Both the position numbers and the translations under genes were made by a program. 64,000 nt of DNA from Palleronia sp. LCG004 (GTDB lineage Bacteria > Pseudomonadota > Alphaproteobacteria > Rhodobacterales > Rhodobacteraceae): the NCBI RefSeq assembly GCF_032931615.1, contig NZ_CP136762.1, forward strand, positions 1 to 64,000, given 5' to 3'. Below, in pieces: positions 1 to 64,000 of this stretch (position 1 is its first letter; every line of letters begins with the position of its first letter). Below the pieces are notes generated by a model, which was not told where the DNA came from, ran no database searches, and saw nothing but the letters and a program-made list of their open reading frames with translations.

Positions 1-270
1 GGTCCGCGCGTTTCTGGCGGCGTTGCCCGAAGAATAAGGCCGGCCGCGCTCGGTCACACCCCCCCGGAGCGCGTACCCGTCGCGCGGGTCGCGGTGCACT
101 GCACGGAAGGGGGCGGAAGGGGGGTAACCATGCCCCCACGGACAATGGAGGAGCCGACTGGCAGGGCTGTAACTTGACGGGGGCCTTCGACCCACGGCAG
201 ATCGGCGAGAAGCTCGTTCGGTCGCAATGGAAGCGTAGCTTCACACCCGACCTTCGGCGCGTCTCTGCGC
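1..270. other. Left edge, no complete gene
   Basis: The first bases could be the tail of a rightward gene entering from the left: bases 2-37 read VRAFLAALPEE followed by TAA in one frame. Eleven codons are too few to name a family, and the other two forward frames are also open there, so this is only a possibility. The rest, up to the stop codon of the leftward histidine kinase, shows no recognisable gene, RNA or terminator. Confidence 0.3.
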
Positions 271-1710
271 TTACTCAGTCCCGAGAGGTGCCGAAAGCGA
301 GACGGTCAGACCCTCGGCATCCCAGGACCGGGTGATCTGGCACCCGAGGCTCGCTGCCAGTTGATCTATCAATCTGGTGCCCGACCCACTCCGTTCCGGC
401 GGTGCCGATACGCTCGGGCCCCCGCGCTCGACCCATGTCAGTTCGACGACCGAACCCCCTTCGTCCTCAGGACTCGTCGTCTTCGTCCAGGCGATCCGAA
501 CCGTACCGGCCTCGGCGGAAAGCGCCCCATGCTTGGCGGAGTTGGTCGCCAGTTCATGCACGATGAGCGAGACCGCGCTCGCTTCGCTCTGGCGGAGCCA
601 GATGTCGGGCCCGTCAACGTCGAAACGGGTCTCGTCGTCGACATACGGGGCAAGGACCGCCCGGCAAAGGGGGCCGAGCGACACTCCGTTCTGGGCAGTC
701 GAGGCACCGACCGTCAGGGAGTGGGACCGGGCGAGGGCGCCGACCCGCTGTTCGACGAGCGAGGCAAGGTGCTGCGCGTCCCGAGCCCCACGGGCGGACA
801 TGCTGATGATCGCAGGCACGACCGCGAACAGGTTCCTGATCCGGTGATCGATCTCGTGACGCAGGATTTCGGAATGCCGAAGCTCCTTCCGCAGATCGTC
901 CTCCGCCTGTTTCCGGCGGGTGATGTCGATCACGATGCCGGAGAACCGGGTCGGATTGCCGGCCTTGTCATGAAGACATCGACCCCGCCCCAGAAGCCAT
1001 CTGTGCTTGTCCGAACCCTGGACGCCGTATTCATGCTCGAAGGGCTCTCCGGTCAGGACTGCGCGGTCCACGGCCTCGCGGAGCGATCCGATATCCTCGC
1101 GGTCTATATTTTCGTAGAAGGCCTCGACCGGCAATCCTTTCGCGGCCTCGGCCGGATCAAGGCCGAAGGCCTGCGCGAACCCCTCGCTCACGGCCAGATG
1201 GTTCTTCGCGACATCCCAGTCGAAGGTGCCGATGGCCCGGGCGGCCTGCAACGCGTTGCTGAGGGTCTCGTGTTCCCGGACCTGCGCGATGCGCGCGTCG
1301 ACCACCGGAGTGATGTCGTATTGCGACCCGAAGAAGTACTGGACGGCCCCGTCCTCTCCGTAGATCGGCCCGATATGAAGGGCATTCCAGAAATGCGTGC
1401 CGTCCTTCCGGTAGTTCAGCAACTCGAACTGCCCCGGCTTCTCGTCGGCGACGACCTGGCCGATCTCCGAAATCCTGGCGGGATCGGTGTCGGGGCCTTG
1501 GAGAAACCGGCAATTCCTGCCCAGGACCTCGTGCTCGGAGTATCCCGTCAAGGCGAGGAACGCCGCGTTGCAGGCAACGATCGGATTCTCGTCCTGGTTC
1601 GGATCGGTCAGAACGATTGCCGATTGGGTGCGGCTGAAGAGCCGTGCGAAGGTCGCGTCGGAGAGGGCCTCGGCGCTGAGGTTGCTCGAAACGTCGGAGT
1701 TGGATCGCAA
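271..1710 (-). CDS. LOV-domain blue-light sensor histidine kinase, HWE family
   Basis: Predicted cytoplasmic photoreceptor kinase of 479 aa with no membrane segment. An N-terminal LOV/PAS domain (about residues 20-140) carries the flavin-adduct motif GRNCRFLQG with the photoactive cysteine at residue 67. A second PAS domain follows (about 150-270, ending VIDITRRKQAE). The kinase core has the phospho-acceptor histidine near residue 289 (EIDHRIRNLFAVV) and the HWE signature: HELATNSAKHGALS, then WVE in the ATPase domain. In this family blue light forms a Cys-FMN adduct that changes autophosphorylation. No response regulator lies beside it, so the partner is unknown. The long rightward ORF across the same bases is an antisense shadow. 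Confidence 0.9.
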   Translation of the reverse strand: MRSNSDVSSNLSAEALSDATFARLFSRTQSAIVLTDPNQDENPIVACNAAFLALTGYSEHEVLGRNCRFLQGPDTDPARISEIGQVVADEKPGQFELLNYRKDGTHFWNALHIGPIYGEDGAVQYFFGSQYDITPVVDARIAQVREHETLSNALQAARAIGTFDWDVAKNHLAVSEGFAQAFGLDPAEAAKGLPVEAFYENIDREDIGSLREAVDRAVLTGEPFEHEYGVQGSDKHRWLLGRGRCLHDKAGNPTRFSGIVIDITRRKQAEDDLRKELRHSEILRHEIDHRIRNLFAVVPAIISMSARGARDAQHLASLVEQRVGALARSHSLTVGASTAQNGVSLGPLCRAVLAPYVDDETRFDVDGPDIWLRQSEASAVSLIVHELATNSAKHGALSAEAGTVRIAWTKTTSPEDEGGSVVELTWVERGGPSVSAPPERSGSGTRLIDQLAASLGCQITRSWDAEGLTVSLSAPLGTE

Positions 1711-2554
1711 GGCGGATACCTACGGGATGTTGTGAGGAACGTGGCGGTAGATAAGCGGCATGGAGGCCGCAGCTTCAAGTATGATCGCGTATGGTTGGCA
1801 GGGCATTAAGACGCATTCCTGCCCTCCCGATCGCTGCGGCTCTCCGGGTATGACAGTGAAGTTGGTTTCGGCATCCTTACCCTCGAGTTCTCAACTGAAC
1901 GCGGATTGACCTGCATCTGATCCTTCGCCCGCAGGCGGCCCGCAACCGACATGTGTTGATCCGAGCCTTCTACAGCAAGCCGCTTCGAGCCGTGAGAGGG
2001 GTGTTCACCGCCAGAATCTTCAGGCGTCGGCTCATGGTGCCGGGGTTCGGCAAGGATCGATCCGGTCTGGGCGACGACCGTCCCGAACGGGATATCCAGG
2101 GCCGGAAGGTCCGGATCGCGATGTTGCCATGCTACGGTCGGGGACCTTGCCTGCCGGTCCGGGCCGTCGCCTGGACGATCTCGGGATCGAACCGGAAGCG
2201 CATCGCACGGGTCCGGCTGTGGCAGGTCTGGCAGACCGGGGGAACAGATCCGGGAGGGGTGCCTTCGCTGTCGACAGACCATGTGCCCGGTGCCGGTTGG
2301 AACGCCCTGATCAGGTGTTCGGTCGCAAGGCATTGACGACGCCGGATTTTCTCATGGAAAGCCGATTACTGCGCGACGCATCGAAACGAGGAGACATGAC
2401 CCCAACGGCAGGCCGTTATGCGTCGAGCGCATATGTGCGCCGCTTTTCGATCTTCGCGCCTTGCGTCGCCGGGGGGGAGGGCTTAGCGCACAGGTCTTAC
2501 ACATTTGTACACCGATGTGCTCAATTGACAGACCTCGCAGGCAGGACATTGCGT
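1711..2554. other. 844-bp stretch with no supported gene
   Basis: Open frames exist on both strands (for example 1953-2336 rightward and 1806-2333 leftward), but their translations are rich in Arg and Pro, lack domain motifs, and look like open frames expected by chance in GC-rich DNA. The last ~100 bp before the dehydrogenase operon are less GC-rich and contain a spaced inverted repeat (AGGTCT ... AGACCT, about 2491-2536), which could hold the operon promoter or an operator. No RNA gene was recognised. Confidence 0.4.
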
Positions 2555-3253
2555 ATGACCGATCTTCCCGGGTATCCGAGCCGCCGCAACTTCCTCAAGG
2601 GTTCCGCCGCCGGCTTCGCCCTTACCGGAATTGCCGCCTCGGCCGAGGCGCAGGCCGAGGCTCCGGTCTCGCTCGACGACTACCAGACCGAATATCTGAA
2701 CGAGGCCGAATGGGCCTTCATCGTCGCCGCGACCGCGCGACTGATCCCCTCCGAGGGCGATGGCCCGGGGGCCCTCGAAACCCTCGTGCCGGTTTTCATC
2801 GACCGTCAGCTTGCCAGCGACTACGGCAGTGCCGACGACTGGTACATGGAAGGCCCCTACGATCCCGACGCCGAGCTTGCCCGGGGCTGGCAGACACCGC
2901 TGACGCCGGCCGAGGTCTATCGCGAGGCCATCCCCGTCTTCGACGAATGGTGTCAGTCCAACCATGATGCCGGCTTTGCCGAGCTCGACGCGGACAAACA
3001 GGATGCCGCGCTGACATCGCTTGCCAGCGGCGAGGTGCAGCTGTCCTCGGAACTGCGTGATTTCTGGAGCCTGCTGCTGTCCAACACCAAGGAAGGCTAT
3101 TTCGCCGATCCGCAATACGGCGGCAATGCGGGCATGCAGTCCTGGGTCTATATCGGCTTTCCCGGGGCGCGCGCCGCCTTTCGCGAATGGCCGGAACGTC
3201 ACAACATCGAATACCCGCTCGGCCCCGTGTCGATCTCGGGCGAGAGGGCCTGA
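2555..3253 (+). CDS. Gluconate 2-dehydrogenase subunit 3 family protein (Tat-exported small subunit)
   Basis: Small subunit of a periplasmic GMC-type sugar/sugar-acid dehydrogenase, 232 aa. The ATG at 2555 places a textbook twin-arginine signal (SRRNFLKG, then a hydrophobic stretch ending ASAEAQA) at the N-terminus; the frame stays open upstream but that extension is junk-like. In known complexes this subunit provides the Tat signal for the FAD subunit, which has none, and the two are exported folded together. The next gene begins 3 bp after the stop and a cytochrome c gene follows, the usual order small subunit, FAD subunit, cytochrome. The substrate cannot be read from sequence. Confidence 0.88.
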   Translation: MTDLPGYPSRRNFLKGSAAGFALTGIAASAEAQAEAPVSLDDYQTEYLNEAEWAFIVAATARLIPSEGDGPGALETLVPVFIDRQLASDYGSADDWYMEGPYDPDAELARGWQTPLTPAEVYREAIPVFDEWCQSNHDAGFAELDADKQDAALTSLASGEVQLSSELRDFWSLLLSNTKEGYFADPQYGGNAGMQSWVYIGFPGARAAFREWPERHNIEYPLGPVSISGERA

Positions 3254-3256
3254 TCC

Positions 3257-5029
3257 ATGGCAAGAACCGCACCGAAAAAAGATGTCGTCATCGTCGGTCT
3301 CGGCTGGACCGGCTCCATTGCCGGCATCGAACTGGCGCAGGAAGGTCTCGACATCGTCGCGCTGGAGCGCGGCCATGACCAGAGCACCGTTCCGAATTTC
3401 GAATACCCCCAGCAGATCGACGAGCTGAAATACGGCGTGCGTCTCAAGATGATGCAGAAGCCGTCGCAGCAGACCCTGACCGTGCGCCGTAACGGCGAGG
3501 AGACGGCGCTGCCCTACCGGTCGCTCGGCTCGTTCCTGCCGGGCAATGGCGTGGGCGGCGCGGGCACGCACTGGAACGGCCTGAACTGGCGTCCCATGCC
3601 GGAAGAGCTGCGCCTGCGCTCCTACGTGATCGAGAACTGGGGCGAGGACATCATCCCCGAGGGCATGAACCTCGGCGACTACCCGGTGTCCTACGACGAG
3701 CTCGAGCCGTACTTCACCCGGTTCGAGAAGGTCGCTGGCATCTCCGGGAAGGCGGGCAACCTGAACGGCGAGATCCAGGAGGGCGGCAACCCGTTCGAGG
3801 GCTGGCGTTCCGAGGAATTCCCGATGCCGCCGCACAAGACGACCTGGGACAGCCAGAAGTTCGGCGAAGCGGCATCGGCCATGGGCTATCATCCGTTCCC
3901 CGCCTCGGCGGGCATCGCGTCGACCTCGTACACGAACCCCTACGGCATGCAGATGGGGCCCTGCAATTTCTGCGGATTCTGCGAGCGTTACGGCTGCTAC
4001 CAGTATTCCAAATCCTCGCCGCAGACGACGATCCTCGGCGCGCTGAAGCAGTACCCGAATTTCGAGTATCGCACCAATTCCGAGGTGCTGAAGATCGAAA
4101 CCGCTGCCGACGGCAGGACCGCCACCGGCGTCACCTACTGGGACGAAGAAGCGCAGGAGGAAGTCTTCCAGCCCGCGGATATCGTCATCCTGTCAAGCTA
4201 TCAGCTCAACAACGTGCACCTGATGCTGCTCTCGGGCATCGGCGGCCCGGTCTACGACCCGGTCACCGGCGACGGCGTCCTTGGCAAGAACTATGCCTAT
4301 CAGATGAACGGCGGCGTTTCCCTGTTCTTCGAGGACGAACACTTCAACCCGTTCGTCGGCCACGGTGCCAACGGCATCGTGCTGGACGATTTCGCGATCA
4401 ACCAGAACGATTTCGGGGCGCTCGGCTTCATCGGCGGGTCGTACTGGCGGTCGGGCACCTTCAACGGTCAGCCCATCCGCTCCATGCGGTTGCCGAGCGA
4501 TACGCCGGCCTGGGGTGCCGGCTGGAAGCAAGGCATCAAGAAGTGGTACGGCCATTCCATGTCGATCGGGTCGCACGGATCGCACATGTCCTATGCCAAC
4601 AACCACCTCGATCTCGATCCGACCTACACGGACCGCCATGGCCGTCCGCTGATGCGGATGACGTTCAACTGGCAGGACAACGACCTGCGGATGAACCAGT
4701 ACATGAAGTCGCAGATGGAGCCGCTGGCCGCCTCCATGAACCCCGACATCATGGAATCGGGCTTCAAGGCGCCCGGCGCGCAATACGACGTGCGCCCCTA
4801 TCAGACCACGCACAATACCGGTGGGCACATCATGTCCACGAATGCGCGTGAAGGATCGGTCAACCGCTTCAGCCAGGCATGGGACAAGCACAATGTCTTC
4901 GTCCTGGGCGCAGGCAACTTCGTGCAGAACATCCAGTACAACCCGACCGGCCTCGTGGGCGGCCTTGCGTATCATACCGTCGATGCGATCCGCACCCAGT
5001 ACCTGTCCAACCCCCGTCCGCTGGTCTGA
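3257..5029 (+). CDS. GMC-family FAD-dependent dehydrogenase large subunit
   Basis: Catalytic flavoprotein of 590 aa. A Rossmann FAD motif (GLGWTGSIAG, about residues 14-23) opens the chain, and HNTGGHIMS and NIQYNPTGLVGG near the C-terminus supply the likely active-site His519 and Asn562. A cysteine cluster CNFCGFCERYGC (Cys236, 239, 242, 247) resembles the cluster that binds an iron-sulfur centre between FAD and heme in bacterial FAD glucose dehydrogenase, so an extra electron relay is plausible. There is no signal peptide, so export should depend on the Tat signal of the preceding subunit. Gluconate, 2-ketogluconate, glucose and alditols are all possible substrates. Confidence 0.92.
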   Translation: MARTAPKKDVVIVGLGWTGSIAGIELAQEGLDIVALERGHDQSTVPNFEYPQQIDELKYGVRLKMMQKPSQQTLTVRRNGEETALPYRSLGSFLPGNGVGGAGTHWNGLNWRPMPEELRLRSYVIENWGEDIIPEGMNLGDYPVSYDELEPYFTRFEKVAGISGKAGNLNGEIQEGGNPFEGWRSEEFPMPPHKTTWDSQKFGEAASAMGYHPFPASAGIASTSYTNPYGMQMGPCNFCGFCERYGCYQYSKSSPQTTILGALKQYPNFEYRTNSEVLKIETAADGRTATGVTYWDEEAQEEVFQPADIVILSSYQLNNVHLMLLSGIGGPVYDPVTGDGVLGKNYAYQMNGGVSLFFEDEHFNPFVGHGANGIVLDDFAINQNDFGALGFIGGSYWRSGTFNGQPIRSMRLPSDTPAWGAGWKQGIKKWYGHSMSIGSHGSHMSYANNHLDLDPTYTDRHGRPLMRMTFNWQDNDLRMNQYMKSQMEPLAASMNPDIMESGFKAPGAQYDVRPYQTTHNTGGHIMSTNAREGSVNRFSQAWDKHNVFVLGAGNFVQNIQYNPTGLVGGLAYHTVDAIRTQYLSNPRPLV

Positions 5030-5040
5030 GGAGCGCCCAG

Positions 5041-6396
5041 ATGAAAACTTTCCTCCGCATCCTCGCGGGCCTCGTGCTCGTGGGCGTAATCGCCCTTCTG
5101 GCGTTCATCTTCGTGCCGGTGCAGCGCACCGAGCCCGCCACCGAACTCGCCGCCGACTGGCAGGCGGAAGAGGGGCACGGCGAACTGGTGCTCGACGCCG
5201 GTGACTGCGTCGCCTGCCACACCGCCGACGACGGCGAAGATCTTGCGGGCGGCCGCGCCATCGCCAGCCCGATGGGGACCATCTGGTCCACCAACATCAC
5301 GCCCGATGCCGAAACCGGCATCGGCAACTGGTCGTACGAGGATTTCCGCGCGGCGATGATCGACGGCGTCACCCCAAACGGCACGCATCTCTATCCGGCG
5401 ATGCCCTACGAGAACTACCGCCTGATGACCGAAGAGGACATGCGCGCCCTCTACGACCACCTCATGACCGAGGTGGAGCCGGTGTCGGAGCCCAACAAGG
5501 AAACCGACCTCGACTTCCCGTTCAACCAGCGCTGGGGGATCCGCGCCTGGAACTGGCTGGCGCTCAACCACGGTCCGGGCTTCACCCCGGCGGGTGGATC
5601 CGAGGCGCAGGATCGTGGCCAGTACCTCGTGGAAAGCCTCGGCCATTGCGGTGCCTGCCACACGCCCCGCGACGTCTTCATGGCGCAGGACGGAGTGACG
5701 GCCGACGCGGAGAGCTTCCTGTCCGGCGGTATCGTCGATGGCTGGAACGCTCCGGCGCTGCGCGGCAGCGACGCGGGCATCAGGGACTGGACGGTGGTCG
5801 AGCTTGCCGATTACCTGGCCACCGGCCGCAACGCCCATTCCGCGGCCAACGGCGAGATGGCGCTGGTGGTCGAGCATTCCCTCCAGAAGCTGCCCGACAG
5901 TGACAACATCGCCATGGCGGCCTATCTCAAGGGCCTGAACGGAGACGATTTCGACCTGCCGGAAACCGTGGCGGCCGCAGGCCCCATCGCGACCCCCGAA
6001 GCCGAGGCGGATGATGCCGGTACTGCCACCAGCGAGCTTCTGATCGCGGCGGAGCCGGACATGCCGCTGGGCGCGCGTCTCTACTCGGACAACTGCCTTG
6101 GCTGCCACTTTGCGTCCGGCAAGGGCGCGCCGGGCATCTTCCCCGAGCTGCAGAACAACAGCCTCGTGGTCGGGTCCGAAGTGTCGCCGCTGATTTCGGT
6201 GATCCTCAACGGTGTCGAGCTTCCCGCGACCGCCAAGCGTCCGATGACGCTGCGCATGCAGGGCTACGCGGACCGTCTGAGCGATGACGAGGTCGCGGAA
6301 CTTGCCACCTGGCTGCGCGGCGCATGGGGCAACGAGGCAGGTGCCGTGGATGCGGATGCTGTCGCGGCCGTGCGGAGCAGCGACAGCGCCCACTGA
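5041..6396 (+). CDS. Membrane-anchored triheme cytochrome c subunit of the dehydrogenase
   Basis: Electron-accepting subunit of 451 aa with three class I cytochrome c domains, each marked by a heme motif: CVACH (56-60), CGACH (203-207) and CLGCH (352-356). An N-terminal hydrophobic helix (about residues 4-27) is a signal/anchor. It starts 11 bp after the FAD subunit, with GAGGAG upstream of the ATG at 5041; the open frame further upstream overlaps the flavoprotein gene and is not used. It would pass electrons from the FAD subunit to ubiquinone or a terminal oxidase. It is the last gene of the operon, followed by a strong terminator. Confidence 0.92.
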   Translation: MKTFLRILAGLVLVGVIALLAFIFVPVQRTEPATELAADWQAEEGHGELVLDAGDCVACHTADDGEDLAGGRAIASPMGTIWSTNITPDAETGIGNWSYEDFRAAMIDGVTPNGTHLYPAMPYENYRLMTEEDMRALYDHLMTEVEPVSEPNKETDLDFPFNQRWGIRAWNWLALNHGPGFTPAGGSEAQDRGQYLVESLGHCGACHTPRDVFMAQDGVTADAESFLSGGIVDGWNAPALRGSDAGIRDWTVVELADYLATGRNAHSAANGEMALVVEHSLQKLPDSDNIAMAAYLKGLNGDDFDLPETVAAAGPIATPEAEADDAGTATSELLIAAEPDMPLGARLYSDNCLGCHFASGKGAPGIFPELQNNSLVVGSEVSPLISVILNGVELPATAKRPMTLRMQGYADRLSDDEVAELATWLRGAWGNEAGAVDADAVAAVRSSDSAH

Positions 6397-6424
6397 CCCG
6401 GGCCGAAAAGCAAGAACCCGATCG

Positions 6425-6456
6425 GGGCCGACGATCTTCGTCGGCCCTTTTTCTTT
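6425..6456 (+). terminator. Rho-independent terminator of the dehydrogenase operon
   Basis: A perfect 10-bp stem (GGGCCGACGA / TCGTCGGCCC) with a 3-nt loop is followed directly by TTTTTCTTT. It lies 29 bp after the cytochrome stop codon and points rightward. Confidence 0.9.
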
Positions 6457-6625
6457 GCGGGGGGCATTGCGAAGTGTCCGGTTGCGGCGCAGGGCCGGGC
6501 CGGACATTCAAGATCCCAGGCGACTGCACCACCGGGAGAAGCGACGAGAACACCACGTGCCGTGGCGACGGTGGCCATGTTCGCCATCTGGACTGCAGTA
6601 TTGCCAGTGCAGATGGCGGGAGGAA

Positions 6626-7303
6626 TTACAGCAGGTCGCCATCGTAACTCAGCGTCTTCTGACTGCTCGCCCGCAGATCGCGCACCCGCACCCGCTGGGC
6701 GATCTCGATATGGGCGCGCATCGCCGCTTCCGCCAGGGAGCCGTCTCGCGCCTTGATCGCTTCGAGGACGCCGAAGTGTTCTTCTACGGCCTTTTCTGCG
6801 CGATCCGGTTCGGTCAGCGTGGTGGGGCCAAGGATCATCAGCGCCTTTTGCAGCGCGTGAATGGATCGGGTCAGAAATCGGTTCTTTGCCGCGTCCAGCA
6901 ATGCCGCATGGAACTGACGGTTCAGGATGAAGGCTTCGGGCGCGCTTCCCAGCGCGGCCATCTGCCGGTTCATGTCGAACAGCTCCTCGATCTCGATCTC
7001 CGAAGCCGCGCGCGCGGCCAGTCGCGCGGCCGTGCCTTCGAGCACCGTGCGCATTTCGTAGAGCTCCATGACTTCGGCATAATCGAGCCTGCGGATCGCG
7101 GCACCCTGACGAGGGACATGCGTGACGATGCCATCGGCCTCGAGCTGCCGGATGGCTTCGCGCACGGGCGTACGCGACACGCCGAGCCGTTCCGCCAGCT
7201 CCGTTTCGCGCAAGCGGTCGCCGGGGTTGAGCCGACCTTCCCGCAATTCGGTCAGTAAGCGCAGGTAAGCGGCGTTGCCCTGCGGCGCGCGTTCATCGTC
7301 CAT
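6626..7303 (-). CDS. GntR-family transcriptional regulator (FCD type)
   Basis: Regulator of 225 aa. The winged-helix DNA-binding domain is at residues ~10-75 (LRETELAERLGVSRTPVREAIRQLEADGIV), followed by an all-helical FCD ligand domain (~85-215) of the kind that binds carboxylic acids, often with a metal. The ATG at 7303 is preferred because it begins just ahead of the helix-turn-helix; the longer open frame runs through the intergenic operator. It is divergent from an AbrB-type membrane protein gene, and the shared 81-bp region holds a 20-bp inverted repeat that is its likely operator. It probably represses that gene and itself; the effector is unknown. Confidence 0.88.
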   Translation of the reverse strand: MDDERAPQGNAAYLRLLTELREGRLNPGDRLRETELAERLGVSRTPVREAIRQLEADGIVTHVPRQGAAIRRLDYAEVMELYEMRTVLEGTAARLAARAASEIEIEELFDMNRQMAALGSAPEAFILNRQFHAALLDAAKNRFLTRSIHALQKALMILGPTTLTEPDRAEKAVEEHFGVLEAIKARDGSLAEAAMRAHIEIAQRVRVRDLRASSQKTLSYDGDLL

Positions 7304-7328
7304 CGTCGTCCAACTTTTGCCTCGACTA

Positions 7329-7348
7329 TTGTATCCTACTGGATACAA
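7329..7348. promoter_or_regulatory. Inverted-repeat operator between GntR and AbrB genes
   Basis: TTGTATCC and GGATACAA form perfect 8-bp arms around TACT. The site sits between the divergent GntR regulator and the membrane protein gene. The TTGTAT...ATACAA form is typical of FadR-subfamily GntR operators. Assignment to this regulator is inferred from position. Confidence 0.7.
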
Positions 7349-7384
7349 CCGTACACAACATGTCAAGAACAGCAGGAGGCAGGC

Positions 7385-8437
7385 ATGCGCAGAAGTATTC
7401 CGGAGGCTCACATGCGGCGTGCCCTGACCTTCGTGCTTGCGGCGGGTGGCACCGCGTTGTTCTGGACGCTCGATCTGCCATTGCCCTTCCTTTTCGGTCC
7501 CATGGCATTTTGCCTGATGGGCGCTCTGGCGCATCTGCCGCTCAAGGGGTTCGGACAGGTTTCGGTCGGAGCGCGCACCATTCTCGGCGTCGCGGTCGGC
7601 GCGTCGATCACCCCCGAGGTCGTGGCGAACCTGCCGCGCATGGCGCTCTCGGTGGCGTTGATCCCGATCTTCATCGCCGTGATCGCCGCCGTCGGAGTGC
7701 CCTTCTTCCGCAGGTTCTGGGGCTTCGATGCACCGACGGCCTATTATGCGGCAATGCCCGGCGGCCTTCAGGATATGGTGATCTTCGGCACCGAGGCGGG
7801 CGGCGATCCGCGCGCGCTGTCACTGGTCCATGCGACACGTATTCTGATCATCGTGACGCTCGCGCCCTTCATCCTCGGCCATTTCTACGGTGCTGCCCTG
7901 ACCAATCCGATCGGCGATCCGGTGACCGACCTGCCATGGCACGAGTTGCTGATCATGGTCGGCGCCGCCTGGATCGGATGGAAAGGCGGCGAACGGTTGG
8001 GCCTCTTCGGCGCGTCGATCCTTGGACCGATGATCGTCACCGCGGTTCTGTCGTTGGCAGGTGTCGTGCATTTCCGTCCGCCCGCCGAGGCGATCCTGGC
8101 GGCGCAGTTCTTTATCGGCTGCGGCATCGGCGTGCATTTTCTGGGGGTGACGTGGCGCGAATTGACCCGCGTCGTCGCCGCGGGCGTGGCTTATGTCCTT
8201 GTGCTGGCCGTGCTGGCGGCGGCGTTTTCGGGACTGGTGACGGCGCTCGGTCTGGGCGATCCGGTGCCCGCCTTTCTGGCATTCGCCCCGGGGGGACAGG
8301 CCGAGATGACCGTTCTGGCCATCGTGACCGGTGCGGATCTCGGTTTCGTCATTACCCATCACCTGACGCGCATCGTGATCGTGATCGTCGGCGCGCCGGT
8401 GATGGCAGGCCTTATCGCCCGTAGACGGAAGGGTTGA
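7385..8437 (+). CDS. AbrB-family integral membrane protein
   Basis: Hydrophobic protein of 350 aa with about ten membrane segments in two similar halves (each half has a GARTILGVAVGA- or APGGQAEMTVLA-like loop), the AbrB duplication family, sometimes labelled ammonia monooxygenase regulators without direct proof. Members are putative transporters. The ATG at 7385 has AGGAGG 5-8 bp upstream; a second ATG at 7412 also has a GGAGG and could be used. It is divergent from the GntR regulator, and its 3' end overlaps by 26 bp the convergent 2-hydroxyacid dehydrogenase gene. Confidence 0.82.
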   Translation: MRRSIPEAHMRRALTFVLAAGGTALFWTLDLPLPFLFGPMAFCLMGALAHLPLKGFGQVSVGARTILGVAVGASITPEVVANLPRMALSVALIPIFIAVIAAVGVPFFRRFWGFDAPTAYYAAMPGGLQDMVIFGTEAGGDPRALSLVHATRILIIVTLAPFILGHFYGAALTNPIGDPVTDLPWHELLIMVGAAWIGWKGGERLGLFGASILGPMIVTAVLSLAGVVHFRPPAEAILAAQFFIGCGIGVHFLGVTWRELTRVVAAGVAYVLVLAVLAAAFSGLVTALGLGDPVPAFLAFAPGGQAEMTVLAIVTGADLGFVITHHLTRIVIVIVGAPVMAGLIARRRKG

Positions 8438-9386
8438 CCATGTTGATGGGAGCGCCTTCGGCATAGGCGTTGATCTGGGCAAAGATGTCGGCGAACTGCT
8501 TGTCGAACTCGTCTTCGGTGACGAAGCCGATATGCGGTGTGGCGATCAGGTTCGGGTGGGCGAGCAGCGGATCTTCGGGATCGTGCAGCGGCTCGGTCTC
8601 GAATACGTCGATGGCGGCCATTCCGGGACGGCCCGCACGGAGACCCTCCAGAAGTGCGCCGGGCGCGATCAGTCCCGCGCGGGACGTGTTCACCAGAACG
8701 GATTTCGGACCCATCAGCGCAAGATCGTCCGAAGTGACGATACCGCGCGTGTCCGACGTCAGCCGCAGGTGCAACGAGACCACGTCGCAATCGGTGAAGA
8801 ACGCCTCGCGGCTGGGCGCGACGGTCTCGCCGTCGGCGCGCGCACGTGCGCGGCCCTCATCGGAGGACCACCACACTACCTCCATGCCGAAGGCCCGCGC
8901 ATAGTCGGCAACGACGCGCCCGATCCGGCCGTAGCCGTAGAGGCCCAGTCGCCGGCCGCGCAGCGTCCGACCCACTCCCATCTGCCAGGTCCCCGCCTTC
9001 GCGCTGGCCATCTGCCGGGGCAGTTGACGCATGGCGGACAGGATAAGCGCGAAGGTCAGTTCGGCCGCCGCGTAATTTGCACCGTCGGATCCCTTGTCGG
9101 AACAGAGCAGGACGCCCCTCTCGGTGCAGGCGGACACGTCGACATGCGGCCAGGCTCCGCGTTGCGAGATCAGGCGCAGGTTCGGAAGCCGCTGTAGAAG
9201 ATCACGGGTGACGCGGGTCCGCTCCCGGAACAGCACGACACAATCCGCATCCACCAGCCGGGCGGCCAAAGCCGCGGGGTCGGGTTCATGATCGGTCCAG
9301 ACGGTGACGGCATGCCCTGCCAGCAGGTCGAAACACGGCAAGCCACGAAGCGTGTCGAACCAGTCGTCCAGTATGTGGACCTTCAC
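8412..9386 (-). CDS. D-2-hydroxyacid dehydrogenase family protein
   Basis: NAD(P)-dependent oxidoreductase of 324 aa that interconverts a 2-keto acid and a D-2-hydroxy acid. The nucleotide motif GLYGYGRIGRVVADYARAFG lies in the middle, and the catalytic Arg (NTSRAGLI), Glu (DVFETEPL) and His (ATPHIGFVT) are all present. A GTG at 9386 gives the usual start VKVHILDDWFDTL; the frame is open further upstream but that sequence is not family-like, and the GTG lacks a clear Shine-Dalgarno, so the start is moderately sure. The natural substrate is unknown. It converges on the AbrB-family gene with a 26-bp overlap. Confidence 0.88.
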   Translation of the reverse strand: MKVHILDDWFDTLRGLPCFDLLAGHAVTVWTDHEPDPAALAARLVDADCVVLFRERTRVTRDLLQRLPNLRLISQRGAWPHVDVSACTERGVLLCSDKGSDGANYAAAELTFALILSAMRQLPRQMASAKAGTWQMGVGRTLRGRRLGLYGYGRIGRVVADYARAFGMEVVWWSSDEGRARARADGETVAPSREAFFTDCDVVSLHLRLTSDTRGIVTSDDLALMGPKSVLVNTSRAGLIAPGALLEGLRAGRPGMAAIDVFETEPLHDPEDPLLAHPNLIATPHIGFVTEDEFDKQFADIFAQINAYAEGAPINMVNPSVYGR

Positions 9387-9708
9387 CGCCCAGCGACCCG
9401 GTCGCCGTGGGTCTGCCTGTGCGGGCGCGCCTTGAAACGCGGGGCTGGCAGGCCTGAGACCGCATCGCTGATCGGACCGTCGACCGGCCGCAAGTCCCTG
9501 CGGACAAATATCGTGGATACTTCGTGTCCCACACTGAACCTCCTCTTTCACACGCCTTTGCAGAACCGATCCATCGCTCGGCAGAAGTCCGGGCGAGTGC
9601 GGCCATCGGATATGCCTTTCACATCGAAATCAAACGTGAAGCACGACAGGATCCGGTCTCGCAAGGTACCTTGCCCGGGCCGGGATCGGCCAGAACCATC
9701 GGCGATCC
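9387..9708. other. 322-bp gap with no supported gene
   Basis: It lies between the leftward Usp gene and the leftward dehydrogenase. Only low-quality open frames are present. A promoter for the dehydrogenase may lie here, but no convincing -35/-10 pair or terminator was recognised. Confidence 0.35.
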
Positions 9709-10524
9709 TCAGTGAGACAACAGAACCGGTATCGTGGTGTGAGACAGGATGTCGATCGTCGTGCCGCCGAGAAAATCCTCGCGGAATTTCGAATGCTCGT
9801 AGGCACCGAGGGCCAGAAGCGAGGGGTCGTGCCGCTTGCACCAGGTCAGCAACGTCTCCGCCACCGGGTGCGTCTTCGGCCAGTTCTCGTGGATCGCCTC
9901 GACACCGTGGCGGGACAGGTGCTGCATCAAATCGTCGATGGGCCAGGCGTTGCGCGGTCCGACGGTCAGCACGCTGACGCGGCCATCGTCTTCCAGCAGG
10001 CGGAGGCTGTCGGACAATGCCCGGGCGGCTGCGCGGCCTCCGTCCCATGCCAGCGCCGCATGACTGTGCTTGGCCCCGGCATCGTAACCCGCCGGCACGA
10101 CGATCACCGGACGTCCGGACAAGAGCGCGATGCGGTCGGGGTGCAGCGTGACGTGTTCATCGTCGATGTCCGAACGGGTCCCGACGATGAGAATGTCGTA
10201 GTGACGTGCCGCCTCGGACAGGACGGTGTCGACGCGGCCCGCGACTTCCTTGAGCTGCAGGGCGTTGGCGAGCCCCAGCGAGCTGCGCTCCGCCTCGAAC
10301 CGGTCCTCGATCTCGCGCAGGATGCCGGAATTCGCGTTGTCGAGCAGGATCCGGGCCTCTTTCGGGATCCAGCGCGAGCGACGGTCGATCACCTCGTGAC
10401 CGCTATGGGCAAGCATGGCCGTGACATGCGCGCCGAACCGGTTTGCCAGCGCCGCCGCGTAGCGGAGGGCCGACACCGATCCGTCGGAGCCGTTGAACGC
10501 CACGAGCAAGTTCATCATCGGCAT
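9709..10524 (-). CDS. Universal stress protein (UspA family)
   Basis: Cytoplasmic protein of 271 aa. The N-terminus MNLLVAFNGSDGSVSALRYAAALANRFGA is the first strand and helix of a Usp fold, and the C-terminus (LLALGAYEHSKFREDFLGGTTIDILSHTTIPVLLSH) is the conserved last segment. At 271 aa it has the length of two-domain Usps. The ATG at 10524 begins 1 bp after the stop of the PrpF-type gene, so the two are translationally linked and part of the tricarboxylate-transport operon. Usps of this size bind nucleotides and respond to stress; its job in this operon is unclear. Confidence 0.88.
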   Translation of the reverse strand: MPMMNLLVAFNGSDGSVSALRYAAALANRFGAHVTAMLAHSGHEVIDRRSRWIPKEARILLDNANSGILREIEDRFEAERSSLGLANALQLKEVAGRVDTVLSEAARHYDILIVGTRSDIDDEHVTLHPDRIALLSGRPVIVVPAGYDAGAKHSHAALAWDGGRAAARALSDSLRLLEDDGRVSVLTVGPRNAWPIDDLMQHLSRHGVEAIHENWPKTHPVAETLLTWCKRHDPSLLALGAYEHSKFREDFLGGTTIDILSHTTIPVLLSH

Positions 10525-10525
10525 G

Positions 10526-11614
10526 TCAGTGCCCTTTCCAGACCGAGGCGGGGACATAGAGATGCCCGTCCGCCAACTTGCGTGCGGTCCGCAGGAGGCC
10601 GGCGGAGTTCAGTTCGAACTCGTCCGTCATATCGAAATCCACCAGTACCTCGATGGTGCCCGAAGCATGCTCCAGCACCACATTCGCAGGGCTGGTGACC
10701 GGGCGTTCCAGCAGACCGTCGGCAACAGTCCCCGGCGTCAATGCGCAGGAGGCGAGGCATTGCGATCCGGTGACCGCCATCGACGGATGTGTCGTCCAGG
10801 GCATGAAGTATCGCGCCGCGACAGTGCCGCCGTCACGCGCCGGGGCCAGCAGGCCGAACTTCGGTGTCACGGATTGCGACACGTCCCCCAGGCCCATCGC
10901 GGCACCGGCCTGGAGCCGGACATTCTCCATTCTCGCAAAGAAGTCACGGTTGTCGTCCAGTTCCTGCACGGTCTCGTAGCCGGTCAGACCGAAATCGGCG
11001 GCTCGGGCGATGGCCATGGGCATCGCCACGTCCATGCAGGTGACCTCGATGCCGTCGAAAGTGTCGCGCAGGTTGCCGGATGGCAGGAACGACCCGGTCG
11101 AGGAGCCCACCACCCCCATGAAGTTCAGCGCGATGGGGGCCGCCGTGCCCGGCACGCCCGCGATGGCCGCATCTCCGTCGTAGCGGATGGCGCCACCCGG
11201 CGTCTGAAGGCGGGCGAGGACTTTGGCCCCGGTGTTCACGGCGCGGATCCGGACCTCCGTCTCGTCGCCCGTGGGGGTTACCAGACCCATCTCGACCGCC
11301 GCCGGGCCGACGCCCGAGAGGATGTTGCCACAGGTCGGTTTGAAATCGACCAGCCGATCCTCGACCGAGACTTGCGCGAAGAAGTAATCCACGTCGGCCC
11401 AGTCGTCATCCGACGGGGACAGCATGGCGACCTTGGTGGTCACCGCCACGCCGCCGCCGATGCCGTCGATGTTGATCGGATGGCCGGAGCCGATCGCGGC
11501 CAGCAACACCTGGGTCAGGGTTTTGCGGTCTTCCGGAAGGTCCGCGCGGTTGAAGTACGGCCCGCGCGAGGTGCCGCCGCGCATGAAGACGAAAGGAATG
11601 CCTGTCTGTGTCAT
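10526..11614 (-). CDS. PrpF/GalD-type isomerase (4-oxalomesaconate tautomerase or aconitate-type isomerase)
   Basis: Protein of 362 aa of the PrpF family, cofactor-free diaminopimelate-epimerase-fold enzymes that move a double bond in unsaturated tricarboxylates. Typical motifs are seen: FMRGGTSRGPYF at the start, the Cys-containing loop FKPTCGNILSGVGPAAVEMG and TGSFLPSGN. GalD (4-oxalomesaconate tautomerase) and the 2-methylaconitate isomerase PrpF are characterised relatives. It lies 19 bp after the fused tctAB gene and 1 bp before the Usp gene, so the imported compound is probably an unsaturated tricarboxylate such as trans-aconitate or oxalomesaconate. The start at 11614 has AGAAGGGTG upstream. 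Confidence 0.88.
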   Translation of the reverse strand: MTQTGIPFVFMRGGTSRGPYFNRADLPEDRKTLTQVLLAAIGSGHPINIDGIGGGVAVTTKVAMLSPSDDDWADVDYFFAQVSVEDRLVDFKPTCGNILSGVGPAAVEMGLVTPTGDETEVRIRAVNTGAKVLARLQTPGGAIRYDGDAAIAGVPGTAAPIALNFMGVVGSSTGSFLPSGNLRDTFDGIEVTCMDVAMPMAIARAADFGLTGYETVQELDDNRDFFARMENVRLQAGAAMGLGDVSQSVTPKFGLLAPARDGGTVAARYFMPWTTHPSMAVTGSQCLASCALTPGTVADGLLERPVTSPANVVLEHASGTIEVLVDFDMTDEFELNSAGLLRTARKLADGHLYVPASVWKGH

Positions 11615-11633
11615 GTCATTTCACCCTTCTGGA

Positions 11634-13664
11634 TCAGTTGAGCGGCCAGGGAAGATCGGTGACGCCCTGAAGCAGACCCGGCGGGAAATCGCGGTTCAGC
11701 GCGCCGGCCATGACGCACATCATTGCGATGCCGGCCGCGGTGAGGATCAGGGTCTTGGGCCACGACGCCTGCGCGCGAACCCGCAGGAAGGCCACGAGGA
11801 AGCCCAGCAGCGCGAGGATGAAGCCCAGGAAATACGTCGCCACGATCAGCCCTGCGAACCATGCGAGCGTCCCCCAGAGGCCGTAGGGCGCATCCGCATC
11901 CTCGCCCGCCACCTCCTTGTCGGCAAAGACGGCGTCGGTCTCCGGGCGCAGGATCATCTGGACCAGAAGGATCAGCAGGGCCGCCAGGGTGATGCCGCCG
12001 ATGACGAGGGGCACGATCTTGTCCGTCATGTTGTAGTTGGGGATCATGCTGGCGTTGATCAGGGCGGCTACGACGTAGGCCATGATGATCAGCAGGAAGA
12101 TCATGGGAGCGCGCTTGGAGCCGGACTGGACGTCGCCCTCGGCCATGATGGATTTGGCCTGCCGGAGCCCCAGCACCACCGAAACCACCGTGATGATCAG
12201 CAGGACGATGACGATCGGCGAGAAGATGTAGTTCATGCCCTCCTCGAACGAACTGCGGAAGCGGAAGGACGCGATCTGGAATGCCTGGTTCGAGAATTGC
12301 TCGACCGGGTTGGACAGTACGAAGCCGATCAGGAAAGCGGGCCGCGACCAGTCGAAGCGGCGCAGGAAGATGCCGATGAGACCGATCGCGAACAGCGCGA
12401 GGATATCCTCGAAATTCTGGCCCGACTGAAACGCCGCGAAGGAAATCAGCATGAACAGGAAGGGCGCGAGGTAGGTGAAGCGGATGGTCGTCAACCTGGC
12501 GATGCCACCCGAGGCCGCGATGCACAGGATCGTGCCCACCACGTTGGCCAGCGCCAGCAGCCAGACGATGGAATAGGTGATGTCGAGATTGTCGCGCAGC
12601 ATGGACGGGCCGACCTCGATATCGCCGGATCCCAGCAACGCGATCGCCCCGATGAAGATCGCCATCGAGCCCGATCCGGGGATGCCGAACAGCAGGGTCG
12701 GGACGAGACCGCCGCCTTCCTTCGCGTTGTTCGAGCTTTCCGGACCGACGACGCCGCGGATCTCGCCCTTGCCGAAGTTGGATTTGTCCTTGGTGGTCTG
12801 GACCGCGTGGCCGTAGGCGATCCAGTCGACGACCGATCCACCCAGACCCGGGATCACGCCGATCACGACTCCGATCAGCGAGCAGCGCAGCGACAGCCAC
12901 TTGTTGGCAAACCAGTCGCGGATGCCTTCACCCCACCCGGCGCCGAGCTTGGCGTTCTTGGCGATGGCGCGGTCCTGCCGCAGCAGGCTCACGATTTCCG
13001 GCACCGCAAAGACGCCGAGACCCACGATCACCAGCATCAGACCGTCGGTCAGATAGGGGATATCGTAGGTGGCCATGCGCAGCGAACCTCCGGCATCCGC
13101 CTCGCCGATGGTGCCGATCAGCATGCCGAGGCCCGCCGCGGCCATCCCCTTGAGCGCGACGCGGCCCGCCAGAACGGACACCATCGACAGCCCGAGGACC
13201 GAGATCATCAGCATTTCCGGCAGACCGAAGGCCAGCACCAGCGGCCGCGCGATGACGATGAAGACCGTCAGGAAGGCCGCACCCAGAAGGCCGCCGAACA
13301 GGGACGAGGTAAAGGCCGCCGACAACGCCCGGGCCGCCTGGCCCTTCTTGGCGAGGGGGAAGCCGTCGAGGACGGTGGCCTGTGACGCGGAGGATCCGGG
13401 AATGCCCATCAGGACGGATGCGAAGGTGTCCGAGGTCGGCACGACGGCCACCATCCCCACCATGAGCGCCAGGCCCATCACCGGGTCCATGCCGAACATG
13501 AAGGGCAGCAGCAACGAAAGCCCCGCGATGCCGCCGAGGCCGGGAAACACGCCGACGGCCAGACCCATCACCACGCCGAGTACGAGGTAACCCAGGACTA
13601 CGGGTTGCAGAATCAGGGCCCATGCCTGGCCAAGCGCCGGCAGGGCGGTGGCGAATACGTCCAT
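11634..13664 (-). CDS. tctA: Fused TctA-TctB permease of a tripartite tricarboxylate transporter
   Basis: Inner-membrane permease of 676 aa, about 170 aa longer than ordinary TctA. Residues ~1-500 are the TctA domain, with VFPGLGGIAGLSLLLPFMFGM, LMGIPGSSASQATVLDGFPLAKKG, VIPGLGGSVVDWIAYGHA and LLFGIPGSGSMAIFIGA as family landmarks. Residues ~510-676 have four further hydrophobic segments typical of TctB, the normally separate small subunit, so the two are fused. The transporter is a secondary system that needs the periplasmic TctC encoded just upstream. A hairpin separates it from tctC, and PrpF- and Usp-family genes follow. Confidence 0.92.
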   Translation of the reverse strand: MDVFATALPALGQAWALILQPVVLGYLVLGVVMGLAVGVFPGLGGIAGLSLLLPFMFGMDPVMGLALMVGMVAVVPTSDTFASVLMGIPGSSASQATVLDGFPLAKKGQAARALSAAFTSSLFGGLLGAAFLTVFIVIARPLVLAFGLPEMLMISVLGLSMVSVLAGRVALKGMAAAGLGMLIGTIGEADAGGSLRMATYDIPYLTDGLMLVIVGLGVFAVPEIVSLLRQDRAIAKNAKLGAGWGEGIRDWFANKWLSLRCSLIGVVIGVIPGLGGSVVDWIAYGHAVQTTKDKSNFGKGEIRGVVGPESSNNAKEGGGLVPTLLFGIPGSGSMAIFIGAIALLGSGDIEVGPSMLRDNLDITYSIVWLLALANVVGTILCIAASGGIARLTTIRFTYLAPFLFMLISFAAFQSGQNFEDILALFAIGLIGIFLRRFDWSRPAFLIGFVLSNPVEQFSNQAFQIASFRFRSSFEEGMNYIFSPIVIVLLIITVVSVVLGLRQAKSIMAEGDVQSGSKRAPMIFLLIIMAYVVAALINASMIPNYNMTDKIVPLVIGGITLAALLILLVQMILRPETDAVFADKEVAGEDADAPYGLWGTLAWFAGLIVATYFLGFILALLGFLVAFLRVRAQASWPKTLILTAAGIAMMCVMAGALNRDFPPGLLQGVTDLPWPLN

Positions 13665-13709
13665 CGCACCAGCTTTCGTTATTGAATTCTTGGAGAGTGG
13701 ATTAGAAAG

Positions 13710-13739
13710 GCGGCCCCGCGCCGGTCAGGCGGGGGCCGC
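13710..13739 (-). promoter_or_regulatory. Hairpin between tctC and tctAB
   Basis: On the leftward transcript, GCGGCCCC pairs with GGGGCCGC, and an inner CGCC/GGCG extends the stem to 12 bp with one bulged base and a 5-nt loop. It is followed by CTTTCTAAT, too short a T run for full termination. It lies between the binding-protein and permease genes and is probably an attenuator or mRNA-stabilising end. Confidence 0.7.
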
Positions 13740-13749
13740 AGGGTGTCGT

Positions 13750-14826
13750 TCAGTTCAGCGAAACGCCGTAGGCTTCCTGAAGCCAGTTCTGAACGTAGGC
13801 CTTCGCTTCGGGCGACACGGTGGTACCGGTGTCGGTGGCCCGCTGCGCGCCGTCGCCGACGAAAACCTCGTACTTGCCGACCTGATTGGCGGCGATGGTC
13901 GCGAAGTCGTCGCGGTTGCGCACTGCGTCGAATGCATCCGCGAATGTCTGCGCCACGTCGTCCGGTGTGCCGGCCGGCAGGAAGGCGATCTTCTGCACCG
14001 GGAAGCCGGCGACGAAGAAGGCTTTCCACGCATCCCATGCCTCGCCCGAGGTCTCGCAGCCATCGGTCGCTTCGCAGACCTCCTTGAAGGTCGGAATGTC
14101 CGGGAAGGTCGGATCGCGGACGATGTTTCCGTCATTGTCGAGCGCGCCCCAGGTCATCATCGGCACGGCCTTGCCCTGCTCGACGAGGTCGGCGGACGCA
14201 CCGAGGTAGCCCGAAGAGGTCTGGTAGTCGATGGTGGCCTCGCCGCGCTCGAACATCAGGCGGCCGTCACCGCGGCCCTTGATGCCGAAGACAGGCTCGA
14301 CGTTCATGCCCAGCATTTCCCACGCCAGAAGCGGCACGAGGTCGAGGCGCGTCGCACCTTGCGAGCCGTAGATGAAATTGACGTCCTGCAGCGCATTGGC
14401 CGAGCCGTCGAATTTCTTGCCGTCCTCGGCATTCAGATACGCCACGCCTCCGGTTCCCGACGCCATGACGGGGGTCCAGTCGGCGTATTCGTAGCGCACG
14501 CGCGGGTCGCCCAGCAGGAACGGGAACTGGGTCGAGCCCGACGTGCCGAAGAGCAGCGTGCCGTCCTCGTATTCCTGTTCCTGAAACCAGTTCGCACCCT
14601 TGGTCGAACCGGCACCGGGCATGAATTTCACCACCACGGTCGGGTTGCCCGGCAATTCCTCGGACAGAAGCGGTGCGAAGAAGTTCGCCCACTTGGCCGA
14701 ACCGCCCGTTTCGGAAAACGGAATGACCCAATCGATCGTCTTGCCGGACATATCCGTCTGGGCAAATGCCGGGGTCGTCAGCAGGGCGGCAGCGGCAACA
14801 GAGGTTGCAAGTTTCTTGATGGTCAT
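13750..14826 (-). CDS. tctC: TctC periplasmic solute-binding protein (first Tct system)
   Basis: Extracytoplasmic receptor of 358 aa. It begins with a Sec signal peptide (MTIKKLATSVAAAALLTTPAFA, residues 1-22). The mature part has TctC/Bug-type features: IDWVIPFSETGGSAKWANFF, VVVKFMPGAGSTKGANWF, an internal YGSQGATRLDLVPLL and a C-terminal QKIAFLPAGTPDDVAQTF. These proteins bind small carboxylates and deliver them to TctA/TctB. It is the first gene of the leftward operon; the ATG at 14826 has GGGAGG 8 bp upstream. It is divergent from a TctD/TctE-like two-component system, which probably induces it when the ligand is present. Confidence 0.92.
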   Translation of the reverse strand: MTIKKLATSVAAAALLTTPAFAQTDMSGKTIDWVIPFSETGGSAKWANFFAPLLSEELPGNPTVVVKFMPGAGSTKGANWFQEQEYEDGTLLFGTSGSTQFPFLLGDPRVRYEYADWTPVMASGTGGVAYLNAEDGKKFDGSANALQDVNFIYGSQGATRLDLVPLLAWEMLGMNVEPVFGIKGRGDGRLMFERGEATIDYQTSSGYLGASADLVEQGKAVPMMTWGALDNDGNIVRDPTFPDIPTFKEVCEATDGCETSGEAWDAWKAFFVAGFPVQKIAFLPAGTPDDVAQTFADAFDAVRNRDDFATIAANQVGKYEVFVGDGAQRATDTGTTVSPEAKAYVQNWLQEAYGVSLN

Positions 14827-14972
14827 TGGTATCCTCCCATAACTGGTCGCGCCGGAACAGAGGCCCGGCGATCCACGTATTTCGTCTTAAGGGAATGATT
14901 CCCTCCTCCAATCCCGGCAACATGCCGACCCAACCTTGCGCGAAACTTGCGCATCATGACAAAAAAGTAGCC

Positions 14973-15644
14973 ATGCGCATTGCGGTGATCGAAGATAACG
15001 AGGCATTGGCCGAGGGAATTGCTTTTCGGCTGCGGGAGAGGGGGCATTCGGTCGACCTGCTTCACGATGGCAGGGAGGCCCATGAATTCCTGTCCCGGGA
15101 AGGTGCCGACCTTGTCGTGCTGGACCTGAACCTTCCGGGCATGGACGGGATCGACGTGCTGCGCGCCCTGCGGCGGCGCGGTGACGGCACACCGGTGATC
15201 CTGCTGACCGCGCGGTCCGAGACGGCCGAGCGGGTGGCGGGGCTGGATGCGGGCGCGGACGATTACCTGACGAAGCCCTTCGAGATGGACGAGCTGGAGG
15301 CGCGGTTGCGGGCCATGGCCCGGCGCAAGAACCTCGAATTCACCGCCCGGGACAGGATGGGCCCTCTGGTTTTCGACCGGACCGCACGCCAGGTGCTGGA
15401 GGACGACCGGCCCCTCGACATTCCGCGCAAGGAGATCTCGACGCTGGAATGCCTGCTGGAACGGCGCGGGCGGATCGTGTCCAAGGCGCAGCTGATCGCC
15501 CATGTCTACGGCACCGGGTCCGATGCCGAGGACAGTGCCATCGAGCCTCACGTCTCGCGCCTGCGCAAGCGGCTCGAACCCTTCGGGCTCAAGATCAAGA
15601 CCGCACGGGGGCTGGGTTACATGCTCGAGATCGACGTCCCGTGA
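14973..15644 (+). CDS. tctD: Response regulator, OmpR/PhoB family (TctD-like)
   Basis: Two-component regulator of 223 aa. The receiver domain (about 1-115) has the acidic pair (EDNE), phospho-acceptor Asp51 (VVLDLNLPGMDG), Thr (LLTARS) and Lys (DDYLTKPF). A C-terminal winged helix (about 130-220) ends VSRLRKRLEPFGLKIKTARGLGYML. The start at 14973 is chosen because MRIAVIEDNE is the usual N-terminus. It is divergent from tctC with 146 bp between, and its last codons overlap the kinase gene by 4 bp (GTGA). By analogy with TctDE it should switch on the tricarboxylate-transport operon. Confidence 0.9.
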   Translation: MRIAVIEDNEALAEGIAFRLRERGHSVDLLHDGREAHEFLSREGADLVVLDLNLPGMDGIDVLRALRRRGDGTPVILLTARSETAERVAGLDAGADDYLTKPFEMDELEARLRAMARRKNLEFTARDRMGPLVFDRTARQVLEDDRPLDIPRKEISTLECLLERRGRIVSKAQLIAHVYGTGSDAEDSAIEPHVSRLRKRLEPFGLKIKTARGLGYMLEIDVP

Positions 15645-17002
15645 AAGCGATCTCGCTGCGTCTGCGACTGTTCCTGGTCATCCTGCCGCCCCTCTTCGCA
15701 GTTGCGGTCTTGCTGGGATGGTGGCGCTTCGAAGCCGCGCAGCGCACCTCCGAGCAGTTGTTCGACCGCTCCTTGCTCTCGGCCGCGCTCGCGATTTCGC
15801 GCGATGTCGCAATCTCCGAAGGGGACGCGCTGTCGCCGGGCACCCGACGTGTCATCTCGGATGCGGGGGGCGGCGAGCTTTTCTACCACGTGACCGGCCC
15901 GGGCGGGATCTACGTGACCGGTTATGCCTACCCGCCCCGCCCCGACATGCCCGTCACCCGGGATCTGCCTTTCTATTATTTTGCGGATTATCGCGGCGAG
16001 AGAATGCGCGTAGTGCGCATCATCGAAAGCCGCACGATCGGCACATTGACCGGCGATTCGGTGGTCACGGTCTGGCAGCGTGTCAGTGACCGCCGCGCCT
16101 TCGCTCAGGCATTGGCCCTGCGCGCGGCGGCCCTGATGGCAGCGCTGCTGACGGCGCTGGCTCTGATCATCTGGTTCGGTGTGCAGATCGGCTTGCGTCC
16201 GCTCAACGATCTGCAATCGGCGATCCGGCAGCGCTCTCCGGACGATCTCGGCCCGATCCGTCGTCCGGTTCCGGCGGAAGTCTCCGGCATCGTCTCGACC
16301 CTCAACCACCTTCTGGCGCAATTGCAGGACAGCATCGAGGCGCATCAGTCGTTCATCTCGGACGCCGCGCACCAGCTCCGCAATCCCGCAGCGGCGATCC
16401 TGACCCTGGCCGAAACGCTTCCCCACATGCATGATCCGGCCGATCGCGCGAAATACGAAAAGCAGCTGGTCGATGCCGCCCGCAGATCCGCGCGGCTGGC
16501 GGAGCAGTTGCTGTCTCTGGAGCGTCTGCGTTACGACGACAGCACCGCGATGATGTCCTTCGACGTGAACACCGTCGTCGAGGATGTTTGTCAGTCGTTC
16601 GCTGCCAAGGCGCTTTCGCGTGATGTCGAGTTCACGCTTTCGAAAAGCGCGGAGCCCCTCTCCATACTGGGCAACCCCGTTCTTGTGGGAGAGGCATTGA
16701 TCAACCTCCTGGAGAACGCCTTGAAGCATGGCGGAGCGGGGATGAGCGCCATCTGGGTGCGGACGTCGTCCGATGACGACGCCGTAATGATCCGGGTGCA
16801 GGATGATGGTGTCGGCATTCCCCCCGAGAAGGGGGGCGCTGCATTCCGCCGGTTTTCGCAGTTGGAGAACGGCGAGGGGACGGGATTGGGGCTCGCCATC
16901 GTGGAAAAGGTCATGGGCAAGCATGCCGGTCGCGTCGATATCGAGCCGACCGGGAGGGGGGCGAAATTCTGTCTCCGGTTTCCCCGATGCGCCACGGTCT
17001 AG
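15641..17002 (+). CDS. tctE: Sensor histidine kinase (TctE-like)
   Basis: Membrane sensor kinase of 453 aa, starting with a GTG at 15641 that overlaps the regulator stop codon. An N-terminal membrane helix (about 8-28), a periplasmic sensor region of TctE N-terminal type (about 30-155) and a second helix (about 160-185) are followed by HAMP. The HisKA domain has His244 (FISDAAHQLRNPAAAILTLAE); the ATPase domain shows the N box INLLENALKHG, G1 DDGVGIPPE and G2 GTGLGLAIVEKVMGKHAG. All catalytic motifs look intact. Expected role: sensing a periplasmic carboxylate, or ligand-loaded TctC, and phosphorylating the preceding regulator. Confidence 0.9.
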   Translation: MKAISLRLRLFLVILPPLFAVAVLLGWWRFEAAQRTSEQLFDRSLLSAALAISRDVAISEGDALSPGTRRVISDAGGGELFYHVTGPGGIYVTGYAYPPRPDMPVTRDLPFYYFADYRGERMRVVRIIESRTIGTLTGDSVVTVWQRVSDRRAFAQALALRAAALMAALLTALALIIWFGVQIGLRPLNDLQSAIRQRSPDDLGPIRRPVPAEVSGIVSTLNHLLAQLQDSIEAHQSFISDAAHQLRNPAAAILTLAETLPHMHDPADRAKYEKQLVDAARRSARLAEQLLSLERLRYDDSTAMMSFDVNTVVEDVCQSFAAKALSRDVEFTLSKSAEPLSILGNPVLVGEALINLLENALKHGGAGMSAIWVRTSSDDDAVMIRVQDDGVGIPPEKGGAAFRRFSQLENGEGTGLGLAIVEKVMGKHAGRVDIEPTGRGAKFCLRFPRCATV

Positions 17003-17184
17003 AGCGCGGGCATCCCTTCGTCCGGCCGCGACTGGAGCAAGCTTGGCGTATTCTCTTGCAATAGATCGGTATGCGACAAGCATGGCCGAAGAAGAGGATT
17101 GCCAGAACGCCTGACTGGCCAGACCGGAGGGTCCGCCGGGGGCAGGTGACTGTGCCCTCTGAGCACGTGGCCGGGGCGGACCCG

Positions 17185-19389
17185 TCAGGCGTGAACCGCC
17201 TCGCGCGGATGCATGCGGGCCTGACCATTCCTGCGCGGGCTGTCGAAATCGAATTCGAGCTGGGCGAAATTGGAGATGAGGTCGAGGGGTTTCGGGCGGC
17301 CGAAATAATAGCCCTGCAGCATGTCGCAGCCGAAACTCCGGCAGCGATAGGCGTCCTCCTCGGTCTCGACGCCCTCGGCGACGACCGCCATGTCGAGGGA
17401 ATGCGCGAGGCCGACCATCGATCTCGCCATCGTCATCGTCCTCTCCCCCGCGGCCTGCCCCGAGATGAACGAGCGGTCGATCTTGAGCACGTTGAAGGGC
17501 ATTCCGGCAAGATAGCCGATGGACGAAAAGCCCGTCCCGAAATCGTCGAGCGCGATCGAGAAGCCGCGCGACCGCAATTCGTGCAGTGCCGCGGAGACGG
17601 AGCTGTTGTTGAAGATGACGACGTTCTCGGTCACCTCGATCTCGATCCGTTTGGGGTCGATCTGGCGGGCCTCGACTTCGTCGAGCAGCGACTCGACGAA
17701 GCCGGGGGTCATGAGCTGGACAGGTGAGACGTTGAGCGAGATGCTCATGCCGGGATTGGCGGCGAGATCGTCGCAGGCGCGTTGCAGCAGGAGCTTGCCC
17801 AGCGGAAGGATCAGCCCGGACGATTCGGCGATGCGGATGAAGTCGGCGGGCGAGATGCGGCCCAGCGAGGGGCTGTCCCAGCGCGCGAGCGCCTCGAATC
17901 TCACGACCTCGCCGGTGCCGATGCCGCTCACGATGGGCTGGTAGTAGAGCTGGAATTCGGTGCCCGAATCGAGGGCGAACCGGAATGCCTTTTCCACGGC
18001 GGTGTCGAAGGCGTCCTGGGCCTGCATCTCGGCGTCGTAGCGGACGACATCGGGGGTGCGCCGCGACTTGGCGAGGTTCATCGCGCGGTCGGCGCGCATC
18101 AGCACCTCTTCGTAGGCCTGCTCGCGCGGCTCGGAATAGGCAAGACCTTTGGAGAGCGACATCTCGAAGGCGTAACCGCTGACCACGATCTTACCGATGC
18201 AGAGGCGGTGGATCGCTGCGGTCTTGATCGAGACCGCGGCGTCGAAATCGTTCGAGCCGCTGATCACAACGAAAAATTCGCTGCCGCCATGGCGGGCGAC
18301 GAAGGTGGTCTCGTCGGCCAGCGTCTCGATCCGGTGTGCGATCTCGGTGAGGTAGGTGTCGCCGCCGGCATGGCCGACCACGTCGTTGGTATGCTTGAAC
18401 CGATCGACATCGAGGCAGAACGCCACGAACTGCGTCGTCTCGCTTCCGGTGAAGCCCGCCAGATGCTCGCGCAACGCAAGGCGATTGGGCAGTTGCGTGA
18501 GGGGATCGGTCCGGGCGAGCCTCGCGGCCTCGGCCTCCTTCCGGGCAAGCTGGGCCGCACGGTCGAGAAGCTGGCGCGCAGCCCAGAAGGCGATGCAGAT
18601 GAACGCCAGCGTCACGCCGATCATGATCGGCAGGATCCGCTGAAGGAGCACGGTTCCCGGCGCGGGCGGAGTCCAGGAGAGAACGGCGATCGTGTTCCCG
18701 ACCGCGTCCTCGAGCGGCAGACGCACGAGGCCGGTCGCGGCGTCGGGTGCGTTGATCTGCAGGTTGGTGACGTCGAGTTCGGTCTCTACCCGGGCGAGTT
18801 GTTCGGACGAGAGGATCTTGCCGATGACCGCGATTGCGAGCTGTCCATCCATCGTCGTGGGCACGATGAACGTATCCTCGGGCAGGAGCCAGGACGCGCT
18901 GAAGAGCACCAGTCGATCCGAGCGGAATTCGTAGAAGTCGAGCGTCTCGCGCCCCTGAAAATCGAGATTAGGCACATCGCGGCGGAGCGCGTCGCGCGTC
19001 TCGCGCGACAGAAATCCTTCTATGGGCTCACGGGTGGAGCCTGCGACCCAGGCGATCGGGTCCTCGAAGGGCCCGTCGAACATCTCGGCGTACTGGAACA
19101 CGTCGGCGCGGACCGCGGTGATCCCGTAATTGGAGTAGAGCTCCGCATAGTCGAGCGTCGTCGCGGCGTCGAACACGTCCGTCCAGTTGTGGTAGTCGCT
19201 GGCGATGAGCGCGACCTGCTCCTGGAATGCCCCCATGCGGCCGCGCATCAGGTCGAGCGATTCGCTCTCGGCCTGTCTGTCCATGGCGGCACGGATCGAC
19301 AGGATCGAAAACCACAGAACCACGCAGAAGGCCGTGACCAGGATCACGGCAAGCAGGACGATCTGACGATGGAGGGATGTACGTCTCAC
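17185..19389 (-). CDS. CHASE4-GGDEF-EAL bifunctional cyclic di-GMP protein
   Basis: Inner-membrane signalling protein of 734 aa. One membrane helix (about 10-32), a periplasmic CHASE4 sensor (about 35-250, with the family landmark DYHNWTDVFDAATT), a second helix (about 255-280), a GGDEF domain and an EAL domain follow in order. The cyclase motif is GGSEF (368-372), a variant of GGDEF. The phosphodiesterase domain keeps EALARW (Glu499), NVSP, DDFGTGFSSIGYL, KIDRSFI and VVAEGVET, so it looks active. Net output is probably cyclic di-GMP breakdown. Its ATG overlaps by 4 bp (ATGA) the stop of the upstream SET-domain gene, so the two are likely co-translated. Confidence 0.92.
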   Translation of the reverse strand: MRRTSLHRQIVLLAVILVTAFCVVLWFSILSIRAAMDRQAESESLDLMRGRMGAFQEQVALIASDYHNWTDVFDAATTLDYAELYSNYGITAVRADVFQYAEMFDGPFEDPIAWVAGSTREPIEGFLSRETRDALRRDVPNLDFQGRETLDFYEFRSDRLVLFSASWLLPEDTFIVPTTMDGQLAIAVIGKILSSEQLARVETELDVTNLQINAPDAATGLVRLPLEDAVGNTIAVLSWTPPAPGTVLLQRILPIMIGVTLAFICIAFWAARQLLDRAAQLARKEAEAARLARTDPLTQLPNRLALREHLAGFTGSETTQFVAFCLDVDRFKHTNDVVGHAGGDTYLTEIAHRIETLADETTFVARHGGSEFFVVISGSNDFDAAVSIKTAAIHRLCIGKIVVSGYAFEMSLSKGLAYSEPREQAYEEVLMRADRAMNLAKSRRTPDVVRYDAEMQAQDAFDTAVEKAFRFALDSGTEFQLYYQPIVSGIGTGEVVRFEALARWDSPSLGRISPADFIRIAESSGLILPLGKLLLQRACDDLAANPGMSISLNVSPVQLMTPGFVESLLDEVEARQIDPKRIEIEVTENVVIFNNSSVSAALHELRSRGFSIALDDFGTGFSSIGYLAGMPFNVLKIDRSFISGQAAGERTMTMARSMVGLAHSLDMAVVAEGVETEEDAYRCRSFGCDMLQGYYFGRPKPLDLISNFAQLEFDFDSPRRNGQARMHPREAVHA

Positions 19390-19784
19390 GACGCGACATC
19401 CCCGGCCATGCGATGCGGGCCGGGCCGGTAGGCGGCCACGTGGACGACGCGGTAATCGCAGGTCAGCTCCTCGCCTGCCAGCAGGTTGCGGCGGGCCAGC
19501 ATGACGTTGCCGAGGTCGAGAAGGGTTGGATCGTCGCTGTGATTCATGAAGATGTCACCGTCGTTCCCAAGGCGATAGACGTTCCTTTCCGCAAAGTACT
19601 CGGCACAATCGAGAACCATCTCACGGTAATCGGGGGGCAGGGTCTCGACGAAATCGCGACTGAGCTCGGTGTCGAATTCGGGTTCATAGCGCCAGACCAC
19701 CTTTCCCTGAGATACCGGCTCTCCCAGGAACAGTCCCAGATTGTGGATCGCACTTCTCCCGATGAAGTGGTTAACAAGCAGCAT
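19386..19784 (-). CDS. Small SET-domain protein (putative protein lysine methyltransferase)
   Basis: Protein of 132 aa consisting almost only of a compact SET domain. The start (IGRSAIHNLGLFLGEPVSQGKVVWRYEPEFD) matches the first SET strands, IFMNHSDDPTL corresponds to the NHSxxPN cofactor motif, and AGEELTCDYR to the GEELTxDY catalytic motif. No pre- or post-SET cysteine clusters are present. SET proteins transfer methyl groups from S-adenosylmethionine to protein lysines; bacterial substrates are mostly unknown. The stop overlaps the start of the cyclic di-GMP gene by 4 bp, and a zinc metallopeptidase gene diverges 247 bp away. Confidence 0.75.
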   Translation of the reverse strand: MLLVNHFIGRSAIHNLGLFLGEPVSQGKVVWRYEPEFDTELSRDFVETLPPDYREMVLDCAEYFAERNVYRLGNDGDIFMNHSDDPTLLDLGNVMLARRNLLAGEELTCDYRVVHVAAYRPGPHRMAGDVAS

Positions 19785-20031
19785 TCAGAACCTCGTCCGT
19801 TAAGAAAACGTTTACGTCGATCCGATTTTCCGGATCCGGACGAATGTTCGTCAGCTTTCGGAATGCGTGGTGGACTGGCCGGACGGTGGGGCCTTAACGA
19901 AGGCCCGGAACGCTCAGATGCGCTGTCAGAAGGGTGCCACGTGCTGGGCGGCCGGAAAGCGGGGATTGTCCGGAACCGATGTCCCCCCGGCGTGTTCGCG
20001 CTGGTCACGCGCAGTGCGGCAAGGAAAGAAA

Positions 20032-20997
20032 ATGCAGATTTTCAGGTGTCCGACCTGTTCGGAAAAGATCTATTTCAACAACACGACGTGCCGTTGCGGC
20101 GAGGAGGTCACCTTCGATCCCGACCGGCAGGCGATGCTGATCGGAATGACAGGATGTGCCAACCGGTCCAAGATCGGGTGCAACTGGGTCGCCGAGAACG
20201 GTCAGTTCTGCCGGTCATGCGCGATGACGGTCACGGTACCCGACCTGGGCAACCCGGAGAATATCGAGCTCTGGGCCCGGACCGAGGGTGCCAAGCGGTG
20301 GATGCTTGCCAACCTTGCAAGATGGGGATGGTTCACCCCCGACGATCCGGGTGCGCGACCGATGTTCCGGCTCCTTTCCGAGCATACATCGGCGGGCGAC
20401 GCGAATGTCATCATGGGCCACGCCGATGGCGTCATCACGATCAACGTGGTCGAGGCGAGCGACAGTGTCCGGAGCGAGCGGCGCGAGAACCTGGGCGAGC
20501 TCTATCGCACCATGCTGGGTCACATGCGGCACGAGATGGCGCATTTCCTCCAGCTCAGACTGGCCGAGGATGCCGTTTTCCTCGAAGGCTTCCGCGCCCT
20601 GTTCGGGGACGAAAGGGCCGATTACGGAGAAGCGCTGAAGAAGCATTACGCCTCGCCGGGCCAACCCGGCGAGCGGTTCATCACCAGCTATGCGACCGCG
20701 CATCCCCATGAGGACTGGGCCGAGACGATCGCGCATCTCCTGCATCTGGTCGATCTGCTCGACAGCGCGGCATCGACCGGGCTGGGGCTGCCGTCGGGCC
20801 CGCCAGAGGGCTACGACGCCTATGCCGACGACGACGCGCAAAACGTGATCACGATGGCCGTCGAGATCGCGATCGCGATCAACCACGTGAACCGGGCGAT
20901 GGACCTGCCCGACCTCTATCCTTTCGTGCTGCCTTCAGGCGTGAGGGAGAAGTTGGCCTTTGCAGTCGATCATCTGAAACTGAACAATTCTCGATAA
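20032..20997 (+). CDS. Zinc-ribbon putative metallopeptidase
   Basis: Protein of 321 aa. An N-terminal zinc-ribbon-like region (about 1-70) has paired cysteines in CPTC, CRCG, CANRSKIGC and CRSC. The rest resembles the putative zinc-binding metallopeptidase family that carries such a ribbon, with HEMAH (His167 to His171) as the HExxH metal site in LGHMRHEMAHFLQLRL and a later HEDWAETIAHLLHL that may give the third ligand. No signal peptide is seen, so it is probably cytoplasmic. The ATG at 20032 has AAGGAAAG upstream; the longer frame to the left is noncoding in character. Substrates are unknown for the family. Confidence 0.8.
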   Translation: MQIFRCPTCSEKIYFNNTTCRCGEEVTFDPDRQAMLIGMTGCANRSKIGCNWVAENGQFCRSCAMTVTVPDLGNPENIELWARTEGAKRWMLANLARWGWFTPDDPGARPMFRLLSEHTSAGDANVIMGHADGVITINVVEASDSVRSERRENLGELYRTMLGHMRHEMAHFLQLRLAEDAVFLEGFRALFGDERADYGEALKKHYASPGQPGERFITSYATAHPHEDWAETIAHLLHLVDLLDSAASTGLGLPSGPPEGYDAYADDDAQNVITMAVEIAIAINHVNRAMDLPDLYPFVLPSGVREKLAFAVDHLKLNNSR

Positions 20998-21531
20998 AGG
21001 CACGCCATCGGGCGCGGCGTTTCGAGGAACTTGGAGGCCGGATGCGAACCTTCGCAGATTCGGACCCATACTGGTGTCCCACGACCCAGCGGAGCGACGA
21101 AGTCTGGGCCTCGTGTAGATCGGATCAGGCGCGGAAGGTCGATTGAGCGATCCCGCATCGCGTCGCGAAATACGATGCAAAGGGACGGTTACGAGTTTTC
21201 AGCGGCAGCTAACGTGAGGGCGTCATGATCGAGCCCCTTTTTACGACGCCGCCCGAGCTCGGTGAGCCGATTGTGAATGGGTGGAATGCAACCGATACGG
21301 ACCCCATCCATCCTTGGGCAATCGAGCTCTGCCGTAGTTTGCAGGGGAAATCAGGGGCAAATGAAATTCCAATTCAACCGACGAATTCCTGAAAGGGCGG
21401 CAGGAAAATCGGGGCTTACATTAGATAGTTCCGGTTACACGCCGGCAAAATATCTCACGAGACCGACGTGAGAACCGAATTCTCCAACGAACGGCTCTAC
21501 GCAAACCGTATCCGCGAATTTCACAGCCCCA
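20998..21531. other. 534-bp convergent intergenic region
   Basis: It lies between the rightward metallopeptidase and the leftward multi-PAS protein. Only short open frames without motifs occur. A weak hairpin (ACGCC...GGCGT followed by TTT) lies just after the metallopeptidase stop. Base composition drops towards AT-richness around 21350-21500. No RNA gene was recognised. Confidence 0.4.
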
Positions 21532-24500
21532 TCAGGCACTCGACAAATGCCGGCTCGTTTCCGTCGGCACTTGATCGATAAACATTGCGCCGTCTCCCAT
21601 GTTGACCAGGCAAGTCTGGATGCCCTCCATATCGGTAGTCTCAACCTGAACGAAGCTCCGCAGACCGCCGTCCGCGTCGAGCTCGAAGCCGCGTTTGCCC
21701 CGCAAGGATTTTGCCGCGTCGGCGGCCTTGATCCGGGCTATTTCTTCGGCGAGCGGGTTTGACTGCCTTTTCATCTGCGCGATCACGCGCTGATCGACCG
21801 TCACGCGGTCTGCGCTCCAGGATGCGCGCACGGCGAGGGTATCCTCGCCCATCAAAAGGCTGTCCGCAACGACGGTGGCTCCCATCTCGCGCAGCTTCGT
21901 CAGATAGGCTCGGAGGCTTTCCGGATTGACGCGGGCCGTGCCGCGTTCGAGGCTCAGTTCCAGGCGGCTCACGTCGAGCTCGCATTCACGCAATGCGAGG
22001 GCCAGCGTTTCCGTGAAATCGCTTGTCAGGATCTGCTTGGGATAGATCGGAACGCTAACGATCACGTCCGGACGCCGGGCGGCAAGATTGCAGGCCTGAT
22101 GGACCAGCCACTCCCCGAGCGGCACGATCAGCCCGCTCTGCTCCGCGACCCGGAGGTAGGTTTCCGCGCCGATCCGGCCGAGCTCGGGGTGGTTCCAGAC
22201 GGGACGCAGTCTGACGGCGACACCGTCGTCCTCGATCATCCTGACGTCGCATTCGATCTCGAAGGCGCGGGACTTGATGGCAATCATCATGTCGCGGGCC
22301 AGATGCCGCTCCATCTCGGCGCAGGTCTTCGGCTCCTCGCCGTAGAAGGTAAAGGTACCGCGCTTGTTGCCCTTCGACCGATAGAGCGCGACGTCCGCCA
22401 TGCGGAAGAGCTCGTCTTCCTCGAGCGTATCCTGCGGGGTCCTGGCGACGCCGATCGAGAGGCCCACTTCCAGGTACCTGTCCTCGTGGGCGATCGGCTG
22501 CGAGACCGTCTCGATCAGGTTCTCGGCCAGTTCCGCCACCTGCGGGTGGCCGAGGTTCGACGCCGCGACGACAAATTCGTCACCGCCGATACGCGCGACA
22601 AGCTGCCCGTCCGACACCGCGCCCACCAGCCGCCGCGCGATCGTTCTGAGCACGAAATCACCGACATCGTGACCGTAGGTGTCATTGATCGGTTTGAAAT
22701 GATCGAGATCAAGGTAGAGAAGCGCGAGTTCGCTGTCGGTCTTGGCAAGTGCCTTGCGCATGAACTCGCGCAGGCCCAGCCGGTTCGGAAGTCCGGTAGC
22801 CGGATCGCGCTGCACTTCCTGCTGTGCACGCGACAGGTCGGCTGCCAACATGACATCGGCCGTGATGTCGGACGCGATCTTGACGATCTTGCACGGCTTG
22901 TCGTTCAGATCGAAAATCGGGTTGTAGGATGCCTGGATCCACACTTCCGATCCATCCGAGGCGATGCGCTTGAACTTGGACGACAGGAACTTGCCGGCGC
23001 GCAGATCCGCCCAGAAGCGGTCGTACTCGGGGTCGAGCGCCGTGTCGTCGTCCACGAACAGCCTGTGATGCTGACCGACGACCTGCGAAAGCGCGTATCC
23101 CATGAGCTCGAGGAAATTGTCATTCGCGTCGAGCACGTTGCCATCCATGTCGAAGGACACGACGCATTGGGATTTGTTGATGGCGGCGATCTGACCTTCG
23201 TAATCGCCTTGCCGCAATTTCTGTTCGGTGACGTCCACGGCATTCTTGACCACCTTGAACGGCCGTCCGTTCATGTCGAATATCGGGTTGTAGGAGGCCT
23301 GCAGCCAAATCTCCCGACCGTCCGATCCGACGCGCTTGAACTCGCCCCCCTGGTATTCGCCGTTGGCGAGCGCCCTCCAGAATTCCGGGTAATCGGGGCT
23401 TTCGCGCTCCTCGTCCGCGAGGAACATCGAGTGGTGGCGTCCGATGACTTGCGACAGGCGATAACCGGTAAGGTCGAGGAAATTGTCGTTCGCATCCATG
23501 ATCGTGCCGTCGATATGGAAGGACACCACGCTCTGCGACTTGTGGATCGCGGCGATCTGGCCCTGATGATCGGCTTGGCGCAGCTTTTCCCGCGTCACGA
23601 TGGTCGCGTATTTGACGATCTTGAAGGTGTGCCCGTCCTGATCGAGCACCGGGCTGTAGGTTGCCTGAAGCCAGATATCCTGACCGTCACGTCCGATACG
23701 GCGGAATTCTCCGCTCCGGTGACGACCGGTGGCAAGGTCGCTCCAGAAGATCTCGTATTCGAGGCTGTGGGCATGCGCCGGGTCGACGAACATGCGGTGG
23801 TGACGGCCTTCGAGCTCCTCCATCGAATAGCCGACGGCATCGAGGAAATTGCGGTTGGCGTCCATGATCGTGCCGTCAGGCGCAAAGGTCACGATGCATT
23901 GCGACTTGTCGATCGCCGCGATCTGGCCTTCGAAATCGGCGTTCAGTTCCTTTTCCGATGTCACATCGATCGCATATTTTACGATCTTGATCGGCCGGCC
24001 CTGAAGGTCGAGGATGGGGTTGTAGGTCGCCCTGAGCCATACCGCCTTTCCGTCCTTCCGGACGCGTCGGTATTCGCCAGTTGCGTGAACCCCTTTCCGA
24101 AGGCTTTCCCAGAAAGCGAGATATGCCGTTCCCTCGGATTCGTGATCGGGGACGAACAAGCTGTGATGCCGACCGACGACCTCGCCCAGTTCGTAACCCG
24201 TGGCGGCGAGGAACTTGGAGTTGGCGTGGAGGATGGTGCCATCCATCGCCAGGTGGATGACGGCCTGCGATGTGTTGATGGCGGCGATCTGACCGGCATC
24301 GTCGGCTGCGGACATCATCCGCCCGGTGACGTCGCGGACCAGCAGCACGACCTCGTCGACCGAACCGTCGGTGCCTTGAACGGGATGGCAGGAGACCTCG
24401 GTCCAGAACAGGGTTCCGTCGCGCCTTGATTGCTGGATGTCCCCCTCGAACGGGTCGCCAGTGGCAAAGACCTTGTCGATCTCGTCCGTTCGCGACGGCA

Positions 24501-24699
24501 CTGCATCCACGGGTTTAAAAATTCGGCGATTGCGGCCGACCAATTCGCGACCGGCATAATCGAACATCTCCAGGAACCGCTCGTTTACTCGCAGGATTTC
24601 TCCGTCGGGCGAGAAGGCGATCCGGCCAATTGTGCGTTCGACAATTTCAGCATCGGCAGCGGTGAAAAGCGTTTTGATTGATTTTTCAAGCATGATCAT
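21532..24699 (-). CDS. Five-PAS diguanylate cyclase with degenerate EAL domain
   Basis: Cytoplasmic signalling protein of 1055 aa without membrane segments. A first PAS domain (~1-130) is followed by four tandem PAS units of exactly 122 residues each (136-257, 258-379, 380-501, 502-623), each opening GQIAAI and containing a GxHH motif. The GGDEF domain has an intact active site, GGDEF at 705-709. The EAL domain has lost its catalytic residues: the EAL position reads RLRPVW and the DDFG position ADSLLMG, so it should not hydrolyse cyclic di-GMP. Expected activity is sensor-controlled cyclic di-GMP synthesis. PAS ligands are not evident; no CRFL-type flavin cysteine is seen. Confidence 0.92.
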   Translation of the reverse strand: MIMLEKSIKTLFTAADAEIVERTIGRIAFSPDGEILRVNERFLEMFDYAGRELVGRNRRIFKPVDAVPSRTDEIDKVFATGDPFEGDIQQSRRDGTLFWTEVSCHPVQGTDGSVDEVVLLVRDVTGRMMSAADDAGQIAAINTSQAVIHLAMDGTILHANSKFLAATGYELGEVVGRHHSLFVPDHESEGTAYLAFWESLRKGVHATGEYRRVRKDGKAVWLRATYNPILDLQGRPIKIVKYAIDVTSEKELNADFEGQIAAIDKSQCIVTFAPDGTIMDANRNFLDAVGYSMEELEGRHHRMFVDPAHAHSLEYEIFWSDLATGRHRSGEFRRIGRDGQDIWLQATYSPVLDQDGHTFKIVKYATIVTREKLRQADHQGQIAAIHKSQSVVSFHIDGTIMDANDNFLDLTGYRLSQVIGRHHSMFLADEERESPDYPEFWRALANGEYQGGEFKRVGSDGREIWLQASYNPIFDMNGRPFKVVKNAVDVTEQKLRQGDYEGQIAAINKSQCVVSFDMDGNVLDANDNFLELMGYALSQVVGQHHRLFVDDDTALDPEYDRFWADLRAGKFLSSKFKRIASDGSEVWIQASYNPIFDLNDKPCKIVKIASDITADVMLAADLSRAQQEVQRDPATGLPNRLGLREFMRKALAKTDSELALLYLDLDHFKPINDTYGHDVGDFVLRTIARRLVGAVSDGQLVARIGGDEFVVAASNLGHPQVAELAENLIETVSQPIAHEDRYLEVGLSIGVARTPQDTLEEDELFRMADVALYRSKGNKRGTFTFYGEEPKTCAEMERHLARDMMIAIKSRAFEIECDVRMIEDDGVAVRLRPVWNHPELGRIGAETYLRVAEQSGLIVPLGEWLVHQACNLAARRPDVIVSVPIYPKQILTSDFTETLALALRECELDVSRLELSLERGTARVNPESLRAYLTKLREMGATVVADSLLMGEDTLAVRASWSADRVTVDQRVIAQMKRQSNPLAEEIARIKAADAAKSLRGKRGFELDADGGLRSFVQVETTDMEGIQTCLVNMGDGAMFIDQVPTETSRHLSSA
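22831..24294 (-). repeat. Four in-frame tandem repeats of 366 bp encoding PAS units
   Basis: Four consecutive coding units, each 122 codons, share GQIAAIxxSQ at the start, DGTIxDANxNFL and GRHHxMF in the middle and WLQAxYxPIxD near the end. The first unit is the most divergent. They point to duplication by unequal recombination inside the gene. Confidence 0.85.
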
Positions 24700-25084
24700 T
24701 TGTCGTTTGATATGCGGCAGGTGTAGAGCAGCCAGGGGTTAAAATGTTGTATAAGCTGGCTTTCGAACGAGCGGCTGTTCCCGCCCCTTGCCTCGAGTGA
24801 TCGAAACGGCAGGATAGGCCCTGTGCCCCATCCGGCTGCAGACGCCGCCATGCTCGCAAACGCTTGCCGTGGACCACGATGCCCGCGCGGTTCACTGCCC
24901 GGCAGGGTGGGGCCGAGCGTCCAAGTTTGCCCGCCCCGACGTGACGCAGATCGAATGAATTTCGCTACGTGCGCCCGTCGATCGAGACCACGGCATCACC
25001 GACCCATCGTCCGTCCGGAAGGGCGTCAATCGTTGACGGTCCGGCTGTTGAAAGATCTGGCACACCATGCGGTAGCCTGGTGCG
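24700..25084. other. 385-bp gap with no supported gene
   Basis: It lies upstream of the leftward multi-PAS gene and downstream of the leftward MFS gene. Only short ORFs without motifs are present. It should contain the multi-PAS promoter. No terminator with a T run was seen behind the MFS gene. Confidence 0.35.
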
Positions 25085-26554
25085 TCACTCCGCCACGGCC
25101 CTGCGCCAGATGCCGAGTGCGGCACCGAGGACGATGATCGAGGCCAGGGCGATCACGCCGACGAAGGCGTCATCGAAAGCGCCTCGCGCCAGCGTCGTCA
25201 GGTGCATGGCCGCGGTATCGCTCAGGGTTTCGGCAGCCATCAATGCCTCGTCGAGGCTGTCGGCGACCGTCGCGTCCAGCCCCGTCGGCACGGTCATGGC
25301 ACGGGTATAGAGCGCGGTCATGACGCTGCCGAGTATGGCGATGCCCAGGGCAGCGCCGAGTTCGAACGACACTTCCTCGATCGAGGCGGCCATCCCGGCC
25401 TGATCCTCCGGGGCGGACAGCATGATGACGCTGGAGGCGGCCGTCATGGTGGCGCCGACGCCAAAGCCCATGACCGCGAGAACCGAAAGCCAAAGTGCGG
25501 TCGGCCCCTGATGGGTCAGCAGAAAGGCGATCAGGGCCAGTCCGGTCAGCGCCAGCGCCGAGCTCAGCACGCGTGTCGCACCGAGACGCGGCATCGCCAG
25601 ACCCGCCATGGGCCCCGCCAGAAAGGACGCGGCCGGGATCGGCAGGATCATCAGCCCCGCCTCGAGCGGCGAGAGGCCGAGGACCAGCTGAAGGCGCTGG
25701 CTGAAGACGAGTTCGACACCGATCAGGGCTCCGGACGCGACGAGCCCCGCGACCACGCCCGACGTGAACCGCGCGTTGCGGAACAATGCGAAGTCGATGA
25801 GTGGATGGGCGCTCGCCCGCTGGCGGCGAACGAAGACCGCCATGGCGATGGCGCCGATGGCAAACGCGATGCCAGCGGCCAACGGGGAGGGGTCGCGCTT
25901 GGCGACCTCCTTGACCGCATAGACCAGCCCGACCAGTCCGACCATCACCTGAACGGAACCGATGAAATCGAAGGGATGCCCCTGATCGGGCTTCCGGTTG
26001 ACCAGCACCGACGCACCCGCGAGCAGGGCACAGATCACGATCGGCACGTTGATGAGAAAGACCGAACCCCACCAGAACCATTCCAGCAAAAGGCCCCCCA
26101 TGACCGGTCCAATGGCGGCGCCGCCCGACGCGACGGCGGCCCAGATCCCGATGGCGAAGGCGCGCTCCTTCTCGTCGGTGAAGGTCAGGCGGATGAGCGA
26201 CAGGGTCGCCGGCATCATCATGGCCGCACCGACCGCCAGCAGGACCCGCGACGCGATGAGCGCCGCGGGCACCGGAGAGAACGCCGCGGCCGACGACGCC
26301 ACGCCGAACACCGCGAGCCCCAGAAGGAACATATGCTTGTGACCGACCCTGTCCCCCAATCCGCCAAGACCCGGCAGCAGACCCGCCACGACGAGGGGAT
26401 AGATATTGACGATCCAGAGCTTCTCGGTGGCCGTCGCCGCAAGGTCCTGGGTCAGCCTGGGCAAGGCGGTGTATAGAACCGTCATGTCGATGACGATCAG
26501 GAACAGGGCACTCGATACGATGGCAAGCACGAGCCAGCGGTTGCGGGGAAGCAT
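25085..26554 (-). CDS. MFS drug efflux transporter, DHA2 family (QacA/SmvA-like)
   Basis: Inner-membrane proton-driven exporter of 489 aa with about 14 membrane helices. Helix 1 carries IDMTVLYTALPRLTQDL, close to the membrane-embedded Asp motif of QacA-type pumps; LGDRVGHKHMFLLG is motif A between helices 2 and 3; SGGAAIGPVMGGLL is motif C of antiporters. QacA and SmvA expel cationic biocides and dyes, which is a reasonable guess here. It is divergent from a TetR gene with 85 bp between, the standard repressor-pump arrangement. Confidence 0.9.
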   Translation of the reverse strand: MLPRNRWLVLAIVSSALFLIVIDMTVLYTALPRLTQDLAATATEKLWIVNIYPLVVAGLLPGLGGLGDRVGHKHMFLLGLAVFGVASSAAAFSPVPAALIASRVLLAVGAAMMMPATLSLIRLTFTDEKERAFAIGIWAAVASGGAAIGPVMGGLLLEWFWWGSVFLINVPIVICALLAGASVLVNRKPDQGHPFDFIGSVQVMVGLVGLVYAVKEVAKRDPSPLAAGIAFAIGAIAMAVFVRRQRASAHPLIDFALFRNARFTSGVVAGLVASGALIGVELVFSQRLQLVLGLSPLEAGLMILPIPAASFLAGPMAGLAMPRLGATRVLSSALALTGLALIAFLLTHQGPTALWLSVLAVMGFGVGATMTAASSVIMLSAPEDQAGMAASIEEVSFELGAALGIAILGSVMTALYTRAMTVPTGLDATVADSLDEALMAAETLSDTAAMHLTTLARGAFDDAFVGVIALASIIVLGAALGIWRRAVAE

Positions 26555-26608
26555 CAGGATTATCCTCGGGCAGTCGGTTCAGGCTTGCGTCACCTGATCG
26601 CGGATATA

Positions 26609-26622
26609 GATACAGTCGTATC
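26609..26622. promoter_or_regulatory. Possible TetR operator
   Basis: GATAC and GTATC form 5-bp arms around AGTC, 17 bp before the TetR start and between the divergent genes. Short arms make this a weak candidate. Confidence 0.35.
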
Positions 26623-26639
26623 GTAATGAAAGGGAGAAG

Positions 26640-27212
26640 ATGGCCGGACGTCCCCGCTCTATCGATCGTGACAAGGTTCTGAATGCCGCCGAGGCGCTCG
26701 TGATTGCAGAGGGCGCGTCCGCGCTCAGCTTCGACGCCGTGGCGAAAGCCGCGGGGATCACCAAGGGCGGCGTGCAATATGCCTTCGGGACGCGCGACAA
26801 TCTGATCCGGTCGATGATCACCCGCTGGGAAGACGCCTTCGACGCGGACGTGGCCCGGCGCTCCGGGCCCGATCCTTCGGGTCGGGCGCTGATCCTGGGA
26901 CACCTCGCGGCGATGCGGGATGCAGAGGAGGCGGATCATTCCCGTGCCGCCGTGGCGGTAACCACGCTTCTGCAGCACCCCGATCGGCTGTCGGAGACGC
27001 GCGATTGGTATGCCGCGCGCCTCGCGGGTCTCGACCTGACGGACCCGGACGATCGGCGGCTTGCGACCAGCTTCCTCGCCGCCGAGGGCGCATTCCTGCT
27101 GAAGGCCTTCGGTTTGCTGGCTCTTTCCGAGACCGAATGGAAGGCGCTGTTCGACGATATGCTTTCCGCCAATGCGTCCGATCCGGCGGATGCGCCACGA
27201 GAGGACGACTGA
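26640..27212 (+). CDS. TetR-family repressor of the adjacent efflux pump
   Basis: Regulator of 190 aa. The helix-turn-helix is in residues ~10-55 (VLNAAEALVIAEGASALSFDAVAKAAGITKGGVQYAFGTRDNLI). The C-terminal helical domain (about 80-180, with LLQHPDRLSETRDWYAARL) resembles the TetR C-terminal class common near QacA-like pumps. AAGGGAGAAG sits just ahead of the ATG. Expected role: repressing the divergent MFS gene until a toxic cation binds. Confidence 0.88.
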   Translation: MAGRPRSIDRDKVLNAAEALVIAEGASALSFDAVAKAAGITKGGVQYAFGTRDNLIRSMITRWEDAFDADVARRSGPDPSGRALILGHLAAMRDAEEADHSRAAVAVTTLLQHPDRLSETRDWYAARLAGLDLTDPDDRRLATSFLAAEGAFLLKAFGLLALSETEWKALFDDMLSANASDPADAPREDD

Positions 27213-27574
27213 ACGCGACGACCCCCTGTGCGTGTCGCGGGATCACCTGATGACGTACGAGGAACGGCGCGGAGGTCCGCATATTGCGAGCTTGTCTCGG
27301 CAGCGATCTCGAAGCCGCGGTGAACGGCTGGTCTCGGGAAGCCTTACTGGAAGGACGCGTCCTATCGCGAAGGTCGGTCTGGGCCACGGGCAACGCGATG
27401 ATCTGCCCGGAATGTAAAATATCCCGCCGCGATACCGGAGATCGGCGTAGAGCCATTTCGGTCTGACGATACGCAGCACAGGCCTGCCCGAATCCGCTGC
27501 CACGGGCGTTCGACGACAAGTAGTGCTTCGCTGCCAGAGTCCGGTTAAGGTCGATGCGGTCGCGGCCGTGCGGA
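27213..27574. other. 362-bp convergent gap with no supported gene
   Basis: It lies between the rightward TetR gene and the leftward APC-like carrier. No conserved ORF, terminator with a T run, or RNA gene was recognised. Confidence 0.4.
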
Positions 27575-28768
27575 TCATTCTACCGAACGGCCGAATAGCA
27601 CGATTATCATGGCGAGGAGGGTGGCAGTGCCGAAAAGGGCAAGCCGCACCGGATCGCGATCGCGCCAGGCACCCAGCACGGCAATGGCACCTTGAAGCGC
27701 GTAGTACAGTGCGAATGCCCGCGACGCGTAACTGATGATCTCGAAGACGTCCGTCGTCCAGGTCATCACGAGGCCGGCAAACACGAGGACAGCGTACCCC
27801 TGTCGCGTGGTCACCTTTCCGGACGTGAGTTCGGCGATCAATCCTCCCGACCCGCTCGTATCCGCCACGGCAGCGCTGAGCTGGGCGCTCAAGGCGGCGA
27901 CGACCAGAAGGATCGGAAGGATCGGGGCGACGATCTGCATGGCGTCGATGATCGCGGTCTCGTCCATCGACATCGTCCCGGAAGGCAGCGCATAGGCTAG
28001 AAGGCAGATATAGAGCATATAAATCGCAGTCGCGAGCGCCTGAGCCAACTTCATCGAGCGGATACGTGTTCGCACGTCGTAGGTCTCACCCAGGTAACGG
28101 GACGTCTCGAACCCCTGGACGGTCACGATCAGCCCGAAGGCCAGTGTCAGACCGGCCCATGGCGTCACCGCGGGGTCGGCAAAGGACAGCTCGCCCGCCG
28201 ATGTCTGCCGGGCGAAAAACAGGACGAGACCACCGAGTAGCCCCGCGATGATCGACAGCTTGATTCCGACCGATACCTGCTCGAGCCGTTCCATCGCGGA
28301 AAAGCCGCGCGTCCAGCCGATCAGCAGGATCAGGATGAAGACGGCGCTGGAAAGGAGCCGCGCGTGGAACGTATCGTCCACCGGCGTCAGGCTCACGCCG
28401 AAAGCACCGAACAGGTTCAGGTAATAGGCGACCGACACGACATAGGCGAAGCACAGGGTCCAGGATGCCAGAGATTCAAGCCGAGCCTCCGCGGGAGGTC
28501 TTTGATCGGTTTCGGAGCCGATCCGAGCCATGTTGAAACGGATTGCCCCACCGAAGAGATAGGCGATTGCACAGAGTGCCAGCATGATCCCCGGCGCGTA
28601 GAGACCGTAGCTGCCTTCCAGTATCGGTCCCAGCACGAGGAACCCGCTTCCGATGATCGAGGCGAGGGGCGTGATGGTGGCACGCCAGAGACGGGCCCTC
28701 GAAAGCCTCGGATGGACCAGAGCAGCGGCGGCAAGAACCGTGACCCCGAGAATTATCACGCTCTGCAA
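27575..28768 (-). CDS. APC-superfamily-like integral membrane protein
   Basis: Very hydrophobic protein of 397 aa with about eleven membrane segments. The first segment region ITPLASIIGSGFLVLGPIL has the GSGFL/GAGF-like break in helix 1 typical of amino acid-polyamine-organocation carriers, and FGLIVTVQGFETSRYLGETYD resembles the helix 6 FxGFE region of that fold. Family-level substrate prediction is not possible. It stands alone: the flanking regions are gene-free for 360 bp (left) and 600 bp (right). Confidence 0.65.
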   Translation of the reverse strand: MQSVIILGVTVLAAAALVHPRLSRARLWRATITPLASIIGSGFLVLGPILEGSYGLYAPGIMLALCAIAYLFGGAIRFNMARIGSETDQRPPAEARLESLASWTLCFAYVVSVAYYLNLFGAFGVSLTPVDDTFHARLLSSAVFILILLIGWTRGFSAMERLEQVSVGIKLSIIAGLLGGLVLFFARQTSAGELSFADPAVTPWAGLTLAFGLIVTVQGFETSRYLGETYDVRTRIRSMKLAQALATAIYMLYICLLAYALPSGTMSMDETAIIDAMQIVAPILPILLVVAALSAQLSAAVADTSGSGGLIAELTSGKVTTRQGYAVLVFAGLVMTWTTDVFEIISYASRAFALYYALQGAIAVLGAWRDRDPVRLALFGTATLLAMIIVLFGRSVE

Positions 28769-29372
28769 ATCTTACCTACCAATGAGATTTTCGGACAAGA
28801 GATCGGCTGCTGCACGGCAGCTTGCGAATGGTCGATCCAGTATTGCAACGCGCAACGCCGCCGGAAAGGGATTTTGAGCGTGATCGCCTTCATTGTTCCT
28901 GGAAAGGCGGCCGCGACGGCTCGATGAAGCTGCGCGTTCGGGAGAATGACCGCCTCGACAGTGCCGCGACACGTCGGGTGTCGGCGTGTTCACGACACAC
29001 ACGGGGCGAGGGCGGAGAGGGGGTCGTTCGCCGCAACCGAAAAGCGCTGGACCATGCGCTGCAAGTCGCGAAACGCTGTCCGGCTGCCTTGACGTTCCTG
29101 ATACCTTGTATCGGTGGATAGGACCCGATGTGAGCCGTTTCCATTGGCCGACATGGAAAATCCAGACTGACGGCCCCCGGGGGTTGTGCAATGCCGAGAT
29201 CGATGTAGCGTGATGTGAAGTATCGCATTCAAGCTTTTCGAGCCGTGATTTGTAAGAAGCCTTCACAGGGTCGGGTTTCGGGGAAGTCCTCCGGCACTCC
29301 GACACTTCCCCCAGAGCAGATGCAGGCTTCCGCGCCGAACTGGGCAATGTCCGATCATATCTCTGACGTTCG
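28769..29372. other. 604-bp gap, one weak small ORF
   Basis: The shared upstream region of the leftward APC-like carrier and the rightward MscS channel. A leftward 54-codon frame at 28990-29154 (MSANGNGSHRVLSTDTRY..., ending APCVS) is the only one with a non-repetitive composition, but it lacks a clear ribosome-binding site and family. No RNA gene was recognised. Confidence 0.3.
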
Positions 29373-31745
29373 GTGAAAGCCTTGCCTCCCATTCTGCCGG
29401 TTCCCCCCATTATCGTTGACGTTCGGCGATCTTTGATACTGCGCGCGTTGCTGGTCGTGCTGTTCTGGATCGCATGTGCCACCTTATCGCTCGCGCAGGA
29501 CGCCAATCCGTCCGAGAGGGTTGACTGGGACGCGGTGGCCGAACGTGCGGCCGGTCTTCTCGATGCCGAAGATGCAAGCGCCGACCTGCTGGACGAAACG
29601 CGTGCGCAACTTGCCGAGCAGCGCGCTGACGCCTTGGAGATCGCCGAGCGCGGATCGGTCCGGGCCCAGTCGCTGGCTGCGCAGATCGAGGCTCTGGGAC
29701 CGCCACCTCCGGACGGCGTGCCGGAGCCCGGCCCGCTGGCCGAACGTCGGAATGAACTGGAAACGGCGCTCGCCGAAGCCAATGCGCCCGTCCTCGATGC
29801 GCGAGCGGCCTACCTGCGTGCCGATCTCCTGATCGCCCGCCTCGACGCAAGGCTGCTCGACCAGGCTGTCGCCAGCCTTGTCGAGCGTATGCCCAGCCCG
29901 CTGCTGCCCCGAAACTGGAGCGCGCTCACCGACGACTTGCGACAGCTTCTTCCTGCAGATGGAGAGGAGGTAGAGCTCCAGGAGGAGTTGCCGCCGATGG
30001 CCGCGTGGAGCGCCGGGCTTGCCTTTCTGGCCGCGGCGTTGGGCCTCATCTTCGTGGCGGAGCCGTTGGTCACCAATGGGCTCGAGCGCCTCCAACACCG
30101 AAGCCACCAGCGCATGCGGTACCGCCTGGTCGCGGCCCTGACGCTTCTGTTGCGATTGTTCATCCCCGGATTGGGGCTGCTCCTCATATTTCTGGCCCCG
30201 GCGGTGCTGGTTGTCGAGTTTCCAAATCACACCAGGCTCATCGTTGCTGCGGCAACCGCGCTTCTCGGGCTGAGCAGCGCTCATGTCCTCGGTCGCGCGC
30301 TGTTCGCTCCACGGCGCGCCGTGCTGCGGCCCTTCGACCTCGACGATGTCATGGCCCGCAGGGGCTATGGGCTGAGCCTCCTGCTCGGGGTGTTCCTGTC
30401 GGTGGACGCAATGTTCGAAGGGCTGGAGCAGGAGATCGCGTTCGCCCCGGCAAGTCAGTCGGTCCTGTCTCTGATCGTGGTCGTTGCGGGTGCAATTCCC
30501 GTTTTCCGGCTCGGGACGTTCCTGCGCCACCTCGATTCACCCGCGCATGCGGATGCCGAGCTGGGCGACGACCTGCGCCGTCTTTTCGCACGCTTCGTGC
30601 AGGGGGCGGCGATCGTGGCGCTGCTCGCGGCTCTCATAGGGTATGTGAACCTCGCACGCTTCGCGCTCGAGCCCACGGTGACGACGATCGGCCTCGTGGC
30701 GGTTCTGCTGTTCCTCCGCGCGCTGGTGATCGGTGTCCTGGTCAACGGCATCGACAGGACCACGCCGGATGAGGACGAGGCCGGCGCCTTGGTTCCCGTG
30801 GTCGTTTCCATACTCCTGTCCCTAGCTGCCCTGCCGTTGCTCGCCTTGATCTGGGGCGCGCGGGGGAGCGACCTTTCCGAAGCGTGGCGAGTGGTCACGG
30901 CAGGGATAAGGGTCGGAGACGCGACCCTGTCCCTGACCTCGATCGCGGTTCTCGTCGTGGTTTTCTTCGCCGGTCTCATCGCGACGCGGTTCACCCAGCG
31001 GTTCCTGCGCCAGTCCGTGTTCCGCCATTCGCACCTCGACCGCGGGGTCCGTTCGTCGGTCGTGACGGGTGCGGGCTATGTGGGGGTGACGCTGGCAGCG
31101 CTGATTGCGCTGTCGACCGCCGGTATCAGCCTTTCGAGCCTTGCCGTCGTGTTCGGCGCACTTTCGGTCGGGATCGGTTTCGGGCTCCAGCCGGTGGTTT
31201 CCAATTTCGTGTCGGGTCTCATCCTGCTGATCGAGCGTCCGGTAAAGGAGGGGGACTGGATCGAGGTCTCGGGCCATTCCGGCTACGTCCGCAAGATCGC
31301 GGTCCGCTCCACGCGGATCGAGACTTTCGACCGGTTCGACGTGATCGTCCCGAACTCCGATCTGATCGCGGGCGTGGTCAAGAACATGACGCTAACGTCG
31401 AAGGAAGGACGGATAATCATCCCGATCGGAGTTGCCTACGGCAGCGACGTCGCACGTGTTCGGGAGATACTTCTGGCCGCATCGGCGCGGCGACCCGAAG
31501 TGCTGGCCATCCCCTCGCCGACGGTTCTGTTCACGGATCTCGGCGACAGCCGGCTGGAATTCGAGCTGCGCTGCTATCTGAGAGACGTGAATACCTTGCT
31601 GATCGCGCGCTCGGAACTCCTGTTCGACATCTACGCCGAGCTGGTCGAGGCGGGCATCGAGATCCCGGTCCCCCAGCGCGGCCTGACCCTCGCCGGGCTC
31701 GACGAAATAGGCGAAGCGATCAAGGGACTTGCGAAACCAGGCTGA
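29373..31745 (+). CDS. MscS-family mechanosensitive channel with DUF3772 N-terminal region
   Basis: Inner-membrane channel of 790 aa. An N-terminal hydrophobic signal (about 18-42, ending LSLAQ) leads to a periplasmic, helix-rich DUF3772-type region (about 45-215). About ten membrane segments follow. The pore helix and MscS core occupy roughly 570-770, with FGALSVGIGFGLQPVVSNFVSGLILLIERPVKEGDWIEV as the signature and RSTRIETFDRFDVIVPNSDLI in the beta domain. It should open under membrane tension to release solutes. The start is a GTG at 29373 without a strong Shine-Dalgarno; a start a few codons downstream is possible. Confidence 0.9.
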   Translation: MKALPPILPVPPIIVDVRRSLILRALLVVLFWIACATLSLAQDANPSERVDWDAVAERAAGLLDAEDASADLLDETRAQLAEQRADALEIAERGSVRAQSLAAQIEALGPPPPDGVPEPGPLAERRNELETALAEANAPVLDARAAYLRADLLIARLDARLLDQAVASLVERMPSPLLPRNWSALTDDLRQLLPADGEEVELQEELPPMAAWSAGLAFLAAALGLIFVAEPLVTNGLERLQHRSHQRMRYRLVAALTLLLRLFIPGLGLLLIFLAPAVLVVEFPNHTRLIVAAATALLGLSSAHVLGRALFAPRRAVLRPFDLDDVMARRGYGLSLLLGVFLSVDAMFEGLEQEIAFAPASQSVLSLIVVVAGAIPVFRLGTFLRHLDSPAHADAELGDDLRRLFARFVQGAAIVALLAALIGYVNLARFALEPTVTTIGLVAVLLFLRALVIGVLVNGIDRTTPDEDEAGALVPVVVSILLSLAALPLLALIWGARGSDLSEAWRVVTAGIRVGDATLSLTSIAVLVVVFFAGLIATRFTQRFLRQSVFRHSHLDRGVRSSVVTGAGYVGVTLAALIALSTAGISLSSLAVVFGALSVGIGFGLQPVVSNFVSGLILLIERPVKEGDWIEVSGHSGYVRKIAVRSTRIETFDRFDVIVPNSDLIAGVVKNMTLTSKEGRIIIPIGVAYGSDVARVREILLAASARRPEVLAIPSPTVLFTDLGDSRLEFELRCYLRDVNTLLIARSELLFDIYAELVEAGIEIPVPQRGLTLAGLDEIGEAIKGLAKPG

Positions 31746-32010
31746 GCAGAATGCGCGGTCGGATCGTCCGATAAGCGAGTTGGCGAATGGAGTCGTATCA
31801 ATCAGCCCCGCACATCGACGGGAGTTCCGGCCTGCAATCAGCTGCGAACGGTCGAGCCGCTCTCGCCGTTTGTACCCAACTGGCATCGGCTTCGTGCGAG
31901 CGCCATGCGTCATTCAGCCCGGGAGGGATCGCCTTGCATACGACGAAGATCCTTCTTTACCGACAGCACTTTGCATAGGATCCGGGAAGGTTCTGGAATG
32001 GGAGCTTGAT

Positions 32011-32352
32011 ATGAATGCGAAAGCGGTGACCTGTTTTCTTCTTTTCGGCCTCTCGGCATGCATGACCACCGAAGCCGATCCCGGCGCGGATGCCGAATGG
32101 ACGAACGAGGTGGTTGAACGCCCCGACTTCGATCAATCGTCGGAGGCGACCCGGATGGCCGAGGCCGCCTGCCGCGAAGCGCTGGCAACGCGTCTCGCGC
32201 GTCCCGTCGGCGATACACGTGTCGAATACGTTCTGGACTCGGAAGCCGGTTTGGGCGTCTGGATGAGCGCCCGTGGCGTCGAGGGTCAGTGGACCTGCCA
32301 GTCCGACGCCGCTGGCAACGTCGCGGGGCTCGGCGAAGCGTCCGTTCCCTGA
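32011..32352 (+). CDS. Small predicted lipoprotein
   Basis: Protein of 113 aa. A short signal ends in the lipobox LSAC (Cys at about residue 17), so it is probably lipid-anchored to the outer or inner membrane. The mature part has two more cysteines (EAACREAL and QWTCQSD) that could form a disulfide. No family is recognised. The ATG at 32011 has GGGAG upstream. Its C-terminal pattern (WTC...G.V.G) resembles the lipoprotein at 37308-37598. Confidence 0.72.
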   Translation: MNAKAVTCFLLFGLSACMTTEADPGADAEWTNEVVERPDFDQSSEATRMAEAACREALATRLARPVGDTRVEYVLDSEAGLGVWMSARGVEGQWTCQSDAAGNVAGLGEASVP

Positions 32353-32534
32353 GCGGGGTCGGTCTGTGAACGTCCGGTGGTCCGTGATCGGGACGAAAGG
32401 CGCAACCCTTGATGCTTCATGCAGGCGTGGCCGTTAGCCCTCGTTGCCGATGACATCGCTTTGCAGGCTATCAGCCGATCGGGTGGAGTACGTCTTGCCT
32501 TTGAATTCTGAGCCAAGCGAAGAGGCGTCATGAC

Positions 32535-33365
32535 ATGAGAGAGGCACCACGTTTCTTGCTGAAACGACGCAGAAACCTGCCGCGTGACAATCGGATCGGG
32601 TGGGCGCTTGTCACGCTGGCGCTCTGGACGGCGATCACCTTCGGCGGTGCCGAATTGTTCGTGTCCGATGATCAATCGCTGGATGCGTTCGTCACGCGCG
32701 GTATCCTGTGGCAGATCGTCTGCGCCGGAATGATGCTCGTCGCCGTGATCGCGTGGCGCGGCTGGAATGACCTCGGCTTTCGCGCGCCGATACCTGGAAC
32801 GTTGAAACTGCTATGGCTGCCGATACTGCTGGTAGCGCTGCAATTCACCTTTGCCCTGCTCCTCGGACTTCCCGACTCCGCGACGATCCTCCTGATCTTC
32901 GTGAACACCCTGTTCGTCGGCTTTTCCGAGGAAACCATGTTCCGGGGGGTGCTCTACCGGGCCCTGTGCGAACGTCTGCGCATATGGCCGGCAATCCTCG
33001 TGACGTCGTCGGTGTTCGGCGCGGTTCATGTTCTGAACGGTTTCATCACAGGCGAATTCGAGAGCGCCATATACCAGGCGATCATGGCAGGTAGCACCGG
33101 GCTCCTGCTGATGGCGATCGTGTTGCGGACCGGTTCCCTCTGGGCCGCTATCGCCTGGCATGCGGCCTGGGATGCCGCGCTTCTCCTCATTGCAGAAGGA
33201 ATGCCCGATCCGGACGCGTCGAATGGAAGCGAGCTCGCGAATTCGGGCGGATGGACAACGATTCTGATTCCGTTGGCGCTCGTTCTCCCCAACCTGCTTT
33301 ATGCGCTTTGGCTCCTGCGCCATGTGCACCATGTGCCTGCGCCGGCGAACGCAAAGGCAGAATGA
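32535..33365 (+). CDS. CPBP-family intramembrane metalloprotease
   Basis: Integral membrane protein of 276 aa with about eight hydrophobic segments. The conserved active-site motifs of the CAAX protease / bacteriocin-processing (CPBP, ABI) family are present: EExxxR as EETMFRG (Glu132, Glu133, Arg137), FxxxH as FGAVHVLNG, and HAAWD at the last motif. Members cleave membrane-embedded substrates; some confer bacteriocin self-immunity, most are uncharacterised. No partner gene is obvious; small lipoprotein genes lie on both sides. Confidence 0.88.
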   Translation: MREAPRFLLKRRRNLPRDNRIGWALVTLALWTAITFGGAELFVSDDQSLDAFVTRGILWQIVCAGMMLVAVIAWRGWNDLGFRAPIPGTLKLLWLPILLVALQFTFALLLGLPDSATILLIFVNTLFVGFSEETMFRGVLYRALCERLRIWPAILVTSSVFGAVHVLNGFITGEFESAIYQAIMAGSTGLLLMAIVLRTGSLWAAIAWHAAWDAALLLIAEGMPDPDASNGSELANSGGWTTILIPLALVLPNLLYALWLLRHVHHVPAPANAKAE

Positions 33366-33471
33366 TCCGCCCCATACGACGCGGCTATGAGGCGCTCAGG
33401 CGGCATGACCGGCCGTAGGGCCAGCCTGATCGCATGGTTCCTCAGGACTGCCGCGCGTGATCTTGCGGGCC

Positions 33472-33810
33472 TCAGAACTGGACAGTTCCGCTGCCGATCT
33501 CGAGGCCTCCATAGGTGGCGCTTCTGGGTTCCCCGTCATCGTCGTAAAGAACCGTGGCATTGCCGCCTTCACCGTTCGTGCAGGAGAGCGGGCGAAGCTC
33601 GCTTCCCCCGGGGCGCGGATTGCGGAAGATCGCCGAGCAGAACGCGCCGTCATCGACCGTAACGCCAAGCGCGTAGCCGCCGTCGGATCGCTCCCGCATT
33701 GTGCCGGAGGATGTTCCTCCGCTGCTGTTGGCACCTGTTCCGGTCATCGTACCCTCGACGCAGCCCGCAAGAAGCAGAATGACCGAGCCGGCGATCAAGT
33801 TGGACTTCAT
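33472..33810 (-). CDS. Small predicted lipoprotein
   Basis: Protein of 112 aa. The signal MKSNLIAGSVILLLAGC ends in the lipobox LAGC (Cys17). A Gly/Ser/Thr-rich linker (about 18-40) leads to a small domain with two cysteines (FCSAIF, LSCTNG) and a strand-rich end. No family is recognised. It is on the same strand as, and 81 bp downstream of, the M13 peptidase gene, so the two may be co-transcribed. Confidence 0.72.
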   Translation of the reverse strand: MKSNLIAGSVILLLAGCVEGTMTGTGANSSGGTSSGTMRERSDGGYALGVTVDDGAFCSAIFRNPRPGGSELRPLSCTNGEGGNATVLYDDDGEPRSATYGGLEIGSGTVQF

Positions 33811-33891
33811 TCGATGTTCCTTTCTATCTGCTCCAGTACCGAAAACCTGCTCTCTGGCCGCGAGGTGCCGCTTTCCGTGCGGATAACTGCG

Positions 33892-35973
33892 TTACCAGGC
33901 GGTAATTCTCTCCTCGACCGGCAACCACATCGGATCGCCGTCCTTTATTCCGAATGCCTCGTAGAATGCCGGAAGATGCTGAAGCGCTGCGATGGCGCGA
34001 TAGGGCGATGGCGCGTGGGGGTCGGCTTCCACGAGCAGGCGATCATAGGCGTCAGTCGATTTCGACGCCCAGTTCTGCGCCCAGGACAGGAAACATCGCT
34101 GTTCGGGCGTGAAACCCTCGATCTCCACGTTCTCTTCCGGGTGCTCCTCCAGATAGTCCATCAGCGCGATATGGGCGAGCGTGATGCCCCCCAGATCGGC
34201 CATGTTCTCTCCGACTTCGAGCGGCCCGTTCGCCATGAGGCCCGGCGCGACCTCGTAGGAATTGGCTTGCTCCACCAGTTTCTCGGCTTTGCGTTCGAAA
34301 TTCGCCGCGTCGGTTGGGGTCCACCAATCCCGCAGATTGCCGTCCGCGTCATATCTCCGCCCGAGAGAGTCGAAGCCATGTGTCATCTCATGGCCGAGAA
34401 TGGCACCCATCCGGCAGAACCAGACAGCCGCATCCTTCTGCGGCTCGAAGAATGGCGGTTGCAGGATCGCCGCCGGCACCTCGAAGCCATTGATGCCGGG
34501 ATTGTAGGCGGCATTGACCGTTGTCGGCCACGTGGAGGAATTGTTGAACGCGTCGCGCACGACCGGACCGCCGAACTTCGCCATGTAGCGTTCGTGCTCG
34601 AACTGCGCGATCGCCATGAGGTTGCCAACCGGATCGCTGCCGATCTCGAGGCCGGAATAGTCGATCCACTCGTCCGGCCTGCCCATCGTCGCGGTGAGCG
34701 TGTCGAGTTTCGCCGCAGCCTCGGCGCGAGTGTCCTCGCTCAGCCAGTCACGCGTCGGTATCCGGTCGGCGAAGGCCGCCTTGACCCGCGCGAACATGTT
34801 CTCCGCCGTGGTTCTGGCGTCTTCCGTCAGATGCCGCTCGACGTAAAGCTGTCCCAGAGGATGGGCGAGATTGGCGGCGACAAGCTCGTAGGCTGTTTCT
34901 TCGCGCGGCGGCAAGACCGCGCTGCCCAGCAGCACGGTCGACAATCCCAGGGTCGGTTCCTGAAACGCGGTCGACATCACCGGCGAGAATTTCAGGATCA
35001 ATCTGAGCTTCAGATACTCCTTGATCTCTTCCAGCGACCGCGTGCGCAGGACCTCGGACAGAACCGGCACATAGCGCGGTGAATATAGCACGACATTCTC
35101 GACGCTCCGCGGATAACCCGCGGCCTCCAGCAAGGCCGACAGGTCAATTTCCGGAATCTGTTCCTGCACCTCGCCGAGCGTCATGGGATTGTAGACGATA
35201 TCGGGATCGCGCCGCTCTACGGGCAAGAGGACTCCGGCATGAAGTGCCCTTTCGATCTCGACGGAATTGCGGGCGATGCGGCTCGCGTCGCCGGCAGGGA
35301 AGCCCGCCACCATAAGTGTCTCGGCCAGATACGTTCGATAAGCGTTCAGTCGGACGCCGTCATCCGGTTCGGCAAGGATGCTGTCGAAGCGCGAGTCGAT
35401 TCCGAAAGGTGCCGACGCGAAGGCGAATTCATATTGGCTGTTGTCGAGCGTTCCTTCCGTGTGACCGAAGCCGAGAAACACGCCGGGTCCGCCGATCCGA
35501 TCCATCCGCACCATGAACGGAACCAGGTCCGCCAAGCCGGTCATGGCGTCGATCCGGCCAAGGTCTTCCTCAATCGGCGCGATGCCGCGCGCGTCGATCC
35601 GATCCGTATCCATGTAGGCGCGGTAGAATTTCCCGACCAGTTGGGATGGGCTGCCATCCGGGGCAGTGTCGGCCTCGGCCTCGGCGACCGACAGGATCGA
35701 GCTTACCTGAGACTGCACAAGCTCTCCGGTGATCGCAAAGATTCCGTATCTGGGGAATTTCTCCGGGCGCTCGATCCGATTGAGCCATCCGCCCGCCGCG
35801 TAGCGATAGAAATCCTGTCCCGGGTCGATACTCCTGTCCATGTTCTCCACCGAGAAGCTGAGCCGGTCAGGTCCGACCGGGCTCGAACCTGCCTCTTGCG
35901 CATACGAGGCAGCGGCGAAAGCAAGGCCCATGACGGTCGCGCAGGCAACCGGAATGACACCTCTATATCTCAT
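33892..35973 (-). CDS. M13-family (neprilysin/PepO-like) zinc metallopeptidase
   Basis: Exported endopeptidase of 693 aa, close to the usual M13 length. A signal peptide (residues ~1-24, ending ASYAQ) precedes the M13 N-terminal lobe. The zinc site is HEMTH (528-532), with the third ligand in ENMADLGG, and the substrate-binding NAxY motif reads NAAYNPGINGFEVPAAIL. The ATG at 35973 has GGAGA upstream; a longer frame starting at 36018 lacks a signal peptide. M13 enzymes trim small peptides in the periplasm or outside the cell. Confidence 0.93.
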   Translation of the reverse strand: MRYRGVIPVACATVMGLAFAAASYAQEAGSSPVGPDRLSFSVENMDRSIDPGQDFYRYAAGGWLNRIERPEKFPRYGIFAITGELVQSQVSSILSVAEAEADTAPDGSPSQLVGKFYRAYMDTDRIDARGIAPIEEDLGRIDAMTGLADLVPFMVRMDRIGGPGVFLGFGHTEGTLDNSQYEFAFASAPFGIDSRFDSILAEPDDGVRLNAYRTYLAETLMVAGFPAGDASRIARNSVEIERALHAGVLLPVERRDPDIVYNPMTLGEVQEQIPEIDLSALLEAAGYPRSVENVVLYSPRYVPVLSEVLRTRSLEEIKEYLKLRLILKFSPVMSTAFQEPTLGLSTVLLGSAVLPPREETAYELVAANLAHPLGQLYVERHLTEDARTTAENMFARVKAAFADRIPTRDWLSEDTRAEAAAKLDTLTATMGRPDEWIDYSGLEIGSDPVGNLMAIAQFEHERYMAKFGGPVVRDAFNNSSTWPTTVNAAYNPGINGFEVPAAILQPPFFEPQKDAAVWFCRMGAILGHEMTHGFDSLGRRYDADGNLRDWWTPTDAANFERKAEKLVEQANSYEVAPGLMANGPLEVGENMADLGGITLAHIALMDYLEEHPEENVEIEGFTPEQRCFLSWAQNWASKSTDAYDRLLVEADPHAPSPYRAIAALQHLPAFYEAFGIKDGDPMWLPVEERITAW

Positions 35974-36975
35974 GGTCTGTCTCCAAACGGGGCGGTCGGT
36001 ATCAGTCCGTGAACTCACGTTTCCGATCAGCTTACGGTGACAACTTCGCCAAGGCTATCATTTCGAGCGATGCACACTCATCGATTTCAGCGGCCGCCTT
36101 TCTCCGCTCGCGTTGTCTATCCAGCCAAGGCAACATCAGTATCGCTCGCGTACTTCATTTCTTATCTGGAGGAGCGATCCCGCGACCACCCCCATCCATT
36201 GAGTCACATCCCGGCGGCCTATGCGAGCTTGCGTTTCGGTCAGCATCGGGGTGACGAAAGTGAGCCTCGCGGGGCTTTTCTTTTCTGTTGTGCTTATCAG
36301 CATACGCTCCAATCGCGTGCCATCCGAACCATCAGCCTTGGGAGAACGAATATCTTTCACGAGCGAACGTGGGAAAGGGAAATCCCGATGAACCTCGATG
36401 CTCGCCTACGTCGTCAACATCGCAACGTTGGAGGGCCCGAGCGGGTCGGCCCTGTCGCTCGGACCTCGACCGCCTCGGATATCGTGCGGGCGCCCGTGAG
36501 CTCGATACCGAGGTACGCATCAATACGGTCCATCCTCGGATCCCCCAGTAGCAACCGGACAGCACCTCCTAGCCGAGCTTGATGTCGGTTTCTCATCTTA
36601 CCGTTTGGAAGCGGGGGGCAGATTTGCTGCGAACATATTCCGCAATTGGCCAGCCGATACCTGCAGGGACCAAATCCAGTCGTTGAATAAAGCGCGTATA
36701 AAATTCGAGGCCGGCAGCCCGTTTGAGTAAGCTCCTGATGAACGGATCGACTCAATTCCCCGGACAGCGGGCGAACCTGAATTCATGAGGGAAGCCAGAC
36801 CGAATTAGATCCAGCCACGCTTTACGATTCCTAATCACCCATCTTGCTGCCCGCATATCCTGACGTTCCGTAGCCTATGGGCGTCAAGCTCATATTATCT
36901 TCGTCTCGATAAAGCGGAGTGGAAAAGGGTACCCGCCTGATGCGAGAGGATGCCCGTCCCGACTGCGGCCGAAGG
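35974..36975. other. 1-kb gene-poor stretch
   Basis: No ORF here has recognisable motifs, signal peptide or family character, and base composition is lower in GC than the coding regions around it. A terminator-like hairpin lies at 36263-36285. Leftward frames near 36414-36786 look like fragments but match nothing known to me. It may be decayed coding DNA, perhaps linked to the insertion-sequence remnant further right. Confidence 0.4.
36263..36285 (+). terminator. Possible rho-independent terminator
   Basis: AGCC and GGCT (extendable with a G-T pair) enclose a short GC loop and are followed by TTTCTTTT. No rightward gene ends just before it, so its purpose is unclear. Confidence 0.4.
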
Positions 36976-37311
36976 TCAGCGCGACAAGCGCACCGCGTAG
37001 CCGTTCGGCCAGACCACCGCATCGTCGGAGACCTCCGCTTCGCCGTCGATCAGGAAGAATGTCCCGGCTCCGATCAGGAACGCGGTATCCTCCTCGCGGT
37101 TGGCGAGGGCGATGAAGTTGACGTCGTTCTCCTCGATCGTGCCGAGGAATTCGAACGTCGCTCCGTCATCGACGATCTCGCAGGATGCGGCCTGCTCTAC
37201 CGTGTTGCCATCGAAGTCGAGGATGGTCAGGGTGCAGTCCACAGCCTGTGCCGCGGCCGAACCCGCAGCAAGCAGGGACGCCACCGCCAGAGAAACCAGA
37301 CCCCGGCTCAC
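36976..37311 (-). CDS. Small secreted protein
   Basis: Protein of 111 aa with a clear Sec signal peptide (MSRGLVSLAVASLLAAGSAAAQA, residues 1-23). The mature part is acidic, has a probable disulfide pair (DCTLTI, SCEIVDD) and looks strand-rich. No family is recognised. Its ATG overlaps the stop of the upstream lipoprotein gene by 4 bp (ATGA), so the two are co-translated and probably act in the same compartment. Confidence 0.75.
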   Translation of the reverse strand: MSRGLVSLAVASLLAAGSAAAQAVDCTLTILDFDGNTVEQAASCEIVDDGATFEFLGTIEENDVNFIALANREEDTAFLIGAGTFFLIDGEAEVSDDAVVWPNGYAVRLSR

Positions 37312-37598
37312 GTCCGGTCGACGCCGACGAGACGTCCCTCAGCCGAGAACGTGCAGGTGAAGAAAAGATCGTCGATCTGACCATACACAGTGTACATGCC
37401 CTGATCGGGTTCGGCGGGCAGCGTGATCACGTCCAGCGGGCTGGCCGAAAATTCCTCGGCCGCGGCACCACGGCAAAATCTCGGCATCTCGCCGCGAGTG
37501 ACCAGATCCGGAGCGGCGCTGGACATGTCGGTGTCATCGACACAGCCAGCCAGTCCAAGGGCCGAAAGAATGAGCGCGAAGCGAATTGGGTTGGTCAT
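37308..37598 (-). CDS. Small predicted lipoprotein
   Basis: Protein of 96 aa. The signal MTNPIRFALILSALGLAGC ends in the lipobox LAGC (Cys19). The mature part has two more cysteines (RFCRGAA, FFTCTFS) and ends YGQIDDLFFTCTFSAEGRLVGVDRT. The ATG at 37598 has TTGGAG upstream and begins the signal peptide cleanly, unlike the TTG seven codons earlier. No family is recognised. It is the first of a two-gene unit with the secreted protein at 36976-37311. Confidence 0.75.
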   Translation of the reverse strand: MTNPIRFALILSALGLAGCVDDTDMSSAAPDLVTRGEMPRFCRGAAAEEFSASPLDVITLPAEPDQGMYTVYGQIDDLFFTCTFSAEGRLVGVDRT

Positions 37599-38157
37599 GC
37601 GATGATTCTCCAAGAGCAATGCTTGCGATTCTTACAAATCAAATCTCGAAAAGACTGCTTTGTCACCAAAAATGTCCGGGCGTGGTTCGGCGGCTTTCAA
37701 GGTGCCTATGGTGACGGGATGAATGTGAATGCTCCTTGGGCCGGTACCATCCCGGTGCTCGTCGATGAAAGGTGGGGAGCGAGTGGAAGAGTGTCCTTTC
37801 TCAGATCAAATCACGGGGCTTCAAGAATATCCTCCAATGACTGGGGCAGAAGACCCGATGTTTCTCCCCACGAAAAATAAATCCAACGTTCAAAATCGGC
37901 TATGTGAGATTCTGTCCAAGTCATCGCCCGATGGCTCCCGGAGTCCGGAGAATACATGATCACACAACATCGCCGCGTTGCATGGTCTCGTCCTTGCCAA
38001 GGATCGTCGTCTGGTGGGACTTAGCTGTCTCAGCGTCACGCCATGCGACAATGGCCGCAAACATCAATCATGACGCCGAGTGCTTCGATGCGGAGGCACC
38101 TGCCGAACTGCGCCAGGTGCGGTTGCCGAACATTCGCTCTAGGATCGGATCTCATAG
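37599..38157. other. 559-bp AT-richer stretch without a supported gene
   Basis: It lies between the small lipoprotein unit and the insertion-sequence remnant. Composition is clearly less GC-rich than the coding DNA. Short open frames on the plus strand have no motifs. No terminal inverted repeats for the neighbouring remnant were recognised. Confidence 0.4.
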
Positions 38158-38929
38158 TCAGATCATAAGGCTGGCGACCAGGGCGATGAGGATGACCTTC
38201 GGATACCCGTCGTAGCGCGAAGCTGCCCTCCGCCAATCCTTGAGCCCGCCGAAGATGATCCCGATCCGGTTCCGGCGTTTGAGGCGGCGCTTGTCATGCT
38301 TCACCGGCGTCTGGCGCTGCGTCCTGCCCGGGATGCAGGCGCGTATCGCTCTGGCTTTCAGCGTTTCCCGTCACCAGTCCGCGTCGTATCCATGGCCCCC
38401 GAGGGGCCAGTCGACATCCGTCAGACTGTCGCAAAGCACACGCACCGATGCAGTCGCTGGCGTGTCCTGCCGCTGCGATCAGGGTGAGAGGGTGTCATTC
38501 GCCAGTGTCGCGCGCGACATGGTTCATCTGTCCTGAGTTGCGTGCAGTTTCGTGGTCATGCCGCCATCCTCGGGAGAATGATTACCTGCATCGTTTCCTG
38601 GTCCTCGAACTCCGTCCGATCAGGCGACCACGTCCCCTTTCTTGACGCCCAGACTGGACGCCGTTCGGCGGGCCTTCGGGTAGGTGCGCGGGCTCGCTCG
38701 AACACGAGGCGTTCGCCTGCTCGCATCGATCATCACGGTCCTGTTGCCAAGCGCGTCAGCCAGTCCGGCCACCATTCTCGCGAAGCTCCCCTTGCCGTTC
38801 CGGCGTCTCCAGCGGTTACAGAGCGTCCTGCGGGGGCCATATCCCTCGCCGCGTCTTGCCATGGGACATCGGAAGGCAAGGCTCCGGACGCGTCATTTGC
38901 GCATCGCTCGGCCAGACCTGATCCGACAT
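38158..38929 (-). pseudogene. Decayed IS5-family transposase
   Basis: Pieces of one IS5-type DDE transposase can be followed leftward in order but in different frames: MSDQVWPSDAQMTRPEPC and SHGKTRRG at the start, then YGPRRTLCNRW, GSFARMVAGLADAL, TVMIDASRRTPR and ASSLGVKKGD, then GGMTTKLHA, and finally RYDGYPKVILIALVASLMI before a stop at 38158. Compared with the usual protein the piece between SHGK and YGP is deleted, several frameshifts and a stop are present, and the central part is eroded. No terminal inverted repeats were found, so it is an old, inactive remnant. Confidence 0.8.
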
Positions 38930-39125
38930 ATCACCGCCCCGTTTTCGGACGGTGACTCACGTCGATCCCACCCAATCAATGGGAACTTCTGCCCAAGAAG
39001 ATCTCTGCCGACATCACGTTGCTCGACCGGACATGGCGCAACCGCAATTCCATTCGACCCTTCCGCCGCCCGGTTCGGTGGTCTACTTGGAACGCCAAGA
39101 GAAGCCGCTCACAAGGATAGTCGCG

Positions 39126-39602
39126 ATGGTTCAGATCAGGCTGGCGACCCCTAACGACACCCAGTCCGTCGTCACGCTGCTGGATGCCCTCATCGCAGCC
39201 GAAAAGCGTACCATTCCGGGTGATGAAGCTTACGTCGAAGCTCATTATACCGGCGGTACGAGCCTCATCACCCATCTTGCGCTGGAAGGCGAAAATGTCC
39301 TCGGGCTCCAGGTCCTCAGCCGGTCTGACGGCAATTCCCCCTACGGCACTCCGGAAGGTTGGGGCGCCATCGGCACCCATGTCCACCCGGAGGCCGGCGG
39401 CAAAGGCATCGGCCGACTGCTGTTCGCCGAGACACTCGTTGCAGCCCGCGCTGCCGGTCTGACTACGATCGAGGCGGCCATCGGCATCCACAATGTCGAA
39501 GGTCAGGCCTATTACGAGGCTATGGGGTTCCGCACTTGGCGCACCACATCGGAGCGCAACTGCAAGCGTTTCGACCTCATCCGGGCGGCTCTTCGGGGCT
39601 GA
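39126..39602 (+). CDS. GNAT-family N-acetyltransferase
   Basis: Cytoplasmic acetyltransferase of 158 aa. The acetyl-CoA binding motif is VHPEAGGKGIGRLLFAETLVAARAAG (V-x-P-x2-G-x-G-I-G), preceded by the beta-4 strand WGAIGTHV and followed by HNVEGQAYYEAMGFRTW, the usual motif B. The N-terminus MVQIRLATPNDTQSV fits a GNAT start, and the ATG at 39126 has AAGGA upstream. Similar proteins acetylate amino acids such as phosphinothricin or methionine sulfoximine, but that is a guess. It sits just beyond the IS remnant as a single gene. Confidence 0.87.
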   Translation: MVQIRLATPNDTQSVVTLLDALIAAEKRTIPGDEAYVEAHYTGGTSLITHLALEGENVLGLQVLSRSDGNSPYGTPEGWGAIGTHVHPEAGGKGIGRLLFAETLVAARAAGLTTIEAAIGIHNVEGQAYYEAMGFRTWRTTSERNCKRFDLIRAALRG

Positions 39603-39698
39603 AGCGGCCATTCAATGCGACGAGGAACGGGAAAACCGGTTGCCGCTCGCAGGACCATGCCGCCGCTTGTCCCGTGCGAGGGCGCGCTTTCCGAACGC

Positions 39699-40601
39699 TC
39701 AGGCGAGGGCCGTTGCGACGCGGATGTCCTTTCCGGGGGGTGCGTGGAACAAGCGACCGTATTCCCGGGTGAACTGCGTCACGCTGGCGTAGCCGACCGC
39801 GTGGGCGGCCTGTGCGATCTTCGCGCCTTCGGTCAGCATGAGGCGCCGCGCTTCGATCAGTCGCAGCTGTTTCTGGAATTGCAGCGGCGACAGGGTGGTG
39901 ATGGCGCGGAAGTGCTTGTGGAAGGCGGGTTCGCTCATTCCGGCGGCCCCAGCAAGCTCCTCGACCCGGACCGGGCGCGCGTAGTCCCGCCGCAGGAGGT
40001 CGACCGCCCGCGCGATCCGCCCCGCGTGGCTGTCATGCGCACCGAGTGCCGCGATGGCCGGGCCATGGACCCCCGTCAGAAGCCAGTAATGGAGCTCTTG
40101 CAGCAGGCCGTCGCCAAGCACCGAAAGCGCCTCGGGCCGATCCAGAAGGCGTGCAAGGCGAAGCGCGGCGTCGATGACCTCCGGGTCGATCGGCTCGATC
40201 CTTACGGGCCGCGTCTCGCCCTGCCGGACCGGGACGGCGGGGATGAGCGCGCTCAGGATCGCGGGATCGAGTTCGAGCACGAGCGCATAGTAGGGGGCCG
40301 CAATGCTGGCGCGGGTGACCCGGCTGACCGTCGGAATGTCGGCTGCGACCACCATGGCCTCGCCCGGCGCGTATTCGAAGCTTGCCCCCAGCGTGGTCAC
40401 GCGCTTGCGTCCCTGCAGCAGCATCGCGATCACGGGTTTCTGGACCGCGACCATGAGATCCCCGGGCTGCAGGATACGCACCACGCTCAGGCCCCGGACC
40501 GGGGTCTGTGCCAGGCCGTCGGGACCGGCATTCGCGTCGGCGAACCGACGGCAATGGACGAGAAGTCGGGCAAGAGGCGAAGTGCTTTGGGCAATGCTCA
40601 T
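39699..40601 (-). CDS. AraC-family transcriptional regulator
   Basis: Regulator of 300 aa. An N-terminal cupin-like AraC_N domain (about 15-180, with KPVIAMLLQGRKRVTTLGASFEYAPGEAMVV) is followed by two helix-turn-helix motifs at the C-terminus (VRVEELAGAAGMSEPAFHKHFRAITTLSPLQFQKQLRL and EGAKIAQAAHAVGYASVTQFTREYGRLF). The ATG at 40601 begins a family-like N-terminus; the longer frame crosses the intergenic region. It is divergent from a short-chain dehydrogenase gene 139 bp away, which it probably controls. Such pairs often respond to reactive electrophiles or alcohols. Confidence 0.9.
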   Translation of the reverse strand: MSIAQSTSPLARLLVHCRRFADANAGPDGLAQTPVRGLSVVRILQPGDLMVAVQKPVIAMLLQGRKRVTTLGASFEYAPGEAMVVAADIPTVSRVTRASIAAPYYALVLELDPAILSALIPAVPVRQGETRPVRIEPIDPEVIDAALRLARLLDRPEALSVLGDGLLQELHYWLLTGVHGPAIAALGAHDSHAGRIARAVDLLRRDYARPVRVEELAGAAGMSEPAFHKHFRAITTLSPLQFQKQLRLIEARRLMLTEGAKIAQAAHAVGYASVTQFTREYGRLFHAPPGKDIRVATALA

Positions 40602-40740
40602 GGGGCACAATATGGGACATAGCGGATCGCAGGGGTAGATAGAAATGGGATCGGGCAAGAGGTCGCGAGGATCAGGCAACAGGGAGGGGAAATCCTCGTC
40701 TATCTTTCGGGCACACAATGTCACCCTGAAAGGACATCCC

Positions 40741-41496
40741 ATGAGCAAGATCGCCCTCGTCACCGGCGCCAATCGCGGGCTCGGCCGCAATGCCGCACTC
40801 GCCATCGCCAAGGGCGGCAGCGACGTCATCGTCACCTACCGGTCGAATGCCGCACAGGCGGAGGAGGTCGCGGCCCAGATCCGCGAGATGGGGCGCCGCG
40901 CCGTGGCGCTGCGTCTCGACGTGGCCGATATCGCCAGCTTCCCGGCCTTCGTCGAGGCCTTGCGCGCGGAACTGAAGCAGTCCTGGAACCGCGACAGTTT
41001 CGATCATCTCGTCAACAATGCCGGTCATGGCGAGTTCGCCCTGATCGAGGAGACCACCGAAGCGCAGTTCGACGATCTGTTCGCGGTCCACGTGAAGGGC
41101 GTCTTCTTCCTCGCCCAGGCTCTTCTTCCGCTTCTGGCCGATGGCGGGCGGATCGTGAACCTGTCGTCCGGCCTGACGCGGGTGTCCTTCCCCGGTTTCG
41201 CGGCCTATGCGGCGGCGAAGGCGGCGGTCGAGATGCTCACCGTCTACATGGCACGCGAATTCGGCACGCGGGGCATCGCGGTGAACACGGTCGCGCCCGG
41301 CGCGATCGAGACCGATTTCGGTGGCGGACTGGTCCGCGACAATGCCGATGTGAACGCCCAGTTCGCCGCGATGACGGCGCTTGGCCGCGTCGGACTGCCG
41401 GACGATATCGGTCCGATGATCGCCAGCCTCCTGCGCGACGACAACCGCTGGGTCACCGCACAGCGGATCGAGGTTTCGGGCGGCCAGACGATCTGA
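40741..41496 (+). CDS. Short-chain dehydrogenase/reductase (SDR)
   Basis: NAD(P)-dependent oxidoreductase of 251 aa, the classical SDR length. The cofactor motif TGANRGLGRNAA (TGxxxGxG), NNAG in HLVNNAGHGE, catalytic Ser (IVNLSSGLTR), YxxxK (YAAAKAA) and the PG motif (VAPGAIETDF) are all present. AAGGAC sits just before the ATG. It is divergent from the AraC regulator and followed by a strong hairpin terminator. The substrate is unknown. Confidence 0.92.
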   Translation: MSKIALVTGANRGLGRNAALAIAKGGSDVIVTYRSNAAQAEEVAAQIREMGRRAVALRLDVADIASFPAFVEALRAELKQSWNRDSFDHLVNNAGHGEFALIEETTEAQFDDLFAVHVKGVFFLAQALLPLLADGGRIVNLSSGLTRVSFPGFAAYAAAKAAVEMLTVYMAREFGTRGIAVNTVAPGAIETDFGGGLVRDNADVNAQFAAMTALGRVGLPDDIGPMIASLLRDDNRWVTAQRIEVSGGQTI

Positions 41497-41505
41497 ACGC
41501 TCTTC

Positions 41506-41545
41506 GCGACGCGCCGACTTTCACGGCGCGTCGCCTTGTTGTTCG
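41506..41545 (+). terminator. Terminator after the SDR gene
   Basis: A perfect 11-bp stem (GCGACGCGCCG / CGGCGCGTCGC) with a 7-nt loop, 9 bp after the stop, followed by the moderately T-rich CTTGTTGTT. Confidence 0.75.
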
Positions 41546-41610
41546 ACCTGTGATGGGGGGGCATGCCGCTGGACCCTTCTCCCGCAATGCGTTTTGCTCG
41601 CGTCCCGCCA

Positions 41611-42012
41611 TCACTCTCGGGGAATGCGCGCGATCACCTTTATCTCGAAATCGAAGCCCGCCAGCCAGGTCACCCCGACAGCGGTCCAGGTCGGGTAGGG
41701 CCGGTCGGCAAAGTATCTTTCCTTCACCGACAGGACGTCGGGAAGTTGCACCTCCGGATCGGTGTGGAAGGTCGTGACGTCGATGATGTCGTCGAAGCTG
41801 CACCCGGCTGCCTGCAGCACGGCCTCGAGGTTCCCGAACGCCCGTTCGACCTGTTCGGGAAAGGTTTCCTCGGCCGAGCCGTCTTCGCGGCTTCCGACCT
41901 GACCCGACACGAACAGGTGCTCGCCCGACCGCACTGCGGGGGAATAGCCGTGCCGGTCGTAAAGCGCATGGCGGGCAGAGGCGGCGGGGTAGATCGGTTC
42001 TCGGATGGTCAT
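41611..42012 (-). CDS. RidA/YjgF-family protein
   Basis: Cytoplasmic protein of 133 aa, the usual RidA size; family members form trimers that hydrolyse reactive enamines and imines. Typical segments are GYSPAVRSGEHLFVSGQVG, EQVERAFGNLEAVLQAAGCSFDDIIDVTTF and YPTWTAVGVTWLAGFDFEIKVIARIP. The arginine found near the C-terminus of true RidA (IEx2xxA with R105) is not at its standard place (WTAVGV), so a different substrate is possible. The ATG at 42012 has AAAGGGAA upstream. It is divergent from a TetR gene across a region with two operators. Confidence 0.88.
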   Translation of the reverse strand: MTIREPIYPAASARHALYDRHGYSPAVRSGEHLFVSGQVGSREDGSAEETFPEQVERAFGNLEAVLQAAGCSFDDIIDVTTFHTDPEVQLPDVLSVKERYFADRPYPTWTAVGVTWLAGFDFEIKVIARIPRE

Positions 42013-42079
42013 CGGGGTTCCCTTTCTCAATCGGACGCGCAGCGAGGGCCGAGCGCGGGCTTTCACGCAGCGCCAAACT

Positions 42080-42098
42080 CACATACGCTATGTATGTG
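42080..42098. promoter_or_regulatory. TetR operator copy 1
   Basis: CACATAC and GTATGTG, perfect 7-bp arms around GCTAT. It lies on the RidA side of the intergenic region, 28 bp from copy 2, with the same central GCT. Confidence 0.75.
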
Positions 42099-42107
42099 AT
42101 ATGTGTT

Positions 42108-42126
42108 GACATACGCTCCGTATGTC
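42108..42126. promoter_or_regulatory. TetR operator copy 2
   Basis: GACATAC and GTATGTC, perfect 7-bp arms around GCTCC. It overlaps a TTGACA (-35-like) at 42106-42111 and contains the upstream ATG at 42122, which argues that translation of the TetR gene starts later, at 42161. Confidence 0.78.
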
Positions 42127-42160
42127 AATGCTTCCTGCAGCTAATTCTGATGGGGGTGCC

Positions 42161-42793
42161 ATGGCCAGACGATCACGTGCCGAGATGATGGATGAGACCC
42201 GGCGCAAGCTGATGGCATCCGCCCGCGCGGCTTTCGCGGAAAAGGGGTTTCACGAGACGTCGATGGACGATCTCACCTCTGCGGCGGGCCTGACGCGCGG
42301 TGCCCTCTACCACCATTTCGGGGACAAGAGGGGTCTTTTCGCGGCCGTGGTCGATCAGATCGATGCGGAAATGTCGGCGCGCGCCCACAGCCTTGCAGCA
42401 GCCGAAGCCACGGTGTGGGAGGCCCTTCTGGCCGAGGGCGGGGCCTATATCGAGATGGCCCTCGATCGGGAAGTGCAGCGCATCGTCCTGCGCGACGGGC
42501 CCGCGGTGCTTGGCGACCCGGCCCGCTGGCCCAGCCAGAACCGCTGTCTCGACGCGACACGCGGGGCGGTCAGACAGCTCCTGGCCGATGGCGTGTTGCG
42601 GCCCGTGGATGTCGAGGCGGCGTCCCGGCTTCTGAACGGTGCTGCCCTCAACGCGGCGCTGTGGATCGCGTCCTGCGAGGATCAGGCGGCGATGCTGCCG
42701 AAGGCGCAGGAGGCGTTCCGGATGCTCGCGGAAGGTCTGCTTGCCCGCGACGTCCGCACGGCGGATTGCGACGCCGATAAAGCATCCGACTAA
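42161..42793 (+). CDS. TetR-family regulator of ridA
   Basis: Regulator of 210 aa. The helix-turn-helix lies in residues ~10-55 (RRKLMASARAAFAEKGFHETSMDDLTSAAGLTRGALYHHFGDKRGLF). The C-terminal domain (about 85-200, with EVQRIVLRDGPAVLG) is of the TetR_C type found in YbjK/AcrR-like regulators. The ATG at 42161 (MARRSRAEMM) is preferred over one at 42122 that lies inside an operator. It probably represses itself and the divergent RidA-family gene through the twin palindromes. Confidence 0.88.
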   Translation: MARRSRAEMMDETRRKLMASARAAFAEKGFHETSMDDLTSAAGLTRGALYHHFGDKRGLFAAVVDQIDAEMSARAHSLAAAEATVWEALLAEGGAYIEMALDREVQRIVLRDGPAVLGDPARWPSQNRCLDATRGAVRQLLADGVLRPVDVEAASRLLNGAALNAALWIASCEDQAAMLPKAQEAFRMLAEGLLARDVRTADCDADKASD

Positions 42794-42799
42794 GCGCAG

Positions 42800-42825
42800 G
42801 ACGACGGCGGCCCAGAGCCGTCGTC
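42800..42825. terminator. Hairpin between convergent TetR and PiT genes
   Basis: GACGACGGC and GCCGTCGTC, perfect 9-bp arms with an 8-nt loop, 7 bp after the TetR stop. There is no T run on either side, so a role as terminator is uncertain. Confidence 0.4.
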
Positions 42826-42919
42826 GATGTCTCGCAACCATGCCGAAGTACGGCAAACCGGAACCGGCTGAACGCCGCAGATTTGCCGCGTTCGGCAACC
42901 CCGAGACGGCGGCGGGGCC

Positions 42920-44407
42920 TCAGATCGAAAAGAGCGACAGCGCCAGGAAACAGATCGCAGACAGGCCGGCCGCCGCGGGGACCGTGATCACCCATGCCGC
43001 GGCGATCGTCAGAAAGTGCGAGCGTCGCACCAGCTTGCGACGGCGACGCTCCTCGCTGGGAACGCGTCTGGCCGGCGGACGCGCCTCGTGGATCAAGCGC
43101 GCGCGCCGCTCGGCGTGCCATTCGCGGAAGAACCCGACACCGAAAACCCCGCCGACCGCGATATGTGTGGAACTGACGGGCAGGCCGAGCCATGAGGCCG
43201 CGATCACGGTGACAGCAGCCGAGAGCGCCACGCAATATGCCCGCATCGGATTCAGCTTGGTGATCTGATTGCCGATCATCTTGATGAGCTTCGGGCCAAA
43301 GAGCATCAGACCGACCGAGATGCCGATCGCTCCGATCAACATGACCCAGACGGGAATCGCGACTTCGGTCACCGCGCCCCCGGTTTCCTGAGTATAGACG
43401 ATCGCGGCGAGCGGGCCGACCGCGTTCGCAACATCGTTCGCACCGTGCGCGAACGACAGAAGGGCGGCCGAGATGATCAGGGGCATCCGGAACAGCACCT
43501 TGAGGGAGCGGTTTCGGTTCTCGAGCCCCTTTGCCTGGTACCGGATCAACGGCACGGAGGCGAATGTGCAGAGCAGTCCGACCGCTCCGCCGATCACCAG
43601 GGCAGTCGGCATGTCGATGGACATGACCCGCTTCAGGCCCTTCAGCGCGAGATAGCTGGCGAAAGCGGCAGCCATCAGACCGATCAGTACCGGCACCCAC
43701 GTCCGGGCCGCGGCGATCTTGTCCTCGACGTAGATCACCTTCCATTTGATGAAGGCGAGCATTCCTGCCGCGATGATCCCGCCAAGCGCGGGCGAGATCA
43801 CCCAGCTCGCCGCGATCGCGCCCATCGTGGTCCAGCTGACCGCGCCGAGCCCCGCCGCCGCGATCCCGGCTCCCATGACGCCGCCGACGACGGAATGCGT
43901 GGTCGAAACCGGTGCGCCGATATAGGTGGCGAGGTTCACCCAGAGCGCGGCAGAAAGCAGCGCCGCCATCATCGCGGTGACGAACACCCTTTCGTCGGCA
44001 AGGCTTTCCGGCGCGACGATCCCCTTGGATATGGTGTCGACGACGTCGCCACCCGCGAGAAGCGCGCCCGCGCTTTCGCAAATGGCTGCGATCGCGATGG
44101 CACCTGCCATCGAAAGCGCGCCCGCTCCAACGGCCGGGCCCATGTTGTTGGCGACATCGTTCGCGCCGATGTTCAGCGCCATGTAGGCGCCGAACCCGGC
44201 CGCGACCACGACGAAGATCGCGCCCGGCGTCTGACCGACGATAAGTCCCGCCGCAATTGCGGCGACGCCCACGAACAGAAGCGACAGTCCGGCCCCGATG
44301 AGCGGTCGCGACGCATACATGGTCGCCGCCTCGAGCCGTGACAGACGGTTGAGGTCGCGGTCGAGGGTCTGCCAGCTATAGGAGCTGTCCTGCTCGCTCA
44401 TGTGCAT
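42920..44407 (-). CDS. pit: PiT-family inorganic phosphate transporter
   Basis: Inner-membrane low-affinity phosphate (metal-phosphate) symporter of 495 aa with about eleven membrane helices. The two inverted-repeat signatures of PiT carriers are present: MALNIGANDVANNMGPAVGAGAL near residue 70 and SFAHGANDVANAVGPLAAIVY near residue 325, plus STTHSVVGG and STHIAVGGVFG in the matching repeat positions. A long soluble N-terminal stretch (about 1-35) is slightly unusual. The gene for a Nudix protein lies 21 bp upstream on the same strand, so the two are probably co-transcribed. Confidence 0.93.
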   Translation of the reverse strand: MHMSEQDSSYSWQTLDRDLNRLSRLEAATMYASRPLIGAGLSLLFVGVAAIAAGLIVGQTPGAIFVVVAAGFGAYMALNIGANDVANNMGPAVGAGALSMAGAIAIAAICESAGALLAGGDVVDTISKGIVAPESLADERVFVTAMMAALLSAALWVNLATYIGAPVSTTHSVVGGVMGAGIAAAGLGAVSWTTMGAIAASWVISPALGGIIAAGMLAFIKWKVIYVEDKIAAARTWVPVLIGLMAAAFASYLALKGLKRVMSIDMPTALVIGGAVGLLCTFASVPLIRYQAKGLENRNRSLKVLFRMPLIISAALLSFAHGANDVANAVGPLAAIVYTQETGGAVTEVAIPVWVMLIGAIGISVGLMLFGPKLIKMIGNQITKLNPMRAYCVALSAAVTVIAASWLGLPVSSTHIAVGGVFGVGFFREWHAERRARLIHEARPPARRVPSEERRRRKLVRRSHFLTIAAAWVITVPAAAGLSAICFLALSLFSI

Positions 44408-44428
44408 TCTCTCGTGATGGGAAAGGGT

Positions 44429-44905
44429 CTATCGCGCAGGAGCGGAGAGCAGCGCATCGGCGTCTGACAAAAGCCCCTGCAGCTCGGGCTCGTCGACAGC
44501 GGCCGCGGCTTCTCGCGGCGTCATCCAGCGACGCTCGCGTCTTCCGGCCTCCGGATACTCGTCATGGAGACATTCGGTCTCGACCGAAAAGACGTCGACA
44601 TTGGTCGGCACCGGAATACCGCCCCGAAGGCGTTTGTCGTAGCGATACCGGCCGATCCGGGCCGGCTTGCCGCCACGAGGCTTTACGCCCGCCTCTTCCC
44701 ACGCTTCCTCGAGCGCGACGCCGCCCGCGTCGAAGCCGGTCTTGGGCCAACCTTTGGGCAAGATCCAGCGCTGCGTCTCAAGCGAGGTGACGAGCAGGAT
44801 CTCAAGCTTGCCCCGGTCGCGGCGGAAGCACAGCGCAGCCACCTGATAACGCGACGGGCGTTTCAGGATCGGTGAGATGAACTGGGACCAGATCGTGTTG
44901 AGCAT
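44429..44905 (-). CDS. Nudix hydrolase (diphosphoinositol-polyphosphate-phosphohydrolase-like)
   Basis: Cytoplasmic protein of 158 aa of the Nudix fold, resembling enzymes that remove phosphates from polyphosphate-like or nucleotide substrates. The Nudix box is altered: WILPKGWPKTGFDAGG..ALEEAWEEAG keeps the first Gly and the metal-binding EExG but has Phe where the first Glu is expected and Glu in place of Arg. The start at 44905 gives the family-like MLNTIWSQFISPILKRPSRYQVAALCFR. It lies 21 bp upstream of the phosphate transporter, which suggests a phosphate-related role. Confidence 0.82.
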   Translation of the reverse strand: MLNTIWSQFISPILKRPSRYQVAALCFRRDRGKLEILLVTSLETQRWILPKGWPKTGFDAGGVALEEAWEEAGVKPRGGKPARIGRYRYDKRLRGGIPVPTNVDVFSVETECLHDEYPEAGRRERRWMTPREAAAAVDEPELQGLLSDADALLSAPAR

Positions 44906-45169
44906 GGCAATTCCCTGGATATGAAACGTGCCTATCACTGCAGACATTCGAAGTTCAACGCAGTCCGGCCGCTCGACGCTCTCCGCTCCTGGCTGCCATA
45001 CGGTCAGTACATCCTGCGCGTCGCCTCCCACGGCGAGCAAGGTCCGAGCAGCAGGATCGCGGGGCTGTATGCTGTCCTGACGTCGCTTGGGACGATCCGG
45101 GGCATTCCCGACCTTCCCGGAATCCGCCAGTGTCGTCTTTCCGCGTGCCGGCCACGGGCGGACCGGTCC

Positions 45170-45988
45170 TCACGCGCCGATCACGAGAGGTGCCGTCAGC
45201 CGCCTCAGGGTCGAGATCACGCTCAGCGGGGTGATCCTGCTCGTCCGCGGATTGTCGGGCGATGGCATGCCCTCGATCTGCACGCTGATCGTCGCGCTGT
45301 CGGAGATCACCGTGACGGCATGGATATTCCGGGTGACCCCGGGGTCCGCCCAGACTTCGAGCCGGGTGTCGGCAGCGCCGATGCCCGCGAAACCGAGGGT
45401 GGCGGCGACATTCACATTGGCGGGAAAGCCCGCGATGGCGTCTTCGACCGGACCGGCATAGCAGCAAACCGGTTCCGTGAGCGCGTCGAGATCCAGTCCC
45501 ATCTGCGCGATCGCCGGTGCGCCCTTCAGGCTTGCCGGTGGCTTGCGGGTGACGAGGGTTATGCTGTCGATCCGACCCAGCGCCGCGGCCTGCACCGCAT
45601 CCAGCCCGGCAAGCGCGCCCGACGGGACCAGGATGCGCCCTCCGGTGCGCAGAGCGACGGCCTCCAGATGTCGATTGTGCAGCAGCGCGCCCGTACTGGC
45701 GACCACGAGGATCTTGCCGGCCTCCAGAGCCGGAAGGGCGACGGTCTCGAACAGGTGTGCCGGGCAACATTCGACGACCACATCGACGCCATCGGAGAGG
45801 CATTCCAGCGGCCTGACCTCGGAGGGGGTGCCGAAATGCGCGGCCATATGCGCCCGGGCGCGTCCCGTATCGCGCGCAGATACCGCGGCGAGTTCCAGCC
45901 CCGGGATGCCGGCGTCGAGAGCGGCCGCCACCGTCCTGCCGATAGCCCCGAACCCGCCGACGGAGACCCTGAGCGTCTTTTCCTTCAT
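45170..45988 (-). CDS. L-aspartate dehydrogenase family protein
   Basis: NAD(P)-dependent enzyme of 272 aa related to NadX, which oxidises L-aspartate to iminoaspartate or oxaloacetate and ammonia. The dinucleotide motif GGFGAIGRTVAAAL opens the chain; LVTRKPPASLKGAP, FPANVNVAATLGFAG and the catalytic-His segment ADPGVTRNIHAVTV match the family. The start at 45988 has AAGGTGAC upstream. It is on the same strand as the sugar-kinase/dehydrogenase/transport genes but 189 bp downstream of them, so co-transcription is likely but not certain. No nadA or nadC is nearby, which favours a catabolic role over NAD synthesis. Confidence 0.85.
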   Translation of the reverse strand: MKEKTLRVSVGGFGAIGRTVAAALDAGIPGLELAAVSARDTGRARAHMAAHFGTPSEVRPLECLSDGVDVVVECCPAHLFETVALPALEAGKILVVASTGALLHNRHLEAVALRTGGRILVPSGALAGLDAVQAAALGRIDSITLVTRKPPASLKGAPAIAQMGLDLDALTEPVCCYAGPVEDAIAGFPANVNVAATLGFAGIGAADTRLEVWADPGVTRNIHAVTVISDSATISVQIEGMPSPDNPRTSRITPLSVISTLRRLTAPLVIGA

Positions 45989-46177
45989 GTCACCTTCCCC
46001 TGGAGTGATCGGTCTTTGCGAACTGTCGGCACGCTGAAAACTTGAGGTGAGCGGCAGCCGGGCCTGAGCCCCGCGAATGTTTCGGCCAGCGTTCCCATTT
46101 CCTCGGCCAGCCGGTCGCCGTTCATATTCCGGCCGCTGGCACGATTGCATCTGGAAGATTGGTTTTGCCGTTTTCCG

Positions 46178-47095
46178 TCACGAGAGCTGCCCGGTCGGTG
46201 GTGGCGTCGTGGCCTGCGCCAACAGCGTCACGTAGCGCAGCGCGGTTTCGATCTGTCGGTCCGTCTCCTCGGCACCGAGAAGGAGGAGGGCGTCGAGGGC
46301 GCGTCCGTAGGCCGTCCGGCTGTCGCAGGCGATTTCGATCCCTTCGGAAGTCACGTCCGTGCGCCCTTCGATCTGCACCCATGCGCGATTTTCACGGGCC
46401 GCGAGGTCGATGATCACCTCCGAGCGACGTCCATCGCGATGTGTCAGGCGAAAGCGGGCATCGCTTGGACCCAGGCGAAGGAGGTCGAGCGCGATCACCG
46501 GCCCCATGAGCCTTTCGAGAACCGACAGAGCGTGCGGCCCGATATCCATGAGCGCACCCGCCTCGGCCCGGCGCCATTCCGAAGCCGCATAAGGGCCCGA
46601 GATCAGGGCATCGGAGGCGTGGCGATACGTCGCCGACGTAACCTCGCCCGTGGCACCGAGGGCATCGAGCCGCCCGGTCAGGTCCGGCGCGAACATCAGC
46701 GTGTGAAAGACAAGCGCTTGCACGCCCGCGGCCCGGATCGCCCCGGCGACCAGCCGGGCATCCCCGGCAGAGGAGGCCAGCGGCTTTTCCAGCATCAGGT
46801 GGCATCCCGCCCGCGCCGCACGCGGTGCGAGGGACGCCTGGGCGGCCGGTGCCACTGCAAAAGCCACGATATCGGTCGCCTCGAATAAGGCATCGGCGCT
46901 CTCGAAGGCTGGCACCCCGTACAGATCCGCCAATGCGGCGGACGTATCCCGGTCGCGGCCCCACACACCTGCAAAGCGCAGTCCGGGATGGGCGGCTATG
47001 GCGGGCGCATGGGTCTTTCCCGCCCAATGGCCTGCGCCGACGAGGCCCATGCGCAAAGCCGGGCGCGATCCTCCGCCATCCGAAGAGCCGATCAT
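46178..47095 (-). CDS. Gfo/Idh/MocA-family oxidoreductase
   Basis: NAD(P)-dependent sugar dehydrogenase-like protein of 305 aa. The Rossmann motif GLVGAGHWAGKTHAPAI is followed by LMLEKPLASSAGDARLV, carrying the EKP motif with its cofactor-linked Lys, and by a beta-sheet C-terminal domain (DIGPHALSVLERLMG with a conserved His). Members oxidise or epimerise sugars, inositols and N-acetyl amino sugars. Its ATG overlaps the stop of the ROK kinase gene by 4 bp, so both enzymes probably act on the same sugar. Confidence 0.9.
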   Translation of the reverse strand: MIGSSDGGGSRPALRMGLVGAGHWAGKTHAPAIAAHPGLRFAGVWGRDRDTSAALADLYGVPAFESADALFEATDIVAFAVAPAAQASLAPRAARAGCHLMLEKPLASSAGDARLVAGAIRAAGVQALVFHTLMFAPDLTGRLDALGATGEVTSATYRHASDALISGPYAASEWRRAEAGALMDIGPHALSVLERLMGPVIALDLLRLGPSDARFRLTHRDGRRSEVIIDLAARENRAWVQIEGRTDVTSEGIEIACDSRTAYGRALDALLLLGAEETDRQIETALRYVTLLAQATTPPPTGQLS

Positions 47096-48042
47096 ACGCT
47101 CTGCCTCATCTGGTGGCCGAGGATGGCCCCACCGACCAGCGCGGCCTGATCGATCCGGCCGGGATAGAGGACAGGCTCATCCCGTTCTGACAGGATGCGC
47201 TTGCGCAGACCCTTGTCGAGCTCGGCCATCAGGGCCGCATCGCGCCCCAGCCCGCCGCCGGTGGCCACGATGGACGCGCCGGTGATGTTCACGGCCAGCG
47301 CCAGCGGCTCGGAGAGCATCTCCACCCAGAGAGCGATTGTCTTCGCCGCCTCGGCATCGCCAGTGCGCCACCGGTCGGTGATCTCGTGGCTCTTTGCCGG
47401 GGCGAAGCCGATCATCTCGTGAAGTCGCTCGAGCCCACGTGCCCCGCCGAACGTATCGGCGCACCCCTCCTGCCCGCAGCCGCAGCGCATCCGGGGCAAT
47501 GGACGGTCCAGCGTTCGGGGCAGCTGGTTCGCCACGGGCCCGTGGCCCCATTCGCCGACCAACCCGCCGCGGCCGCGGACGACCCGCCCGTCGACGACCA
47601 GCCCGCCGCCGATCCCCGTCCCGAGGATCGCCCCGAAGACGACCCGGTGTCCGCGTCCCACCCCCTGACCGGCCTCGGCCAGCGCGAAGGCGTCGGCATC
47701 GTTCAGAAGGCCGACAGGTCGCTGAAGCCGTGCGGAGAGGATCCGGCAGACGGGTTTGTCGTCGAGGCAGGGAATGTTCGCCGACCGGATCGTGCCCGTC
47801 GCCGCGTTGCAGAGCCCCGCCGCCGCAAGAATGAGCGGCGCGGTCGCGTCGACCTCGCCCGCGAGTTCCGCCGTCAGCACGCTCAATGAGTCGAGAAAGG
47901 CGGCGATATCCTCGGTCGGCGTGGGGCAGGTGCGGACCTTGCCGACCTCGCCGGGGCGGGTGCCGACGGCGGCCATGCGGATGAAGGAGCCGCCGATATC
48001 CGCGACGAGGATGCGGTTCGGCGGCAAAAGCGTCTCGGTCAT
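47092..48042 (-). CDS. ROK-family sugar kinase (N-acetylglucosamine kinase-like)
   Basis: ATP-dependent hexose/amino-sugar kinase of 316 aa. The phosphate-binding motif VADIGGSFIRMAAV, the catalytic Asp in LLNDADAFALAEAG, GTGIGGGLVVDG, EWGHGPV and the zinc-binding CGCGQEGC are all present, so it should be an active kinase, unlike the ROK regulator at 51548. EWGHGPV is typical of GlcNAc/glucose kinases. Four-base overlaps join it to the permease gene before it and the Gfo/Idh gene after it; it presumably phosphorylates the sugar released from the imported compound. Confidence 0.9.
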   Translation of the reverse strand: MTETLLPPNRILVADIGGSFIRMAAVGTRPGEVGKVRTCPTPTEDIAAFLDSLSVLTAELAGEVDATAPLILAAAGLCNAATGTIRSANIPCLDDKPVCRILSARLQRPVGLLNDADAFALAEAGQGVGRGHRVVFGAILGTGIGGGLVVDGRVVRGRGGLVGEWGHGPVANQLPRTLDRPLPRMRCGCGQEGCADTFGGARGLERLHEMIGFAPAKSHEITDRWRTGDAEAAKTIALWVEMLSEPLALAVNITGASIVATGGGLGRDAALMAELDKGLRKRILSERDEPVLYPGRIDQAALVGGAILGHQMRQSV

Positions 48043-48896
48043 CCTCGGCTCCTCGGGTCCAGCAGATCCCTAAGCCCGTCGCCGAGGATGTTGAAGCCGA
48101 GCACCGTGATCGTCACGGCAAGACCCGGAAAGAGCGAAACCCAGAGCGCCACCCCCAGGAAGTTGCGGCCATTGCTCATCATGGCGCCCCATTCGGGAAT
48201 GGGGGGTTGCGCGCCGAGGCCGAGGAACGACAGGCTGGCCGCCGTCAGGACCACCGTGCCCGCCGTCAGCGTCGATTGCACGATGATGGGTCCGAGGGCG
48301 TTGCGCAGGATATGATCGAACATGATGCGGACGTTCGATGCCCCGAGCGCGCGCGCGGCCTGAACATATTCCATCTCGCGCAGGCTGAGGGTCAGGTTGC
48401 GCGTGAGCCGCGCATAGACCGGCACCGAGAAGACGGCGATGGCCAGCAGCATGTTCACCAGTCCCGGCCCGAGGATCGAGACGATCAGGATGGCGAGGAC
48501 GATGCCCGGAAACGCGAAGATGACATCCGTCACCCACATGATGAGACCATCGATCCGTCCGCCGTAATATCCCGCGACAAGCCCGAGCGGCACGCCAGCG
48601 ACGACGGCGATCCCCGTCCCCAGCAGCACCTCGATCAACGAGAGTTGCGCGCCGTAAAGGATGCGCGAGAAGATGTCGCGGCCGAAGGAATCGGTGCCGA
48701 ACAGGTGCTCGCCCGACGGCGGGAGAAGCGTCTGCAACAGGCTCTGCTCATAGGGCGAGGCCGGTGCGAGCAGCGGCGCGAACAGGGCCGCGAGCACGAT
48801 CAGCCCGATCAGGAAACCGCCGATGAAAAGCGACGGCCTGCGTCCGAGCCAGCGGCTCCAGTCGACGAGACGGGGCAAAGCGATCGACTGCATCAT
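48039..48896 (-). CDS. ABC transporter permease (DppC/OppC family)
   Basis: Inner-membrane permease of 285 aa with about six helices. An N-terminal OppC_N segment (WLGRRPSLFIGGFLIGLIVLAALFAPLLAP) and FGTDSFGRDIFSRILYGAQLSL are typical; the ATPase-coupling EAA loop is EYVQAARALGASNVRIMFDHILRNALGPI. The ATG at 48896 overlaps the stop of the upstream permease by 4 bp; the longer open frame is not used. It works with the second permease, the binding protein (49878-51404) and the ATPases encoded across the divergent promoter. Confidence 0.92.
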   Translation of the reverse strand: MMQSIALPRLVDWSRWLGRRPSLFIGGFLIGLIVLAALFAPLLAPASPYEQSLLQTLLPPSGEHLFGTDSFGRDIFSRILYGAQLSLIEVLLGTGIAVVAGVPLGLVAGYYGGRIDGLIMWVTDVIFAFPGIVLAILIVSILGPGLVNMLLAIAVFSVPVYARLTRNLTLSLREMEYVQAARALGASNVRIMFDHILRNALGPIIVQSTLTAGTVVLTAASLSFLGLGAQPPIPEWGAMMSNGRNFLGVALWVSLFPGLAVTITVLGFNILGDGLRDLLDPRSRG

Positions 48897-49813
48897 CCGA
48901 ACCTCACCCGCGGATCGAGGGCGGAAATGAGCAGTTCCGCCGTGAAGTTGACCAGTACGACGCTGACGACCGCGAGCATCGTCACACCCTGGATGATCGG
49001 GTAATCCCGATAGCGAACGGCATCGACAAGCATCTGTCCAATGCCCGGCCAGTTGAAGACGGTCTCCGTCACGACGGTCGAACCGATCACCGCGCCGAAG
49101 TTCAGCCCGATGATCGTGACGATGGGTATCAAGGCGTTGCGCAGCGCGTGCCTGCGATAGACGCGAAACGCGCTCAGGCCCTTGGCCCGCGCGGTGCGGA
49201 TGTAATCCTGCCCCAGTGTCTCGATCATAGAGGACCGCGTCATCCGCGCCACGAGCGCCATCGGCAGCAGGCCGAGGGCGATGGCGGGCATGACGTAATG
49301 CGCCGGGGAGCCGTCGCCCAGAAGCGGAAGCCATCCCTTCTGGACCGAGAAGTAATCCATCATCACCAGAGCGAGCCAGAAATTGGCGACCGAAGCACCG
49401 AGGATGGCGATGATCATCACGATCTGGTCGATTGTCCGCCCTCGCCAGATGGCCCCGGCCATGCCGAGCGGCACGCCCAGCAAGGTCGCGAAGAAATAGG
49501 CCACGCTGGCCAGTCGCAGGGTCGCCATGAAGCGCGGCGCGAGTTCTTCAGAAACCGATCTGCCGGAGCGGATGGAGGTGCCGAAATCGCCGGTCGCGGC
49601 ATTGCCGAGAAACTTCGCGTATTGAAGGATGATCGGCTGGTCCAGACCCAGCCGGATCCGCATGTTGTCGACGGCGGCCTGCGTCGCCTCGGGGCCGGCC
49701 ATCAAGCGTGCGGGATCGCCGGGCAGCATCCGCACCGACAGGAAGACGATAAAGGAAACGCCCAGCAGGACGATCGGCAGCATCATCGATTTCCGAAGGA
49801 AATAGCGCTTCAT
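48893..49813 (-). CDS. ABC transporter permease (DppB/OppB family)
   Basis: Inner-membrane permease of 306 aa with about six helices. The start MKRYFLRKSMMLPIVLLGVSFIVFLSVRMLPGDPARLMAG is typical of the DppB family, and the EAA loop is DYIRTARAKGLSAFRVYRRHALRNALIPI. The ATG at 49813 is chosen on this N-terminus. It follows the binding-protein gene after a 64-bp gap containing a hairpin, and overlaps the second permease gene by 4 bp. Confidence 0.92.
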   Translation of the reverse strand: MKRYFLRKSMMLPIVLLGVSFIVFLSVRMLPGDPARLMAGPEATQAAVDNMRIRLGLDQPIILQYAKFLGNAATGDFGTSIRSGRSVSEELAPRFMATLRLASVAYFFATLLGVPLGMAGAIWRGRTIDQIVMIIAILGASVANFWLALVMMDYFSVQKGWLPLLGDGSPAHYVMPAIALGLLPMALVARMTRSSMIETLGQDYIRTARAKGLSAFRVYRRHALRNALIPIVTIIGLNFGAVIGSTVVTETVFNWPGIGQMLVDAVRYRDYPIIQGVTMLAVVSVVLVNFTAELLISALDPRVRFG

Positions 49814-49832
49814 CGCAGGCCTCGGGAATGGC

Positions 49833-49860
49833 GGGGCGGAACCGGGCGCGGCTCCGCCCC
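49833..49860 (-). promoter_or_regulatory. Hairpin between binding-protein and permease genes
   Basis: On the leftward transcript GGGGCGGA pairs with TCCGCCCC and inner GCCG with CGGT (one G-T pair), a 12-bp stem with a 4-nt loop. There is no T run after it. Likely an mRNA-stabilising or attenuating element protecting the binding-protein message. Confidence 0.7.
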
Positions 49861-49877
49861 TTTGCAGGGTCTCGGTC

Positions 49878-51404
49878 TCATTCCGTGATCGAGGCGTCCT
49901 CAACCATCAGAAGGCCGCCGGGCTGCAGCCAGAGCCCCTCGACCTCGGAACTGGCCGCGGCGAGATCGCGGGTGGAATAGAGCAGCACGTGCGGCGCTTC
50001 CTCGTTCACGATCTCCTGCGCTTCGACGTAGAGGGCGTTGCGCTGGGTCGCATCCAGGGTCGCCGCAGCCTCATCCACCAGAGCATCGAGCTCCTCGGAG
50101 GAGAAGAAGCCCAGATTGGCACCCGTAGGGGCCCAGGCACCGGTGGTGTAGAGCGGGCGGAACTGCAGGTCGGCATTGACCGAACCGCTGGACCACGACG
50201 CGATCACGGCACCGAGATCGTCTTCGGCCTTGGCCTCGGGCCCGTTGAACGCCGCTTCCGACCAAACACCGCTTTCGAGGCGGCGCACCTCGAGATCCAC
50301 GCCGATCTCGGCCCACATGGCTTGCAACGCTTCGGCGATCGCCGCCTCGGGCTCCTGCACGGCGACGGACATGGAGAAACCATTGCCGAGCCCGGCGTCC
50401 TCGAGCAGCGACCGCGCCATTTCGGGATCGTAGGGATAGGGATTGAGGCTTTCATCCCATGCGGGGTTTGTCGGAGCGAGCGGGGAGTTCGCCGGGGTGC
50501 CGTATCCGCGCAGCAGCGCCTCGACCAGTGCCTCGCGATCCGTGGCATAGTTCAGCGCCTGACGTACCGATTTCTGGTCGAGCGGTTCAAGCTCGACATT
50601 CAGCGACACCCAGAAGACGAATGCGCCGGGCTGATCGATGAGTGTCAGATCGGGATTGGCCGAGACCGCCTGCGCGAAGACCGGTGGCAGGGGATTGACC
50701 ACGTCGACTTCGCCGGATTGCACACCCATGGTGAGGACAGAGCTTTCGGCGGACCAGGTGAATACGATTTCGTCGAGGGACGGAGCGTCGCCCCAATAGC
50801 CGTCGAAGGCCTGCATGGTCACGTGATCGCCGGACTGATACTCGGTGAACTCGAACGGTCCCGTGCCGACGGCGTGGGTGCCCAGCTCCCCGGCCGCGGG
50901 GCTCACCACCCAGCCGACCGATGTCGCCATCAGATCCGCGAAGCCCGCGTAAGGCCGGGCCAGCGTGAAGCGGACGGTCGACGGATCGACGGCCTCGACA
51001 CGCTCCAGCAAACCGGTGATCTTGCCCGCCGCGGCAAGGCCGAGCTCGGGATTGAGAAGCCGCTCGAACGATGCGGTCACGGCATCGGCATCGAGGGGCG
51101 TGCCGTCGTGAAACTGCACATTCTCGCGGAGCGTGAACGTCCACGCGAGGCCGTCGTCGCTGGTCTCCCACTCGGTTGCGAGGGCGGGTACGATCTCAAG
51201 CTCGCGATTGCGTTCGATCAGGCCCTCGTACATCGGCGCGAGGACCACCTGCGTGAACGAGGCCGTCTGGTCGGCCGGATCCATGGAGCGCGGTGCCTCG
51301 CTTTGCATGACCGTCAGTGTCTGCGCCTCAGCGGCCCCGAGAGCGAGAAGCGACGCGGCTCCCGCAAGAGCGATGCGCCCCAATCCCTTTTTCTTCGCGA
51401 ACAT
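49878..51404 (-). CDS. ABC transporter substrate-binding protein, family 5 (peptide/nickel/oligosaccharide type)
   Basis: Periplasmic receptor of 508 aa with a signal peptide (about residues 1-28, ending LALGAAEA). Landmarks of the family 5 binding proteins are APMYEGLIERNRELEIVPALATEWETSDDGLAWTFTLRENVQFHDGTPLDADAV and the KSVRQALNYATDREALVEALL helix. Family members bind di- and oligopeptides, but also glycosides, opines and oligosaccharides, so the ligand is open. The ATG at 51404 is chosen because GGAG lies 6 bp upstream; an ATG 6 bp earlier touches that site. It is first in the leftward operon. Confidence 0.92.
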   Translation of the reverse strand: MFAKKKGLGRIALAGAASLLALGAAEAQTLTVMQSEAPRSMDPADQTASFTQVVLAPMYEGLIERNRELEIVPALATEWETSDDGLAWTFTLRENVQFHDGTPLDADAVTASFERLLNPELGLAAAGKITGLLERVEAVDPSTVRFTLARPYAGFADLMATSVGWVVSPAAGELGTHAVGTGPFEFTEYQSGDHVTMQAFDGYWGDAPSLDEIVFTWSAESSVLTMGVQSGEVDVVNPLPPVFAQAVSANPDLTLIDQPGAFVFWVSLNVELEPLDQKSVRQALNYATDREALVEALLRGYGTPANSPLAPTNPAWDESLNPYPYDPEMARSLLEDAGLGNGFSMSVAVQEPEAAIAEALQAMWAEIGVDLEVRRLESGVWSEAAFNGPEAKAEDDLGAVIASWSSGSVNADLQFRPLYTTGAWAPTGANLGFFSSEELDALVDEAAATLDATQRNALYVEAQEIVNEEAPHVLLYSTRDLAAASSEVEGLWLQPGGLLMVEDASITE

Positions 51405-51547
51405 AACCATCTCCAATCCGTCCAAGTTGCGCCCTGCTTGAGGGTGCGGGCCAAGATTTAATTCCTATGCAGGTTATACATCGCTTGATTTAGTTATATC
51501 TGTAAAGTAAAAACACGAGTGATGTTCAGATTTGGAATTAACTCAAG
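51405..51547. promoter_or_regulatory. Divergent promoter region of the Dpp/M81 locus
   Basis: 143 bp between the binding-protein and ROK-repressor genes. The central part (about 51455-51545) is strikingly AT-rich for this genome, as expected for two back-to-back promoters. Perfect 8-bp inverted sequences TTAATTCC (51458-51465) and GGAATTAA (51534-51541) flank it symmetrically and may mark repressor-binding ends. Confidence 0.6.
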
Positions 51548-52702
51548 ATGATCCAGACTGGAGATCATCATCGCAGGCTGCTCTGGGCGCTGTCGGAGGC
51601 CGGACAGGCGAGCCGGACGGAACTCGCCGCCGCGGCAGGGCTTTCGAAGGCCGCCGTGACAGCCGCCACGCGTGAGCTCATCGGGTCCGGATTGATCGCC
51701 GAGGCCGAGCAGGTGCGCCGCGCCGGTCGGCCCTCGACGCTCCTCACGCTTCGCAGCGGCGCTGTCTGGTTCGCGGGGCTGTCCCTCCGGCCGGGCCGCG
51801 GCCGAATCGTCCTGTGCGACATGAAAGGACACATCGCGGGGCGACGCGATCTGCCGGGGCGACGCGACCCCCATGAGATCTGCGCCACGCTGGAAAGCGA
51901 TCTGGAGGCCCTTCTCGCCGATTGCGGCGTCGAGCGCGACGCGGTCTACGGGATGGGAATTTCGATCTCGGGCGTGGTCAGCCCCGAACAGGATGTGTGT
52001 ATCCGCTCCACGTTGATGGGCTGGAACGACGTCCCGCTGGGGCGCATGGCGACGGCGGCACTCGGCATGCCGGTTCTCATCGAGAACGACGCCAACGCCC
52101 TGGCGATCCACGAGAAACTCTTCGGCGGAATCTCCGGGGATTCCCTTGCGCTCGTCAGCGTGGGTGTCGGCATCGGCGGGGCGCTCTTCATCGGGCGGCA
52201 ACTCTTTCGCGGTGCCGCAGGCGGTGCGGGCGAGTTCGCCCATATCACCGTGGCCCCCGGCGGCGCGCCCTGCATCTGCGGAAAGCGCGGCTGCCTCGAT
52301 ACCGTCGCGAGCATGCGCGCCGTCGCCACCGCCGCCGAGGAGGCAGGCCTCGAAGAGACCTCGCTCGACGCGCTGGAGCGGGCGGCAGCCCACCGGGGCG
52401 ACAGCCGGGCGATCGCGATCCTGCACCGCGCGGGAGAGGCGCTCGGCCTCGCGCTGGCGCATCTCATCCAGATCGTGAACCCGGGGCATGTCATCGTCCG
52501 GATGGAAGCGGATACCGTGGACGGCCTCTACGCGACGGCACTGGCACAGTCGCTCGACGCCAACGTCCTGCCGCAGATGCGCGAACGCACCGCTCTCGAT
52601 GTCGGCACCGCGCTCGAGGGTGGACATGCCGCCGGCGCGGCCTCGGTGGCGGCGCACAGGCTGCTCCTCACTCCCAACACGAAACAAAGGAAGATGGCAT
52701 GA
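51548..52702 (+). CDS. ROK-family transcriptional repressor (NagC/XylR type)
   Basis: Regulator of 384 aa. A winged helix at the N-terminus (about 8-65, LLWALSEAGQASRTELAAAAGLSKAAVTAATRELIGSGLI) precedes a ROK sugar-binding domain with GMGISISGVVSPEQ, ENDANALAIHEKLFGG and the zinc motif CICGKRGCLD. The ATP-binding DxGGT loop is replaced by GLSLRPGRGRIV, so it is a sensor and not a kinase. It is divergent from the binding-protein operon and starts the rightward operon, so it probably represses both until a sugar or sugar phosphate binds. Its stop overlaps the next start by 4 bp. Confidence 0.9.
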   Translation: MIQTGDHHRRLLWALSEAGQASRTELAAAAGLSKAAVTAATRELIGSGLIAEAEQVRRAGRPSTLLTLRSGAVWFAGLSLRPGRGRIVLCDMKGHIAGRRDLPGRRDPHEICATLESDLEALLADCGVERDAVYGMGISISGVVSPEQDVCIRSTLMGWNDVPLGRMATAALGMPVLIENDANALAIHEKLFGGISGDSLALVSVGVGIGGALFIGRQLFRGAAGGAGEFAHITVAPGGAPCICGKRGCLDTVASMRAVATAAEEAGLEETSLDALERAAAHRGDSRAIAILHRAGEALGLALAHLIQIVNPGHVIVRMEADTVDGLYATALAQSLDANVLPQMRERTALDVGTALEGGHAAGAASVAAHRLLLTPNTKQRKMA

Positions 52703-54132
52703 GAGTTGCCGTAGGTGGCCTCCACACCGAATGCTCGACCTACAATCCCGTTCTGATGACCGAGGGCGATTTCACCGTCTGGCGCGGAGACGAGATGATC
52801 GGGAAGCCGTATTTCGACGTGCTCAAGCGGCACGAAGCGGAGTATCTGCCAACCTTCTACGCCCGCAATATCGCAGGCGGGCCTATCGCCCGTGAAACAT
52901 ACGAAAGCTTCAAGGCCGAGTTCGTCGCAGCACTCACGGCAGCGCTCCCACTCGACGGGCTCTATCTGGCCATGCACGGGGCACTCTTCGTCGAGGACAT
53001 GGAAGACGCCGAGGGTGACTGGATCTCGAGCGCCCGCGAGGTGGTGGGCGAAGACTGCGTGATCGCGGCCAGCTACGACCTGCACGGCAATCTCTCCCAG
53101 CGGATCATCGATGCGCTGGACGTCTATTCCACCTACCGGACGGCCCCGCATATCGACATTCCCGAGACCCAGGCGCGGGCCGTCGACATGCTCTTCCGCG
53201 CATTGGCCGGCGAGCGGCCGGGCATCGTCTGGGCCCCCATTCCGGTGGTGCTGCCCGGAGAGCGGACGTCGACGGAGGACGAACCGGCCAAGTCCCTCTA
53301 TGCCCGCCTGCCGGATATCGACGCGGTCGAGGGGATCTGGGATGCCTCGCTGAATGTCGGATATGTCTGGGCGGACGAGCCCCGCGCCACGGCCGCGGCG
53401 ATCATGACGGGTACGGACATCCCCGCCCTCAAGGCCGCGGCCGAAAAGCTGGCGCAGGCCTATTGGGACGCCCGGGACGATTTCTCTTTCGGCACGCAGA
53501 CGGGCAGCATCGTAGAGTCGGTCAGCGCAGCGCTGGCCAGCGCCACTCATCCCGTGGTCCTCGCAGAAAGCGGCGACAACCCCACGGGCGGCGGCGTCGG
53601 TGACCGGGCCGAAGTCCTGTCGGAATTGCTCGATCAGGGGGCGACCGATGTGGTCTTCGCCGGCATCTGCGACAAGCCCGCGGTCGATGCGTGCTTCGCT
53701 GCCGGCGAAGGTGCGCGGATTCCGCTTTCCATCGGTGCGACGCTCGATCCCGGCTCCACCCCATGGAAGGGCGAGGTCGTCGTCAAAACGCTCGCCGACG
53801 ATCCCGCACCCCAGTTGCGCCAGGCCGTCGTCACGATCGAGGGCGTCACCCTCGTTCTGTCGGCCAGACGACGACCTTACCACGATATCGCGAATTTCAC
53901 CGCGTTGGGCCTGGACCCGGCCGCGGCAAGGATCGTCGTGGTCAAGTCCGGATACCTCTCTCCCGAACTGGCGCCGCTCGCGAACCCGCCGATCATGATC
54001 CTGTCGTCAGGCGTGGTCGATCAATACGTCGAGCGGTTGGAGCGGCACCGCAAGGCGGTCGAGACATACCCGTTCGACACGGGCTTCGCCTACGTCCCCG
54101 AGGCACGGCCTTCGGCGCGGGCCAAGCCGTGA
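52699..54132 (+). CDS. M81-family metallohydrolase (MlrC-like)
   Basis: Zinc-dependent hydrolase of 477 aa. The N-terminal MlrC domain opens MRVAVGGLHTECSTYNP and holds SYDLHGNLS, TYRTAPHIDIPETQ and the C-terminal domain has SGDNPTGGGVGD and RRPYHDIANF; the conserved Asp and His residues are the expected metal ligands. MlrC cuts linearised microcystin peptides; most relatives in transport operons have no known substrate but act as amidases or peptidases. Here it is flanked by 4-base overlaps with the repressor and the first ABC ATPase, so it very probably cleaves the imported compound in the cytoplasm. Confidence 0.92.
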   Translation: MRVAVGGLHTECSTYNPVLMTEGDFTVWRGDEMIGKPYFDVLKRHEAEYLPTFYARNIAGGPIARETYESFKAEFVAALTAALPLDGLYLAMHGALFVEDMEDAEGDWISSAREVVGEDCVIAASYDLHGNLSQRIIDALDVYSTYRTAPHIDIPETQARAVDMLFRALAGERPGIVWAPIPVVLPGERTSTEDEPAKSLYARLPDIDAVEGIWDASLNVGYVWADEPRATAAAIMTGTDIPALKAAAEKLAQAYWDARDDFSFGTQTGSIVESVSAALASATHPVVLAESGDNPTGGGVGDRAEVLSELLDQGATDVVFAGICDKPAVDACFAAGEGARIPLSIGATLDPGSTPWKGEVVVKTLADDPAPQLRQAVVTIEGVTLVLSARRRPYHDIANFTALGLDPAAARIVVVKSGYLSPELAPLANPPIMILSSGVVDQYVERLERHRKAVETYPFDTGFAYVPEARPSARAKP

Positions 54133-55118
54133 CCGAGGCCTCGATCCTCAAGGTCGAGGATCTCTCGACGACCTTCCGGACGGAACATGGATCCGTCCCG
54201 GCCCTCACTGCGGTCAGCTTCGATATCCGGCCGGGCGAAACGCTGGCGGTGGTGGGGGAGAGCGGTTCCGGCAAGAGCGTCACCGCGCTGTCGATAATGC
54301 GGCTGCTGGACAGAAACGCCCGGATCGATGCCGCCACTCTCAGCTTCAGGCGGCGCGACGGCAGTCGCGCCGAACTGGTGCGCGCCACCGAGAAGGAAAT
54401 GCGGGGGATCCGGGGCAACGAGATCGGCATGATTTTCCAGGAGCCGATGACATCGCTCAATCCGGTTCTCACGGTCGGCGACCAGATCGGCGAGGCCGTC
54501 ATCCAGCACCGGAAGATGTCGCGAGGCCAGTTGCGCCAGGAGGTCCTCGAGCTTCTTCGCCTCGTCGGCATTCCGGCGCCCGAGCACCGGGTCGATCAGT
54601 ATCCCCACCAGATGTCCGGTGGCATGCGCCAGCGCATCATGATCGCCGTGGCGCTGGCGTGCCGGCCGAACCTGCTGATCGCCGACGAGCCGACCACGGC
54701 CCTCGATGTCACCATACAGGCACAGATCCTGCGGCTGCTGAACCGGCTGAAGGCCGAACTCGGCATGTCGATCCTGTTCATCACCCACGATCTCGCGGTC
54801 GTGTCCGAGATCGCCGACCGGGTCGTGGTCATGTATGGCGGATCCGTTCTCGAGCAGGGCACGGTCGACGACGTGCTGACACGCCCCGTCCATCCCTACA
54901 CCCGCGGCCTTCTCGCCAGCCTGCCGAGCGGGTCCGGCGCGCGCCTCAAGGCGATCCGCGGAACCGTTCCCGCACCGGCCGACCGGCCCGCGGGCTGTCT
55001 CTTCGCTCCGCGCTGCGATCACGCGCGGGAGCTCTGCGAAGCCAGCCGCCCGGACCTGACCGACCGCGGCGAGGGCCATCCGTCCCGGTGCATCCGCAGC
55101 CCGGAGCTCTTCCCATGA
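54129..55118 (+). CDS. ABC transporter ATP-binding protein (DppD/OppD family)
   Basis: ATPase of 329 aa. Walker A is GESGSGKS, the signature is MSGGMRQR, Walker B is [12 protein letters not shown] and the switch His follows in [11 protein letters not shown]-terminal oligopeptide/dipeptide domain (about 235-325, [14 protein letters not shown]) carries the cysteines that in relatives hold an iron-sulfur cluster. The start is a GTG at 54129 overlapping the previous stop by 4 bp. It pairs with the next ATPase to power the divergent permeases. Confidence 0.93.
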
Positions 55119-56074
55119 ACGACACGCTTCTGCAGATCGACGATCTGAAAGTGCATTTCGCCGTGCCCGGCGGCACGGTGCGCGCCGTCGACGGCGTCAG
55201 CTTCGATATCCGGCGCGGCGAGGTTCTGGGCGTCGTCGGCGAGAGCGGATCGGGAAAATCGACCGTGGGCCGCGGCATCCTGCGTCTGGAAACGCCCACG
55301 GACGGCAGCATCCGGTTCGACGGGACGCATATCCACAACCTGCCCGAGACGCAGTTCCGCGCCTACCGGCGGCGGATGCAGTATGTCTTCCAGGATCCCT
55401 ACGCCTCGCTCAATCCGCGCAAGCGTGTCGATGCCCTCATCGGCGAGGCGCTTTCGATCCACTCGATCGGCTCCCGGTCCAGCCGTCCCGGCCGGATCGC
55501 GGAACTGCTCGAACAAGTGGGACTGCCCAAGTCGGCCATGTCGCGCTATCCCCACGAATTCTCAGGGGGGCAGCGTCAGCGGATCGGCATCGCACGGGCG
55601 CTCGCCGTCGAGCCGGAATTCATCATCGCGGACGAGCCTGTCTCGGCGCTCGACGTCAGCGTTCAGGCACAGGTCGTCAACCTTCTGCAGGATCTCCAGC
55701 GCGACCTCGGATTGACGATGCTCTTCATCGCCCACGATCTGAGTGTGGTGGAGCATCTCTGCGACAGGGTCGTCGTTCTGTATCTCGGCAAGGTGATGGA
55801 GATCGGCACGCGTTCCCAGATATACGGGAACCCCCGGCATCCCTACACGCGGGCCCTTCTCGCAGCCGCGCCGAAAGTCGGGAAAAGGCCGCAGGACACC
55901 CCCATCGTCGAAGGGGATATCCCTTCTCCCATGGCCCCGCCGTCGGGATGCGTCTTCCGGACGCGGTGTCCGCTGGCCACCGATGCCTGCGCCAGTGCAG
56001 TCCCCCCGCTCGAGCGTCTCGGCGAGGGCCACAAGGCCGCGTGCATCCATCTCGACCGGACTGCGGAATCGTGA
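55115..56074 (+). CDS. ABC transporter ATP-binding protein (DppF/OppF family)
   Basis: Second ATPase of the transporter, 319 aa. Walker [10 protein letters not shown], signature FSGGQRQR, Walker [13 protein letters not shown] and switch His in FIAHDLSVV are intact. The C-terminal domain with [14 protein letters not shown] is typical. The ATG at 55115 overlaps the stop of the first ATPase by 4 bp; cutC follows after 43 bp. Confidence 0.93.
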
Positions 56075-56117
56075 TCGGCGCGCGGAAACACGTGCCCGGA
56101 TTGCGGCAAGAACGGGT

Positions 56118-56837
56118 ATGAGCCGGACGCTGGAAATCTGCGTCGACAGCCATGCGGGGCTGATGGCGGCCGTCACGGGCGGTGCCCACCGGATCGAACT
56201 CTGCGCGGCGCTGGCGCTCGGCGGACTGACCCCGTCCGAGGCGCTGATGCGGGCCGCGGCACGCTGCCCTGTGCCCGCCTATGCCATGATCCGTCCGCGC
56301 GACGGCGATTTCCTCTTCTCGGACGAGGAACTGTCCGACATGGAGACGGAGATCGATCGCGCCCGCGCGCTCGGCCTCGCAGGCGTCGTGCTGGGCGCGG
56401 GCTCAGGCGACGGGCTCGATCTCGGCGCGCTCGACCGCCTTGCGAAGCGCGCCGAAGGTATGGGGCGCACCCTCCACAGGGTGATCGACTTGCTTCCCAC
56501 CCCCGCCACCGCTCTCGGCAGTGTCGCAGATCTGGGGTTCGAGCGGGTGCTCACCTCCGGCGGCGCGGTGACGGCCCCCGAGGGTGCCGCGACGATTGCC
56601 GAGATGGTGCGCGCCGCGCCGCCGGGCCTGTCGATTATGGCCGGCAGCGGAATCAGACCCGAAAACGCGGCCGAACTGATCGCCGCAACCGGAGTTCGCG
56701 AGATCCACAGCTCGGCCTCCGCGGCCGCGTCACCGCCCGACGCCGATCTGGTGCGCCTCGGCTTCGCCCCCACCAATGCCCGACGTACCGATCCCGAAGC
56801 AGTCGCCCGCCTGTCCCGTGCCCTGACCTCCGTCTGA
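56118..56837 (+). CDS. cutC: CutC family protein
   Basis: TIM-barrel protein of 239 aa. The family segments LEICVDSHAGLMAAVTGGAHRIELCAALALGGLTPS, VPAYAMIRPRDGDFLFSDEEL, TLHRVIDLLPTP, FERVLTSGGAVTA and IMAGSGIRPENAAEL are all clear. CutC was named for copper homeostasis in E. coli, but that role has been questioned, and many cutC genes sit with sugar-catabolic genes. As the last gene of an operon with an M81 hydrolase and a peptide-type transporter, a role on the imported compound, perhaps as a lyase or isomerase, is more likely than copper handling. Confidence 0.9.
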   Translation: MSRTLEICVDSHAGLMAAVTGGAHRIELCAALALGGLTPSEALMRAAARCPVPAYAMIRPRDGDFLFSDEELSDMETEIDRARALGLAGVVLGAGSGDGLDLGALDRLAKRAEGMGRTLHRVIDLLPTPATALGSVADLGFERVLTSGGAVTAPEGAATIAEMVRAAPPGLSIMAGSGIRPENAAELIAATGVREIHSSASAAASPPDADLVRLGFAPTNARRTDPEAVARLSRALTSV

Positions 56838-57013
56838 GCTTCGAGCTTGGCGCGAGCGATCGCGAAACCCTGCGCAATGTTCATTCAGCCGAAATCGAGC
56901 CTTCCGTTCTTGTCGAATGAGCTAAGATCGAACGGGACATCCATCGAGGCTGCCCCCCTAATCGTAAGATCGTCCCGGATATGAAGTTGTCCGATGACGG
57001 GCCGAGGCCGATG

Positions 57014-57658
57014 TCACCAGTCCACTTCGAACGTCGTGACCAGCGCGGATACCTGCGCGTCGGTCAGCCGGCGCGGCGACAGGGTGCGGGTCATCATTGC
57101 CAGCCTGGCCCCGGCCTCGAGCTCCTCGATGGCGTGCACCGCAGCTTCCAGATCCTTCCCCGCGACCACGGGGCCGTGATTGGCGAGCATCACCGCCGAC
57201 CGCTTTCCGGCAAGGCCGCGGATCGCATCGCCGATGCAAGGATCCCCGGGCATGAAGTAGGGCAGCAGCTTGACCCGCCCGAGCTTCATGATCGGGTAGG
57301 GGGTCAGCGGGGGGAGGAAGTCGTCGGCGTCGACATCGGGCATCATCGAAAGCGCGACCGAATGGCAGGAATGCAGGTGCACGATGGCACCTGCCTTGCT
57401 GCGGGTCTCGTAGAAGGCCGAGTGCAGCGGCATTTCCTTGGTCGGCTTGTCGCCATCGACGTGGAGCATGCCTGCGTCGAACAGGCTCAGACGCGCCGGA
57501 TCGAGCGTCATGAAGGACGAGCCCGTGGGCGTCACCAGAAGACCGCCATCCGGCGTACGGACCGAGATGTTCCCGGTCGAGCCATGGGTCAGCCCCTGGT
57601 CGTAGAGCGTCGCGGCATACGTACAGACCTGTTCGCGAAGGCGTGCCATCTCGCTCAT
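57014..57658 (-). CDS. otnC: Class II aldolase/adducin protein, OtnC-like (3-oxo-tetronate 4-phosphate decarboxylase)
   Basis: Metal-dependent enzyme of 214 aa. The phosphate-binding GSTGNIS and TPTGSSF, the metal ligands in HLHSCHSVALS and the third His in LANHGPVVAG are intact. OtnC enzymes decarboxylate 3-oxo-tetronate 4-phosphate to dihydroxyacetone phosphate, the last step of erythronate/threonate catabolism. Its ATG overlaps the kinase stop by 4 bp, the usual otnK-otnC pairing. It is the last gene of the operon. Related aldolases acting on branched sugar acids cannot be excluded. Confidence 0.87.
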   Translation of the reverse strand: MSEMARLREQVCTYAATLYDQGLTHGSTGNISVRTPDGGLLVTPTGSSFMTLDPARLSLFDAGMLHVDGDKPTKEMPLHSAFYETRSKAGAIVHLHSCHSVALSMMPDVDADDFLPPLTPYPIMKLGRVKLLPYFMPGDPCIGDAIRGLAGKRSAVMLANHGPVVAGKDLEAAVHAIEELEAGARLAMMTRTLSPRRLTDAQVSALVTTFEVDW

Positions 57659-58908
57659 GGTCTTGCCTCCAGCATCGCCAGTGCGGTCTCGAAAAAGTCG
57701 ACATCGCCGAAATTGCCCGACTTGAGCGCCAGCACGAGAGGCCGGCCTTCCGCCGCCACTGCGGGAACGCCCGGCGTGATCTCGGGCCCGATGCGCAGGG
57801 CGGTCAGACCAAGCCCCTCGACGACCGCGCCCGACGTTTCGCCCCCTGCCGTCACCAGCCGCCGGACGCCGTTGGCGACAAGCAACCGCGCGGTCTCGGC
57901 AAAGAACGCTTCGAGCCGTCCCGCGACGATCTCGCGACCGTATTTCTCCTGGGCGGCCTTCACCGTCGCGGGATCGGCGGAAGAGTAGAGCAGGAGGGGG
58001 CTGTCGCTTTCGAGTGCGGCGCCGACGGCCTCGTCCGGGGTGACGCGGCCTTCCATGACCTCATCGGCGGTGATCTCCAGTGCCGGATGCCGCTCGCGCC
58101 AGCGGGCGATCTGGGCACGCGTCATCGTCGAGGCGGAGCCTGCGATCAGAGCCGCGGGACCCGCCTCTCCGCGCCAGTCTCCCTCGACCGAATAAAGGGC
58201 ATCCGCGCCCAGCAAGTTGACCGGAAGCCCCATCGCGACGCCGGACCCGCCGGTGATGAGCGGCACACCATCGGCGGCGGCACCGATTGCACGCAGATCC
58301 GCGTCGTTGATCGCGTCGATGACGACCAACGGGCGACCGGCCTCGGTCTCCGCCCGAACCGCGGCCAGTATGGCGTCGGGGCCTTCCGCGACGGTGCCGG
58401 CGGCGACATGCCCGACCCCACGCTCCGACTGGCGCGCCAGCCAGCGCCGGATGTCGGGATCGGTCATCGGGGTCAGCGGATGATGTTCCATCCCCGATTC
58501 CGAAAGCAGTTTGTCCTGTACGAAAAGGTGGCCCTGGTAAACGGTTCGCCCCGTTGCCGGGAAAGCGGGGCAGACGATCGCCGTCTCGGTACCGAGGCGT
58601 TCCATCAGGGCCTCGATCACCGGACCGATATTTCCCTGGGGCGTCGAATCGAAAGTCGAGCAATACTTGAAGAAGAACTGCGTGCAGTCCTGCGCGATCA
58701 GCCAGTCGAGCGCCTCGAGCGACCGGCGCACCGCGTCCTCTACCGGCATCGTGCGGGTTTTGAGCGCGACGACGCCGGCATCGACATCGGCCGGTGCGTT
58801 GCCTTCCGGAACGCCCGAGAACTGAATGACGCGCATCCCGTTCTTGGCAAGCATCGATGCAAGGTCCGACGATCCGGTGAAATCGTCACCGATGCATCCG
58901 AGTTTCAT
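57655..58908 (-). CDS. otnK: Four-carbon acid sugar kinase, OtnK-like (3-oxo-tetronate 4-kinase)
   Basis: DUF1537-family kinase of 417 aa. The N-terminal sugar-binding domain begins GCIGDDFTGSSDLASML and has FFKYCSTFDSTPQGNIGP; the C-terminal nucleotide-binding domain has RLVTAGGETSGAVVEGL and KSGNFGD. OtnK phosphorylates 3-oxo-tetronate at C4. Close relatives act on D-threonate or on 3-oxo-isoapionate, so the exact substrate is uncertain. It starts 39 bp after tctA and overlaps otnC. Confidence 0.88.
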   Translation of the reverse strand: MKLGCIGDDFTGSSDLASMLAKNGMRVIQFSGVPEGNAPADVDAGVVALKTRTMPVEDAVRRSLEALDWLIAQDCTQFFFKYCSTFDSTPQGNIGPVIEALMERLGTETAIVCPAFPATGRTVYQGHLFVQDKLLSESGMEHHPLTPMTDPDIRRWLARQSERGVGHVAAGTVAEGPDAILAAVRAETEAGRPLVVIDAINDADLRAIGAAADGVPLITGGSGVAMGLPVNLLGADALYSVEGDWRGEAGPAALIAGSASTMTRAQIARWRERHPALEITADEVMEGRVTPDEAVGAALESDSPLLLYSSADPATVKAAQEKYGREIVAGRLEAFFAETARLLVANGVRRLVTAGGETSGAVVEGLGLTALRIGPEITPGVPAVAAEGRPLVLALKSGNFGDVDFFETALAMLEARP

Positions 58909-58947
58909 GATCGGGCTCCCTGTCGTGTCGAACTCATGGGCGACCCG

Positions 58948-60447
58948 TCACGAGTCGCGGGTTTCGGTGACGGCTTCCGTCGGGCGGCGAAGCAGCGGCA
59001 GGACCACCGTCATCAGCACCAGCAGGATGGCGGTCGCAAGAAGGATGGCGCTGATCGGCCGATCCAGGAACACGGACCAGTCGCCGCGGGACATCGCCAG
59101 CGATCGGCGCAGTTCGCTCTCGGCGATCGGTCCGAGCACGACCCCGAGAATGATCGCGACGAGGGGGAAGCCCACCTTCTCGAGCAGGAACCCCGCGAGG
59201 CCAAAGCCCAGCATGAGCCAGACATCCATCATCGAGTTCTGAACAGAGTAGGTGCCGACTATACAGCAGATCACGATGATCGGCCCGAGCACCGAGTAGG
59301 GCACGTCGAGCATCTTGGAAAGCAACGCGATGAACGGCTTCGAGAACACGAGGATCAGCAGGTTGACGATCAGCAGACCGACGAACACGGCATAGATCAG
59401 GTCGGTATTGCCGGTCATGAAGGTCGGACCCGGGGTCAGGCCGTGAACGATGAATGCGCCGAGGATGACCGCGGTGGTACCCGAGCCGGGGATGCCGAGC
59501 GCGAAAAGCGGGACGAGCGCGCCCATCGCCGCGGCGTTGTTGGCGGCTTCCGGGGCCGCGACGCCTTCCGGCGCGCCCTTCCCGAAGCGCGAGCGGTCCT
59601 TCGACCAGCGGACGGTTTCCGAATAGGCCACCATCGCTGCGGTCGACGCGCCGATACCAGGCAGGATGCCGATGGCCGTGCCCAGAATGGACGAGCGCAG
59701 GATCGCGCCGCGGACCTGCCGGATCACCGGCCAGTCGAAGATGCGGATCTTGAACTTCTTGCTGTCCAGGTGGACATCCCCCTCCTGGCTTCGCTTGAGC
59801 ACCTCGGAAATTGCGAAGAGGCCGATGATCACGGGGATCAGGTTGATACCGCTCATCAATTCGAGATTGCCGAACGTGAAGCGCTGCGTTCCGGTCAGCG
59901 GGTCGAGCCCGACGGAGGCGATGATCAGGCCGATGCAGACGCCGATCACGCCCATGATCAGGTTGCCCCCGAGGGAGGCCACGACAGTCAGTCCGAGCAC
60001 GGCGAGCGCGAAGAATTCGGGTGAGGAGAACTGCAGCGCGATGTTGGCCAGCAACGGCGTGGCCACGATCAGCACCACCGTGCCCAGAACGCCGCCGAGC
60101 GCCGAGGAGAGAATACCGATGCCGAGCGCCTTTCCGGCCTCTCCCTTCTGGGTCATCGGGTAGCCGTCGATAGCGGTCATCACCGCCTCGGGGGTGCCCG
60201 GGGCCCGATAGAGGATCGCCGTGATCAGGCCCGAGAAGACGCTCGAGGCATAGATCGCCGTAAGCAGCATGAAAGCACCGGTCGGCTCCATCGAATAGGT
60301 CACCGGCAACAGGATGACCACGAGGATCACGCCGCTGATCCCGGGCAAGGCCCCGCCGACAAAGCCGATCAGAACGGCGGATGCGAGGATCAGGAGGTTG
60401 ATCGGCTGGAGGACGACTCCGAAGCCGCCCATCAGATCGCTAAGCAT
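58948..60447 (-). CDS. tctA: TctA large permease (second Tct system)
   Basis: Inner-membrane permease of 499 aa, the normal TctA length, with about eleven membrane segments. Landmarks: GGALPGISGVILVVILLPVTYSM, LYRAPGTPEAVMTAIDGYPMTQKG, ILPGIGASTAAMVAYSE and FALGIPGSGTTAVILGA. Unlike the permease at 11634-13664 it is not fused to TctB, which is encoded just upstream. The ATG at 60447 has GGACAT upstream. It is part of the sugar-acid operon and should import the operon's substrate with TctC and TctB. Confidence 0.92.
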   Translation of the reverse strand: MLSDLMGGFGVVLQPINLLILASAVLIGFVGGALPGISGVILVVILLPVTYSMEPTGAFMLLTAIYASSVFSGLITAILYRAPGTPEAVMTAIDGYPMTQKGEAGKALGIGILSSALGGVLGTVVLIVATPLLANIALQFSSPEFFALAVLGLTVVASLGGNLIMGVIGVCIGLIIASVGLDPLTGTQRFTFGNLELMSGINLIPVIIGLFAISEVLKRSQEGDVHLDSKKFKIRIFDWPVIRQVRGAILRSSILGTAIGILPGIGASTAAMVAYSETVRWSKDRSRFGKGAPEGVAAPEAANNAAAMGALVPLFALGIPGSGTTAVILGAFIVHGLTPGPTFMTGNTDLIYAVFVGLLIVNLLILVFSKPFIALLSKMLDVPYSVLGPIIVICCIVGTYSVQNSMMDVWLMLGFGLAGFLLEKVGFPLVAIILGVVLGPIAESELRRSLAMSRGDWSVFLDRPISAILLATAILLVLMTVVLPLLRRPTEAVTETRDS

Positions 60448-60469
60448 GAAATGTCCTTTCAGCCGTCCG

Positions 60470-60955
60470 TCAGGGCAGCGGAATGTTGAGAAGCCGATCG
60501 AAGACAAGGGCGACGATGGCGACGGCTATCACGGTGTTGAGCACCACCCGCAGGGGCCGGCGCTCGCCGAGCACGACGGTCGCGGTCGCGGCAAAGATGG
60601 CGGTCGCCAGGAGGTAGCCGGTCAGCGCCATGATCAGCGAGTAGCCGAGCGCCAGCCCGAAGATCATCAGGTGGGGCCAGCGCCTGCCCGAGAGGTGGTC
60701 CCGCTGGACGGCGGCGTCGGGTTCGCTGCCCGAAACCTCGTCGGGGCCGGTGAACTGCTCAGCCCCCCGGGTCCAGAGCAGCAGCGCCATGACGACGACC
60801 AGCCCGAGCAGCAGCACCAGCACGCCGAACGGCCAGGTCCGCGGCCCGACGAGGGTAGATACCTCATGGCTCGCCGGGAACTGCGCCGCCTGCCAGAGAA
60901 AGCCGAGGCCGACGAAAAACGTGACGATCACGAAGATGGAGAGACGAGTCGACAA
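60470..60955 (-). CDS. tctB: TctB small permease (second Tct system)
   Basis: Small membrane subunit of 161 aa with four hydrophobic segments, typical of TctB. The best start is a TTG at 60955, with a strong AGGAGG 7 bp upstream; the alternative ATG further up (60994) lies on the far side of that ribosome-binding site. The gene sits between tctC and tctA, as in other tripartite tricarboxylate transporter operons. Confidence 0.85.
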   Translation of the reverse strand: MSTRLSIFVIVTFFVGLGFLWQAAQFPASHEVSTLVGPRTWPFGVLVLLLGLVVVMALLLWTRGAEQFTGPDEVSGSEPDAAVQRDHLSGRRWPHLMIFGLALGYSLIMALTGYLLATAIFAATATVVLGERRPLRVVLNTVIAVAIVALVFDRLLNIPLP

Positions 60956-60989
60956 GGCGGAACCTCCTGTCAGTACCTGATCCGAAGAT

Positions 60990-61019
60990 CGCATGCCCGC
61001 CGGTCAGGGCAGGCATGCG
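60990..61019 (-). promoter_or_regulatory. Hairpin between tctC and tctB
   Basis: On the leftward transcript CGCATGCC pairs with GGCATGCG and inner TGCC with GGCG (one G-T pair), a 12-bp stem with loop CTGACC. No T run follows. The loop and inner stem resemble those of the hairpin at 13710-13739. Probably an mRNA 3' stabiliser or attenuator. Confidence 0.72.
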
Positions 61020-61027
61020 CGAAGGGA

Positions 61028-61978
61028 TCATTCGGCGGCCAGGAGCTCCTGGAAATACGCGAGGTTCTTCTCGAGTTCGGCCCGGTACTCCTCGCTGCCA
61101 AGCCAGCCCGGACGCACGTCGAGGAAGGTCCGCGCCGCGTAGTCCTGATAGGCCTCCGAGCCGTAGATGTCCTCGAAGACCGCTTCGATGGCACCGATGG
61201 TTTCGGGCGGGGTCTCGGCATTGATGAAGATGCCGCGCTCGTTGCCGAAGGTCAGATCCCAGCCGTTCTCCATGGTGGTCGGAATATCGGGATAGGCCTC
61301 GAGCCTGTCGTCCGCCAGCGCGAGGACCGGGACCATCTCGCCCGACTCCATGTAGCCCTGAATGGCGCTGATCTCGTTGAACATGCCGTCGATATTGCCA
61401 CTCAGCAGGTTCGCGGACGCTGCACCCTCGTTGTCGTAGGGGATGAAGTTCAGATCGAGACCGGCTTCCGCATTGAGGCCCAGAAAGGCCATGCGGTCGA
61501 TGCTGGCCGCATGGGTGCCGCCGATGATCAGCGTGCCGGGGTTCTCTTCGGCGGCAGCCTTGAACGCCTCGAAGCTCTCGTACTTCTCGGGGTTCACGAC
61601 CAGCATCAGAACGTCCGACTGCATCCTTGCGACCGGGGTCAGCAGGTCGAGTCCGATCGGGTTCTGTCCGGCGGCGAGACTGGTGATCAGGGTGGACGAC
61701 GCGAACTCGATGGATTCCCCGTCAGGGTCCGCGGTGGCGGTACGCTGGTGCGCGACGGCACCGGAGGCGGCGGGCAGGTTTATGATGGTGACATTGGCGT
61801 CGAGCCGCTCTTCCAGCATCGGCTGAACCGTGCGCGCGAAGTTGTCGGTCCCGCCACCGGCACCGGCGGCGACGAAAGCGGTGATCGCGGACGGACTGTA
61901 GCCATCCTGTGCGAAAGCGGGGCCGGAGCAGACGGCGATCGCTGCGACCGTCGCGACGGAGCGGTAGGTGATGTTCAT
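61028..61978 (-). CDS. tctC: TctC periplasmic solute-binding protein (second Tct system)
   Basis: Receptor of 316 aa with a signal peptide (about 1-23, ending GPAFA). Mature TctC/Bug features: ITAFVAAGAGGGTDNFARTVQPMLEERL, NLPAASGAVAHQRTA, IGGTHAASIDRMAFLGL and FIPYDNEGAASANLLSG. These proteins bind small organic acids. The ATG at 61978 has GGGAGG upstream. Its gene sits between the SAF-domain oxidoreductase and the permeases, so the ligand is probably an aldonic or tetronic acid, not a tricarboxylate. Confidence 0.92.
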   Translation of the reverse strand: MNITYRSVATVAAIAVCSGPAFAQDGYSPSAITAFVAAGAGGGTDNFARTVQPMLEERLDANVTIINLPAASGAVAHQRTATADPDGESIEFASSTLITSLAAGQNPIGLDLLTPVARMQSDVLMLVVNPEKYESFEAFKAAAEENPGTLIIGGTHAASIDRMAFLGLNAEAGLDLNFIPYDNEGAASANLLSGNIDGMFNEISAIQGYMESGEMVPVLALADDRLEAYPDIPTTMENGWDLTFGNERGIFINAETPPETIGAIEAVFEDIYGSEAYQDYAARTFLDVRPGWLGSEEYRAELEKNLAYFQELLAAE

Positions 61979-62051
61979 GGTTTCCTCCCTGTGATTTGAA
62001 CGTGTAGTCCGGCTCTCCGATTTGGTGACATCGCAGAGCCGTTGTCTGCCG

Positions 62052-63452
62052 TCAGGCCGACAGCCTCTGTTCGGCAAGGCGTCGATCCTGTTCTTCGCGC
62101 AGGCGAACGAGCTCGCTGTTCCGGTCGAGCACGAGATCTCCCATCCGGATCAGCTCTCCGGCGCGGACATCCCGGGCCAGCCTGCAGTTCGAGGCGATGT
62201 AGAACGGTGCGGGGGCCTGCGCATCGAGCGGGCGGCCCGGCATCATGCGTGAAGACACGCCTTCGATCGAATGATGATGACCGCCCATTTCGAGATAGCT
62301 GCCCGCGGGAAAGTCGCGATCGGCATGCGCCACGAGGTCGATATGATGGCCGGGCTGTTCCGCGCCCGACGACACACCTTTGAGACCGATCTCGAAGATC
62401 GTCGTGGCGGCCTCCATCCCGAGCAGGTGGCGGGGGATGTAGATCATCGCGGTGCGCCCGCTGCGGCTGACCGCATGGCCTTTGCCGCGCAACATTTCCC
62501 AGGTCTCGTCATGCTTGCAGCGCACGACCACGAAGACGCCTCCGGCAAAGCTCACCTCGCCCGGTTCGCGCAGGCAGTGAAAGACGTCGAGCACACGAGG
62601 CCGTGACAAGATGCCCCCCTCGGACGTTTCCGACAGAATGGTTGCGACCTCATCGATGCGGGCGATGGGGCAGTGCAGGTCCGGACGGTCGGGCAGCATG
62701 CCGCAGGCATTGGCGACCAACGTCATTTCGCACAGATCCGGCACCGCCCGCTGGGGCAGCATGGCAGTGGCGGCCGCGCGCCGCGCGACGAACTCGGCAC
62801 AATCGCCGTCGCCCAGCCGTTCGAGACCGGCAAAATCGGGTGCCTCGACAGTTTCTCCGTCGACCGTCATGGTGCCGTTGGCCCGGTCATGGACGAAATC
62901 GTATTCGCTGGACTTGCCGGCGGCGACGATCTCGAGGCCGAGCACCTCGGCCCAGGTGATCAGGCCGATCAGCAGACTGGGCTGGTCGCCGTCCACCGGC
63001 GAAACGATCAGGTTCCGCTCACGCGCCATCGCGGCGAGACCGGGTCCGACGACACTGTCCACCTCCTTGGAAACCATCGCCACGTGACAGCCGTTCTCGA
63101 GGGCCATCCGCGCATGGCGGGCACCCGATTCCGGGGCACCGGTGGCCTCGACGACGACCTTGACCGGAAGCGCCGCGACGGTGGCATAATCGCTTGCAGC
63201 AATGAACGCTCCGTCATTCCATGCGTCCTGCGCTTCGTCCGCTGTGCTGCATTCCCGGATCTCCGAGGCGGCCACACCTACCGAGCGAAGGCTCTCGGCC
63301 GCGATGCCGCTCTCGCGATCGACCGCCACCCGGACGGAGAGCCCCGGCACCACCTGCCCCTGCGCCAGAAAGCTGCGGCCGAAGCCGCCCGTCCCGATGA
63401 TCGTGCAGTCGACGGATCGCGATCCGCGGTCGAAATAGGCGTGGTGGTTCAT
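62052..63452 (-). CDS. NAD(P)-dependent oxidoreductase with C-terminal SAF domain
   Basis: Protein of 466 aa. The N-terminal half is a homoserine-dehydrogenase-like Rossmann domain (CTIIGTGGFGRSFLAQG, about 15-30; later VVVEATGAPESGARHARMALENGCHVAMVSKEVDSVVG). The C-terminal part (about 375-450, SSRMMPGRPLDAQAPAPFYIASNCRLARDVRAGELIRMGDLVLD) is a SAF domain, as found in sugar-acid dehydratases and sialic acid synthases. As first gene of an operon with otnK- and otnC-like genes it is the candidate for the oxidation step before phosphorylation. The ATG at 63452 has GGAGGAGG upstream. No characterised homologue can be named with confidence. Confidence 0.82.
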   Translation of the reverse strand: MNHHAYFDRGSRSVDCTIIGTGGFGRSFLAQGQVVPGLSVRVAVDRESGIAAESLRSVGVAASEIRECSTADEAQDAWNDGAFIAASDYATVAALPVKVVVEATGAPESGARHARMALENGCHVAMVSKEVDSVVGPGLAAMARERNLIVSPVDGDQPSLLIGLITWAEVLGLEIVAAGKSSEYDFVHDRANGTMTVDGETVEAPDFAGLERLGDGDCAEFVARRAAATAMLPQRAVPDLCEMTLVANACGMLPDRPDLHCPIARIDEVATILSETSEGGILSRPRVLDVFHCLREPGEVSFAGGVFVVVRCKHDETWEMLRGKGHAVSRSGRTAMIYIPRHLLGMEAATTIFEIGLKGVSSGAEQPGHHIDLVAHADRDFPAGSYLEMGGHHHSIEGVSSRMMPGRPLDAQAPAPFYIASNCRLARDVRAGELIRMGDLVLDRNSELVRLREEQDRRLAEQRLSA

Positions 63453-63479
63453 CCGGTCCTCCTCCAAGGGAATCGCGAT

Positions 63480-63489
63480 TTGCATGCAA
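63480..63489. promoter_or_regulatory. GntR operator copy 1 (TTGCATGCAA)
   Basis: Perfect 10-bp palindrome, 28 bp upstream of the SAF-oxidoreductase start and close to its ribosome-binding site. First of three identical copies. Confidence 0.8.
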
Positions 63490-63541
63490 CAGGCGACGAT
63501 TCCCGAGGATAGTCGATTGCATCAATCTATTTTTCGATTCA

Positions 63542-63551
63542 TTGCATGCAA
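63542..63551. promoter_or_regulatory. GntR operator copy 2 (TTGCATGCAA)
   Basis: Identical palindrome 62 bp from copy 1, centrally placed between the two divergent genes, where both promoters are expected. A degenerate TTGCATCAA lies at 63517-63525 between copies 1 and 2. Confidence 0.8.
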
Positions 63552-63603
63552 AGCAGAGGCGGTCAAATGTAATTTTCCTACGGTTGGCGCATCATGTATC
63601 TCT

Positions 63604-63613
63604 TTGCATGCAA
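63604..63613. promoter_or_regulatory. GntR operator copy 3 (TTGCATGCAA)
   Basis: Identical palindrome 62 bp from copy 2, 13 bp ahead of the GntR start codon and just before its AGGAGG. Well placed for autorepression. Confidence 0.8.
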
Positions 63614-63625
63614 TCAGGAGGCCGC

Positions 63626-64000
63626 ATGAAGGATCAGACCATCGAGCCGCGGCGGGGGACGCGCTCTGCCTATGTCACGCAGCAGGTCCGTGACATGATC
63701 ACCAGCGGCGAGCTTGAGCCGGGCAGCCGGATCAACGAACGGGTCCTGGTGGAGCGGCTGAACATTTCGCGGACCCCGTTGCGGGAAGCCTTCAAGATAC
63801 TGGAGGGCGAGGGTCTGATCACGATCCGTCCGAACGCGGGCGCGACCGTCGTTGTCCTCTCGACCGAGGATGTCGAAGCATCGATCGAGGTGCTCATCGG
63901 CCTCGAAAGCATAGCCGCCGAGCGCGCCGCCCGGAACGCGACGCAAGCCGCTCTGGACGAACTGGCCGATCTGCACGATCGCATGGTGCAAGCCTGGAGC
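63626..64000 (+). CDS. GntR-family transcriptional regulator (FCD type), cut by window end
   Basis: First 125 codons of a regulator. The winged helix (about 14-78: YVTQQVRDMITSGELEPGSRINERVLVERLNISRTPLREAFKILEGEGLITI) is complete and the FCD ligand domain has begun (EASIEVLIGLESIAAERAARNAT). AGGAGG precedes the ATG at 63626. It is divergent from the sugar-acid operon and is the likely binder of the three TTGCATGCAA sites. The effector is presumably the substrate or an intermediate of the pathway. The gene continues beyond 64000. Confidence 0.9.
   Translation, partial: MKDQTIEPRRGTRSAYVTQQVRDMITSGELEPGSRINERVLVERLNISRTPLREAFKILEGEGLITIRPNAGATVVVLSTEDVEASIEVLIGLESIAAERAARNATQAALDELADLHDRMVQAWS

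Follow-up and report, generated by a model that had tools for sequence, protein, structure and literature searches.

The locus considered here occupies positions 45,170 to 56,837 of the window, the whole 64,000-nucleotide stretch of Palleronia sp. LCG004 contig NZ_CP136762.1 that was analysed, and consists of two operons diverging from a shared promoter region (Table 1). All of the genes named in the initial annotation of this DNA are open at the positions assigned to them, with families that agree with NCBIfam and Pfam, and the gene calls bear out a complete Dpp-type ABC importer split over the two operons, as well as a gap of 189 bp between AspDH and Gfo/Idh. Overlaps of four bases join Gfo/Idh to the kinase, the kinase to DppC, DppC to DppB, the ROK repressor to M81, M81 to DppD (where the DppD start codon is GTG) and DppD to DppF, and there is none at the DppB/solute-binding protein or DppF/CutC junctions; of the seven such overlaps originally counted, six thus lie within the locus and the seventh must be that of OtnC/OtnK (57655-57658), outside the span. 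Judged by eye, as were all operator repeats and signal peptides, a GTTCA-N5-TGAAC repeat is present in the divergent gap of 7 of 12 relatives and not in that of LCG004.

Table 1. Features of the divergent locus in Palleronia sp. LCG004 (positions are those of the window).
Feature	Position	Strand	Basis
L-aspartate dehydrogenase (AspDH, PRK13302 type)	45170..45988	-	NCBIfam 312 bits vs cut-off 253; Pfam Asp_DH_C
Gfo/Idh/MocA oxidoreductase	46178..47095	-	Pfam PF01408
ROK sugar kinase, NagK-like	47092..48042	-	nearest solved structures; 45% to Loktanella ROK
DppC-type permease	48039..48896	-	PF00528, OppC_N; frame given from 48881, start set by ATGA overlap
DppB-type permease	48893..49813	-	PF00528, PF19300
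Family 5 solute-binding protein, GsiB/DppA-like	49878..51410	-	PF00496, 310 bits
Divergent promoter region	51411..51547	no strand	inverted repeat TTAATTCC at 51458 / GGAATTAA at 51534
ROK-family repressor, winged HTH + ROK domain	51548..52702	+	PF00480, PF13412
M81 metallohydrolase, amino-sugar-linked subfamily ("M81a")	52699..54132	+	PF07364, PF07171
DppD-type ATPase	54129..55118	+	PF00005, PF08352
DppF-type ATPase	55115..56074	+	PF00005, PF08352
CutC-family TIM barrel	56118..56837	+	PF03932, 219 bits

It is clear that this gene arrangement exceeds chance. A core in which the genes for the ROK kinase, DppC, DppB and the solute-binding protein diverge from those for the ROK repressor and M81 is shared by 25 of the best 80 of 163 confirmed loci and spans several genera, with neighbouring genes assigned by best tblastn match. 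CutC stands beside the kinase in 16 of these 25 core loci and in none of the other 55. The loci share ancestry, and the counts are therefore not independent. Among the same best 80 of 163, AspDH is found in none and a Gfo/Idh of the window's type in one, a second Palleronia locus (L033, 57%) in which an M20 enzyme takes the AspDH position; both genes are therefore accessory, lineage-specific extras. Each was likewise found in one of 30 M81a loci, that one being the LCG004 locus itself, and blastp does not match the LCG004 Gfo/Idh to the one in the Loktanella locus. The conserved core supports the original view of a single functional unit, and the neighbourhood comparison proposed as a check on it upheld the co-occurrence of M81, ROK kinase and CutC but not that of AspDH or Gfo/Idh.

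The M81 protein belongs to its family by domain content and by fold, which in the predicted structure (pLDDT 82) is that of MlrC (7ylq) and 3iuu, only M81 entries standing out among the structural matches. Residues E11, H93, D127, H129 and H151, at positions taken from the alignment and which we take to be metal ligands as in MlrC, are conserved in all 118 M81a rows, as are the subfamily residues E188, R229 and T296 (the rows include duplicates between collections); these last three and R303 differ in most M81 paralogues. MlrC, the microcystinase of the mlr cluster, shares this fold and presumed ligand set, but it is 27% identical to the LCG004 protein over the aligned fold, and the latter scores 133 bits on the microcystinase equivalog NF041767, for which the cut-off is 999.

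Other members of M81a sit in GlcNAc or GalNAc operons with GH20 beta-hexosaminidase, ROK, NagA, NagB or AgaS/KbaZ, and CutC. Within 10 kb of M81a, in a set of 30 loci that mixes related species, CutC occurs in 16, ROK kinase in 19, GH20 in 15 and NagA in 12, whereas all four are absent from the same distance around 16 control M81 genes, hand-picked from 30 genomes with a non-subfamily M81 match, one locus each. These neighbours strengthen the amino-sugar half of the initial annotation and, judged from sequence, the comparison of relatives ties the poorly understood M81 and CutC families to amino-sugar breakdown. GH20, NagA and NagB are all absent from 13 of the 30 M81a loci, including that of LCG004. 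Because the loci with the Dpp core are themselves without GH20, NagA or NagB, and GH20 has no match anywhere in the LCG004 genome, the amino-sugar role is one transferred from the sister clade. In 8 of the 30, ROK kinase and CutC are both missing from the 10 kb around M81a, although in one of these eight (G498) both are found some 13 kb away. In several Rhizobium loci, moreover, the neighbour of M81a is a gamma-glutamyltransferase, and kinase and CutC are absent. A GH20-M81a locus lies on pSymB of Sinorhizobium meliloti 2011, and the kinase-CutC-Dpp cassette also occurs in Neorhizobium. In comparison with canonical nag and aga operons, LCG004 shares the NagK-like kinase, and NagA, NagB, AgaS, KbaZ and GH20 appear in sister loci; the cassette adds M81 and CutC, and in LCG004 a peptide-type importer replaces the sugar importer.

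The assignment of the kinase to an amino-sugar type finds support in its three nearest solved structures (E 1e-37 to 1e-40), which are the GlcNAc kinases 7p7i and 4db3 and the 'putative regulator protein' 2ap1, and in a Loktanella ROK protein, 45% identical to it, whose gene adjoins NagA. It scores 172 bits on the NagK GlcNAc kinase equivalog NF009835, below the cut-off of 380, and can for this reason be said only to work, presumably, like NagK. The ROK repressor matches the Mlc and NagC models at 143 and 139 bits, under their cut-offs. The solute-binding protein matches the GsiB model at 288 bits, under the cut-off of 594, and has YliB (1uqw) as its nearest structure; opine-binding AgaA (6hlx, E 1e-45) and AccA (about 1e-35) are among its more distant structures, and it reaches 125 of 800 bits on the model of CntA, a further opine-binding relative, all of these ranking behind GsiB/DppA-type matches. 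Opines or Amadori compounds, named as alternatives in the initial annotation, may yet be substrates.

The CutC-family protein has both the PF03932 domain and the CutC fold (AlphaFold model, mean pLDDT 94.9). The family, found also in humans (structure 3iwp), is annotated as a copper-homeostasis protein; its copper role is disputed, and no other copper families are among the Pfam and NCBIfam matches of the cassette genes. Outside the CutC family its closest folds are for the most part barrels that bind phosphate, a result with which Foldseek alone agrees in ranking a triosephosphate isomerase and MJ1099 next after the CutC entries. H120, R121 and D124 form a conserved cluster in the protein. 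With phosphosugar barrels as its nearest folds, the modelled protein probably serves this pathway as an enzyme. The LCG004 genome has no MurQ match, and CutC was for that reason considered as a possible replacement of the MurQ etherase; this idea is weakened by G498, where CutC shares an operon with a MurQ-like gene. MurQ matches above 200 bits were found in 11 of 30 M81a genomes and 1 of 16 controls (G095), three more controls having matches at 163-181 bits. MurQ is present in 4 of 16 genomes with CutC near M81a and in 7 of 14 without, among which G498 is counted since its CutC lies just outside the stretch considered, and no firm pattern emerges.

The reading that we favour, at a probability of about one half, is that the locus is an inducible cassette for the uptake and breakdown of an N-acetylhexosamine joined to its partner by an amide bond, the sugar being GlcNAc-like or possibly MurNAc. 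The conjugate would be taken up intact by the Dpp-type importer, and cytoplasmic, metal-bound M81a would hydrolyse the amide, a bond type suggested by analogy with MlrC, to release the sugar from its amino acid or peptide partner. The NagK-like kinase, of which family and context are observed, would phosphorylate the sugar at O6, and NagA and then NagB, encoded in another operon of the LCG004 genome, would deacetylate and deaminate the HexNAc-6-P. CutC, given its fold and its linkage with the kinase, may act on a phosphorylated sugar of the pathway, the ROK repressor would sense the sugar and control both operons, and AspDH would clear aspartate if that is the amino acid released. Of the overall interpretation first offered for this DNA, the functional unit, the sugar-plus-amide substrate and the amino-sugar-type kinase find support, but the aspartate half does not. 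Going further, we suggest tentatively that CutC acts on a phosphosugar behind the HexNAc kinase, as an epimerase, isomerase, lyase or aldolase, and that M81a is a new class of HexNAc-conjugate amidase, the two together marking a branch of amino-sugar scavenging, undescribed among the open-licence papers searched, that has spread horizontally across the proteobacteria and is present in at least one actinobacterium.

Two narrower forms of the HexNAc-amide explanation can be considered. In one, rather doubtful, the substrate is glycosyl-asparagine (GlcNAc-Asn) from N-glycoproteins, the ROK kinase taking GlcNAc and AspDH the aspartate, with GH20, in loci that have it, first trimming GlcNAc-GlcNAc-Asn. 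A functional analogue is described in Lactobacillus casei, whose alf-2 system for fucosyl-GlcNAc-Asn comprises an MFS permease, the glycosylasparaginase AsnA2, the ROK kinase SugK, the aspartate 4-decarboxylase AsdA and the M20 peptidase PepV (extract of PMC6960285); the first statement that no described pathway was known with this set has to be qualified by this analogue, whose amidase is of another family. Both systems, as far as that extract goes, have divergent operons, a transporter, a cytoplasmic amidase for a sugar-amino acid, a ROK kinase and an aspartate-consuming enzyme, the last two being found in the LCG004 locus as AspDH and its kinase, and the alf-2 M20 peptidase has a counterpart in Palleronia L033. 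They differ in that alf-2 has an MFS permease and not a Dpp importer, an autoprocessing glycosylasparaginase and not M81, a GntR and not a ROK regulator, and a fucosidase, with no CutC among the genes listed for it; no glycosylasparaginase is among the Pfam and NCBIfam matches of the LCG004 cassette genes. In L. casei, moreover, PepV is dispensable for growth and the activity of AsdA on aspartate is weak (PMC6960285, same extract).

The distribution of AspDH bears on the same question. Its nearest orthologue (63%, among 198 genomes of the family) lies beside an M20 peptidase, an aminotransferase and another Dpp transporter, neighbours that suit the glycosyl-asparagine proposal, but not beside M81, contrary to the AspDH-M81 link first supposed, and the next (52%) has no such neighbours among the proteins searched. 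A NadX-type role as partner of NadA in de novo NAD synthesis was rejected for LCG004, in which NadA has no genomic match, whereas 12 of 14 control genomes match, and the sole full-length NadB-like match is a succinate dehydrogenase flavoprotein by its C-terminus and the iron-sulphur subunit gene behind it; this leaves AspDH available for catabolism of the kind proposed. Its absence from the relatives counted above nevertheless led us to reject aspartate as the defining product of a conserved chemistry and to keep it as a local possibility, and glycosyl-asparagine leaves CutC without an explanation.

The second narrower form, muropeptide scavenging, is unlikely. Here the importer would take MurNAc-peptides, M81 would, like AmpD, cut the lactyl-L-Ala amide, the kinase would yield MurNAc-6-P, an etherase would remove lactate and NagA and NagB would finish, with GH20 where present as the NagZ counterpart. 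The G498 gene run (MurQ-like etherase, ROK, CutC, Gfo/Idh, sugar ABC, [DTA-M81b], RidA, RpiR, SDR, GH20, M81a) is consistent with such a route, as are GH20 N-termini without a signal peptide in 4 of 4 cases (by eye) and an MFS permease after M81a in those GH20 loci, which recalls the logic of AmpG and NagZ. The G498 MurQ gene, however, has no match elsewhere in the set of loci searched, a relative of MurQ may be a GlcNAc-6-P dehydratase, NagS (extract of PMC12680351), LCG004 with its lack of MurQ departs from E. coli-type MurNAc recycling, and there is no place for AspDH. In favour of the route, Rhizobiales and Rhodobacterales are mostly without AmpG and import muropeptides by an ABC system; the one known there, YejBEF-YepA, while also a peptide importer that takes sugar-peptides, is a different transporter with AmpD and NagZ present as partners and with no M81, ROK kinase or CutC mentioned in the extract (PMC9790009).

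Outside the HexNAc-amide explanation, it is improbable that M81 deacetylates N-acetyl-D-glucosaminic acid (GlcNAc1A) from oxidised chitin, the reaction that OngB catalyses in the ong pathway of marine Pseudoalteromonas. MlrC does cut an amide at glutamate, Adda-Glu (extract of PMC12474180), and M81a sister loci of the Loktanella type hold GH20, RidA, MurR/RpiR and a PLP enzyme of fold-III type whose domains are Ala_racemase_N and D-Ser dehydratase, a set close to OngA, OngD, OngR and OngC but without OngB and KdgK (extract of PMC9537276). None of these four is in the LCG004 locus, where Pfam and NCBIfam matches of the cassette genes include no OngB, OngC or RidA; OngB is a D-aminoacylase-type barrel and not an M81 enzyme (extract of PMC12017989), and the ong enzymes, given in the extract as OngA-D and KdgK, include no ROK or CutC. 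The PLP enzyme (DTA) occurs in 9 of 30 M81a loci, all nine lacking the divergent Dpp core, which weakens the deacetylase reading, and it accompanies the other M81 (M81b) wherever that is found. Least probable of all is an ordinary peptide importer and peptidase with incidental sugar-gene neighbours, for which speak the frequency of Dpp transporters beside M81 genes generally (DppB near 8 of 16 controls), the GsiB- and YliB-like binding protein and some Rhizobium loci in which M81a has only peptide-type neighbours, and against which stand the overlapping frames of the cassette and the recurrence of ROK kinase and CutC with M81a across genera and their absence around the controls.

Among the open-licence papers listed, judged by title and the opening of the abstract, no tie of M81 or CutC to amino-sugar catabolism was found, and microcystin degradation was the only M81 function encountered; two listed expression studies name both CutC and nagA (PMC3146418, PMC9234739), and the extract of a preprint (PMC13041923) mentions neither CutC nor M81. 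Through their conserved operon with NagA, NagB, GH20 and a HexNAc kinase, M81 and CutC each acquire a concrete role that can be assayed. If the cassette for HexNAc amides is what we suppose, plant-associated and marine bacteria would have an added scavenging route for sugar-amide conjugates, and CutC, a protein family common to humans, would be re-labelled.

The initial annotation described a split divergent locus and assigned its genes to families; the former is confirmed by gene positions, overlaps and families, and the latter by profile matches (Pfam/NCBIfam). The window is part of a 178,248-bp contig (C4) of a 3.87-Mb genome in five contigs. A 137-bp gap separates a leftward operon encoding a family 5 solute-binding protein (SBP), DppB, DppC, a ROK kinase and a Gfo/Idh oxidoreductase, then, after 189 bp, aspartate dehydrogenase (AspDH), from a rightward operon encoding a ROK repressor, M81, DppD, DppF and CutC. 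Six of the seven 4-base overlaps originally counted lie inside the locus, the seventh belonging to the next, separate operon. The window also holds a separate operon for four-carbon acid sugars. Its 3-oxo-tetronate 4-phosphate decarboxylase and 3-oxo-tetronate kinase genes, both above NCBIfam cut-offs, are followed by a DRL-type oxidoreductase gene and those for a tripartite tricarboxylate transporter (TctA, TctB, TctC). Outside the window the genome encodes another, distant M81 (about 205 bits), directly behind a reading frame that contains an M19 membrane dipeptidase domain and with a LysR regulator nearby.

Coordinates of features in the window and elsewhere in the genome
Feature	Position	Strand
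Gap between divergent operons (SBP/ROK repressor)	51411-51547	
M81	52699-54132	+
Four-carbon acid sugar operon	57014-63485	
Distant M81	C4:73338-74192 (L116:9326-10723)	
NadB-like match	C1:780936	

One genome per species was scanned for M81 homologues, and the best 80 of 163 confirmed loci were kept and scored with the window's own proteins, the closest named M81 among them being that of Palleronia sediminis (83%). Within these best 80 of 163, the divergent core, kinase-DppC-DppB-SBP facing ROK repressor-M81, is found in 25/80 loci, including those of Rhizobium, Neorhizobium, Pseudochrobactrum, Brucella endophytica, Niveispirillum, Pantoea and Enterobacter, a span that makes transfer of the cassette between classes probable. 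CutC accompanies 16 of the 25 core loci, on the same strand as the kinase with 9 to 120 bases between matches, and none of the remaining 55; DppD/DppF stand behind M81 in 12 of the 25. AspDH is absent from all 80 with the window protein as query, and the window-type Gfo/Idh is found once (Palleronia, 57%), in a locus with an M20 hydrolase in place of AspDH. The conserved core therefore consists of M81, the ROK repressor, the kinase and the transporter, frequently joined by CutC; AspDH and Gfo/Idh are local additions. A GTTCA-N5-TGAAC inverted repeat, read by eye in the SBP/ROK repressor gap of 7/12 relatives (with one mismatch in L034) and absent by eye from that of the window, is the likely operator of the ROK repressor. 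One contig labelled Bacillus subtilis SK6B4 (JAHREI010000003.1) resembles a Pseudochrobactrum locus in cassette and flanks, and is probably a mislabelled or contaminated assembly.

The M81 of the window belongs to a subfamily, M81a, whose rows form a single clade (61 rows, including the actinobacterial one) in a maximum-likelihood tree of 79 M81 rows in which some outer branches are long. The Dpp-core and Rhizobium loci fall in a branch of 36 rows and the GH20/NagA loci in one of 21; three further rows are basal, among them one locus with ROK, NagA and CutC (L132) and one with Dpp genes (L140). E188, R229 and T296 are identical in 118/118 M81a rows and R303 in 116, and most of the 18 paralogues have other residues at these positions (2/18 retain R229). 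The two sets share the presumed metal ligands, with a gap at E11 in 4/18 paralogues. The single clade and the constancy of its subfamily residues suggest that M81a acts on one substrate class regardless of its neighbours. It is uncommon in the surveyed genomes, counting that of the window: 19/394 in the family and 3/387 in the class (E <= 1e-90), and 11/397 in the phylum (E <= 1e-80).

Thirty M81a loci, that of the window and those of 29 genomes, were set against 16 control loci at which relatives encode other M81 proteins. Sugar genes were specific to M81a in this sample: within 10 kb, CutC occurred at 16/30 versus 0/16, ROK kinase at 19/30 versus 0/16, GH20 at 15/30 versus 0/16, NagA at 12/30 versus 0/16 and NagB at 6/30 versus 0/16, counts on which Fisher values overstate the strength, the loci being related by descent. 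A Dpp neighbour says little, because control loci have one too (DppB 9/30 versus 8/16, DppC 8/30 versus 7/16, SBP 9/30 versus 5/16). Neither ROK kinase nor CutC lies within 10 kb of 8/30 M81a loci, and several Rhizobium loci have gamma-glutamyltransferase where these would be. It adjoins M81a, with kinase and CutC absent, in L118, L149, L152 and L153, the last of which also carries a different Dpp set and DUF1028. At other Rhizobium loci M81 is followed by a GntR regulator.

Elsewhere, M81 orthologues lie behind GH20 beta-N-acetylhexosaminidase on Sinorhizobium-type megaplasmids (54-60% identity to the window M81 in the plasmid rows) and in Rhodobacteraceae. The order is RidA-MurR/RpiR-SDR-GH20-M81-MFS-CutC in Peteryoungia; S. 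meliloti ml56 and Pararhizobium share it but lack CutC. In Loktanella salsilacus there are additionally ROK-NagA at one flank and NagB at the other, NagA and NagB both exceeding curated cut-offs. A further group reads AgaR-like regulator-AgaS-ROK-KbaZ/GatZ-NagA-GH20-M81, with CutC and Gfo/Idh lying opposite; some members lack some genes, and the three Aga assignments, based on L131 and L133, score below equivalog cut-offs. These GH20/NagA/NagB/Aga-type loci are amino-sugar operons. On a Streptantibioticus plasmid a 37% M81 is grouped with Dpp genes, a ROK regulator and CutC. A Loktanella salsilacus plasmid locus (L123) and three other alphaproteobacterial loci (L120, L121, L124) carry GH20, RidA, MurR/RpiR and a second M81 type, M81b, with a fold-III-type PLP enzyme additionally in L123 and L120; these loci are a candidate counterpart of the ong oxidised-chitin cluster, M81b standing where ong has OngB.

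The idea of a sugar-amide substrate, as first proposed, stands, narrowed by the amino-sugar neighbours of M81a to an N-acetylhexosamine conjugate. The Dpp system would import it, M81a, with its conserved presumed ligands, would cleave the amide bond, and the linked ROK kinase would phosphorylate the released sugar for processing by NagA and then NagB; CutC would act on a phosphosugar and the ROK repressor would control the cassette. The genome encodes adjoining NagA (240 bits) and NagB (246 bits), both above cut-off, in a different operon that also holds a SIS protein and an apparent sugar ABC importer, and these provide an outlet for HexNAc-6-P. Whole-genome searches found neither GH20 nor a MurQ match.

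The imported conjugate would be GlcNAc-Asn on one account, which has a functional precedent in Lactobacillus casei (PMC6960285) and would explain AspDH, a feature too poorly conserved to decide the matter; the aspartate part of the chemistry originally envisaged is unconserved. AspDH is unlikely to serve NAD synthesis, since a whole-genome search found no NadA, and the C-terminal domain and iron-sulphur neighbour of the NadB-like match mark it as a succinate dehydrogenase flavoprotein; AspDH may well be catabolic. With neither NadA nor a convincing NadB in the genome, NAD synthesis from aspartate is probably beyond this organism. A muropeptide would instead account for a MurQ-like gene that joins ROK and CutC in a single gene run of one genome (G498), and for the GH20/MFS pairing, features likewise too poorly conserved to decide. 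Through this cassette M81 and CutC, two under-studied families, gain testable roles.
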